From: an uncultured Thermoanaerobaculum sp.
GTDB taxonomy: Bacteria; Acidobacteriota; Thermoanaerobaculia; Thermoanaerobaculales; Thermoanaerobaculaceae
Reading direction: 5' to 3'
Length of the DNA: 41,029 nucleotides
Assembly: GCA_937934115.1 (NCBI GenBank)
Contig: CALHAH010000038.1
Location: 1-41,029 of the forward strand
The notes under the pieces: generated by a model
The model's database searches: none
What the model was told of the DNA's origin: nothing
Seen by the model: the letters and a program-made list of their open reading frames with translations, nothing else
Part shown: piece after piece, positions 1-41,029 of the stretch
How the letters are laid out: every line of letters starts with the position of its first letter
Position numbering within the stretch: the first letter of the stretch is position 1
Made by a program: the position numbers and the translations under genes

Positions 1-315
1 ATCCATCTGCGCCGCACCCGTGATCATGTTCTTCACGTAGTCCGCATGCCCAGGACAGTCTACGTGCGCGTAGTGCCGCTTCTCGCTCTGATACTCCACA
101 TGCGACGTCGCTATCGTCAATATCTTCATCTCATTCCGACGTCCCTGCGCAATCGACGCCTTCGCCACCTCATCGTACGACTTATACTCAGCCAAACCCC
201 TCATCGACAATACCTTCGTAATCGCCGCCGTCAACGTCGTCTTCCCATGATCCACGTGCCCTATCGTCCCTACGTTCACATGCGGCTTCGTACGATCAAA
301 CTTCTGCTTGGCCAT
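1..315 (-). CDS. tuf: Elongation factor Tu, N-terminal part (cut by window edge)
   Basis: EF-Tu carries aminoacyl-tRNA to the ribosomal A site as a GTP complex. The 105 codons present hold the G1 loop GHVDHGKT near residues 19-26 and the G3 motif DCPGH near residue 81, both GTP-binding motifs. The ATG at 315-313 follows an AAGGAGG ribosome-binding site with a seven-base gap. The gene runs off the left edge in frame, so only about the first quarter is seen. It is the last visible member of a tRNA-tuf transcription unit, with tRNA-Thr(GGT) 77 bases upstream. Its codons (several ATA, TCG and TTG) look less C-ending than those of the neighbours; I did not count this. Confidence 0.97.
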
Positions 316-392
316 TGTCCTTGCCTCCTTTTTTGTGTCCTTTCCTCATCCTCGGCGGCTTGCAAGCCTGCCAATTCCTTCTCCAGCTGTAA

Positions 393-468
393 TGGAGCCC
401 ACGACCAGACTTGAACTGGTGACCCCGTCCTTACCAAGGACGTGCTCTACCGCCTGAGCTACGTGGGC
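393..468 (-). tRNA. tRNA-Thr (anticodon GGT)
   Basis: The strand folds into a full cloverleaf with acceptor stem GCCCACG/CGTGGGC, anticodon loop TTGGTAA (anticodon GGT, reading ACC) and T loop TTCAAGT. The 3' CCA is encoded at 393-395. It is the last of four tRNAs before tuf, matching the position of thrT in E. coli. Confidence 0.96.
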
Positions 469-491
469 CCGACGCCTTATTGCCCCGACAT

Positions 492-566
492 TGGAGCGGG
501 AGACGGGATTCGAACCCGCGACCAACAGCTTGGAAGGCTGTGACTCTACCCCTGAGTTACTCCCGC
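492..566 (-). tRNA. tRNA-Gly (anticodon TCC)
   Basis: Acceptor stem GCGGGAG/CTCCCGC, anticodon stem ACAGC/GCTGT around loop CTTCCAA (anticodon TCC, reading GGA), T loop TTCGAAT and an encoded CCA at 492-494. It lies 7 bases after tRNA-Tyr, so the two are surely cotranscribed. Confidence 0.96.
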
Positions 567-573
567 CGAAAAA

Positions 574-660
574 TGGTGCAGGCGGATGGATTCGAACCAC
601 CGTAGGGCTTAGCCCGGCAGATTTACAGTCTGCTGCCTTTGACCGCTCGGCCACGCCTGC
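574..660 (-). tRNA. tRNA-Tyr (anticodon GTA)
   Basis: An 87-base class II tRNA with a long variable arm (CCGGGCTAAGCCCTACGG region). Acceptor stem GCAGGCG/CGCCTGC, anticodon stem GCAGA/TCTGC with loop CTGTAAA (anticodon GTA), T loop TTCGAAT and an encoded CCA at 574-576. Confidence 0.96.
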
Positions 661-707
661 ACCCACCACAGTCCCAAACCTTCCCCGCGGGATGCGATCG
701 CAAACCC

Positions 708-783
708 TGGAGCTGGCGAGGGGACTCGAACCCGTAACCTGCGGATTACAAATCCGCTGCTCTACCAGTTGAGCTACGCCAGC
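708..783 (-). tRNA. tRNA-Thr (anticodon TGT)
   Basis: First tRNA of the cluster. Acceptor stem GCTGGCG/CGCCAGC, anticodon stem GCGGA/TCCGC with loop TTTGTAA (anticodon TGT, reading ACA), T loop TTCGAGT and an encoded CCA at 708-710. It corresponds to thrU of the E. coli thrU-tyrU-glyT-thrT-tufB order. Confidence 0.96.
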
Positions 784-858
784 GCTTGCGTTCACGCCTC
801 CGCCTCCGACACTACCAAAGATCTCCCGCGGTGCACACCTACACCGACAGGGACAAAA

Positions 859-887
859 ACTTTACCACCGAGCAATGCGAAAATCAA
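859..887 (-). promoter_or_regulatory. Promoter of the tRNA-tuf operon
   Basis: On the minus strand TTGATT (887-882) and TAAAGT (864-859) are separated by exactly 17 bases, a good sigma70-type promoter. The start point would be near 852, about 70 bases before tRNA-Thr(TGT). No other reading frame competes here. Confidence 0.7.
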
Positions 888-895
888 GGGGCCTT

Positions 896-959
896 AAAAA
901 GAGGGAACGACGTTGCGGCTTTTGCTGGGCGATGGCCTCGCCAGTTCCCACGGCAGCGG
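896..959 (-). terminator. Possible terminator after rlmB
   Basis: On the minus strand GGGAAC (959-954) can pair with GTTCCC (908-903), followed directly by TCTTTTT. An inner hairpin (GGCGA, loop GGCCA, TCGCC) lies inside the long loop. It sits 40 bases after the rlmB stop and just before the tRNA promoter, where a terminator is expected. The long loop makes this a moderate call. Confidence 0.35.
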
Positions 960-999
960 CGGCACCCTCCCCGCACCGGAGGACAACGTTTCCCTGTGG

Positions 1000-1728
1000 T
1001 TATGCCGCATTCCAGCGACGGCGCCACTCCCAAGCCAAAATGCCGCAGGCAACAGCTAAATTGAGGGATTCCACCTGGCGCGCCATGGGGATGGCAACGA
1101 CCCCGTCCAAAAAACGCAGGGTTTTTGCACGCAGGCCCCCTTCCCCGCCCAAGCACAAGAGGAGCCGATTGGGCAAATCCACACGGTGGACAGGCTCGCC
1201 CTGGGCGTCCGCACCGAGAACTGCAAAGCCCGCTTCCCGCGCGTGCCGCGCGAAATCACCCAACGAGCCCACACGAGCCACCCTGACCAAAGGCAAAGTA
1301 CCGGCTGCCACCTTAGCAGCCGCCCCGCCCAGCGGCGGCGGGTGTGGACCTGCCACCACTACCCCGCCCAGGGAGAAGGCCGCTGCCACTCGGATCACGG
1401 CCCCCAAGTTGTGGGGGTCCTGGACTCCATCAAGCCCCAAAAGGCAGTTGGGGGCAGGGGTTGTGAGCAGGTCATCAGCGTCCGCTAAGGGTGCTGGAGC
1501 CAAACGAGCGGCAAAGCCGTTGTGAGCCGCCCCCTCGGCTATCTTGTCCAGTTCTCGCCGAGGCACCACCGCGTACCGTACCCCCAAACGGCGGGCCAAC
1601 TCCAGCACCTGGCGGGCGCGGCTCCCTCCTACCCCTTCTCCCAGCCAAACCACCTCCACTCGCGAGGGCTCCCGTTCCAAAGCCCCCGCCACCGCGTGGA
1701 AACCCACAACCCAGTTAGTCGCCCACAA
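1000..1728 (-). CDS. rlmB: 23S rRNA (guanosine-2'-O)-methyltransferase RlmB, SPOUT family
   Basis: A 242-residue TrmH/RlmB-type protein that would 2'-O-methylate a guanosine of 23S rRNA (G2251 in E. coli) using SAM. The N-terminal third resembles the substrate-binding domain (VVGFHAV near residue 7; AHNGFAA near 67). The SPOUT knot motifs follow in order: DPHNLGAVIR near residue 103, LCLGGEGGLR near 191 and IPMARQVESLNLAVACG near 213, with the conserved Asn, Glu and Ser-Leu-Asn. It starts 14 bases inside the end of ispDF, so the two are translationally coupled. Other TrmH-family methyltransferases look similar; the length and N-terminal domain favour RlmB. Confidence 0.85.
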   Translation of the reverse strand: MWATNWVVGFHAVAGALEREPSRVEVVWLGEGVGGSRARQVLELARRLGVRYAVVPRRELDKIAEGAAHNGFAARLAPAPLADADDLLTTPAPNCLLGLDGVQDPHNLGAVIRVAAAFSLGGVVVAGPHPPPLGGAAAKVAAGTLPLVRVARVGSLGDFARHAREAGFAVLGADAQGEPVHRVDLPNRLLLCLGGEGGLRAKTLRFLDGVVAIPMARQVESLNLAVACGILAWEWRRRWNAA

Positions 1729-2881
1729 GCAACACCACCGCTAAGGCGGCAACCCCTTCCCCTCGACCTACAAAGCCCAACCGCTCCGTGGTGGTTGCCT
1801 TGATGTTCACCGCCGTAGGCAGAACACCCAAGAGACTGGCGAGGTTTTCCCGCATGGCTTGCCTAAAAGGCGCCACACGTGGTTGCTCCGCAAGGATGGT
1901 AACGTCGCAGTTAGCTACAGAAAGCCCCATTTCCCGGGCTTTGCCCACTGCAAACTCCAAAAAAACCCGCGACGCTGCCCCCGCCCATTGGGGATCGCTG
2001 GGGGGAAAGTGTTGCCCAATGTCTCCGCCGCCGCAGGCCCCGAGAAGGGCATCGGTCACGGCGTGAAGGACCACGTCGGCGTCGGAGTGCCCAGACAAAC
2101 CCATGGGGTGGGGTATGGGGCACCCACCCAAGAGCAAGGGCCGCCCTTCCACCAGAGGGTGGACGTCAAAACCCTGTCCCACGCGCACGGTCGGCGGGTA
2201 AAGACCGCGGAGAAATGTTACGTCCTCAGGCTGCGTCACTTTGAGGTTACGCGGATCCCCTGGCACCACCGTCACCGGTAGCCCCATGCTCTCCAGAGCC
2301 AATGCTTCATCCGTCCACCGGTCAACGGTGGGCTTCTCCCAGGCTTGGCGCAGCAAACCCACCCGGAAAACCTGCGGAGTAAGCGAGCGCACCAAGCGCT
2401 CGCGCGGGTGTGTGCGCACCACGCGTCCGCTGGCGTCCACCTCCTTGACGGTATCGGCCACGGGGGCCGCGAGCACCGCAGCTCCTCCCTCCTGAGCTGC
2501 CGCCACCACACGCCGCACATCTTCCGGTGGCACAAAAGGTCTGGCCCCGTCGTGAATCAACACCAACGCATCGTCATCCAGGTGCAAGGCCTCCACACCG
2601 GCACGCACTGAGTCCTGCCGGTGTACGCCTCCCGGCACCATCGCGTTTATTGCCCAGTCGGCAAGCTCCCGCGCCCGCGCTTGCTCTTCTCCCGCCCTAA
2701 CCACCACCACCAGCGGCGCCTGGGGGAAAACCGTCCGCAGGCACCCCACGGCCCGCTGCAGGATGGTGCGACCAGCCAAGCGCACGCTGAGCTTATCTGA
2801 ACCAAAGCGGCGGGAAGCCCCCGCCGCTACCACCACAAGCCCAAACGTGCGCTCAAGTTTTAAGTTCGTTGCTAGGTTCAC
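1715..2881 (-). CDS. ispDF: Bifunctional IspD-IspF, MEP isoprenoid pathway
   Basis: A 388-residue fusion of two non-consecutive MEP-pathway enzymes. Residues about 12-228 are IspD (CTP:MEP cytidylyltransferase): the CTP loop AAGASRRFGSDK near 19 and HDGARPF near 110. Residues about 231-388 are IspF (2-C-methyl-D-erythritol 2,4-cyclodiphosphate synthase): the metal ligands FDVH and SGHSDADVVLHA, NCDVTILAEQPR, and the end signature IKATTTERLGFVGRGEG. The frr stop overlaps a GTG that I take as the start (GTGA overlap). IspDF fusions are known from several alpha- and epsilonproteobacteria and others. The missing IspE step is not encoded in this window. Confidence 0.94.
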   Translation of the reverse strand: MNLATNLKLERTFGLVVVAAGASRRFGSDKLSVRLAGRTILQRAVGCLRTVFPQAPLVVVVRAGEEQARARELADWAINAMVPGGVHRQDSVRAGVEALHLDDDALVLIHDGARPFVPPEDVRRVVAAAQEGGAAVLAAPVADTVKEVDASGRVVRTHPRERLVRSLTPQVFRVGLLRQAWEKPTVDRWTDEALALESMGLPVTVVPGDPRNLKVTQPEDVTFLRGLYPPTVRVGQGFDVHPLVEGRPLLLGGCPIPHPMGLSGHSDADVVLHAVTDALLGACGGGDIGQHFPPSDPQWAGAASRVFLEFAVGKAREMGLSVANCDVTILAEQPRVAPFRQAMRENLASLLGVLPTAVNIKATTTERLGFVGRGEGVAALAVVLLVGD

Positions 2882-3432
2882 ACTTCCAAGATTTCCTTTT
2901 CTTTGGCCTCGAGGATTTTGTTGATGGCCTCGATATGGTCGTCGGTGAGCTTTTGCACCTCGTCCATCCCCCGACGCATGTCGTCTTCCGAGATCTTCTT
3001 ATCTTTCTCCAGCTTTTTGATGGCGTCGTTGGCGTCGCGACGAACGTTGCGTACTGCCAAACGCGCCTTCTCAGCGTACTCATGGGCAAGTTTCACCAGC
3101 TCTTTCCGCCGCTCTTGCGTGGGCGGCGGTACAGGCAGGCGAATCACCTTGCCATCGTCCACCGGGTTCAGCCCCAAGTTTGATTTCTGGATCGCATGCA
3201 CAATGGCCGAAAGCACCGAAGGGTCCCAAGGTTGGATAAGGATAAGGGTTGGTTCGGGGATGGACAGCGTAGCCAGCTCGTTCAAAGGCGTCGGCGTGCC
3301 GTAGTAGTCCACACGGATGTGGTCCAAAATTCCAAGGTTTGCTCGACCGGTGCGCAAGGTTTTGAGCTCGTCCTTGAAAACCTCCACTGCCTTATCCATG
3401 TGGGTTTTGGCGTTTTTGATTACATCCTTCAT
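2878..3432 (-). CDS. frr: Ribosome recycling factor
   Basis: RRF splits post-termination ribosomes together with EF-G. The protein is 184 residues, the family's usual length. It has the start signature HMDKAVEVFKDELKTLRTGR, the central IQPWDPS and LNPVDDGKVIRLPVPP, and the tail VRRDANDAIKKLEKDKKISED. The ATG at 3432 has a GGAGGG box seven bases upstream; the frame is open for another 52 codons upstream but that stretch is not RRF-like. It follows pyrH after 52 bases and overlaps ispDF by four. Confidence 0.97.
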   Translation of the reverse strand: MKDVIKNAKTHMDKAVEVFKDELKTLRTGRANLGILDHIRVDYYGTPTPLNELATLSIPEPTLILIQPWDPSVLSAIVHAIQKSNLGLNPVDDGKVIRLPVPPPTQERRKELVKLAHEYAEKARLAVRNVRRDANDAIKKLEKDKKISEDDMRRGMDEVQKLTDDHIEAINKILEAKEKEILEV

Positions 3433-3484
3433 CTTGCGGCCCTCCGTTCCTGCCCTACGCCTTACGCGCTCATTGTATCGGCAC

Positions 3485-4210
3485 TCAAGAGGCCTCGGAA
3501 ACTGTGGAGCCCACATCCTCCCCCGAAACCACCCTCTTGATGTTTCCGGCAACGCGAATATTGAAAATGCGAATAGGGATCTTGGCATTTTGGCAAAGGG
3601 ACACCGCTGCCGCGTCCATGATGGAGAGCCCTCGCTCCAAAAGGTACTGGTACGTAGCTTGCTTCACCAGACAGGCGCCCACGTCCCGCACCGGATCGGC
3701 CGTATACAGGCCGTCCACCTTGGTGCCCTTCAACAGCGCGTCGGCATAAATTTCGCTGGCACGTAACGCCGCTGCCGAGTCAGTGGTAAAAAACGGGTTG
3801 CCGGTCCCCGCCGCAAAAATCACCACCCGCCCTTTTTCCAAATGGCGGATGGCGCGGCGGCGGATGAAAGGCTCAGCTACCTGCCGCATTTCGATGGCCG
3901 TGAGCACACGGGTTTGACAACCCTTTTTTTCCAAGGCGTCTTGCAACGCCAAAGCGTTGATAACCGTCGCCAACATTCCCATGTAATCGCCGGTTACTCG
4001 CTCCAGCCCCTGCTCAGTGGCGGCGATGCCACGAATGATGTTGCCACCGCCTATGACGATGGCCACATCTACCCCTAAGGCCCGCACCTCAGCAAGCTCC
4101 TGAGCCAGCTGGGGAAGCACTTCCGGAGCAATGCCAAAGGGCTGGCTACCCATGAGCACCTCCCCGGAGAGCTTGAGCAGGATCCGGCGGTATACCGGTG
4201 TGGACGCCAT
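3485..4210 (-). CDS. pyrH: UMP kinase
   Basis: PyrH phosphorylates UMP to UDP in pyrimidine synthesis. The 241 residues show the amino-acid-kinase fold: RILLKLSGE near residue 8, the [10 protein letters not shown] phosphate loop, [20 protein letters not shown] and the acidic [12 protein letters not shown]-like segment (here [18 protein letters not shown]). The start is ATG 4210-4208, whose A is also the last base of the tsf stop (TGATG), preceded by CAGGAGGGG. The order rpsB-tsf-pyrH-frr is the classic bacterial one. Confidence 0.97.
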
Positions 4211-5067
4211 CACCCCTCCTGGCTCACCGCCTCACCCAGCCGGAAGCGGGCAAACCGGGCCACCACCACCTTCCCACGCTCGGCCAAGACGTCTTTCACT
4301 TTTTTGTTGGGGTCCTTGACGAAGGGTTGCTCCACCAAGCATACCTGCTCGTAAAACTTCGCGAGCTTACCCTCGGCAATCTTTTCTTGTACCGCTTCTG
4401 GTTTGCCCGCAGCCGCCGCTTGCGCTTTCGCAATCTCCTTTTCCTCGCGAATCACCTCGGCAGGGACCGAAGCAGGGTCCACAAACCGCGGCTCTGCGGC
4501 CGCCACTTGCATGGCGATGTCTTTCAAGGTTTCCTCATCGGCAAAGTCCGAAACCTCAACGAGGACCCCAATTTTTCCACCCATATGGAGGTAGGAACCC
4601 AACTTCATGCCTGCCCCCGCCTCCCAATGCAGGGCGCGAGAAAGCACGATGTTTTCACCAATGGTGGCAATATGCGAGGCAATGACCTCGGCTACCGTAT
4701 GGCCCGGGTCAGCAACAAACGGCCGCGCCGCAAGCGCTGCCGCATCGGGCACCGCTTCGTTCATGGCTTGCTCAGCCAAGCTCTTCACCAAGCTCTGATA
4801 CTGCTCCGTACGGGCCACAAAGTCGGTTTCGCAGTTAAGCTCCACCATTCCAGCCTTTTTTCCATCTGCGGAAACCGCAATGGCCACCAAACCATCCTTG
4901 GCCACCCGGCCGGCTTTCTTTGCCGCTGCCGCCAACCCTTTCTTGCGGAGGATCTTGATGGCCTCCTCCATGTCGCCGCCGGCTTCCACCAGCGCCCGCT
5001 GGCAGTCCATCATCCCCGCTCCGGTCTTTTCCCGAAGCTCCTTTACCGCTTGTGCCGAAACGCTCAT
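4210..5067 (-). CDS. tsf: Elongation factor Ts
   Basis: EF-Ts is the guanine nucleotide exchange factor for EF-Tu. The 285-residue protein opens with [19 protein letters not shown] (the UBA-like N-terminal domain) and holds the core motif [11 protein letters not shown] near residue 80. The coiled-coil-like C-terminal segment ends in a line rich in Lys and Val. The ATG at 5067 follows CGGAGGGAACA. The open frame continues 22 codons upstream, but that part contains the terminator hairpin described at 5089-5112. It overlaps pyrH by one base. Confidence 0.96.
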
Positions 5068-5088
5068 TGTTCCCTCCGTGTTTTCGCC

Positions 5089-5112
5089 AAAAAGCCCTGC
5101 GTGCAGCAGGGC
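5089..5112 (-). terminator. Intrinsic terminator between rpsB and tsf
   Basis: On the minus strand GCCCTGC, loop TGCAC, GCAGGGC is followed at once by TTTTT: a 7-bp stem with a T5 tract. It lies 30 bases after the rpsB stop and 21 bases before the tsf start. There is no obvious new promoter between it and tsf, so it likely acts as a partial terminator that lowers tsf-pyrH-frr relative to rpsB. Confidence 0.7.
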
Positions 5113-5142
5113 CTCTTGTTGTTCCGTTCCCAAGCGCCGCCC

Positions 5143-5964
5143 CTAGCGCTCGTAAAGCTCCGTCTCGTCGTACTCGTCCAGTGTATCGTCCAAAGAGGGA
5201 AGCACACCTTCCGCCACCTCCTCTTCTTTGACGGTCACCGGCCGAGCTGCCAGCTTGGCCCGCACCTCTTCTTCCCGACCCTCAATCATGGCCAAGCCCT
5301 CGAGAATCGAGTCAGCAATGCGCGACGTAAAAAGCTTGATGGCGCGAATGGCGTCGTCGTTGCCGGGGATTGGGTAATCCACCAGATCAGGGTCGCAATT
5401 GGTATCCACCAAAGCCACCACTGGAATCCCCAGCTTAGCCGCTTCCTTGACCGCATTGTGTTCCTGGTTGGTATCAATCACATACAGCGCGTCGGGCAGG
5501 CGCTCCATTTCCCGGATACCACCCAGGTTCTTTTCCATCTTGGCCCGCAGCCGCTCCAGGCGGATTCGCTCTTTCTTGGTCATCTGCGAGTCCTCTGAAG
5601 CCAGCTGCCGCTCGATTTCCTTAAACTTCTCGATGGAGCGCCGGATGGTGGTGAAGTTCGTGAGGGTCCCCCCCAACCACCGGTTGGCCACGTAAAACAT
5701 CCCGCAGCGAGTCGCCTCTTCCCGCACCACGTCTTGAGCTTGCCTCTTGGTACCCACAAACAGCACGGTACCGCCAGAGGCTGCCACATCACGCACAAAC
5801 GACGAGGCTTCCTCAAAGAGCTGCAGCGTCTTTTGCAGGTCCACAATGTAAATCCCGTTACGCTTCCCAAAGATGTAAGGGCGCATCTTGGGGTTCCAGC
5901 GCCGGGTCTGGTGGCCAAAATGAACGCCAGCCTCGAGCAGCTCTTTCATGGAAACAGATGCCAC
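5143..5964 (-). CDS. rpsB: 30S ribosomal protein S2
   Basis: A small-subunit protein needed for S1 and mRNA binding. The 273 residues contain [20 protein letters not shown] at the start, [20 protein letters not shown] near residue 94 and the signature [15 protein letters not shown] near 200. An acidic tail ([15 protein letters not shown]-like) extends it beyond the E. coli length. I choose GTG 5964 because AAAGGAG lies seven bases upstream; ATG 5949 is an alternative. It lies 21 bases after rpsI. Confidence 0.96.
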
Positions 5965-5985
5965 GATTTTTCTCCTTTCCTCGCC

Positions 5986-6372
5986 TTAACGCTTGGAGAA
6001 CTGGAACCGACGGCGGGCCTTGCGTTGCCCGTACTTCTTGCGCTCCACCTCGCGGGCATCCCGGGTGAGGAACCCAGCAGCCTTTAGCCTCGGCCGTAGC
6101 TCAGGGTTGAACTCCACCAATGCCCGAGAAAGGCCGTGGCGAATAGCGCCGGCCTGTCCGGAAACGCCTCCGCCCGCCACATTCACGTAAACATCGAACT
6201 TTTCAGCCGTTTCCGTAATAAGAAGCGGCTGTTTAATGATCATCTTCAAGGTACGGCTGGGGAAATACTCGTCAAAATCGCGCTTGTTGACCGTAATCTT
6301 CCCCGTACCGGGACGCAGGTACACCCGCGCCGTAGCTGTCTTCCGTCGTCCGGTTCCGTAATACTGGATCAT
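5986..6372 (-). CDS. rpsI: 30S ribosomal protein S9
   Basis: 128 residues with the S9 hallmarks: [19 protein letters not shown] at the start, [19 protein letters not shown] in the middle and a basic tail ending [11 protein letters not shown], whose last Lys-Arg reaches the P-site tRNA. It starts 16 bases after rplM, the universal rplM-rpsI pair. Confidence 0.97.
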
Positions 6373-6388
6373 CGCTTCCCACTCCCTC

Positions 6389-6823
6389 TCACACCTTCAC
6401 CTTGATAGGCTGAGGTTTCTGCGCTTGATGGGGATGCTCAGGTCCGGCGTAAACCTTAAGCTTGGACAGGAGCTTGCGACCCAAACGGTTCTTGGGCAGC
6501 ATCCCCCACACCGCGTACCGGATGAGGCGCTCGGGCGTCTTCTCCCGCAGCTCCCGAGCGGTGGCTTCCTTAAGATGGCCGGGGTCCCCACTATGCCGGT
6601 AGTAACGCTTGTCTTCCCACTTGCCGCCGGTCAACTTTACCCGGGAAGCGTTTACCACCACCACAAAGTCACCCACATCCATTCCCGGGGTAAACTGCGG
6701 CTTGTGCTTCCCCCGCAAAAGGCGGGCCACCAACGTGGACAGCCGCCCCAGCACCACATCGGTGGCATCCACTACGTACCAGCTTTGCTTTACTTCGCCT
6801 TCCTTCGGCACGTACGTTCTCAT
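6389..6823 (-). CDS. rplM: 50S ribosomal protein L13
   Basis: 144 residues with [16 protein letters not shown] near residue 15, the [20 protein letters not shown] block and the [18 protein letters not shown] signature near residue 108. It is the first gene of the translation operon; a consensus promoter lies 61 bases upstream of its ATG, and a hairpin fills the start of the leader. Confidence 0.97.
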
Positions 6824-6857
6824 CCCTCGCTCCTCGCCTCACAACCGCATAGCCCGA

Positions 6858-6874
6858 CTGTGGTTCCCCCACAG
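6858..6874 (-). promoter_or_regulatory. Hairpin at the 5' end of the rplM leader
   Basis: CTGTGG, loop of 5, CCACAG pairs perfectly within the first bases of the predicted transcript (start near 6877). L13 leaders that bind L13 are known in other bacteria, so this is a candidate autoregulatory site, but it could simply protect the 5' end. Confidence 0.35.
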
Positions 6875-6883
6875 GGGGACGCT

Positions 6884-6912
6884 ATCTTAGGCCACCACGC
6901 CGTCCTTGTCAA
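6884..6912 (-). promoter_or_regulatory. Promoter of the rplM-rpsI-rpsB-tsf-pyrH-frr-ispDF-rlmB operon
   Basis: Minus-strand TTGACA (6912-6907), a 17-base spacer and TAAGAT (6889-6884): near-consensus sigma70. It begins only 16 bases after the stop codon of the RND permease. Confidence 0.8.
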
Positions 6913-6928
6913 CCAAAGGAGGGCGGAA

Positions 6929-9900
6929 TCACCCCAGCCAGGGCCGGCGGAGGCGCTCTCGCGTGCGCAGCAGCACCAGGTACATGCTTGGTACCACAAA
7001 AAGCGTAAGAACCGTGGAAACCGTAAGACCACCGATCACCGCCACCGCCAGCGGACTCATGAGTTCCGCACCCTCCGCCGGGTTGAGGGCCAAAGGAAGC
7101 ATTCCCACCACCGTGGTGCTCACAGTCATGAGAATGGGCCGTACCCGCAAGGGGGCCGCGTGCAGAATGGCGGCCGTTGGTTCCAAACCGGTTTTCCTGC
7201 GGATCTCGATGTACTCCACCAACAAGATGCCGTTATTGACCACAATCCCAGCCAACAGGATCATGCCCAGCATCACCGGGGCGGAGACGGGCAAACCGGC
7301 CAACGCCAGGGCCCCCACAACGCCCACCAAAGCTAAAGGAATGGCGCCCATGATCGCCAAGGGCAAGGAAAACGACTCGTATTGCACCGCCATGACCGCA
7401 AACACCAAAAACACCGCCAAGCCAATCATGGTGAGGAAAATCCGCCGGTTTTCGGCGATGGCTTCCTCTTGGCCACCAAAGCGCACCGTGTACCCCTCAG
7501 GCAGGGCAAAGCCCGCAAGCACCTTGCGCACGGCAGCGGTAGCTTCACCGGTGGACCACACCGAGGGAAGAGCTTGCGCCGTCACCCGCACCAAGCGGTT
7601 TTGGTTTTCCCGAATGATGGTCTGGGGCGATGAGCTTTCGTAAATCCGTGCCACGTCCCGTACCCGCACAGGCACACCGGAGCGCGGAAACAGGGGAACC
7701 GATCCCAGCTCCGCGGCGGATTGCACCAGCTCCCGGGGAAAACGCACGCGCACATCAAACTCGCGGTCCTGCTCCGTAAGCCGGGTGGCCACGGTCCCGC
7801 CCACCGCAGTGCGCACGGTGCGCCCCACCTCCCCCACATCAAGACCTAGCGCCGCCAACCGCACCCTGTCTACCTCCACCCGGAGTTCCGGGGCAGTGCG
7901 CTGGTAGGAACTGTCCACGTTTACCAAACCGGGCAAGCGGGCTAGCTGCGCCGCCAGGTCGTTACCCAAACGTTCCAGGGTCGCCAAGTCGTCACCAAAA
8001 ATCTTGACTTCAATGTCCTCGGTGGAGGTGCTGGTGCGCAAACCTCGAATTCGCGGGGGCGAGACCCGCACCTGGGCATCCTTTAGCACTGGCAGCTCCT
8101 TAAGCCTTGCCTGGGCCATTTGCACCCACTGCGCCGCAGATACGCTGCGCTGCCGCCGCGGCGTGAGCTCCACCACCATGGATCCCACGGCGGGGCTCAC
8201 GTTGACTCCCCGTCCCCAAATGCCACCGCCAGCCACGGCAAAGGTCTGCTTTACCTCCGGAAGGCTTGCCATCAACTTCTCAGCCTCTTTCACCGCGCGA
8301 TTGGTAACCTCCACCGAAGTGTCCGGTGGCAAACGCAAAAAGACGCGAACACGCCCGTCATCCACCGGCGGAAGAAACTCATTACCCAGCTGGCCCATCC
8401 CCCAAAGGCTCAGGAAAAACGCCAGAAAAGCCCCGAGGAGCACCCATCCCCGATACCGCAAGACCCATGGCAGATGCCGCCGGTAAACGTCTTCCAAGCG
8501 CTCCACCAACAAAGGCACCCAGCGCAGTGCCTTGAGCTCCTCCAACCGAGAGCGCCGTGCTTTGAGACGGAATAGCTGGCCCGAGAGCATCGGCACCAAG
8601 GTCAGGGCCACCAAAAGCGACACCAAAATGGCGAAAGAAATGGTGAGCAGAAGCTCGCGGAAGATAAGGGCCGCCAACCCAGAAATCAAAAGAAACGGCA
8701 CCACCGCGGCCAGGTTCGTCATGGTGGAAGCCGCCACTGCCGAGGCCACCTCCGCCGCCCCTTCGTGAGTGGCTTCCATGGCGTCCTCGCCTTTCCGTTG
8801 GTGGCGGTCAATGTTTTCCAGCATGACGATGGCGTTGTCCACCAGCATGCCGATGCCCAGCGCCAGGCCTCCCAAGGACATCAAGTTCAAGGTCATGCCA
8901 GAAAGGCCCATGAGCGCCAGACACCCCAGGATGGAAAGCGGAATGGCCAAACCAATAATCACCGTGCGTCGCAGGGAGCGCAAAAACAAAAAAACCACGA
9001 CCATGGCTAACGCCCCGCCCAAAAGCGCAGCACTACCCACGCCCGAAACCGCGGCACGAACGTAAAAGGCTTGGTCCTCCACCACTTGCGAGGTAACGTC
9101 GGGAGGGAAAAAGCCCTCGGCCTGCAGCCGCGTCAGTACCCGCTTGCAGCCATCCACCACTGCCACGGTATTGGCGTCGGGTTGTTTGGAAACCGCCACC
9201 TGCACCGCCGGCTTGCCGTTCAAACGGACGTACACGCGGTTGTCGCGGTAGGTATCGAGAACCCGGGCAATGTCGGTGAGGGCCACCTCGCCCCCCGATC
9301 GCAGGGGGATGCGGATGCGCTCGATGTCCTCCACCGAGCGGAACTTTCCCTTGGTCTTTGTGAGCACTTCCCGCGTCGTCGAGGTCACGCGACCACCGGA
9401 GATGTCCACGTTTTCTTCTTGAATGCGGCTTAAAAGCTCGGAAACCGAAAGGCCGTAGGAACGCAGCCGTTCGGGATCCACCACCACCTGGATCTCGCGG
9501 TCCAAACCCCCAGCCACATCCACCGAAGCCACACCCTCCACGGTTAGGAGCTGCTTGGCCAGCGCGTCCTCGCACCAGCGCTTGAGCCAAGCCTCGTCGC
9601 GGGTAGGCGAGGAAACTGCAAACTGCAACACCGGGATTTGCGATGGGTCAAACTTAAAAATCACCGGGGGGTCCACGTCCCGGGGCAGTGCTCCCCGTGC
9701 CTGGTCCAGCTTGGTGGAGGCGTCCCGCAGGGCAAAGTCCACGTTAGTGCCGTAGGAAAAGTGCACGTCCACCCCCGAACGCCCTTCCGAGGACTCCGAA
9801 GTTATGAGAATGGCGTTTTCGGTGGTGGCCAAGCGGGTTTCCAGAGGCTTGGTCACGGTTTGCTCCATAACCTCGGGATCCACACCAGGGTAGGTCACCG

Positions 9901-10060
9901 ACGCCCGCACCTGCGGGTAAATAATCTTGGGGAGAAGGTCCACAGCCAAATCCGTGCCCAGGGCCAAACCCACCACACAAACCCCCAGCGAAATGGTGAT
10001 GGTGCCCACAGGGTGGGTAATGGCCCAATGCACGAGGCCGCGCCGGTTTCGAGCTTTCAT
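6929..10060 (-). CDS. RND-family efflux permease (AcrB/MdtC-like)
   Basis: A 1043-residue inner-membrane proton-driven exporter of the HAE1-like resistance-nodulation-division family. It shows a first membrane segment at about residues 12-34, a large periplasmic loop to about 330, a membrane block with GMLVDNAIVMLENIDR near 410, a second periplasmic loop (about 560-850) and a final membrane block. The first Asp of the usual transmembrane Asp pair is present and the second is Asn. The TM10 position that is Lys in AcrB lies in VNNGILLVEYIE, so it is Asn; both changes are common in this branch. It overlaps the adaptor gene by four bases (ATGA). No outer-membrane channel gene is adjacent. Substrate cannot be told. 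Confidence 0.92.
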   Translation of the reverse strand: MKARNRRGLVHWAITHPVGTITISLGVCVVGLALGTDLAVDLLPKIIYPQVRASVTYPGVDPEVMEQTVTKPLETRLATTENAILITSESSEGRSGVDVHFSYGTNVDFALRDASTKLDQARGALPRDVDPPVIFKFDPSQIPVLQFAVSSPTRDEAWLKRWCEDALAKQLLTVEGVASVDVAGGLDREIQVVVDPERLRSYGLSVSELLSRIQEENVDISGGRVTSTTREVLTKTKGKFRSVEDIERIRIPLRSGGEVALTDIARVLDTYRDNRVYVRLNGKPAVQVAVSKQPDANTVAVVDGCKRVLTRLQAEGFFPPDVTSQVVEDQAFYVRAAVSGVGSAALLGGALAMVVVFLFLRSLRRTVIIGLAIPLSILGCLALMGLSGMTLNLMSLGGLALGIGMLVDNAIVMLENIDRHQRKGEDAMEATHEGAAEVASAVAASTMTNLAAVVPFLLISGLAALIFRELLLTISFAILVSLLVALTLVPMLSGQLFRLKARRSRLEELKALRWVPLLVERLEDVYRRHLPWVLRYRGWVLLGAFLAFFLSLWGMGQLGNEFLPPVDDGRVRVFLRLPPDTSVEVTNRAVKEAEKLMASLPEVKQTFAVAGGGIWGRGVNVSPAVGSMVVELTPRRQRSVSAAQWVQMAQARLKELPVLKDAQVRVSPPRIRGLRTSTSTEDIEVKIFGDDLATLERLGNDLAAQLARLPGLVNVDSSYQRTAPELRVEVDRVRLAALGLDVGEVGRTVRTAVGGTVATRLTEQDREFDVRVRFPRELVQSAAELGSVPLFPRSGVPVRVRDVARIYESSSPQTIIRENQNRLVRVTAQALPSVWSTGEATAAVRKVLAGFALPEGYTVRFGGQEEAIAENRRIFLTMIGLAVFLVFAVMAVQYESFSLPLAIMGAIPLALVGVVGALALAGLPVSAPVMLGMILLAGIVVNNGILLVEYIEIRRKTGLEPTAAILHAAPLRVRPILMTVSTTVVGMLPLALNPAEGAELMSPLAVAVIGGLTVSTVLTLFVVPSMYLVLLRTRERLRRPWLG

Positions 10061-11082
10061 AACGCCCCCTCCACGATCACAGCTTGCCCATCCCGTAGGA
10101 GTGATGCCCCCTCCACCACCACCCGGTCACCCACGGCTAACCCTGAACTCACCAGAGCCTTGCCGCCTTGACGCAAGCCCACCTGCACCGGCCGCACTCG
10201 GGCCACACCGTCTTCCACCACGTACACAAAAGACGGGAACTCCGACCCGCGCATGACCACCGTTTCCGGCACCAGCAAAGCAGTGGGGATGCGCTCCAAC
10301 AAAAGCTCAGCTCGCGCCAAAAAACCTGGGCGCAACCCAAAAGGTACCTCCTCCAGCACCAGCTCCACCGTCACCTGTCGAGAAGCAGGGTCAGCAGCGG
10401 GGAAGATGCGCGCGATTCGCGCACGTAGCGGAGTGCCCGCTAGAGCATCCACCACCACGTTTGCCCGATCCCCAACCTTCAGCTTCACCACGTCCAGCTC
10501 CGACACCGGCACCCGCAACACCATGCGACCCGCCGCCAGCTCTACCACCGGCGATCGGCTGGTGACCAAGCTGCCCATTTCCACGTGTCGTGCTGTGACC
10601 ACACCGTCGACGGGCGCGGTGATACGGGTAAAGGAAAGGCGGGTGCGCAAAGCGCTGACCCGCGCTTGTGCCACCTGGAAGCTAGCGCGGGCAGCGTCGG
10701 CCTCCGCCGCGGTGATAAGTCCCTCCTTAAGCAGCGACTGCGCCCGCTGCCATTGACCGGAAGCCTCGGATAGCCGAGCCTCCGCTTCCGCAAGCTGTGC
10801 CAAAAGCTCGCGATCGTCCAGCCTGGCGAGGAGCTGGCCCTTCGTTACCTTGTCCCCTTCCCGCACCAACAGCTCGGTGACCACACCTTCCTCCTGCGCT
10901 GCCACCAGCACCCTGTGTTCCGGCTCCACCGTCCCTACCGCCGTGGCCCGTACCTCCAGCACCTCGGGTGTGACCGCCATGACCTTCACCCGCACCGCCT
11001 GCGCACCCCTAGGGGCACCTTCTCTGCCCCCACCGCAAGCCACCAAACTTACAACTCCCAAAACTGCCCAAAGACGGCCCAT
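10057..11082 (-). CDS. RND membrane-fusion (adaptor) lipoprotein
   Basis: A 341-residue periplasmic adaptor that would link the downstream permease to an outer-membrane channel. The N terminus is a lipoprotein signal with lipobox LVAC (Cys16). A lipoyl-like half (VLVAAQEEGVVTELLVREGD) follows, then an alpha-helical hairpin rich in Ala, Glu and Leu at about 95-150, the second lipoyl half (FTRITAPVDGVVTARHVE) and beta-barrel domains (PVSELDVVKLKVGD; RPGFLARAELLLE). ATG 11082 is chosen since GGAGGC precedes it and the lipobox then falls correctly; the open frame upstream is not protein-like. Confidence 0.9.
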   Translation of the reverse strand: MGRLWAVLGVVSLVACGGGREGAPRGAQAVRVKVMAVTPEVLEVRATAVGTVEPEHRVLVAAQEEGVVTELLVREGDKVTKGQLLARLDDRELLAQLAEAEARLSEASGQWQRAQSLLKEGLITAAEADAARASFQVAQARVSALRTRLSFTRITAPVDGVVTARHVEMGSLVTSRSPVVELAAGRMVLRVPVSELDVVKLKVGDRANVVVDALAGTPLRARIARIFPAADPASRQVTVELVLEEVPFGLRPGFLARAELLLERIPTALLVPETVVMRGSEFPSFVYVVEDGVARVRPVQVGLRQGGKALVSSGLAVGDRVVVEGASLLRDGQAVIVEGAL

Positions 11083-11167
11083 GCACGCCTCCAACTCTAA
11101 AGCGTACGTGCTGATGAAGGAAAAGTTAAAGTGGTGTAGTAAGCTCTGGCCTGCGCGAAATAGCCCT

Positions 11168-12568
11168 TCAGTCCACCTGCATCTGCAAAGCCTTAGGCAG
11201 CAACGAGTGCAGCTGGCCGCGGGCGTAAAGACCGCACCCCAGGGCAAAAGGCCCAAAGCGTACCAGCACGTAACCGGGGGTTATCCCCGCAGCCAAAAAA
11301 TTTTGGCTTTGTCCTGAGACAAACCGCCAGCAGGCTTTTTGGTCAGGGAGCTCCACCACCGAGTTTTGGATCCACGGTGCAAAGTACTGCAAAGCAAAGG
11401 TCTTGGGCTTGAACCCCCGGTGCGTTCGCTGCACCAGCGGCATGCCCAGCCCCTCCACTCCCACCCCCGGAAAAGGCTGGAGGTGGGGCAAGGCCACCCA
11501 AAAGAGCCGATTGCCGCGCTGCCAAAAACGAAAGTGCTTGAAAAATTCGGGTTGGACCCCGAAGCGCAGGGCAAAGGCATCCACCGCATCCCAACCAGCG
11601 GGGCGAAAATACGGGGTGGTTTTGCGATGCGAGCGCCCATCGCCAGAAAGCGGGATATCGGTGCGACGGATGCGCGCCACAAAAAAACCACCCGTGTTGT
11701 TAAGGTGCGGCCAAAACCTCTTGGCGTGCACCACATCCTCACGAAAGCTCTTTCCCTGCCACGTTGCGACCCCTGGTGCTGCCAAAAGCCCCGGAAGGTG
11801 GAAGGGTTCCACGAAGCCCCAATCCCCCAAGGCCGCGTCCAGAACCGCTTCGTTTTCCTCTGGCGAGAACGTACACGTGCTGTAAACCACCAACCCCCCG
11901 GGCTTAGTCAGGGCCAGGGCTCGCTGGAGCAGCTTTTTCTGTAAAGCTTGCAGCTGACGCCGAAAGCCCTCCGGTGCCGGCCGAAAAACGCCGCCCGGTT
12001 TGCGCACAGTGCCTTCCCCTGAACACGGCGCGTCCAAAAGAACCCGGTCCCAAACCCCTTCGGGCAAAGGCGCAAAGCGGCCATCTTCCCAAGTCACCAG
12101 CACGTGCAACAGGCCTAACCGGTCGATGGTTGCCCGCAAACCCGAAAGCCGATCCATCTGCGCTTCGTTGGCTACCACCACACCCTCGGGACCCACGCGC
12201 AGTGCGATTTGTGCGGTTTTTCCCCCCGGCGAAGCGCAAAGGTCTACGATCTTCTCCCCCGCCTGCGGGGCTAGCGCCGCCACCGCCGTGAGCGCAATTT
12301 CTTCCTGCACGTAGTACCACCCCGCCAAAAAGGGCAACGTCGCTCCCGGGCGGCTCCACCCGTGCACTCGGTACGCACCGGGAAACCACCCCACCGGTTC
12401 GGGAAACACACCTAACCCACGCAGGTACCCAAGACACGTCTCCGGTTGTGCCTTGAGCGGATTCACCCAAAAGCTTACGGGCAAGGGCGAGCGTAGGGCT
12501 TGCAGGAACGCCGAAGGGTCATCTACCAACGGCAGGTACTGGGCAAAGGCTTCCTCCAAAGAAACCAC
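11168..12568 (-). CDS. rRNA cytosine-C5-methyltransferase, RsmF/NOL1-NOP2-Sun family
   Basis: A 466-residue SAM-dependent m5C RNA methyltransferase. The N-terminal RsmF-type domain (ALRSPLPVSFWVNPLK) leads into the Rossmann core: VDLCASPGGKTAQIA (SAM loop), LLDAPCSGEGTVRK (motif IV Cys) and VVYSTCTFSPEENEAVL (motif VI, catalytic Cys). The C-terminal 150 residues (from about FRPAGWDAVDAFALRFG) resemble the PUA-like tail of RsmF, which favours 16S rRNA as substrate. I take GTG 12568, preceded by GGGAGAGGGG; the frame stays open upstream past the divergent promoter. It is divergent from malQ with 52 bases between. Confidence 0.85.
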   Translation of the reverse strand: MVSLEEAFAQYLPLVDDPSAFLQALRSPLPVSFWVNPLKAQPETCLGYLRGLGVFPEPVGWFPGAYRVHGWSRPGATLPFLAGWYYVQEEIALTAVAALAPQAGEKIVDLCASPGGKTAQIALRVGPEGVVVANEAQMDRLSGLRATIDRLGLLHVLVTWEDGRFAPLPEGVWDRVLLDAPCSGEGTVRKPGGVFRPAPEGFRRQLQALQKKLLQRALALTKPGGLVVYSTCTFSPEENEAVLDAALGDWGFVEPFHLPGLLAAPGVATWQGKSFREDVVHAKRFWPHLNNTGGFFVARIRRTDIPLSGDGRSHRKTTPYFRPAGWDAVDAFALRFGVQPEFFKHFRFWQRGNRLFWVALPHLQPFPGVGVEGLGMPLVQRTHRGFKPKTFALQYFAPWIQNSVVELPDQKACWRFVSGQSQNFLAAGITPGYVLVRFGPFALGCGLYARGQLHSLLPKALQMQVD

Positions 12569-12605
12569 GGTGACCCCTCTCCCTTGCCAGCCAAGCTGGC
12601 GGCAA

Positions 12606-12615
12606 ATGCTAGCAT
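12606..12615. promoter_or_regulatory. Palindromic shared -10 element between rsmF-like gene and malQ
   Basis: ATGCTAGCAT is a perfect palindrome and reads as an extended -10 (TGCTAGCAT) on both strands. Plus-strand transcription would begin near 12621-12622, right at the malQ ATG, giving a leaderless message. Minus-strand transcription would begin near 12599, giving a 31-base leader with hairpin GCCAGC-TTG-GCTGGC (12600-12586) just before the ribosome-binding site. There is no good -35 on either side (TTGCCA at 12584-12589 is 20 bases away). Confidence 0.4.
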
Positions 12616-12620
12616 CGCGT

Positions 12621-14102
12621 ATGCGTTGGAACCGCAGCTTTGGCGTCCTTTTACCCCTAACCTCGCTGCCAGCAAGCCCTATTCTGGGCGATTTGGGCCC
12701 GGCCGCACGGCACTTTGGCGACTTCCTCAAAGAAGCGGGAGCCAGCTTTTGGCAGGTGCTGCCTTTGCACCCGTTGGGGCCAGGCTTTTCCCCCTACTCT
12801 TCCCCTTCCAGCTTTGCCGGCAACCCCCTTTTGGTGAGCCCTGCTCTTCTCTGCGAAGAGGGCTTACTGAACCCCTCGGACCTTGAAGGCATGCCTCCTG
12901 CCACACGGCAGGCCCAATACGAAAAAGCCTATTGGCGGGAGCGGCTCTTGGCCTTGGCTTTTGCTCGCTTCCAGAAAACGGGGTGGCACGCGGCGGAATT
13001 TGCCACTTTTTGCCGGCGCGAGGCTTTGTGGTTAGAGGACTGGTCGCTCTACGCGGTTGCTAAAAGGACCTTTCACGGCACGCCTTTTTGGTTGTGGCCT
13101 CCAGAGATTGCCTATCGCCAGCCGCAGGCTGTGCAGCGCTTCGCTTCTGAAAAGCAAGAAGAGCTGGAAAAAGTCAAATTTGAGCAGTTTCTCTTCCAAA
13201 GCCAATGGGAAACCCTGCGCGCCGAGCTTGCTCCCGTCAAGGTCATAGGCGACCTCCCCTTTTACGTGGCCCCCGATTCTGCCGATGTTTGGGCACACCC
13301 CGAGCTTTTCCAGCTGGGTCCGGACTTGCGCCCTCTGGTGGTGGCGGGCGTACCGCCGGACTACTTTTCCCCCGAAGGTCAGCTTTGGGGTAACCCTACG
13401 TACCGTTGGGAAACCCACGAAGCCACGGCCTTTGCCTGGTGGAAGGCGCGCCTGCAGCGCGCTCTCGCCCTTTACGACGTGGTGCGCCTCGACCACTTCC
13501 GCGGCTTTGCCGCAGCGTGGGAAGTGCCGGCCGGAGAAGCCACGGCGCGCCGTGGAGCGTGGGTTCCCAGCCCAGGTAAGGAGCTTTTTCGCTCCCTTGG
13601 TGGCAGCTTGCCGCTTATTGCCGAAGATTTGGGGCACATCACCGAGGATGTCATCCGGTTGCGCGATTCCTTGGGCCTTCCGGGCATGGCCATCCTGCAA
13701 TTTGCTTTTAACCCCCACGAACGTTCCACCTTTCTACCTCATCGCCACCGAAACCACCTCGTTGTGTACACGGGAACCCATGACAACAACACCGCGCAAG
13801 GTTGGTGGGAAGAAGAAACCAGCGATGACATCCGCGCTTACTTCCGGGCCTACGTTGCCAACGGCGAGCCGCCCCATCGGGCCTTGGTACGTCTGGCCAT
13901 GGCTTCGGTAGCCAACCTCGCCATCATTCCTATGCAGGACGTGTTGGGCCTTCCCTCCTCCTGTCGCATCAACCGACCGGGGACACCATCCGGAAATTGG
14001 GTTTTTCGCCTTCTGGAAGAGGAGCTTTCGCGAGATGCGGCCTCCTGGCTTCGCCATTTGGCCTGGGTTTACGACCGCTTACCAAACCAACAGCAGTCAT
14101 AG
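12621..14102 (+). CDS. malQ: 4-alpha-glucanotransferase (amylomaltase), GH77
   Basis: A 493-residue disproportionating enzyme that moves maltodextrin units between alpha-1,4-glucans. The GH77 motifs appear in order: SFGVLLPLTSLPASPILGDLG at the start (split here: GVLLPLTSLP, GDLG), WQVLPLHPLG, SPYSSPSSFAGNPLL, IGDLPFYVAPDSADVWAHPE, the nucleophile region VVRLDHFRGF, the acid/base region IAEDLGHIT and the third carboxylate in TGTHDNNT. ATG 12621 starts directly at the conserved N terminus; ATG 12606 is an alternative, but neither has a clear ribosome-binding site. It stands alone, divergent from the methyltransferase gene, followed by a repeat patch. Confidence 0.94.
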   Translation: MRWNRSFGVLLPLTSLPASPILGDLGPAARHFGDFLKEAGASFWQVLPLHPLGPGFSPYSSPSSFAGNPLLVSPALLCEEGLLNPSDLEGMPPATRQAQYEKAYWRERLLALAFARFQKTGWHAAEFATFCRREALWLEDWSLYAVAKRTFHGTPFWLWPPEIAYRQPQAVQRFASEKQEELEKVKFEQFLFQSQWETLRAELAPVKVIGDLPFYVAPDSADVWAHPELFQLGPDLRPLVVAGVPPDYFSPEGQLWGNPTYRWETHEATAFAWWKARLQRALALYDVVRLDHFRGFAAAWEVPAGEATARRGAWVPSPGKELFRSLGGSLPLIAEDLGHITEDVIRLRDSLGLPGMAILQFAFNPHERSTFLPHRHRNHLVVYTGTHDNNTAQGWWEEETSDDIRAYFRAYVANGEPPHRALVRLAMASVANLAIIPMQDVLGLPSSCRINRPGTPSGNWVFRLLEEELSRDAASWLRHLAWVYDRLPNQQQS

Positions 14103-14137
14103 TTGTTGAGGGCCACCGAGGACCTGCCAAGAACAAG

Positions 14138-14203
14138 AAACTGTGGGAAGCGCAACAAAAAAATGTGGGACCCGCAAAAACAAAATGTGGGACCCGCGCT
14201 CCG
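14138..14203 (+). repeat. Three phased 22-bp repeats (AAAnTGTGGGA type)
   Basis: Three consecutive 22-base units start at 14138, 14160 and 14182. Each has an A-rich head followed by TGTGGGA; the last two share AAAATGTGGGACCCGC exactly, the first reads AAACTGTGGGAAGCGC. Related copies, also about 21 bases apart, occur at 40834-40890 beside a transposase remnant. Phased copies of a TGT-starting site of this length recall transposase-binding sites at ends of Tn7-, Mu- or IS21-like elements, so this is probably a remnant transposon end. Confidence 0.7.
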
Positions 14204-14212
14204 CGCGGGTTT
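14192..14212 (+). terminator. GC-rich hairpin after malQ
   Basis: ACCCGCGC, loop TCC, GCGCGGGT is a perfect 8-bp stem followed by TT. The T tract is too short for a classical terminator, but it lies 90 bases after the malQ stop. It overlaps the last 22-bp repeat. Confidence 0.3.
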
Positions 14213-14227
14213 AAGAAAATTTCCCGT

Positions 14228-14248
14228 CCCGCACTCGGCGCGGGTTTT
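14228..14248 (+). terminator. Possible terminator after malQ
   Basis: CCCGC, 7-base loop, GCGGG, then TTTT. It is a short stem with a modest T tract, the better of the two terminator-like hairpins between malQ and the serine operon. Confidence 0.4.
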
Positions 14249-14280
14249 GCAAAAGCTGGGAAAAAAGCGGGCGCAGGAGC

Positions 14281-14317
14281 GCGCGCCCCACATGGCTCGC
14301 GGCGGCCCCACAGCCGG
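14281..14317 (-). repeat. Two inverted copies of the TGTGGG motif
   Basis: Read on the minus strand, CTGTGGGGCCGCC (14313-14301) and ATGTGGGGCGCGC (14293-14281) match the motif of the 22-bp repeats at 14138-14203 and the copies near 40.85 kb. They point toward those repeats, so the two groups could be the left and right ends of a tiny remnant element with about 80 bases inside. Confidence 0.45.
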
Positions 14318-14376
14318 AGCAGCCCCAGAATTTCATGCAGTGGTCTCGCGCACGAGGAGCAAGCAACGCAAAGCCC

Positions 14377-14406
14377 TTGTGAAAAGCGAACACTTCGTGA
14401 TAGATT
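14377..14406 (+). promoter_or_regulatory. Promoter of the DUF1015-serA-serC operon
   Basis: TTGTGA (14377-14382), 18 bases, TAGATT (14401-14406), with an extended TG two bases before the -10. The start near 14413 is followed immediately by a hairpin CGACGG-GGAT-CCGTCG (14414-14429) and then the GGAGGTG box of the first gene. Confidence 0.5.
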
Positions 14407-14441
14407 TCGCAAGCGACGGGGATCCGTCGGGAGGTGTGAGT

Positions 14442-15680
14442 ATGTCCGATATTCGGCCGTTTCGCGCACTGCGTCCCCTCCCGGAGCTGGCAGCCCAGGT
14501 GGCTGCGCCTCCATACGACGTCATTTCCTCGCAGGAAGCACGGCAACTGGCGGAAGGTAAGCCCTACTCTTTCTTGCACATCAATAAGCCGGAAATTGAT
14601 CTTCCTCCCGAGGTGGACCTCTCGGACGACCGCGTCTACGCCCAAGGCGCCAGGAACCTGAGAAGGTTCATCGCCGAGGGTGTTTTCCTGCGCGAGGCGG
14701 AGCCCCGATTTTACGTCTACCAACAGACCATGGGGAATCACGTGCAAGCTGGTGTGGTGGCTGCAGTAAGTGTGGCAGAGTACGACGCCGGTCTCATCAA
14801 GCGCCACGAGCTGACCCGCAAAGACAAAGAGGATGACCGCACGCGTCATGTGGACGAGCTCAACGCCAACGACGAGCCTGTGTTTCTCACCTACCGCCAA
14901 GTGGCGGCCATTGACGCCTTGCTAGACCAGGTGCGGGGTAGTGCACCGCTTTACGATTTCGTAGCCGAGGACGGCATTGGACACACGGTGTGGGTGGTGC
15001 CGCCGGAACTCTCCTCATCCTTGCAGGGAGCTTTCCACCAAGTGCCAGCTCTTTACGTAGCCGACGGTCACCACCGGACTGCCGCCGCAGCGCGCGTGGG
15101 ACGGGAAAGAAAGGCTAAAAACCCTCACCACCGCGGGGATGAGCCTTACAACTACTTCATGGCTGTGCTCTTCCCGCACAACCAGCTTAAGATTTTGGAT
15201 TACAACCGCGTGGTGAAAGACCTGGGAGGACTTGCACCTGAGGCCTTCGTCGCCAAGGTTGCCGAGAAATTCACGGTGGTAAAAACAAACAACGGCCGTC
15301 CCGCAAAGCCACACCAATTTGGAATGTACCTCAAGGGGCAATGGTACCGCCTTGAGGCCATCCCGGGTACGTTCCGGGGGGACGACCCTATTGGCAGTTT
15401 GGACGTTTCAATCCTGCAAGAAAACCTTTTGGCTCCGATTTTGGGCATTGTTGACCCCCGTACCGACAAACGCATTGATTTTATCGGCGGTATTCGTGGC
15501 CTTGCGTCCTTGGAGGCACGGGTGGCCGAAGGTTGGGCCGTGGCCTTTGCCCTCTACCCCACGTCATTAGAGCAAGTGATGGCGGTGGCCGATGCCGGCC
15601 TTATCATGCCGCCTAAGTCCACGTGGTTTGAGCCCAAGTTGCGGTCCGGGCTTTTGGTCCGCACCTTGGATACCTGGTAA
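14442..15680 (+). CDS. DUF1015 family protein, possible serine-metabolism enzyme
   Basis: 412 residues, the usual length for DUF1015 (PF06245). Visible family marks are AAPPYDVISSQEARQLAEG near residue 23, RHELTRKDKEDDRTRHVDEL near 125 and ALYVADGHHRTAAAARVGRE near 208. The last resembles the ParB/Srx-type G-x-x-R motif, the fold of the archaeal ADP-dependent free serine kinase SerK. The gene leads an operon with serA (33 bases later) and serC, while no phosphoserine phosphatase gene is nearby. That context suggests a role between phosphoserine and serine, but this is inference. ATG 14442 follows GGGAGGTG. Confidence 0.85.
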   Translation: MSDIRPFRALRPLPELAAQVAAPPYDVISSQEARQLAEGKPYSFLHINKPEIDLPPEVDLSDDRVYAQGARNLRRFIAEGVFLREAEPRFYVYQQTMGNHVQAGVVAAVSVAEYDAGLIKRHELTRKDKEDDRTRHVDELNANDEPVFLTYRQVAAIDALLDQVRGSAPLYDFVAEDGIGHTVWVVPPELSSSLQGAFHQVPALYVADGHHRTAAAARVGRERKAKNPHHRGDEPYNYFMAVLFPHNQLKILDYNRVVKDLGGLAPEAFVAKVAEKFTVVKTNNGRPAKPHQFGMYLKGQWYRLEAIPGTFRGDDPIGSLDVSILQENLLAPILGIVDPRTDKRIDFIGGIRGLASLEARVAEGWAVAFALYPTSLEQVMAVADAGLIMPPKSTWFEPKLRSGLLVRTLDTW

Positions 15681-15681
15681 G

Positions 15682-15697
15682 TGCCGGCTTGCCGGCA
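15682..15697 (+). promoter_or_regulatory. Hairpin in the gap before serA
   Basis: TGCCGGC, loop TT, GCCGGCA is a perfect 7-bp stem (with a strained 2-base loop) lying just upstream of the serA ribosome-binding site AAAGGAG. It has no T tract, so it may be a processing or stability element rather than a terminator. Confidence 0.3.
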
Positions 15698-15713
15698 GGA
15701 AAGGAGAAGCACC

Positions 15714-16598
15714 ATGCTCATCCTCATTTGTGATGCGTTTGATCCCTCTTTGCCCGAAAAGCTGCGCCGTTTCGGCGAGGTCACCGAAGACGTGAACCGC
15801 TTGCCGGAAGCGGAGGTGGCCCTCGTCCGTTCCAAGACCAAATGCACCGCCGAGTGGATGGCGCAAGCTCGCAAGCTGAAGCTCCTCATTCGCGGCGGGG
15901 TTGGCATGGACAACATAGACCTGGAAGCGGCCAAGGCACGCGGGATTAAGGCGGTCAACACGCCAAAGGCGTCCGCCGTGGCGGTGGCGGAGCTCACCAT
16001 GGCGTTCATGTTGGCCTTACCTAACCGCCTGGTGGAGGCCCACAATTCAATGAAAGAAGGCAAGTTCCTCAAAAAAGAGCTCAAGCGCACAGAGCTTTTG
16101 GGTAAAACCTTAGGGCTGGTGGGCATAGGCAACATTGGGCACGAGGTGGCGGTGCGTGCCCGCGCCTTTGGCATGAGGGTTTTGGCCTACGACCCTTATG
16201 TAAAGCAATCCCAATCGGCCATTTTGGTGGCAAGCCTCAAGGAGCTTCTACCCCAGGCAGATTACGTGTCGCTGCACGTGCCCCTCACCGAGGAGACCAA
16301 AGGCCTTATCAACAAGCAAACCCTGGCCCTCATGAAGGACGGTGCCTTCCTCATCAACACCGGGCGAGGGAAGTGCGTGGTGGAGGAAGACGTGGCCGAG
16401 GCACTGCGCAGCGGCAAGCTGGCGGGTTACGCCACGGATGTCTACTCTTCCGAGCCACCAGAGCCTGGAAACCCGCTGCTTTCCGCGCCAAACACCCTGC
16501 TTACACCCCACATTGGCGCCTCTTCCAAGGAAAACCTTTTGCGTATTGGTGACGAAGTGGTGAAGCTGTTGGAGGAATACACCGGCAAGCGGGCGTAA
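15714..16598 (+). CDS. serA: D-3-phosphoglycerate dehydrogenase, short form
   Basis: Catalyses the first step of serine synthesis, oxidising 3-phosphoglycerate with NAD+. The 294 residues contain the NAD loop GLVGIGNIGHEVA near residue 135 and the catalytic set: Arg in INTGRGKCV, Glu in YSSEPPEPG and His in LTPHIGASS. There is no C-terminal ACT domain, so direct serine feedback through ACT is not expected. A related hydroxyacid dehydrogenase is possible, but the next gene is serC. ATG 15714 has AAAGGAG seven bases upstream. Confidence 0.88.
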   Translation: MLILICDAFDPSLPEKLRRFGEVTEDVNRLPEAEVALVRSKTKCTAEWMAQARKLKLLIRGGVGMDNIDLEAAKARGIKAVNTPKASAVAVAELTMAFMLALPNRLVEAHNSMKEGKFLKKELKRTELLGKTLGLVGIGNIGHEVAVRARAFGMRVLAYDPYVKQSQSAILVASLKELLPQADYVSLHVPLTEETKGLINKQTLALMKDGAFLINTGRGKCVVEEDVAEALRSGKLAGYATDVYSSEPPEPGNPLLSAPNTLLTPHIGASSKENLLRIGDEVVKLLEEYTGKRA

Positions 16599-16617
16599 GC
16601 TTGCCAAGGAGGCCCAC

Positions 16618-17706
16618 ATGAACCGTGCCCATAACTTCAACCCCGGTCCTGCAGCCCTCCCCGTGGAGGTGCTGCAAAAAATCCAGGCGGAGCTTTTGGA
16701 TTTTGCCGGTACCGGCATGTCCATTTTGGAAGTTTCCCATCGCTCCAAGGACTATGAGGCCGTGCACAACGCTGCCCAAGCCTTGATGCGCGAGCTTTTA
16801 GGCATTCCGGAGAATTACCACATCTTGTTTTTGGGCGGTGGTGCTTCGCTGCAGTTTTCCATGGTTCCCATGAACCTCCTGGGCCCAGGGGTTGCGGCAG
16901 ACTACGTCATTACCGGTGCCTGGTCACAAAAGGCCTTTAAAGAAGCCAAGCTGGTAGGCAATCCGCGCATCGCGGCCACCACCGAAGTGGACGGCAAGTT
17001 TACCCGCATCCCCAAACAGGAGGAGCTGCAACTGGATCCCCAGGCTCGCTACGTGCACATCACCTCCAACAACACCATCTTCGGCACCCAGTGGCACACC
17101 TTCCCTAACACAGGTTCGGTACCCATCGTGGCTGATATGTCCTCGGATTTTTTGTGGCGTCCTTTCGATATTCAGCCCTTCGGTCTTATCTACGGCGGCG
17201 CGCAGAAGAACCTCGGGCCGGCCGGTGTCACTGTGGTCATCATTCGCGAGGACCTTCTGGCCGCCTGCCGCGAAGACATCCCCATCATCCTGCGCTACAA
17301 AACCCACGCCCAGGACAACTCGCTGTACAACACACCCCCGGTTTTTGCCATTTACATCGTCAAGCTGGTTCTGGAATGGATTAAGGAAAAGGGCGGACTG
17401 GCTTGGATGGAGCAAGAAAACAGGGCAAAGGCTGAGCGAATTTACGGAGTCATTGACTCCTACCCGGAGTTTTACCGGGCTCCCGTGGCCAAAGACTCCC
17501 GTTCCTTCATGAACGCCGTCTTCCGGCTTCCCTCTGAAGATTTGGAAAACACGTTCCTAGAAGGGGCCAAGGCCCACCGCTTCGTAGGGCTCAAAGGTCA
17601 CCGCTCGGTGGGTGGCATTCGCGTGTCCATGTACAACTACGTGCCCCGGTCCTCGGTGGAAGCCCTCGCCGAGTACATGGAGGCGTTTGCCCGCGCCCAC
17701 GCGTAA
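16618..17706 (+). CDS. serC: Phosphoserine aminotransferase
   Basis: A 362-residue PLP enzyme converting 3-phosphohydroxypyruvate and glutamate to phosphoserine. The family start NFNPGPAALP, the segment FLGGGASLQF, ITSNNTIFGTQW, the PLP lysine in YGGAQKNLGPAGV near residue 200 and the end motif KGHRSVGGIRVSMYN are all present. It lies 19 bases after serA with a GGAGG box and is followed by a strong terminator. Confidence 0.96.
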   Translation: MNRAHNFNPGPAALPVEVLQKIQAELLDFAGTGMSILEVSHRSKDYEAVHNAAQALMRELLGIPENYHILFLGGGASLQFSMVPMNLLGPGVAADYVITGAWSQKAFKEAKLVGNPRIAATTEVDGKFTRIPKQEELQLDPQARYVHITSNNTIFGTQWHTFPNTGSVPIVADMSSDFLWRPFDIQPFGLIYGGAQKNLGPAGVTVVIIREDLLAACREDIPIILRYKTHAQDNSLYNTPPVFAIYIVKLVLEWIKEKGGLAWMEQENRAKAERIYGVIDSYPEFYRAPVAKDSRSFMNAVFRLPSEDLENTFLEGAKAHRFVGLKGHRSVGGIRVSMYNYVPRSSVEALAEYMEAFARAHA

Positions 17707-17725
17707 CCGCAAAAGCCCCAATGCT

Positions 17726-17754
17726 AAAGGGCGGGAGTTTACCCGCCCTTTTTT
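17726..17754. terminator. Bidirectional terminator after serC
   Basis: AAAGGGCGGG, loop, CCCGCCCTTT followed by further T residues: a 7-bp GC stem extended by A-T pairs with T6 on the plus strand. On the minus strand the same hairpin is followed by TTTAGC, so it can also end the converging membrane-protein gene, whose stop codon (17753-17755) touches it. Confidence 0.85.
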
Positions 17755-18556
17755 ATTGTGGCTGCCTCGTCCAGTCAATTTCGCTGCCGAGGAGTGAATG
17801 GGGGATAGCAAAAACCCCCACGGTGATGATGGCGGCCACCAAAACCGGCCACTGGCGGTCACCGCGGCTGCGGATGGCTGCCCACCCCCAAGCCAAAACC
17901 ACCGCCAGCGTTTTGGTGTCGGTAAGGTCCTGACCCACCGGAAAGCCCGTCCAATAGGCACCAAAAGCGGCCTTTTGCACCAGAGGGCCCAAAACCAACC
18001 CTCCAAAAGTTAAAAGCGCCAGGGTTGGCCACACGTACGCCCGTGCCTGCTTCTCGCCAAAAATCACAGCTAGCCCAGCACGGTTAGCCAGCATCATCCC
18101 CAAAAACATGGCCACAATGTGGGGAAGCAACAAACCCGTGGACACGTGACCTTTAAACCGCACCACCACCGGCTCCCCAGGCACCATCGTGCCGCCGCCC
18201 ATCGTGCCTTGCCGAGCAATCATGAACTGATAGGCCAGTTTGCCGGCCGGGGGTTGCTCGGGGAGAAAGGCCCACAGCTGGTTCCCTTCGCTGGAAAGCG
18301 CCAAAAGCTGCCAGTCCTCGTGGCTGGGCACCCGCCGGCAACGGACAAAGCCGGTCCATGGCCCGCCGGCAACCGTCAGCCAAACCTTAAGGTCCTTCCC
18401 CACTTCCGCAGAACGAGGTAAGCGAAAGCGTACCTTTTCCCCCGTGGGGAGGTGGAGCTCGCCCCGCACTGGCCACGTAGGTCCCGAAAGGCGCTGCCAC
18501 ACCGCCGCTGCCACCGTAAGCACCAAAGCCAAAACCCAAAGCGCCGCCCTTTTCAT
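17753..18556 (-). CDS. Integral membrane protein of unknown function
   Basis: I do not recognise this 267-residue protein. It opens with a membrane segment or signal anchor (about residues 4-20), followed by a beta-rich outside domain of about 100 residues with Trp and Pro (GGPWTGFVRCRR; FLPEQPPAGKLAYQF). Four hydrophobic segments fill the C-terminal half (from LLPHIVAMFLGMMLANR onward). Histidines at the edges of membrane segments (LLPHIV and AIPHSLLGSE) could bind metal or heme, but that is speculation. The layout is a periplasmic sensor-like domain tethered to a small membrane module. ATG 18556 is chosen as the start before the signal; the upstream frame overlaps the divergent thioesterase gene. 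Confidence 0.7.
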   Translation of the reverse strand: MKRAALWVLALVLTVAAAVWQRLSGPTWPVRGELHLPTGEKVRFRLPRSAEVGKDLKVWLTVAGGPWTGFVRCRRVPSHEDWQLLALSSEGNQLWAFLPEQPPAGKLAYQFMIARQGTMGGGTMVPGEPVVVRFKGHVSTGLLLPHIVAMFLGMMLANRAGLAVIFGEKQARAYVWPTLALLTFGGLVLGPLVQKAAFGAYWTGFPVGQDLTDTKTLAVVLAWGWAAIRSRGDRQWPVLVAAIITVGVFAIPHSLLGSEIDWTRQPQ

Positions 18557-18614
18557 AGCGACGCATTCTGCCACGAAGTGAGTTTCTGTGGCTACAATGC
18601 CACTGGGAGGGAGC

Positions 18615-19076
18615 ATGGAGCAAGCACTGCAGGACAAATACGCAGCGCAAACGCGCTGTTTTGGTTGTGGACCTGCCAATCCCAAAGGCTTGCACATTAA
18701 AAGCTTTCCTGAAGGGGACCAGCTGGTGTGCCGGTTTATTCCCGAAGAGCACCACGAGGGCTTCCCGGGCTTCCTCAACGGAGGTGTTATTGGCACGCTT
18801 TTCGACTGCCACATGAACTGGACCGCGGCGTACTACCTCATGCAGCGGGACGGTCTCCCCTCTCCTGCTCCTACCGTCACCGCCGAGTTTTCCGTGGAAC
18901 TTCCCAAGCCCACGCCGTCTCGCCACGAGGTGGTTATTCGCGCTCGGGTGGTGGAAGCCCAAGGTCGCCGGGTAAAAGTTCAGGGGGAATTGTGGGCCGG
19001 CGGCGAGGTCACCGCTCGAGCTTCCGGCACCTTTGTGGCCGTCAAAGAAGGCCACCCCGCCTGGGGGCGATGGTAG
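18615..19076 (+). CDS. PaaI-like hotdog-fold thioesterase
   Basis: 153 residues with the start signature CFGCGPANPKGLHIKSF and the hotdog helix region FLNGGVIGTLFDCHMNW, where the usual HGG is NGG and an Asp follows as the likely catalytic acid. Such proteins hydrolyse acyl-CoA or acyl-ACP thioesters; the acyl group cannot be told. ATG 18615 follows GGGAGG; a -10-like TACAAT at 18593-18598 lies just upstream without a clear -35. It is divergent from the membrane-protein gene. Confidence 0.8.
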   Translation: MEQALQDKYAAQTRCFGCGPANPKGLHIKSFPEGDQLVCRFIPEEHHEGFPGFLNGGVIGTLFDCHMNWTAAYYLMQRDGLPSPAPTVTAEFSVELPKPTPSRHEVVIRARVVEAQGRRVKVQGELWAGGEVTARASGTFVAVKEGHPAWGRW

Positions 19077-19149
19077 TGCGGTTTTTGCGGGGTGATGTGG
19101 CCAATCCTTACCCAGACCTGCCCATGCAGCGTGTTCCCTTTCCCGTGTT

Positions 19150-20019
19150 TTACCGAAACATCCCCGGCCGCACCATGCCCACAACGTAATGCCACCGGAA
19201 GTCCAAGTCCCACAGCTTTCGCCGATACCCTCTGCCGGGCAGGATCAAAGTCAACGCCCGCACAGCCCAAGCGACCAATGGTTTCACGAGGAAAGTCCAC
19301 GCTAACTCCGGGTGACGCCGAACCGCGCGCCTTGCCCCCGCGCCCGCCATACGCGCGCGCACTCGAAAGTCCTCCGGTCCGTGGTACAGGTGGTCGTGGT
19401 AACAGCTAGCATCGGGGAGGTAAAGGATCTTCCAACCCCGTCGCCAAAGGCGGTAGCCCCACTCGCTGTCCTCTCCCGCAGCTCCGGGAAATCCTTCATC
19501 CAAGGGCTCAGCGAGCACCCAGGATCGTGGCACGGAAAGGTTCGTTGTCCAACAAGCATCCCAGGGAATAAAACCGTACGGTTTTAGCCTGGAAAAGTTG
19601 AACTGGTGGCCGGCAGGTGCTAGCCAGTCCATGTACGGCGTGGTGGAGGCCTCCGGGTCCCAAGCCGTATGACCAAGAATCCCCACAGGCCCGAACCTCC
19701 TGTGCGCTTCCCAGTGAGATCGCACGCAGGCGGGGTGTGGACGGGTGTCGTCGTTGAGGAACAAAACCACCGGTGCACCGGCCACCCGACACCCCAAGTT
19801 GCGGGCGGCGGCCGCTCCCCGACGCGGCTGCGCCGCCACTGAAAGCGGAAAAGGCCAGGACCTTTCCACAACCCTTCGCGTCTCGGGGTCCTCACCGTCC
19901 ATAACCACCACCACTTCAAAGGACGGCGTTTTCTCCTCCTGCGCCCCCAGGGCTTCCAGCACTCTAGCGAGCTTGAAAGCTCTCCCTGCCGTGGGAATAA
20001 CCACGCTGAAGGCGTTCAT
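19150..20019 (-). CDS. Glycosyltransferase family 2 protein
   Basis: 289 residues with a GT-A fold: FSVVIPTAGRAFKLARVLEA at the start, VVVMDGEDPETRR, the DXD-like LFLNDDTRPHP near residue 95 and the acidic catalytic segment GEDSEWGYRLWRRGWK near 180. It probably adds a sugar from a nucleotide donor to a lipid or cell-envelope glycan. It starts two bases after the stop of the multi-pass protein gene, so the two are likely cotranscribed and act on the same glycan. Its 3' end converges on the thioesterase gene. Confidence 0.85.
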   Translation of the reverse strand: MNAFSVVIPTAGRAFKLARVLEALGAQEEKTPSFEVVVVMDGEDPETRRVVERSWPFPLSVAAQPRRGAAAARNLGCRVAGAPVVLFLNDDTRPHPACVRSHWEAHRRFGPVGILGHTAWDPEASTTPYMDWLAPAGHQFNFSRLKPYGFIPWDACWTTNLSVPRSWVLAEPLDEGFPGAAGEDSEWGYRLWRRGWKILYLPDASCYHDHLYHGPEDFRVRARMAGAGARRAVRRHPELAWTFLVKPLVAWAVRALTLILPGRGYRRKLWDLDFRWHYVVGMVRPGMFR

Positions 20020-20021
20020 AT

Positions 20022-21380
20022 CTACCCACGCCCCATGATCCACGCCTTACCCCCTTGCCGATGCCCTGCCCCTCCTTTTCTTTTTACCCGCGTCGGCAAC
20101 AACCCTGCCCCGAGCACACACACCGCAGGAATTATCGGGTATCGGTAGCGGTCCATAACACCAGTCACCAGGTAAGGCGCCGAGTATGCCACGGTCAACG
20201 CGATGATCAACCACCATTCCCCAGCTCGCTGACGGCAAGCAGCTACGCATGCCAACAGTAACACTATCCCAGGAACAAGCCAAAGGAGCCTTTTTGCCAG
20301 TAATCGAGTCCCACCCCGATCCCAATTTTTTCTTTCGTAAAGGAAATAGAAAAAACCGGTCCTGCGCAGTGTGTTCAAGACAAAATTAGCCAACGAAGTA
20401 CTTGACAGCATCTCCTTGAACTTACTCTGCACATAGACAATCTCACCCAATTCTCGGTACTTGCGGAATTCGTCGGGATTCTGGCTTGGGTGATACATTG
20501 CTAAAACCCGATCGTTGAAAAGGCCTTTTGCTTCCACGCGATTCCCCAAGTATACTTCAAACCCCGCATTCGATTTTACAGGTACTAGCCCGCCCAGGCG
20601 CTCCCGTTGCCATAAAATGTAGGGGGCAACAATAACAGTCATCACAATGCCAATTACGAACAAATGAATAAAACTTTCTGCGCTCTTTTTGGTTAACCAA
20701 GTAACAAACCAAGCAACAAGGGCAGCAGTCAAGAACCCTGGAAAAACGAGGCCACTTATCCCAGCCACGGTACCCAAAGAAGCAGCCGCCACGGTTCCAG
20801 GCTGGCGATAGTACCTCAGGCTGGCCATTAAAAGTGCCGCAAAGCCCAATGTTACAAAATTAAAATCCAAGTGTCCTGTAACGCGAAAGATCCAGGAGTC
20901 GTATGGGAGTATTGCAAAGGAAGCCGCTGCCAATGCCGCCTTGATCAGATCAGAAAACAACTTTAAAGCTATCCGGTATACAATGCAACATATAACTACG
21001 GAGCATACAAGTGAAAAGAGAAAAACGAAAAGGATAGACTCGAAAGAGAAACAGCCAAACAGCAGAAAAGCTATAACGTAAGGGACTACGACCCCCGGGG
21101 CAATCCATGCAGTCGGCCCCGAGCGCGCACCAAAGGGATCGGAGTAGCCTTCAGCTTTGCACACTATTGCGCAGGCTATGCTCGACGCTTCCCAACCAAA
21201 GGATTGCAAGTGGGGCTGGTCATCCTGCGAAGACCATTTCTGCAGGTTTTCTGTGTCTTGAAAGAAATAGTCGAAATGTTCAGGAATTGATTGGCTTAGA
21301 AAGAACAGACGGATTGTAATCCCCAAACCAGCGATCAAGTATAGGATCATTCGCGCCCGCACGTTGCGAATTCTTAACAT
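20022..21380 (-). CDS. Multi-pass membrane protein, GT39/PMT-like glycosyltransferase
   Basis: About 452 residues with some ten hydrophobic segments and an N-terminal outside loop that has acidic residues and WxAPG (TAWIAPGVVVPYVIAFLLFG). This resembles GT39/ArnT-type enzymes that use polyprenyl-phosphate sugars. The similarity is general and no catalytic residue is certain. The region 20.3-21.4 kb is visibly AT-richer than everything around it, a sign of acquisition from elsewhere. The start is uncertain: ATG 21380 lies inside a promoter-like sequence, ATG 21350 is just downstream of it, and no ribosome-binding site is clear for either. Confidence 0.6.
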   Translation of the reverse strand: MLRIRNVRARMILYLIAGLGITIRLFFLSQSIPEHFDYFFQDTENLQKWSSQDDQPHLQSFGWEASSIACAIVCKAEGYSDPFGARSGPTAWIAPGVVVPYVIAFLLFGCFSFESILFVFLFSLVCSVVICCIVYRIALKLFSDLIKAALAAASFAILPYDSWIFRVTGHLDFNFVTLGFAALLMASLRYYRQPGTVAAASLGTVAGISGLVFPGFLTAALVAWFVTWLTKKSAESFIHLFVIGIVMTVIVAPYILWQRERLGGLVPVKSNAGFEVYLGNRVEAKGLFNDRVLAMYHPSQNPDEFRKYRELGEIVYVQSKFKEMLSSTSLANFVLNTLRRTGFFYFLYERKNWDRGGTRLLAKRLLWLVPGIVLLLACVAACRQRAGEWWLIIALTVAYSAPYLVTGVMDRYRYPIIPAVCVLGAGLLPTRVKRKGGAGHRQGGKAWIMGRG

Positions 21381-21400
21381 AGATTGTAGCCAGGTGTCAA
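21372..21400 (-). promoter_or_regulatory. Promoter-like sequence before the multi-pass protein gene
   Basis: Minus-strand TTGACA (21400-21395), 17 bases, TTAAGA (21377-21372). If used, transcription starts near 21365 and translation would begin at ATG 21350. It lies in the AT-rich stretch, where chance matches are more likely. Confidence 0.35.
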
Positions 21401-21477
21401 AAGAAACAGCTGTCGACCAGAAGAAAGGCGGCTCACACTCACGTCCGAGCAATTGCGCTTGCTATAGCTGTTACAAC

Positions 21478-22320
21478 CTAAATCGGGCCCTGCATCTCTT
21501 GGCTCGAGCTACTCCCTGCGTGCGCGCGGAGCCATGGCAACAACAAATCACGGAAAGAACTCGGTTGCTCCAGCGGCACCAAGTGGCCGCAGTGTGGTAC
21601 TACGGTCAGGCGGGCGTTGGGCAGCATGGCAGCGAGTTTTTCTGCCATTTCGCAAAACTGTGGAACATCGTGCTCGCCGCGGATAACGTGCACCGGGCAG
21701 GTAACATCGCTCAGGCGCTCCGTGAGTTTCCAGTGGCGATCGGGAGGATCCTTTTCCGTTGCCAAATACTCGCCGGCGGGAAACTGCAAGACCATGGCTT
21801 GCAGTTTTTCCCGACACCGCGGGTTTTCCCAAGCGGAGCGCAGGAGAGGATGGGGAAGCCACAACTCTTGCACCGCCTGACGCACGCCCCTTTCCCGAAT
21901 GGCTTGAGCAAAGCGCTTAAAAAACGCCCAAAATTCTGAAGGCAGCGGGTAGTCAGGGACCAAGGGGCCCACCAGAACTAAGGACCGCACCGCGTGCGGG
22001 TAACGCAAAGCCGCTTCCAGAGCAATACCTCCCCCTTTGGATAGCCCCACCACGTGCGCTGGGGCAGCGTTCCAATGCTCCAAAACCGCACACAAATCCC
22101 CAGCGTGATCCCCCCAACGGTACCCTGCCGGCGGTGACGAGGATCCCCCGTGCCCGCGCTGGTCGTAGCGAATGACGCGCAAACCAGCTTCCACAAGCGC
22201 CGGCGCCACGTCATCAAAAACCGAAAGGTCCAAGCTGTGCCCGTGCAGCAGGACCACCGGTTCTCCTTGGCCTTCTACCAGCACCCGCAGCCGTACACCC
22301 GGCGCAACCTCAAGCTGCAT
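21478..22320 (-). CDS. Alpha/beta hydrolase
   Basis: 280 residues with the catalytic triad in order: Ser in HVVGLSKGGGIAL (nucleophile elbow), Asp in IRGEHDVPQF and His in VPHCGHLVPLEQ. The oxyanion-hole motif VVLLHGHSLD is near residue 25. The substrate is unknown; relatives include esterases, lactonases and 3-oxoadipate enol-lactonases. ATG 22320 shares its A with the TGA of the lipoprotein gene (TGATG), so it is coupled to the pseudokinase-lipoprotein unit. Confidence 0.85.
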   Translation of the reverse strand: MQLEVAPGVRLRVLVEGQGEPVVLLHGHSLDLSVFDDVAPALVEAGLRVIRYDQRGHGGSSSPPAGYRWGDHAGDLCAVLEHWNAAPAHVVGLSKGGGIALEAALRYPHAVRSLVLVGPLVPDYPLPSEFWAFFKRFAQAIRERGVRQAVQELWLPHPLLRSAWENPRCREKLQAMVLQFPAGEYLATEKDPPDRHWKLTERLSDVTCPVHVIRGEHDVPQFCEMAEKLAAMLPNARLTVVPHCGHLVPLEQPSSFRDLLLPWLRAHAGSSSSQEMQGPI

Positions 22321-23210
22321 CACCGCACCCAAAAGGAAAAGCTCACCGCTTTTTCCAGCTCGTTGCCGGAAGCATCCTCCACGGCACCAGCATCCAACGT
22401 GGCGTACACCTTTTCCCGGCTTACCGGTGCCGTGCTTTCCCACACTACCCACCAGCGGTTGGCGTCGTAGCTGGCAATGCCGGCGATGAGCCCGGAGCGT
22501 TCACCCAGGACACGCACCTTTTTGGGGTCGAGGGAGGTGGGGGCGAGGGGTTCGGAAAAAACCCAAATGAGCTTAAGAGGGCCAGGGGGCACGTGAGCCC
22601 CAGCCGCCGGAAAGTGGGAGGTAACCACCGGGGCGACACGGTCCGATGCCTCCGGCCAGCCGGCAGCGAGGTTCAAGGTCACGTGAAACGCCACATCCCA
22701 AAGCTGCGGCGGAGGCAAAGGCGGCTCCGGCAGGTCCACATCCTTAAACCACTTGGATAAGGCCACCGCCACCACGGCCACCACCACCACGCCGGCTACC
22801 ACAAGGGCCACGGGCAGGTGTTCTAGAACCGCCTGCACCTGCACCATTTCCCCGGCTTGCAGGGTGAACTTCTTTGGTTTTTCGGAAAGAGGAACGATCT
22901 TCCCATGTTCGTCCAGGCGGGCAGGGAAACGTAAGCGGTAGCGTCCAGGAGCAAGGCCAGCAAGCGTCCAGCGGGGTTCTAAGGAGCGAAAGACAGGTTG
23001 CCAGCGACCCTGGTCTTTATATTCCAACTCCGAAAGTACCCCTGGCGGCCCAGGCTCGCCCCGGCGGCGGGCGGCGTCGTCCGCAAAAATGATGACCGTA
23101 ACCCCAGCTTCAGGCCGACCTCGTTTTTGGCTTTGGGTTTGGACCGAAAAGCAACCGGAAAGCTGGAAAGCCAGAAAGAGGGCTAAAAGACGTGCGGCAA
23201 AGGGCCTCAC
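22320..23210 (-). CDS. Lipoprotein with C-terminal Ig-like (Big_5-type) domain
   Basis: 296 residues. The signal ends in lipobox LSGC (Cys20 by the GTG start). Then comes a beta-rich domain (RWTLAGLAPGRYRLRFPARL), a strongly hydrophobic stretch PVALVVAGVVVVAVVAVAL near residue 135 that should span the inner membrane, a Pro-rich linker and a C-terminal domain like SbsA Ig-like Big_5. The last shows PVVTSHFPAAGAHVPPG, LIWVFSEPL and ending EDASGNELEKAVSF. A lipoprotein with an added membrane span is unusual. GTG 23210 overlaps the pseudokinase stop (GTGA), with GGAGGGGGC just upstream. Function unknown; translational coupling suggests it works with the pseudokinase. Confidence 0.7.
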   Translation of the reverse strand: MRPFAARLLALFLAFQLSGCFSVQTQSQKRGRPEAGVTVIIFADDAARRRGEPGPPGVLSELEYKDQGRWQPVFRSLEPRWTLAGLAPGRYRLRFPARLDEHGKIVPLSEKPKKFTLQAGEMVQVQAVLEHLPVALVVAGVVVVAVVAVALSKWFKDVDLPEPPLPPPQLWDVAFHVTLNLAAGWPEASDRVAPVVTSHFPAAGAHVPPGPLKLIWVFSEPLAPTSLDPKKVRVLGERSGLIAGIASYDANRWWVVWESTAPVSREKVYATLDAGAVEDASGNELEKAVSFSFWVR

Positions 23211-25240
23211 GCCCCCTCCCGCACCACCTCCACCTCGGAAGGCAGGACCAGCTTTTCTTCAGGCTGCCACACGCGCCGGCCCCCCACCTCCAAGGGAAGC
23301 CCGCCCAGCCGCAGACCAGCCGTCGTGGCTTCCACCACCCACCCCTCGGGGGTGGGGTCAGCCACCCCGCAGTCCCCCACCTCCGGGTGCAACAGCGTCA
23401 GGGGGAGACGCTGCAGCACCCACACCGCCTTTTTCCCCGCCGCCACCCCTTCTCCAAACTCCACCCACAGCGCCAAAACCTCGCCTTCCTGAGACTGCAC
23501 CAGCCGGTACACCCCCTTGGCGGCCCCTCGGGCCACCACGATGCTCCCCTCCAAGCGGATGGGCGCCGCTTCCCCCCGCCCCAGCGTCACCCCATCCAGG
23601 GTTATACCGTGGGTCCCCAAACAAAAGGCCTCCAAGCCCTGGGCGCCAATGCGGAACTCCACATGCCCAGCACGGGAAATACTCTGTGCCAAAAGCAAAA
23701 GCGCCGAGTCCTCAGCAATTTTGTCCAAAGGCGGCGCCAAGTCCACGTGGTTACCGAACTGCGTGAAGCTCCCCCGCCCCATGCGCATGACCGGTCCCAA
23801 GACCACGGTCACGGGCTGCCCATTGACGAGAAACGTCTCTACCACCTTGAGCTTGCCTTGGGGCTTTACGAACCCCACAGGGGTGGGGACCACGACCCCG
23901 CCCATGAGTTTCTCCAAGGCTTCCACCACCGTGAGACGAGCGGCAAAGGAAAGCTCCGGCTTTTTCAAGAAGCCCAAAAGGGCCTTCAGCGCCTCGGGCG
24001 TTTTACCAGGCGACGCCTGGGCCCGTTCGCTTTCCAATCGCACGTAGTGTTCCACGACCTCTTCGCCGGGAAGCTCTTCGGCCACCCTGTCCAGAAAGCT
24101 TTGCGCCGCGGCAAAGTCCCTATCGTCCAAAAGCTTTTTGAAGGTAGAAGCCAAGCGCTGACGCAACCCCGCGTGCGCGCGATGGGCCATTTCCGCTAGC
24201 TCCCGCTCCAAGCTGGAGGAAAGCGATAAAGGCCCGCGCTGGGCTTTAGCCTTCTGCGAAAGCGACAATACCAGCTCGTAGGGCGGATACGTTTGCTCCA
24301 AGAGGGATTCTGCCCACTCCTTGAGTTGCTTGCCGGTGATCTTCGAGCGGGCCTTGCGGTCGCGGAGGTTTTGCTCGTAGTCGGCCTCCACATCCCGCAG
24401 CTCGGCCAAAAATTCCAGCGCCGAAGCTGGCCGCAGGTCCGGGTCACCCAGGCACTTTTGCAGCAGCTGGTCCATGGCTGGCGGCATGTAGTCCACCATG
24501 TCCGAAATAAGGTCGGGCGCTGTCCACCGCGGGTAGGGGATACCGGCAAAGGCCTCATAGGTGATGAGCGCCAGCTGGTACACATCGGCGGTGGGCTCCA
24601 CGGTTTCCCCATCCGAGGCCAAACGCTCAGGAGGGGCCCAAGGGGCCGTGGCCCACGCGCCAAAGCCTAACAACTCGGCCCGGCGGCGCAAACGCGGCGG
24701 CACACCAAGCCCAATGAGCGTGGCGTTTTGCTTGCGATCCAAAACCACTAAGCTGGGACGCAGTTCGCCGTGCACAACCCCAGCACCGTGCACCGCGGCC
24801 AAAGCAGCGGCCACTTGACCTATAACGGCAAACCCTTGCTCCGCCGGTAAACCCTGCCCCCGCCCCTGGAGCATGTGCTTGAGGGTGGCGCCCCCCACCC
24901 AGGGGCTTGCAGCAAAAAGCAGCTCCAGGTTTTCCGGAGTAACCAGGGTTCCCGCCTCCAAAACCCGCGCCAAGCGAGCGTGCTCCACCTTGGCGCAGGC
25001 TTGCGCCCACGTCAAGAAAAGCTCGCGGTCGGCCTCTTCCGCCACCAGTTCGGGGCGTAGAAGGCGCAAAGCTACCTCCTTGCCGTCTGCGGCCCGGGCC
25101 CGCACCACCCACCCCGTGCGGGTGGTGTGCACCGGTCCCAGAAAGACAAACCTCCCGTTGCTATCCAGGGGGGCTTCCACCACCCTGCTCTTCAGCCAAG
25201 AGTCAAGCTGGGCACTGGCAAGCTGTGTGGCCAACACCAT
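23207..25240 (-). CDS. Protein pseudokinase with FHA-like C-terminal domain
   Basis: 677 residues. Residues about 28-280 follow the bacterial Ser/Thr kinase (PknB/Hanks) layout but lack every key catalytic residue: the VAIK lysine is Arg (VALRLL, residue 59), the HRD loop reads HGELRPSLVVLD (residues 157-168, no catalytic Asp, no Asn), and the DFG is GLG (177-179). APE-like APPERL and the structural ADVYQLALITYEAF are kept. A helical middle region follows, then an FHA-like segment at about 490-600 (MRMGRGSFTQFGNHVDL; GITLDGVTLGRGE; RLEGSIVVA). It is likely a signalling scaffold. ATG 25240 has AGGAGG five bases upstream; it lies 40 bases after trpA. Confidence 0.75.
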   Translation of the reverse strand: MVLATQLASAQLDSWLKSRVVEAPLDSNGRFVFLGPVHTTRTGWVVRARAADGKEVALRLLRPELVAEEADRELFLTWAQACAKVEHARLARVLEAGTLVTPENLELLFAASPWVGGATLKHMLQGRGQGLPAEQGFAVIGQVAAALAAVHGAGVVHGELRPSLVVLDRKQNATLIGLGVPPRLRRRAELLGFGAWATAPWAPPERLASDGETVEPTADVYQLALITYEAFAGIPYPRWTAPDLISDMVDYMPPAMDQLLQKCLGDPDLRPASALEFLAELRDVEADYEQNLRDRKARSKITGKQLKEWAESLLEQTYPPYELVLSLSQKAKAQRGPLSLSSSLERELAEMAHRAHAGLRQRLASTFKKLLDDRDFAAAQSFLDRVAEELPGEEVVEHYVRLESERAQASPGKTPEALKALLGFLKKPELSFAARLTVVEALEKLMGGVVVPTPVGFVKPQGKLKVVETFLVNGQPVTVVLGPVMRMGRGSFTQFGNHVDLAPPLDKIAEDSALLLLAQSISRAGHVEFRIGAQGLEAFCLGTHGITLDGVTLGRGEAAPIRLEGSIVVARGAAKGVYRLVQSQEGEVLALWVEFGEGVAAGKKAVWVLQRLPLTLLHPEVGDCGVADPTPEGWVVEATTAGLRLGGLPLEVGGRRVWQPEEKLVLPSEVEVVREGA

Positions 25241-25266
25241 AGCCACCTCCTGCTATTGCTGCAACT

Positions 25267-25275
25267 ATAGTAGCA
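25267..25275 (-). promoter_or_regulatory. Extended -10 promoter before the pseudokinase gene
   Basis: Minus-strand TGCTACTAT (TG, one base, TACTAT) in the 40-base gap after trpA; no matching -35 is seen. It would allow the pseudokinase block to be transcribed apart from the amino-acid superoperon. Confidence 0.35.
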
Positions 25276-25280
25276 CGCCA

Positions 25281-26084
25281 CTAAAAACGGCGGGTAGCGG
25301 CGCGGAGAGGTTGCACAAACCTCTGGATTTCCCCAAAAAGCTCCGGACGGTCGCCAATTTCCGCGATGCGCGCAACAATTGCCGAGCCCACCACCACGCC
25401 GTCAGCCACCTTGGCCACGCGGCTGACCTGCTCGGGCTTAGCTACGCCGAACCCTACGGCCACCCGTTTGCCCGCAAGCTTGCGCACCAGCCGCACCTGG
25501 TCTTCCAGCTCCACCGGCAGCTGGGCTTGCGGGCCGGTGACGCCCGTGTGGGAAACAAAGTACACGAAACTCTCCGCAAGCTTTTTCACCTGCTTGACCC
25601 GTGCTCGCGTGGAGGTGGGGGCCAGCATAGGGATAAGCTCCACCCCAACTCGACGGAAAGCCTGGTAGTAAGGGCCCGCTTCTTCCGCGGGCACATCGGT
25701 TACCAGCACCCCGTCCACGCCGGCGGTAGCTGCATCCGCCGCGAAGCGGGAAAGCCCATAGGCGAGGATGGGGTTGGCGTAGGAGAACAGCACCACCGGC
25801 AAGGAAGAGGCAAAGCGCAGCTCACGCACCGTTTGTAAAACGCCAGTAAGCGTGGTCCCCGCCGCTAAAGCCCTTTCCGCCGCAGCACAGTTAATAGGGC
25901 CATCGGCAATGGGGTCGGAAAACGGCACGCCCAGTTCCACGATGTCGGCGCCACCCCGTTCCAAGGCCCGCAAAAGCTCCAGCGTCCGCGCCGGCGAAGG
26001 ATCCCCGGCGGTGATGTACGCGATAAAAGCCGCGCGCTTTTCCTTGGCCGCCCGCCGAAATGCCGTCTCAAGCCGGCTGCTCAT
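25281..26084 (-). CDS. trpA: Tryptophan synthase alpha chain
   Basis: Cleaves indole-3-glycerol phosphate to indole, which is channelled to TrpB. The 267 residues carry the catalytic Glu and Asp in [17 protein letters not shown] near residues 48-60, [22 protein letters not shown] and the phosphate loop [10 protein letters not shown]. It overlaps trpB by four bases (ATGA) and is the last gene of the aro-his-trp superoperon. Confidence 0.97.
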
Positions 26085-27274
26085 AACCGCACCCCCTCCA
26101 CACGAGCCACCTCCGCCACGTCCTTATCCCCACGACCGGAGAGGTTTACAAGGATGGCCTCGGCGGGCGAGTAACTGCGGGCCACCTTGGTGACAAAGGC
26201 CAATGCGTGGGCGGTTTCCAGTGCTGGCATGATGCCCTCCATTTCAGAGAGCAAGTGGAAAGCCGAAAGGGCCTCATCGTCGGAGACCTGCACGTACTCC
26301 ACCCGGCGGCTGTCCTTCCAAAAGGCATGCTCAGGGCCCACCGCCGGGTAATCCAACCCCGCCGACACCGAATGGGTAGGGGCGGTGTTGCCGCCTCCGT
26401 CCTGCAGCACATAGGTGTACGTGCCGTGCAAAACTCCCGGCGAACCGCCGGCAAAACGGGCGGCGTGGTGACCCAAAAGGGGGCCCCTCCCCCCGGCTTC
26501 CACCCCCACCAGCTTGACCTTTTGGTACGGCAGGAAAGCGGAAAAAATGCCCGCAGCGTTGGAGCCACCACCTACGCACGCCACCACCAGGCTGGGGAGC
26601 GCACCGTGAGCTTTGCGAATTTGCAGCCAAGCTTCGGCGCCAATAACCGACTGAAATTCGCGCACCATCATGGGGTACGGGTGGGGGCCCAACACCGAGC
26701 CCATGACGTAATGGGTGGTGTTCACGTTGGTGACCCAATCCCGCAACGCCTCGTTAATGGCATCCTTGAGGGTCTTGGCACCGGCATCCACCCCCACCAC
26801 CTCCGCGCCCAAAAGCTTCATGCGGTACACGTTGAGCGACTGCCGCCGTTCGTCTTCCGTGCCCATGTAAATGCGACAGGAAAGCCCCAAAAGCGCCGCG
26901 GCCGTAGCCACCGCCACCCCGTGTTGCCCGGCCCCGGTTTCAGCAATGACCCGCACTTTGCCCATGCGCCGCGCCAAAAGACATTGGCCCAAAGCGTTGT
27001 TGATCTTGTGGGCGCCGGTGTGGCAGAGATCCTCCCGCTTGAGGTAAATCCGCGCGCCACCCAGATGCGCCGAAAGGCGGGCGGCAAAGGTGAGGGGTGT
27101 GGGGCGGCCGCAGTAATCCCGCAGCAAAGCGTCCAGCTCCCTGCGGAAACTCTTGTCCCTGGTGGCCTCATGGAAGGCTTGCTCCAGCTCCTGCAAGGGG
27201 GCCATGAGGGTTTCGGGAACAAACCGACCCCCGTACGGCCCAAAGTATCCCCGTTCATCCGGTAACCGCTTCAC
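26081..27274 (-). CDS. trpB: Tryptophan synthase beta chain
   Basis: Joins indole and serine with PLP. 397 residues, classical TrpB1 type: [16 protein letters not shown] at the start, the PLP lysine in [38 protein letters not shown] and LSGRGDKD at the end. GTG 27274 is chosen since GGGAGGG lies four bases before it; it overlaps the trpF end by 20 bases. GTG 27289 is an alternative. Confidence 0.97.
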
Positions 27275-27878
27275 GCAACCCTCCCTCACGAACAGCCCGC
27301 ATAAAGGCCCGCACCTTCCCCGGGTCCTTGCGGCCAGGGGACGATTCTACCCCAGAGGACACGTCTACCCCGGCCGGAGCACAGGCAGCTATGGCCTGGG
27401 CGACGTTTTCCGGTTTGAGACCGCCAGCGAGCCAAAAGCTCATGGCAAAAGGACGCCTTGCCAAAAGCTCCCAAGAAAAGCTGCGCCCGCTCCCGCCCCC
27501 GGCATCGAAGAGGATGCGCGCCACCGAAGCGTAACGCGCCACCAGTTGCCAATCCACGTTTTCCCCGACAGTAATGGCCTTAATCACCGCGCTTGGCCCG
27601 CCCAGAGCGTGGCACAGCTCCGGCGGTTCCTGGCCGTGGAGTTGCACAAGCAAAAGCCCCGCTTTCTCCCGCACCTGCTGGATGAATTCCCGCGACTGAT
27701 TGCAAAAAACCCCTACCTTGCCGGCAAAGGGTAAAGCTTTGATCCAACCGCAGTGGGCCAGTGAGAGAGCCCGCGGCGAGGACGGAGCAAACACAAAGCC
27801 CAAGAAATCCGCTCCGGCTTCCGCCGCCAGTAGAGCATCGGCGGTATTGGTCAGCCCACAGATCTTCACGGTAACCAA
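27255..27878 (-). CDS. trpF: Phosphoribosylanthranilate isomerase
   Basis: Amadori rearrangement of phosphoribosylanthranilate. 207 residues with the general base Cys in VKICGLT and the acid Asp in [24 protein letters not shown] and VDVSSGVE bind phosphate. Start: TTG 27878 has GGGAGG four bases before it and gives the usual MV-x-VKICG N terminus. GTG 27869, which overlaps the trpC stop as GTGA, is an alternative. Confidence 0.95.
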
Positions 27879-28633
27879 GCTGCCTCCCGCAGCTGCCGAA
27901 GGGCAGCTTCAGGGTCTGCCTGGCGAAGGAGGTACCCCCCAATCAAAAAGCACCGCACCCCGGCAGCCGCCAGCCGGGAAAATTGTTCGGCATCTTGGAT
28001 GCCGGATTCCAACACCCCCACCACAGAAGTGGGCAAGCCTAGTACCAAGGCCGCGGCCGATGCCACGTCCACGTGGAAGGTTGCCAAATCCCGGGAGTTT
28101 ACCCCCACAAGCTCCGCCCCAGCCTCAAGGGCACGGTGCATTTCCTCCTGGTTATGGGTTTCCACCAGCGGTTCCAAACCCAGCTCCCGGGCACAAGCCA
28201 CCATTTCTGAAAGCAGGCTCCCCGGCAGCACCCGGGCAATGAGCAGCACGGCATCAGCACCGCTGGCCACCCCGCTGAACAGGTGCTCAGGGCGGGAAAA
28301 GAAATCCTTTTGCAGCACCGGCAAAGGCGTGGCTTTCTTGACTTCCGCCACCCAAGCGCTGGACCCTCCAAAGTACTTGGGTTCGGTGACCACCGAAACG
28401 GCCGCAGCACCACCCCGCTCGTAGGCCCGCACCAACGCCTGCGGGTCCATGGGGTCACGGAGCACCCCAGCCGAGGGCGACTGCCTCTTCACCTCGGCAA
28501 TAACCCTTACCCCCGGCGAGCGCAAGGCTTGGAGCAAGCTGCGGCGGGGAAGGTTAAGACCGCCATCCGTCGGCGGTGCGGCCAAGCGGCTGGCGCTTTC
28601 TTCCACCAGCAGGGCAAGCCAGTTTTTAGACAT
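27866..28633 (-). CDS. trpC: Indole-3-glycerol phosphate synthase
   Basis: Closes the indole ring. 255 residues with EVKRQSPSAGVLR, the catalytic lysine in PVLQKDFF, LLIARVLPG, LVETHNQEE, GVNSRDLATF and ESGIQDAEQ in barrel order. It overlaps trpD by eight bases. TrpC and TrpF are separate here, unlike the E. coli fusion. Confidence 0.96.
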   Translation of the reverse strand: MSKNWLALLVEESASRLAAPPTDGGLNLPRRSLLQALRSPGVRVIAEVKRQSPSAGVLRDPMDPQALVRAYERGGAAAVSVVTEPKYFGGSSAWVAEVKKATPLPVLQKDFFSRPEHLFSGVASGADAVLLIARVLPGSLLSEMVACARELGLEPLVETHNQEEMHRALEAGAELVGVNSRDLATFHVDVASAAALVLGLPTSVVGVLESGIQDAEQFSRLAAAGVRCFLIGGYLLRQADPEAALRQLREAAWLP

Positions 28634-29648
28634 GCGAAAGCTCCTGGGCTTTCGCCACCAACTTCTGCCAAAAGCCCAAAGCGCGCCCTTTCCGCAAGGC
28701 AGAGCTTGCCAGCTCGTACCCTTCAGCCATCGTGGCTACCTTACCGCCCACCACCAACGCCGCTGCCGCCGCTAAGGCTACCGCCGGCGCTGCAGGGTCT
28801 TCTTCGCCACCCAACAGCGCTAAAAGCCTTTTGGCGTTTTGCGCAGCGTCGCCCCCTGCCAAAGCCTCCTCCGCCACCGGCGGGACCCCCAGGGATTGCG
28901 GCTGCAGGCAAAAGGACTGCACCACGGCCCCGTCCCGCACCTCTATGACCCGGGTGGCAACGCTTGGCGAAATCTCGTCCATACCGTCTTCACCGTGGAC
29001 CACCCACACGTGCACCGCACCCAAACGGGCAAAGGCTTGAGCTACCACCTCCTGAGCTTGCAAAGAGAAGACCCCCACCACTTGGCGCTGCACGCCGGCA
29101 GGGTTGGCCAAAGGCCCCAGCAGGTTAAAAACCGTTCGTAACCCCAGCTCCCGCCGTACCGACGCTACGGCTTTCATGGCCGGGTGGAAAACCGGGGCAA
29201 AGAGGAACACAAAACCTTCCTCTTGTAGAAGCTTCTCCGAAGCCTGGGGCGCCAAGGTCAAAGGCCAGCCCATGGCCTCCAGCACATCAGCCGAACCACA
29301 GCGGGAGGACACCGAGCGGTTGCCGTGCTTGGCCACTGGCACCCCCAAGCTGGCAGTAAGGACGGCAGCCGCGGTGGAGATGTTCAACGTGCCTTTACCA
29401 TCGCCACCGGTGCCGCAGGTATCCACCGCCCCCTCGGGAGCTTGCAGTTTGACCGCAAACTGGCGCATGACCTGAGCCGCTTCCGCCACCTCCAACGGGG
29501 TCTCCCCTTTGGCGCGCAGCGCCACCAAAAAAGCCGCCTGTTGCGCCGGGGTAAGCTGCCCGCCCATGAGGGCGGTGAAGGTTTCCCGCATTTCCTGCGG
29601 GGAAAGCTCATCCCCCGCCAACAACCGTTCCATGGCAACCTTAAACAT
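28626..29648 (-). CDS. trpD: Anthranilate phosphoribosyltransferase
   Basis: Joins anthranilate and PRPP. 340 residues with the PRPP loop DTCGTGGDGKGTLNIST, VAKHGNRSVSSRCGSADVLE, the FNLLGPLANPAG segment and VHGEDGMDEIS. It starts nine bases after trpG with a G-rich ribosome-binding stretch. It is not fused to the amidotransferase. Confidence 0.97.
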   Translation of the reverse strand: MFKVAMERLLAGDELSPQEMRETFTALMGGQLTPAQQAAFLVALRAKGETPLEVAEAAQVMRQFAVKLQAPEGAVDTCGTGGDGKGTLNISTAAAVLTASLGVPVAKHGNRSVSSRCGSADVLEAMGWPLTLAPQASEKLLQEEGFVFLFAPVFHPAMKAVASVRRELGLRTVFNLLGPLANPAGVQRQVVGVFSLQAQEVVAQAFARLGAVHVWVVHGEDGMDEISPSVATRVIEVRDGAVVQSFCLQPQSLGVPPVAEEALAGGDAAQNAKRLLALLGGEEDPAAPAVALAAAAALVVGGKVATMAEGYELASSALRKGRALGFWQKLVAKAQELSHV

Positions 29649-29657
29649 GGTCCCCCC

Positions 29658-30230
29658 CTAGCTGGCAAGCTGCAAGAAGTTGGCCAGCAAATTCTTGCCC
29701 TCGTTGGTCAGGTACGACTCGGGGTGGAACTGCACCCCAAAGTGCGGGTGGGTCCTGTGCTGTAAACCCATGATAAGCCCATCTTCAGTCCAAGCCGTCA
29801 CCGCAAGGACCGCGGGTACGCTTTCCCGGCGCACCACCAACGAGTGGTAGCGGGTGGCTAAAAACGGAGTCGGCACGTGCCGGAAAATGCCCTGTCCCCT
29901 GTGATGGATTTCTGAGGTCTTGCCGTGCCGAGGTTCCGGGGCCCGCACCACTTCCCCACCGTAGGCCACCGCCAACGCTTGATGCCCCAGGCACACCCCC
30001 AAAATGGGCACGCCAGGTGCTTGCCGGAAAAGCTCCACGCTGACACCAGCGTTTTCCGGGCGACCGGGACCGGGTGAAATCACGATGGCTCGCGGTTTTT
30101 TCCCTAAAAGCTCGGCCACCGTGGCGCGATCGTTGCGCACCACCTGCACCTCTTCGCCTGCAGCCAGCTCCAGAAGGTACTGGACCAGGTTGAAGGTGAA
30201 CGAGTCATAGTTGTCCACCATGAGGATCAC
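29658..30230 (-). CDS. trpG: Anthranilate synthase, glutamine amidotransferase subunit
   Basis: Supplies ammonia to TrpE; may also serve para-aminobenzoate synthesis. 190 residues of class I GATase: MVDNYDSFTFNLVQYL, VISPGPGRPENAG, the nucleophile Cys in LGVCLGHQ and His-Glu in VQFHPES. GTG 30230 overlaps the trpE stop (GTGA) after a GGAGGG box; ATG 30221 is an alternative. Confidence 0.96.
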   Translation of the reverse strand: MILMVDNYDSFTFNLVQYLLELAAGEEVQVVRNDRATVAELLGKKPRAIVISPGPGRPENAGVSVELFRQAPGVPILGVCLGHQALAVAYGGEVVRAPEPRHGKTSEIHHRGQGIFRHVPTPFLATRYHSLVVRRESVPAVLAVTAWTEDGLIMGLQHRTHPHFGVQFHPESYLTNEGKNLLANFLQLAS

Positions 30231-31702
30231 GGTTCCATCCCTCCAGCAATGGCGCATGCCTTGGCTAGAGCCTGCACTTTGTGCCCACACTCGGCCAGTT
30301 CCCGCTGGGGAAGCGAGTCAAACACCACACCCGCCCCGGCTTGCAGGTTCACTTGCTCACCGGTAACCACCGCCGTGCGGATGGCAATACAGGCGTCCAT
30401 ATCGCCACCCAAATCGAAGTACCCCACGGCGCCACCGTAAATGCCCCGTCGCACCGGTTCCAGCTCCTCGATAAGCTCCATGGCGCGAACCTTGGGGGCA
30501 CCGGTGAGGGTCCCGGCGGGGAAACAGGAAAGCAAAACGTCTAAGGCATCTTTGCCGTCTTGCAACTGCCCGCACACCTCGCTCACCAAGTGCATGACGT
30601 GGGAGTAGCGCTCCACCGCCATGAAGCGCACCACCTCCACACTTGCCGGCCGGCATACACGACCCAAGTCGTTGCGCCCCAAGTCCACCAGCATGAGGTG
30701 CTCGGCCCGCTCCTTTTCGTCCTGACAAAGTTCCCGTTCCAAAGCCGCGTCTTCTTCTGGGGACTGTCCCCGGGGTCGAGTACCCGCAATGGGACAGGTG
30801 GTGGCCAGGTTACCACGCAAACGGGCCAAGGTCTCGGGAGATGAGCCCAGTACGTGCACGTCACCGGTATCCAAAAAGAACATGTACGGCGAGGGGTTGG
30901 TGAGGCGCAAAGCGCGGTAAAGCGTGTACGCCGACGCTGTACGTGGCAAAGACCAACGTCGGGAAAGCACGATTTGGAAGACCTCCCCCGCCCTGATGGC
31001 GTCCTTCGCCTTTGCCACCGCCCGCAGGAAGTCCTCATCACCGGGCATGACGGTGGTTCCCGCAGGAAGCTGGTCGGAAACGGCTGGGATTGGTGCCGGC
31101 GCCGCGGCTTCCAAGGGCTGGGCTAACACCGCGGTAAGCTCATCCAGCTGCGCCAAGCCCTCTTCATACGCCCGCTTCACCCCTGCCTCCCGGGGATTAG
31201 GGGTGACCACGAGCAGCAGACGCTGCCGCACGCGATCCAGAGCGGCCACCGCTCGGTAGTCGCCAAACCACGCCTCGGGCAAGGCCAAGGGGTCAGAAAG
31301 CCGTTGCGGCAAGCGCTCGATGTAACGCACCACGTCGTAGGCCAGGTAACCCACGGCCCCACCCACAAACGGCGGGAACGCTTCCAGCTGCGGGCGACCC
31401 GGGCCTACCAGCAAGCGGTGCAAAGCCGCCATGGGTTCTTCCGGCACCGATACACCATCCACGGCCACGTGCCCTTCACGCAAGGTGATGACCCGCCGGG
31501 GGTTGGCCCCAGCAAAGGACCACCGGGCCACTCGCTCTCCCCCCTCCACCGACTCCAAAAGAAACGGGTGACGCCCCCACTGGCCCAAGCGCAGGAGCAT
31601 CCCGTAGGGTGTCACCGTATCAGCGGTAAGTTCGCGAACCATGGGAACTACCGGGTACGTTTCGGCCAAACGACGGTAAGTGGCAAGATCGGGGACTATC
31701 AC
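30227..31702 (-). CDS. trpE: Anthranilate synthase component I
   Basis: Converts chorismate to anthranilate, the committed step of the Trp branch. 491 residues. The N-terminal LLESVEGGERVARWSFAG holds the Leu-Leu-Glu-Ser element used for tryptophan feedback binding. The chorismate core has IAGTRPRGQSPEED, LMLVDLGRNDLGRV, GTLTGAPKVRAMELIEELE and GIYGGAVGYF. GTG 31702 overlaps the hisIE stop (GTGA), so the his and trp halves are translationally coupled. The frame is open upstream in hisIE, but that part is shadow. Confidence 0.97.
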   Translation of the reverse strand: MIVPDLATYRRLAETYPVVPMVRELTADTVTPYGMLLRLGQWGRHPFLLESVEGGERVARWSFAGANPRRVITLREGHVAVDGVSVPEEPMAALHRLLVGPGRPQLEAFPPFVGGAVGYLAYDVVRYIERLPQRLSDPLALPEAWFGDYRAVAALDRVRQRLLLVVTPNPREAGVKRAYEEGLAQLDELTAVLAQPLEAAAPAPIPAVSDQLPAGTTVMPGDEDFLRAVAKAKDAIRAGEVFQIVLSRRWSLPRTASAYTLYRALRLTNPSPYMFFLDTGDVHVLGSSPETLARLRGNLATTCPIAGTRPRGQSPEEDAALERELCQDEKERAEHLMLVDLGRNDLGRVCRPASVEVVRFMAVERYSHVMHLVSEVCGQLQDGKDALDVLLSCFPAGTLTGAPKVRAMELIEELEPVRRGIYGGAVGYFDLGGDMDACIAIRTAVVTGEQVNLQAGAGVVFDSLPQRELAECGHKVQALAKACAIAGGMEP

Positions 31703-32325
31703 GGCTGCCCCCCCAATCCCCGCCCTTGCAGCTCCTGGGTCAGCGCTTCCACAGGCACCCCTTCCGCCACCAGCACCACGGCCACGTGGTACAAAAGATC
31801 CGCCAGCTCCTCCACCAGCCTCTGCTGGCCCTGACCGCGTGCTGCCAGCACCACTTCCCCGGCTTCTTCTACCAGCTTTTTCAAAGCCTCGTCGGGTCGG
31901 GCGAGGAGGCGCGCGGTATAGGAGCCTTCGGGGGCTTCCCGTTGACGAGCTTGCACCATGCGCAGCAAACCCAAAAAAGGCGGCACCGGCACCCACCCTT
32001 GACCCCAGAGGGGCCTATGAAAGCAGCTGGTAGCCCCTGTATGGCAGGTAGGACCCTGGGGCAACGCCAAGACCAACAGCGCGTCGCCATCACAATCAGC
32101 CACCACCCCCCGCAGGGCAAGGGTGTTCCCCGAGCTTTCCCCCTTTTGCCAAAGCCGGTTTCGAGACCGGGAGAAAAAGTGAACGAACCCTGTCTCTTGC
32201 GTTTTTGCCAGGGCACAAGCGTTCATGAAGCCCAGCATCAGCACCTCCCCGGTGAGGGCGTGCTGCACCACTGCCGGGATGAGACCCCGTTGGTCGTATT
32301 GCAAGCTCACGCTTTCTACCCCCAC
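31699..32325 (-). CDS. hisIE: Bifunctional phosphoribosyl-AMP cyclohydrolase / phosphoribosyl-ATP pyrophosphatase
   Basis: Two histidine steps in one 208-residue protein. HisI (about 1-115): [16 protein letters not shown], the metal site DCDGDALL and the zinc Cys pair in CHTGATSCF. HisE (about 118-208): [19 protein letters not shown] and [12 protein letters not shown], an all-alpha MazG-like fold. GTG 32325 is chosen for its GGGAGGAAGC box; it overlaps hisF by ten bases. Confidence 0.96.
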
Positions 32326-33083
32326 GCTTCCTCCCAACGCACCGGTACACCGCGGGCTGCCAAAGTTCTCTTCAGCGCACCCACCGTCGTTTGCCCCTCG
32401 TGAAAAATGCTGGCGGCCAGACCGGCATCGGCGCCCGCCGCATACGCCAAGAAAAAGTGCTCCGGGGAGGTGCCGCCGCCGGAAGCAACGATGGGCACGC
32501 TCACCGCGTGTCGCACCGCCGCCACCAGCTCCACGTCAAACCCTTGCCCCGTGCCGTCCCGGTCCACCGAGGTGAGCAGCAACTCGCCCGCACCCCGCTT
32601 TGCGCCTTCCCGAACCCAGGACAGCACATCACGCCCGGTACCCACTCGCCCACCATGGGTGACCACCTCCCACCCCCAGCTTGTCCTCCGGGCATCCACT
32701 GCCAAAACCACGCTTTGGCTCCCCAAAAGCGCCGCAAGCTCCGCCAGCAGCTCCGGGTTGGCCACCGCTGCGGAATTCACCGCCACCTTGTCGGCACCGG
32801 CGGCCAAAAGCTGGCGTGCATCCTCCACCGTGCGCACACCCCCGCCCACACAAAAAGGGATGTCTAAGACCTCCGCCACCTGGCGGACGACCGGAAGCAA
32901 CGTGTTTCGACCCTCCACGGTGGCCGAGATGTCCAAAAACACCAGCTCGTCCGCCCCCTCGTCGCGGTAGCGGCTGGCGAATGCAACGGGGTCTCCCATG
33001 GTGCGGAGGTCCTGAAAGCGAACTCCTTTGACCACGTTTCCCTGATCCACGTCCAAGCAGGGGATAATGCGAAACGCGCCCAC
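32316..33083 (-). CDS. hisF: Imidazole glycerol phosphate synthase, cyclase subunit
   Basis: Uses ammonia from HisH to make IGP and AICAR. 255 residues with [18 protein letters not shown] (catalytic Asp11), [35 protein letters not shown] (second catalytic Asp) and [15 protein letters not shown] 33083 starts one base after the hisA stop with GGAGGGG upstream; the open frame before it is not HisF. Confidence 0.97.
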
Positions 33084-33084
33084 C

Positions 33085-33816
33085 TCACCCCTCCAAGATT
33101 TGGGCAACCTCAGCAAGCGACAGCGCCCCCGTGGCCAAAGCCGTACCCACCACCACGCCCTCCAGCCCCCGGGGTACAAGAGCAGCTAACGCTTTCACAT
33201 CTTCCCGGCCACCAACGCCTCCCGATGCCAGCACACCAGGACCAAAGGCAGACAGGACTTCCTCCAGCAAGCCCAGGTCGGGGCCAGCAGCCGTTCCATC
33301 CCGGGCCACCGCCGTTACCAAAAGGTGTCGGCAGCCAAGCCTTCGCACCTCCCGGGCAAAAGCCTGTGGCGACCAGGGGCTCGCCTGGGCCCAGCCACCC
33401 GCTACCACCACGCCGTCGCGGCTGTCGGCAGCCACCACCAGTCCCTCCGGATCTTCACAAGCCAACTGCGCGATGGCCTCCGCATCCCGCACCGCCAGCG
33501 AGCCCACCACCACGCGGGAAGCCCCCAGCTGGCGGAGTTCGCGAAAGTCCCTAACGCTGCGCACCCCTCCCCCCACCTGCACCGGCAACGAGACCTGCCG
33601 ACACAACGCCGCCACCACCTCGCGGTTATGCCCCACCCCAAAGGCCGCATCCAAATCCACCACGTGGACGCCCAAAGCGCCTTCCCGTTCCCACCGCTGG
33701 GCGAGAGCCACCGGGTCCTCACTCACCACCCACGCGGTCTCCGGCCTGCCCTGGCGCAACCGCACCGCCTTGCCCCCCAAAACGTCCACCGCCGCCCAAA
33801 CCCGAAAACTGCTCAT
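33085..33816 (-). CDS. hisA: ProFAR isomerase
   Basis: Isomerises ProFAR to PRFAR. 243 residues, a (beta/alpha)8 barrel: [16 protein letters not shown] (base Asp near residue 11), [12 protein letters not shown], the acid Asp in [14 protein letters not shown] and [12 protein letters not shown]. The usual T-(D/E)-x-x-RDGT segment reads [12 protein letters not shown], with Ala for the acidic residue. It overlaps hisH by four bases (ATGA). Confidence 0.95.
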
Positions 33817-34412
33817 GACGATAGCTCCAAGAACTCACGCAAGAACTGCGCTCCGGCTTCGCCGCTTTTTTCTGGGTGAAACTGAACACCCACCACCCGA
33901 CCACGGCGCGCCGCGGCACAAAACGAAACGCGGTCGTGGGTCACCACGCCCAGGAGATGCTCCGCTGCGGGCTGGGCCGCGTAGGAGTGCACGAAGTAAA
34001 ACCACCTCCCGTGCAAAGAGCCAAACCCCGCTCCTGTGGCCTCCACCTTTGCCCAGCCCATGTGCGGCACGCGAACACCGGAAGGCAAGGGAGCCACCAC
34101 CCCGGGCAGAAAGCCCAAACCCCGATGCAGACCAAACTCCGTCAGCTCTTCGAAAAGCAGCTGATGGCCAAGACAAATGCCCAACAGCCACGCGCCGTTG
34201 GCCACCGCTTCGCGAAGGGCCTCTTCCACCCCGTCCTTCCGCAGTCGCTCTAAAGCTGGTGGCGCCGCTCCCACCCCCGGCAACACCAAGCGCCGGGCCA
34301 CGGCCACGTCCTCGGCTTGCGCCACCACCTCCACGGTGGTCCCCAAACGGCGAAAGGCCCGCACCACGTTGGGCACGTTGCCCACCCCCAGGTCCACCAC
34401 CGTCACGGTCAT
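33813..34412 (-). CDS. hisH: Imidazole glycerol phosphate synthase, glutaminase subunit
   Basis: 199-residue class I GATase partner of HisF: VVDLGVGNVPNVVRAF at the start, VLPGVGAAPPAL, the nucleophile Cys in LGICLGHQLLFE, and the His-Glu pair in VQFHPEKSG. Overlaps hisB and hisA by four bases each (ATGA). Confidence 0.97.
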   Translation of the reverse strand: MTVTVVDLGVGNVPNVVRAFRRLGTTVEVVAQAEDVAVARRLVLPGVGAAPPALERLRKDGVEEALREAVANGAWLLGICLGHQLLFEELTEFGLHRGLGFLPGVVAPLPSGVRVPHMGWAKVEATGAGFGSLHGRWFYFVHSYAAQPAAEHLLGVVTHDRVSFCAAARRGRVVGVQFHPEKSGEAGAQFLREFLELSS

Positions 34413-35005
34413 AGGTGTAAGGTGCCCTTGGTGGAAGGCACCACATCGGAAACCAACCGCACCGCCTGAGCTAGAGCCAAAGCAAACGCCTTGAACGCCG
34501 CTTCCGCAGCGTGGTGGGGGTCGCGGCCCCGTTCCACGTCCACGTGGAGGGTGAAAAGGCCACGGCTTGCCACCGCCTTAAAAAACTCCGCCACCAGCGT
34601 CAACGGGAAGCTGCTGGTCACTAAAGCCAGCTCAAGGCCCTGGGGAAAGGCAACCCAGGCGTAGGGACGCCCGGAAAGGTCCACCACCGCCCTGGCCAAA
34701 GCTTCATCCAGAGGGGCGTAGGCAAAGCCAAAACGCTGAATACCTCGTCGTTCGCCCAGGGCCTCGGCCAAAGCCTGTCCCAGGGCCAAGCCCACATCCT
34801 CCACCGTGTGATGGGCGTCCACTACCAGATCGCCCTCGGCTCGCACCGTCAAACCCAGCGCCGCGTGGTGGGCCAAGGTGGCCAGCATGTGATCGAAAAA
34901 GCCCACGCCCGTGGAGATGGCGTACCCTTGCCCCCCCAGTTCCAGCTCCACCGCCACGCTGGTTTCACCCGTGAGTCGTTCTACCCGTCCCACCCTAGGG
35001 TTCAC
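34409..35005 (-). CDS. hisB: Imidazoleglycerol-phosphate dehydratase
   Basis: 198 residues, dehydratase only, without the histidinol-phosphatase domain found in enterobacterial HisB. The two metal-binding repeats are seen: FDHMLATLAHHAALGL with DAHHTVEDVGLALG, and RGRDPHHAAEAAFKAF. The end STKGTL is typical. GTG 35005 has GGAGG six bases upstream and overlaps hisC by 11 bases. Confidence 0.96.
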   Translation of the reverse strand: MNPRVGRVERLTGETSVAVELELGGQGYAISTGVGFFDHMLATLAHHAALGLTVRAEGDLVVDAHHTVEDVGLALGQALAEALGERRGIQRFGFAYAPLDEALARAVVDLSGRPYAWVAFPQGLELALVTSSFPLTLVAEFFKAVASRGLFTLHVDVERGRDPHHAAEAAFKAFALALAQAVRLVSDVVPSTKGTLHL

Positions 35006-36029
35006 GTACCACCTCCTTAAGAACAGCCAGCAACACGTCCCCTTCCTCACGAGTCCCCACCGTCACCCGCACATACCCAAGCGCCGAAAGTTCCTCCACT
35101 TCCCGCACGGCAATACCCGCTGCGGCAAGAAATTGCGCCAGGCGAGGGCCACCCCAGCCTTCGCGACGGAGCAAGTAAAAGTTGCCGCGGGAGGGGACGG
35201 CTTCCCAATGCGGAAGCCTCGCCACCGCTTGCAACTGCCGCTCCCTTTCGGCCACCACGTGCGCCGCTCGTCGCCGCCCCAGCTCGGGCATGGCCGCGGC
35301 GGCTTCAAAGGCAGCCCACACCGCCACCCCCGGCGCAAAGGGGAAAAGCCGTGTACGTATCCTTTTGGCAAAACTGGCAGAGGTCAAAACACAGCCGGCC
35401 CGCACCCCAGCCACCCCCCAAACTTTGGAAAGGGTTCGCGTGATCATGAGGTGGGGAAACTCCAAAAGCCACGGACCCACGTCACCGTACGTACCAAACT
35501 CCCAGTACGCCCCGTCCCAAATGGTGGGCTTACCCAAACGCAAAAGCTTTCGCCAAAGCTCAGGGGAAAGCTCACCACCAGTGGGGTTGTTGGGGGAACA
35601 GAACAGCAACACATCTGCTTCTTCCGCCAAGGCGCAAAGCTCATCCTCCGGGAAGGCAAACGCTGGGGCCTTGAGCACAAGGCGCTTTTCCACCCCCTGG
35701 GCCCGCCGGATGAGCCATGGGTAAACGGAAAAGCTAGGCCAAAACGTCAAAACCCGGGCGCCGCTTGCTGCAAAGGTAGACAAAGCCGCTGCCAGCACCT
35801 CGTTGGAGCCGTTGCCCACCAGGGTGCCCTCCGCCGACCAGCCGTACAAGCGAGCCGCGGCCTCCCGTGCCGGTCGCGCATCCATGGCGGGGTAGCGGCG
35901 CAGCTCCACCTGCTCAAGAAAAGAAAGGAAAAGCTTGCGAAAAGCGCCATCGGCCTCCCACGGGGCCTCGTTCAAATCCAACCGCAAGGCCGCCGCGGCT
36001 AGCGGAGGACGTACATACTCGGTGCTCAC
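34995..36029 (-). CDS. hisC: Histidinol-phosphate aminotransferase
   Basis: 344-residue class II-like PLP aminotransferase: LRLDLNEAPWEADGAFR at the start, VGNGSNEVLAAAL, LLFCSPNNPTGGEL, the PLP lysine in TRTLSKVWGVAGVRAG and the substrate Arg in YVRVTVGTREE. GTG 36029 overlaps the hisD stop as GTGA. It might also transaminate aromatic keto acids, as some HisC do, which would fit the mixed operon. Confidence 0.94.
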   Translation of the reverse strand: MSTEYVRPPLAAAALRLDLNEAPWEADGAFRKLFLSFLEQVELRRYPAMDARPAREAAARLYGWSAEGTLVGNGSNEVLAAALSTFAASGARVLTFWPSFSVYPWLIRRAQGVEKRLVLKAPAFAFPEDELCALAEEADVLLFCSPNNPTGGELSPELWRKLLRLGKPTIWDGAYWEFGTYGDVGPWLLEFPHLMITRTLSKVWGVAGVRAGCVLTSASFAKRIRTRLFPFAPGVAVWAAFEAAAAMPELGRRRAAHVVAERERQLQAVARLPHWEAVPSRGNFYLLRREGWGGPRLAQFLAAAGIAVREVEELSALGYVRVTVGTREEGDVLLAVLKEVVREP

Positions 36030-37315
36030 AACCTCCCCCGTTCCCCGGCACTCAAGGCCTCCGCGTGCAGGGGGAGGCCCTCCACTTCCGCCAGGGTGGC
36101 CGCGGCCCTTGCCAGCTTGGGGTAGCGGTGAGGGGCTACTTGCACCACCGCCGTGCGGTGCACGAAGTCCCAAACCCCCAAGGGGGAAGCAAAACGCGCG
36201 GCCCGCGCCGTAGGCAAAATGTGATTGCTACCCACCACGTAATCGCCCAAGGTCACCGGCGAGTACGTCCCCAAAAACACCGTCCCCGCAGCGGTAATGC
36301 GCTCCACCCACCGTTGGGGTTCTTCCACCAAAAGCTCCACGTGTTCCGGGGCAATGCGATTCACCGCCTGGCAGGCCGCTTCCAGGTCTTCGGCCAAGAA
36401 CACCGCCCCCCAGCGTTTGAGAGCTGTGCGCGCCGGCGAGTCGGCGGGCAACGAGCGAAGCTTTGCCCGCAACCGTGCTTCGATCTTCCCCACCAAGCTC
36501 TCGGCAGTGGTAATGGCCACCGCCAGCGCGTCCTCGTCGTGTTCCGCTTGCGCCAAGAGGTCGGCGGCCACTATCGCGGGATCGGCGTGGTGGTCCGCCA
36601 CCACAACCACCTCCGAAGGCCCTGCGATAAGGTCCACGTCCACGATGCCGTAAAGCGCACGCTTGGCCGCCGTCACCCAGCGCCCGCCTGGACCCACGAC
36701 CTTGTCCACCGCCGTCACCGACTCGGTGCCCAGGGCCAAAGCCGCCAGCGCGTGGGCCCCGCCCATCAAGTAAACCTCCCGCAGGTCCAAACGCTTCAGG
36801 AGGTAGCGGAGGTGCGGCGAGCTCAGGTACGCCCGTGGCGGGCAGGCCACGGCAATTCTCTCCACCCCCGCCAGGCGAGCCGGCACTACCGCCATCAGGA
36901 GGCTGGAAAGGTACACGGCCCCACCCCCGGGGACGTAAACCCCCACCGAGCTCAAAGGTCGCACGCGAATGGCCAACTCGTCCCCTTGAAGATCCAGCGT
37001 GTAGCCCTTGGGCTTTTGCGCTTCATGAAAGGCTTGTAAGTTGGCCAGGGCAAGCTCCACCGCCTCGGCAAAATCCTCCCCCACCTCCGCTTCCGTGGGT
37101 GCCTCGGGGGCGAGTTTGAGCTGCGAAACCGACATCCCCTTAAGGTCAAAGCGCCGCACATAAGCAGAAAGGGCCTTGTCCTTACCCTTGGCGATGTTGG
37201 CCACAATGGCGCGGACCTTCTCCTCCAGTCCAGGATCCAGCACCCTCGCCATGCGCCCGTCCAGCTGCTGCAGAAACTTCTCACCCTTCTCGTCGCTAAT
37301 CCGAAAGCTCCTCAT
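36026..37315 (-). CDS. hisD: Histidinol dehydrogenase
   Basis: Last two oxidations to histidine. 429 residues with VGVYVPGGGAVYLSSLLMAV, GPGGRWVTAAKRAL, IAGPSEVVVVAD, the zinc ligands in LLAQAEHDEDA, catalytic Glu-His in IAPEHVEL and LGDYVVGSNHILPT. ATG 37315 follows GGGAGGTGACC; overlaps hisG by 20 bases. Confidence 0.97.
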   Translation of the reverse strand: MRSFRISDEKGEKFLQQLDGRMARVLDPGLEEKVRAIVANIAKGKDKALSAYVRRFDLKGMSVSQLKLAPEAPTEAEVGEDFAEAVELALANLQAFHEAQKPKGYTLDLQGDELAIRVRPLSSVGVYVPGGGAVYLSSLLMAVVPARLAGVERIAVACPPRAYLSSPHLRYLLKRLDLREVYLMGGAHALAALALGTESVTAVDKVVGPGGRWVTAAKRALYGIVDVDLIAGPSEVVVVADHHADPAIVAADLLAQAEHDEDALAVAITTAESLVGKIEARLRAKLRSLPADSPARTALKRWGAVFLAEDLEAACQAVNRIAPEHVELLVEEPQRWVERITAAGTVFLGTYSPVTLGDYVVGSNHILPTARAARFASPLGVWDFVHRTAVVQVAPHRYPKLARAAATLAEVEGLPLHAEALSAGERGRL

Positions 37316-37928
37316 GGTCACCTCCCAAACGGTGCACTAACGCCGTCAATGCCTCAAACTCCGTTGCCCAAGAGGCCCGGTTGGCCACAAAATAAGGTGC
37401 CACCTCAAGCCAGGTTTCCACGATCACCAGCCCATTTTCCCGCAACGTTGTCCCGGTTTCCACAAGGTCCAAAACCAACGGCGCTAAATCCAGGGTGGCT
37501 GCCAGCTCCACCGAGCCGGCCAGCGGCACCACTTCCGCCCACAGCCCCCTTTGCGCCAAAAGCTTCTGCGCCAAGCGTGGGTACTTGGTGGCGAGCCTGA
37601 AAGGCTTCCAGAGGGGTGGTGCAGGCCTATCCTGCCGTGCCAGCAGGCACAACCGGCAGCGGCCAAAACCGAACCGCCGCAGGCGCAGGAGATCAGCTCC
37701 TGCCTCCAGGATTTGGTCCAAACCCACCACCCCTGCATCCGCCACCCCCTGCGACACGTAAGCGGGTACGTCCGCGTCCTTGACCACCACCACCCGCAGT
37801 TCCCCGTCCTCAAAAACCAACCGCCTGGGGTTGGACTTGACTGCCGCGGCCAGAGAAAACCCGCCACGTTCCAAAAGATCCGTTACCGGCGCGAACAACC
37901 TTCCCTTGGGCAAGGCCAGCGTCACCAT
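37296..37928 (-). CDS. hisG: ATP phosphoribosyltransferase, short catalytic form (HisG-S)
   Basis: First step of histidine synthesis from ATP and PRPP. 210 residues, lacking the C-terminal regulatory domain of long HisG, so it needs HisZ. Motifs: TLALPKGRLFAPV, DVPAYVSQGVADAGVVG, ATKYPRLAQ and the PRPP loop LVLDLVETGTTLRENGL. ATG 37928 overlaps hisZ by seven bases, with GGAGGG just upstream. Confidence 0.96.
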   Translation of the reverse strand: MVTLALPKGRLFAPVTDLLERGGFSLAAAVKSNPRRLVFEDGELRVVVVKDADVPAYVSQGVADAGVVGLDQILEAGADLLRLRRFGFGRCRLCLLARQDRPAPPLWKPFRLATKYPRLAQKLLAQRGLWAEVVPLAGSVELAATLDLAPLVLDLVETGTTLRENGLVIVETWLEVAPYFVANRASWATEFEALTALVHRLGGDHEELSD

Positions 37929-38800
37929 GAGCCCTCCACCAGAAGCTGGTCCAAAGCCACGGTGGCCCCTACCGCCCACACGGCTCCGCTGCTTGCTTCC
38001 ACCCGGTACTCGCCACCGGAAGCCAAAAGCCCCTTGCTCCTTCGCCCCCAGAGAGAAAAAACCACCCCCCGGTAGTACCGTGCGGACGAGCGGGGCACGA
38101 GTTCAAAACGCACAGCTACCCCTTGCGCTCGCGCCTGTGCCGCGGCTTTCTCCACCCGCGCCCACACCGCCTCCAGACGGAAAAAGCGAACCCAATCGCG
38201 TCCCTCATCGAAGACAGCTTGCCGCAGGTAAAAAGCGGCCTCACCACGCAAGCCTAAAAGTGACGTTACGGCATCCGCATCCTTGGCTGCGAGCAAGTCT
38301 AAAAGCTCCTGATCCGGCGCCTCTTCCATGAGCAAGCCCAGGACTTCTTCCCCCAATCCGGTGTGGCTTACAGTCAAAGCCAGCCCCTGGGTGGAAAAAC
38401 CCACCTCACGCACCAGCCCCAAAAGCAGCTCCAAAGTGGCAGCCGCTTCGTTTTCCACGTTAAAGGACTCAAAGCCCAGCTGCATGAACTCCCGCACCCC
38501 GCGCAAGCGCACCCCTTCCCGTCGCGCCACCTCGCCGGCGTAACAAACCCGCAGTGGGCGACCGTCCGCCAGCTCCGAACGCAGCGCTCGCCCAATGAGC
38601 GGCGTAAAGTCGGCCCGCACCCCCCAAACCCGGCCCTCGCCATCTAGGAAACGAAACCCCCCATCCTCCTCGCCGTCCACCGGGTAAACCAAAGGCAAAA
38701 GCACCGGCCGAAATCCCCGCTGTGCCAGCCAACGCATCCCTAGGAACTGGGCCTCGTAAAGCCGACCGCCGCCGGCGGGCAAACCGTGGAGCGTCATCAT
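37922..38800 (-). CDS. hisZ: ATP phosphoribosyltransferase regulatory subunit
   Basis: 292-residue paralogue of histidyl-tRNA synthetase core that forms the hetero-octamer with short HisG and mediates histidine feedback. Class II aaRS-like features: GRVWGVRADFTPLIGRAL (motif 2 side), VCYAGEVARREGVRLRGVRE, FMQLGFESFNVENEAAATLE and a final GGEYRV-x-ASSGAVWAVG-like motif 3. It has no anticodon domain. ATG 38800 overlaps the aroDE stop (ATGA). Confidence 0.92.
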   Translation of the reverse strand: MMTLHGLPAGGGRLYEAQFLGMRWLAQRGFRPVLLPLVYPVDGEEDGGFRFLDGEGRVWGVRADFTPLIGRALRSELADGRPLRVCYAGEVARREGVRLRGVREFMQLGFESFNVENEAAATLELLLGLVREVGFSTQGLALTVSHTGLGEEVLGLLMEEAPDQELLDLLAAKDADAVTSLLGLRGEAAFYLRQAVFDEGRDWVRFFRLEAVWARVEKAAAQARAQGVAVRFELVPRSSARYYRGVVFSLWGRRSKGLLASGGEYRVEASSGAVWAVGATVALDQLLVEGSW

Positions 38801-40290
38801 GGCCTTGCCTCCGCAAGCCCTAACGCTTGCGCCATAGCTCCCACTGGCGGCGCCACACCGTTCATGGCCGCAAATTGCGAAACACCCTGGAAAAGCAACA
38901 CTTCCTTGCCAGACACGTAGTCCCAACCACGTTCCTGTGCCAACTTTTGTAGGAAGGTGGGATTTTCGCCGTAAGGCATATCCACCACCACACACCCAGA
39001 GGGCAAAGCCAGGCGCGCCAAAAAATCGTCTTCCTCGCCGTGGGCACCGGCGGGGGTCGCGTTGATGCACGCGCGCACCTCGTGCAGATTTTCAGGTTCG
39101 GCAACTTTCGCCCCAAACTCCCGGGCCACCATGGCCGCCTTCGCTGCATTTCTGGCCACCACCAGCGCGTGGCTTCCTGCCAGCTGCAGAGCCACCAGGG
39201 CAGCGCGGGCCGCACCGCCACTCCCCAGCACCGCCACGCGCGCGCCGGCAAGCTCAAGCCCCGCCTCCAAAAGCACCCGCGTCACCCCATCCACATCCGT
39301 AAGGTCCCCCATGAGCTTGCCGGGTCGCGGCAGCACCGTATTTACCGCCCCGGCTCGCTTTGCCCGCGGCGCCAAAACATCGCAAAGCAGGGCAGCTTTT
39401 TCCTTCCACGGCATGGTCACAGCAAAACCGCCGGTGGCAAGCCCGACCCCGTCCAACGCACCGGAACCGGCCGGTTGCAGAAGCAAGGCAAGCTCCTGCT
39501 CGTTGGTAACTGTTATCGGCACAAAGGCGTAAGGCAGCCCCAAAGCTGCAAATGCTGCCGCGTGCATGCGGGGGGAAAGCGACCTGTGGGCGTGGGAGCC
39601 CACAACCCCATACACGCGCCGGGGCCTTTCCCGGAGGTGCCCCACCAGCGCTTGCAGCTCCGCCACCGAAAGCTGTCCCGGGGCCAAGCGTTGCCCCTCG
39701 TCCCAAGCTGCATACGCCACCGGCGCCGCCAGAAACGGTGCCAAAAGCCGCGTGGCGATCCCCACTTCCCCCTGCGCAAAAACAATGCCGCGCTTATGGC
39801 CGTTGCTGCCCCGCGCCAGTGCCTGCGCCAAGCGCAACACCACCAGCACATCCGCCAGCGACGCCGCTGTGGGTACCGCTTTCACAAAGCGGGTTCCCAT
39901 GGCTAAAAGCTTTGCCACCCGCTCTTCCAAATCCCCAGGGGTATGGTGCCAGTGCTGGGAAAGGATCACTTTTTCCCTGGGAAGAACCGAGCCCAAAAGC
40001 TCCCCGTCTCGTTCCGCTTCCACGTCGTAAAAAGCTGCCCCCCACCTGGCCGCTTCGCGAAAGAACGCCTGCCGACTGGCCGTATCCTCCGGACCCTGGC
40101 CCCCTTCGGCCTTCGAACGCAACGTCACCACCACAGGCAGGGACGAGGCGCGCACCAGCTCCGCCACAGGACAGGAAGACGGCAGAAGATCCACTCGAAG
40201 TTCTACCAGCGTAGCACCCGCCGGGGGGTGAGCGAGGAGCTCCCGGGGATCCCCATCGCCAACTTTTCCTAATGTGGCAATGATCTCCAT
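38797..40290 (-). CDS. aroDE: Bifunctional 3-dehydroquinate dehydratase (type I) / shikimate dehydrogenase
   Basis: 497 residues. The AroD half (about 1-210) is type I: LVELRVDLLP, the His of ILSQHWHHTPGD and the Schiff-base lysine in RFVKAVPTAASLAD. The AroE half (about 225-497) has VVGSHAHRSLSPRMHAAAF, catalytic Lys in FAVTMPWKEKA, the NADP loop VLGSGGAARAAL, INATPAGAHG and LLFQGVSQFAAMNG. The usual G-x-N-T-D motif reads GDLTDVDG, with Leu for Asn. Such fusions are typical of plants and Chlamydia and occur in some other bacteria. It opens the superoperon; the start codon ATG 40290 abuts a T5 tract, and its GGGGAGG ribosome-binding site lies in the attenuator hairpin. Confidence 0.93.
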   Translation of the reverse strand: MEIIATLGKVGDGDPRELLAHPPAGATLVELRVDLLPSSCPVAELVRASSLPVVVTLRSKAEGGQGPEDTASRQAFFREAARWGAAFYDVEAERDGELLGSVLPREKVILSQHWHHTPGDLEERVAKLLAMGTRFVKAVPTAASLADVLVVLRLAQALARGSNGHKRGIVFAQGEVGIATRLLAPFLAAPVAYAAWDEGQRLAPGQLSVAELQALVGHLRERPRRVYGVVGSHAHRSLSPRMHAAAFAALGLPYAFVPITVTNEQELALLLQPAGSGALDGVGLATGGFAVTMPWKEKAALLCDVLAPRAKRAGAVNTVLPRPGKLMGDLTDVDGVTRVLLEAGLELAGARVAVLGSGGAARAALVALQLAGSHALVVARNAAKAAMVAREFGAKVAEPENLHEVRACINATPAGAHGEEDDFLARLALPSGCVVVDMPYGENPTFLQKLAQERGWDYVSGKEVLLFQGVSQFAAMNGVAPPVGAMAQALGLAEARP

Positions 40291-40327
40291 AAAAACCAAC
40301 CTCCCCGCCGCTGCCGGCGGGGAGGTT
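40291..40327 (-). terminator. Attenuator hairpin directly before aroDE
   Basis: On the minus strand a perfect 13-bp stem (AACCTCCCCGCCG, loop GCAG, CGGCGGGGAGGTT) is followed by GG and TTTTT, and the T tract touches the aroDE ATG. As RNA this can both stop transcription and hide the aroDE ribosome-binding site GGGGAGG. On the plus strand the same stem is followed by T7, but no plus-strand gene needs a terminator here. Confidence 0.7.
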
Positions 40328-40345
40328 TTTTTGCCATCCCGTGAT

Positions 40346-40374
40346 CCCCGCTCGGCCACGCGGCGCGAGCGGGG
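40346..40374 (-). promoter_or_regulatory. Middle hairpin of the aroDE leader
   Basis: CCCCGCTCG (40374-40366) pairs perfectly with CGAGCGGGG (40354-40346), with an inner GCC/GGC pairing. Just upstream, GGCGGAGG (40383-40376), placed right after the leader-peptide stop codon, can pair with CCTCCCCGCC (40325-40316), the 5' arm of the terminator hairpin, with a two-base bulge. That would be the antiterminator, closing around this middle hairpin. Confidence 0.5.
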
Positions 40375-40383
40375 TCCTCCGCC

Positions 40384-40449
40384 CTAACGCCGCCCTGGCG
40401 TATGGAACCAGTACCAATGGCCGTAGGTGCGGTAACCCATCGCGTTCAT
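40384..40449 (-). CDS. Leader peptide with His-Trp-Tyr-Trp-Phe-His run (attenuation)
   Basis: A 21-codon ORF, ATG 40449-40447 to TAG 40386-40384. Codons 11-16 (40419-40402) read HWYWFH; codons 6 and 9 are also Tyr, so eight of 21 codons are His or aromatic. It lies between a promoter and a terminator-like hairpin in front of aroDE-his-trp, as in classical trp, his and phe attenuators. The predicted transcript starts only about 3-5 bases before the ATG, so it would be translated nearly leaderless; ATG 40440 is an alternative start. The order of elements and amino-acid content support a real leader peptide; translation is not shown. Confidence 0.75.
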   Translation of the reverse strand: MNAMGYRTYGHWYWFHTPGRR

Positions 40450-40459
40450 CACGCCAAAA

Positions 40460-40489
40460 ACTCTAAACCCCGCATTGCTCCCCTGTCAA
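40460..40489 (-). promoter_or_regulatory. Promoter of the aroDE-his-trp superoperon
   Basis: Minus-strand TTGACA (40489-40484) with TTAGAG at 17 bases or TAGAGT at 18 bases (40466-40460). Start near 40454-40453. The -35 lies inside the decayed 3' end of a transposase gene. Confidence 0.7.
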
Positions 40490-40810
40490 GGGCCCTGTAT
40501 TCGTCCATAACTTTTGGCACGCCTTGCTGGATTCGGAGAAAATTTGGATAGGGGTTTTGCGTTTCCCGGCGTGGTGGGGGAGTTCGTGCCTGCGCGGATG
40601 AGGAACTGGGCGAGCCTGCGGCTTTTAGGTCCAAGTCGGTGAAGAGGAGATCAAGGTCGTGGTTGTTGAACATGTCATGAAGGGTGCGGTTGAAACGCTC
40701 CACGAACGGGTTTTCCTTCGGGGAGCGGGGGTAGGTCCAGAAGTGTTCGAGACCCAAGGCTTGCAGGGCTATTGGAACTTGCCGGCGAACTCGGAAACGC
40801 TGCGGTCCTC
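40462..40810 (-). pseudogene. Decayed DDE transposase (rve/integrase core, IS481- or IS3-like)
   Basis: Pieces of one integrase core occur in order but in changing frames: a DNGSEF-like SEFAGKFQ (near 40795, followed by an in-frame stop), then ALGLEHFWTYPRSPKENPF with VERFNRTLHDMF (catalytic Glu, 40765-40670), then RRLAQFLIRAG, then KTPIQIFSESSKACQKLWTN, which matches the usual transposase C terminus. The first catalytic Asp and everything before it are missing. At least three frameshifts or a stop make it a pseudogene. The promoter of the aro-his-trp operon overlaps its last codons. Confidence 0.7.
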
Positions 40811-40833
40811 GCTCCTGCGGGGCCAACGCGAAC

Positions 40834-41029
40834 AAATGTGGGGCCCGCGCGAAGAAATGTGTGGCCCCCGCGGAAAAATGTGGGGCCGCCGGTTATCTGC
40901 CGCGGGGGGCACGGCCATGCTCCTCCCTCCACCCGTGGGCGGCTTGGCCCCCGCACCCCCACCGCTCGGCCCAGCAAAGCCGGGCCTCGCTGGGGCGGCC
41001 GGGAAAGATGTGGGGCCGCCGCTCCGCGG
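40834..41029 (+). repeat. Phased AAATGTGGGG-type repeats at the right edge
   Basis: Copies start at 40834 (AAATGTGGGGCCCGC), 40855 (AAATGTGTGGCCC) and 40876 (AAATGTGGGGCCGCC), each 21 bases apart; a fourth is at 41005 (AAGATGTGGGGCCGCC), followed by CGCTCCGCGG, a tail also seen after the copy at 14183. They belong to the same family as the 14.14-14.32 kb repeats and flank the transposase remnant, so they are probably transposase-binding end repeats. The rest of this stretch is very G- and C-rich with no convincing gene. Confidence 0.65.

Follow-up and report, generated by a model that had tools for sequence, protein, structure and literature searches.

On the minus strand of the window (the whole stretch of 41,029 nucleotides analysed here), a leader region at positions 40291-40489 precedes a long biosynthetic operon. 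Profile matches gave the gene order aroDE-hisZ-hisG-hisD-hisC-hisB-hisH-hisA-hisF-hisIE-trpE-trpG-trpD-trpC-trpF-trpB-trpA, in agreement with the aro-his-trp superoperon named in the initial annotation. The features of the leader and of the operon were as follows.

40484-40489, minus strand: -35 hexamer TTGACA (promoter scan), invariant in 13/13 family members
40460-40465, minus strand: -10 hexamer TAGAGT, with an 18-nt spacer to the -35
40384-40452, minus strand: leader ORF MNAMGYRTYGHWYWFHTPGRR (ORF reading), from GTG 40452 or the in-frame ATG 40449 to TAG 40386-40384
40402-40419, minus strand: sensor codons His-Trp-Tyr-Trp-Phe-His (HWYWFH), His and Trp being enriched across 12 leaders
40379-40393, minus strand: arm 1 (GGCGGCGTTAGGGCG region), overlapping Arg-Arg-stop and the bases after it; partner of arm 2
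40360-40374, minus strand: arm 2 (CCCCGCTCGCGCCGC), partner of arm 1 or arm 3
40345-40354, minus strand: arm 3 (CGAGCGGGGA), partner of arm 2 or arm 4
40315-40327, minus strand: arm 4 (AACCTCCCCGCCG), terminator 5' arm and anti-Shine-Dalgarno
40298-40310, minus strand: arm 5 (CGGCGGGGAGGTT), terminator 3' arm, holding the aroDE Shine-Dalgarno GGAGG at 40304-40300
40291-40297, minus strand: GG-T5 tail between the hairpin and the aroDE ATG at 40290; terminator score d = 31
38797-40290, minus strand: aroDE (type I dehydroquinase and shikimate dehydrogenase), first gene (profile match)
31699-38797, minus strand: hisZ, hisG, hisD, hisC, hisB, hisH, hisA, hisF, and hisIE (profile matches)
25281-31996, minus strand: trpE, trpG, trpD, trpC, trpF, trpB, and trpA (profile matches)

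The promoter, the short ORF with its HWYWFH run, the arm after the stop codon, the middle hairpin, and the 13-bp hairpin were all found where the initial annotation had placed them on the minus strand. The initial annotation did not mention that the last hairpin carries the aroDE Shine-Dalgarno (SD) within its 3' arm. Two promoter-like sites, one per strand, were detected in the leader region, for 0.1 expected in shuffles. The leader ORF is 21-22 codons long, the sequence GGCGGAGG lies directly 3' of its stop codon, and the middle hairpin comes next. The last stem (13 bp, 40327-40298, minus strand) is followed by GG-T5, which adjoins the aroDE ATG. The leader start codon lies 6-8 nt behind the -10 in 13/13 family members, and in the window the GTG or ATG starts 7-10 nt after it. 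Because the start codon is so close behind the -10, the ORF looks leaderless, with a start predicted at or near the 5' end of the transcript. His, Trp, Tyr, and Phe codons represented 8 of 20 codons (binomial P 1.9e-4 for this single ORF), and the excess was far past chance once the orthologous leaders were pooled with that of the window.

The neighbourhood showed several other elements. A decayed transposase-like ORF lies at 40484-40835 (minus strand) and at L002-L008; its last ~75 bp are present 24 times in the genome. Most of the repeat copies read ended with a TTGACA-like hexamer, some with a -10-like sequence 17-18 nt further on, as if the transposase-like element inserted at, or supplied, -35 boxes. 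Donation of the leader promoter by the mobile element was rejected, the relative G001 having the same TTGACAGGG without the repeat. Four imperfect GGCCCCACATNTTTCCGCG-like copies are present near the contig end (40830-41029, minus strand), and four tRNA genes are clustered at 396-783 (minus strand). At 22320-25246 (minus strand), trpA is followed by a gene resembling Ser/Thr kinases and by one of unknown family, 296 aa long. The two come after trpA in G001 and G004 as well, and the 296-aa gene does so in several genomes of the genus g5.

Within the family of the window genome (family f1, window genome G000), relatives were found via AroDE and the DNA upstream of aroDE was read. The leader was present in all 13 genomes with an assembled aroDE start, once per genome and always before aroDE; in four other family genomes, outside these 13, aroDE was cut by a contig end or not found. 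The TTGACA, a -10, the position of the leader ORF, and the same arms were shared by 13/13 (the ORF stop being lost in G010). A covariance model of arms 2-5 likewise found exactly one copy per family genome, always before aroDE. It found no convincing copy in the sister family f2, where aroDE stands alone without such a leader, and the weak matches L081, L083, and L084 were dropped, as they had no fitting leader ORF. The copy in G010 is decaying: besides its stop codon, damage affects one Trp codon, the U tract, and some of the 2:3 pairing.

The leader peptides of the family (for example G001 MNAMGYRTYGHWYWFHTPERR, G002 MSNSVVALGRNCWHWYWVPVRR, G004 MRIETRRHHHHWHWTVRR, G005 MRMYGTHAHRHSTWAWPERR, G015 MQHAITLCHVGWWCWPVRR, G006 MRYLGVARHRDGWRWPVRR, G008 MHQAIARHHFGCWYWPVRR, and G009 MRAMGTTRHHHHVPPRR) have a conserved Arg-Arg-stop ending. 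The initial annotation had proposed that His, Trp, Tyr, and Phe are all sensed. In 12 family leaders the part concerning His and Trp held, with 30 His codons for 4.5 expected (P 4e-16) and 22 Trp codons for 3.5 expected (P 2e-11). The part concerning Tyr and Phe was not supported: Tyr codons numbered 11 for 3.7 expected but 5 for 3.0 without G000 and G001, and Phe was not enriched, with 1 codon for 6.4 expected once these two genomes were removed. Tyr and Phe are prominent only in G000 and G001, whose near-identical leaders belong to one genus. Relatives having the operon without the ORF, or with random codons in it, were looked for, and the outcome did not refute the reading for His and Trp. 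Two genera were exceptions. In g6 the leaders have four His codons and no Trp, though hisF-hisIE-trpEG is contiguous in G009; a loss of Trp codons by departure of the trp genes fails as an explanation, trpEG being still present. In g5, HisG was lost and only hisD was kept in the operon, yet the leader has 1-3 His codons, and the idea that f1 leaders lose His codons along with his genes fails there. In the g5 genomes G006, G008, and G010-G015 (L049-L055, L059, L061, and L062), no HisG was detected and hisD is alone between aroDE and trpE. These genomes, which probably belong to His auxotrophs, have thus kept hisD as an orphan.

The arms were equally well preserved. Pair counts in the alignment put the pairing of 3:4 at 97% and that of 2:3 plus 4:5 at 93%, much of it invariant across the family and carrying no covariation information. 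The covarying hairpins that the initial annotation proposed to look for were found in the genus g6, where compensatory changes affect 2:3, 3:4, and 4:5. CCCCGC/GCGGGG became CCCCGT/ACGGGG, arms 2, 3, and 4 changing together and arm 5 following (changed in G009, a G-U pair in G007). In the hisD-trpE gap of G007 (L057, 3560-3890), an echo of arms 2-3-4 (CCCCGGC...GCCGGGGAG...CTCCCCGGC) was observed, without obvious leader ORF or SD arm.

The 12 family leaders were folded with the ribosome footprint masked, the ribosome being placed either at the stop codon or on the His/Trp codons. In the window leader, a ribosome at the stop codon gave 9.0 bp for 2:3 and 0 for 3:4, and a ribosome on the His/Trp codons of HWYWFH gave 12-13 bp for 1:2 and 6.3-6.9 bp for 3:4. 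The corresponding means of the 12 leaders were 0.15 (1:2), 7.1 (2:3), and 1.6 bp (3:4) at the stop codon, and about 9-12, 2, and 6 bp on the His/Trp codons. The computed folds are mutually exclusive, with the choice set by the position of the ribosome. Eight of the 12 leaders switched cleanly, including G000 and G001, the imperfect ones being G002, G004, G005, and G007. The polarity first suggested (OFF with the ribosome at the stop codon, ON with the ribosome on the codon run) fits both the masked folding and the comparison. The blocking pair had to be revised: pairing of GGCGGAGG with CCTCCCCGCC (1:4) amounted to about 0.0-0.3 expected bp, compared to the 1:2 and 3:4 values above. Among 33 leaders beyond f1, 13 showed a rise of more than 0.2 in the pairing between the terminator 5' arm and the RNA upstream of it when the ribosome was stalled on the last His/Trp codon, and none showed a fall of that size (Wilcoxon P 8e-6). 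In the full-length leader 4:5 nearly always prevails at equilibrium, with the SD paired wherever the ribosome sits; 3:4 competes before arm 5 emerges. Since equilibrium folding keeps the SD paired, the switch would have to be kinetic, decided during RNA synthesis.

Because the terminator stem also holds the aroDE SD, the output of the leader may be transcriptional, translational, or both. A GC stem and a U tract lie before the first gene, as in intrinsic terminators, the U tract being weaker or absent in some relatives. Of the 13 family members, 11 had a positive score d, the highest being that of the window. In 25/39 class leaders at least four T were counted in 8 nt, and the T content from the SD to the ATG was 0.63 in leaders, the value for 59 SD spacers taken from the same loci being 0.23. 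As in translational attenuators, the SD of the regulated gene is inside the OFF-state hairpin: in 13/13 family members its 3' arm carries GGAGG, opposite an invariant CCTCCCC, and purine-rich SD arms of like kind exist in most class leaders. These arms would suit the same sensor with a decisive translational output, in which the last hairpin sequesters the aroDE SD, the downstream genes follow by coupling and polarity, and the T tract is incidental. This would also accommodate the interrupted T tail of most family members (TTTGAGTTG), the negative d of G013 and G010, and the family f8, in which no T tract directly follows the stem. We hold it to be less likely than not. Against it stand the d of 31 and the T5 of the window and the T enrichment of the leaders; moreover, the SD is buried at equilibrium even in the ON state, and a fast transcriptional decision fits better. 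For the window leader we infer that termination is favoured, with SD hiding as a second effect.

The class was surveyed by trpE, hisD, and AroDE searches followed by reading of the DNA upstream. Many families share the aroDE-his-trp fusion, with leaders present there too. The leaders of fused operons contain RHWHVHHS and WHWHWHHG (f5), WWGFVHHHVE (f6), SWWAHGHGKG and LHWHHWTHN (f8), GWWWHGVHHFGS (f12), RWRRSGHHHVVS (f13), GWWHGVHHHGDF (f16), and WAWRTHHHHAVS (f18), and that of f15 (his-trp without aroDE) LWLRWHHHGLS. In f7, where the his genes are elsewhere, aroD-trp leaders read NWWWYC, LWWWPSSE, and SWWFLRS, and hisZ leaders RTHHHHHHVM, RHHHRHHHLV, and QQHHHHHI. Separate hisZ operons have His-run leaders of the HHHHHH type with 0-1 Trp. 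No hisD was detected in f10 and f11, whose leaders read CWYWYWSDTR, NWRWREATR, and SWWRLEKRR. The aroDE-his operon of G136 (f18), whose trpE is on another contig, has the leader VVVHHHPVI. The short ORF carries codons for the end products of its operon, as an attenuator leader should. Also in f7, two Tyr/Phe-rich short ORFs, MNRTFAPNWFYYGYYT and MNHSALRYAYYYGYYS (L080, G044:C27:1120-1213, and L082, G071:C21:58596-58688), have the same hairpin layout before a gene for an AroQ-like chorismate mutase of 96-98 aa; they are probable Tyr/Phe attenuators.

His codons occurred in 29/29 leaders of fused his-trp operons (mean 2.9) and in 3/12 leaders of aro-trp operons that lack his genes (mean 0.4), both groups being chosen by Trp content (at least two Trp) and, apart from a few leaders, without regard to His (f1 by eye, f15 by either). 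A permutation at the family level gave a P of 0.0015 (9 fused versus 4 his-less families), the weight of genome-level P values being limited by relatedness. These counts cover operons where the ORF rule found a leader, which leaves aside, for example, most of f14, the aro-trp operons of G056, G060, G065, and G071, and G075 and G076; long, low-confidence Trp-containing ORFs (G089, G101, and G102) and a few leaders with one Trp by rule were also kept out of the test. Exceptions were G063 and G079, in which His codons are kept without his genes in the operon (two His before the aroDE-trpE operon of G079).

Three other explanations of the leader may be weighed against these data. That it is a true sensor of four amino acids, His, Trp, Tyr, and Phe, is possible but rather doubtful. 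The Tyr and Phe codons are among the six of the stall window, and wherever in that window a stall was tested, the fold was the same; 64 of 66 nt of the leader are identical between G000 and G001 although their AroDE are 83% identical, and the f7 leaders before chorismate mutase demonstrate that Tyr/Phe-rich leaders exist in the class. Against this stands the lack of Tyr/Phe enrichment outside G000 and G001, though aroDE heads nearly all these operons. An arrest peptide, in which the nascent chain itself senses a ligand, has a precedent in TnaC, which senses free Trp, and could be read into the Arg-Arg-stop end conserved in f1. We regard it as very improbable, the Arg-Arg codons being explained by the base-paired arm 1 and the peptides being wholly different between families except for their His/Trp content. 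Hairpins form readily in GC-rich DNA and short ORFs are common, but a chance ORF before an ordinary terminator or a structured 5' UTR would leave the conservation, the codon enrichment, and the co-variation with operon content without explanation, and its probability appears negligible.

In our opinion the leader is very probably a ribosome-mediated attenuator of composite kind, sensing histidine and tryptophan and placed before the whole superoperon. This reading is based on sequence and comparison, i.e., anatomy, conservation, codon/operon co-variation, and computed mutually exclusive folds, from which we infer the transcript start, the stalling, the ON/OFF outcome, and the output by termination, translation, or both. 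We propose that RNA polymerase would start at the leader start codon or immediately beside it, and that a ribosome would load on the leaderless 5' end. With charged tRNA-His and tRNA-Trp plentiful (in the genus of the window, tRNA-Tyr and tRNA-Phe would probably be sensed too), the ribosome would reach the stop codon and cover arm 1. The 2:3 pairing would then form, leaving arm 4 free for arm 5, and the resulting hairpin would terminate transcription at the T tract and/or hide the aroDE SD. Were any one amino acid short, the ribosome would stall on HWYWFH, 1:2 would form, and arm 3 would take arm 4. The terminator would come too late and the superoperon would be expressed. The logic would be that of an OR gate over the end products of the superoperon. 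A broader model can be advanced tentatively, in which a modular attenuator exists throughout the class, its sensed amino acids being re-edited as operons fuse or split, and acts in the genus of the window on transcription and aroDE translation through one hairpin, as an OR gate with four inputs (His, Trp, Tyr, and Phe).

The best-known relatives of this system are trpL and hisL of Escherichia coli and Salmonella, which act by ribosome-mediated transcription attenuation (PMC1183508). The likeness extends to the leader peptide with cognate codons, the mutually exclusive arms, the terminator before the first gene, and the race between RNA polymerase and ribosome. The present leader differs in that it senses His as well as Trp on behalf of a fused operon, has five arms, and holds the SD of the first gene in its terminator arm; in several genomes the untranslated leader is predicted to be ON, not OFF. 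An Rfam search matched the leader to no family, Trp_leader, His_leader, and T-box included, up to E 10, and a known RNA family or a T-box was rejected on this account. The leaders of ilvGMEDA, ilvBN, and thr have codons for more than one amino acid, as here. The products concerned are there related ones of linked pathways, whereas here operon fusion has brought two pathways together, and codons appear and disappear along with the genes. These operons are listed in PMC1183508.

A leaderless leader ORF is known in trpL of Sinorhizobium meliloti (PMC7298713) and, as far as the citing source conveys, in mycobacterial poly-cysteine ORFs (Canestrari et al. 2020, cited in PMC9031893). The transcript 5' end coincides with or adjoins the start of the leader ORF in these cases, as predicted here, but only one amino acid is sensed in each. 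Actinobacteria have Trp leaders and SD-sequestering ileS T-boxes (PMC1262725), and Firmicutes have His leaders (PMC9413887). They are also leader peptides or SD-hiding hairpins outside Proteobacteria, with one amino acid each. The aromatic supraoperon of Bacillus subtilis includes hisC and is controlled by TRAP. Aromatic, trp, and his genes share a transcription unit in both systems, while control in B. subtilis is protein-mediated and concerns Trp only. TRAP regulation is described in PMC4027176. No leader reading His together with Trp was found in the open-access literature, subscription papers being outside this search and absence not being proof. The principle of the switch is ordinary attenuation, and a single leader for His and Trp together appears to be undescribed. 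One leader peptide would serve two unrelated pathways, in a series of genomes where the sensor codons follow the gene content, and the rewiring of an attenuator during operon merger becomes a testable question. The leader also offers a ready design for a multi-input sensor, together with a likely leaderless leader ORF.
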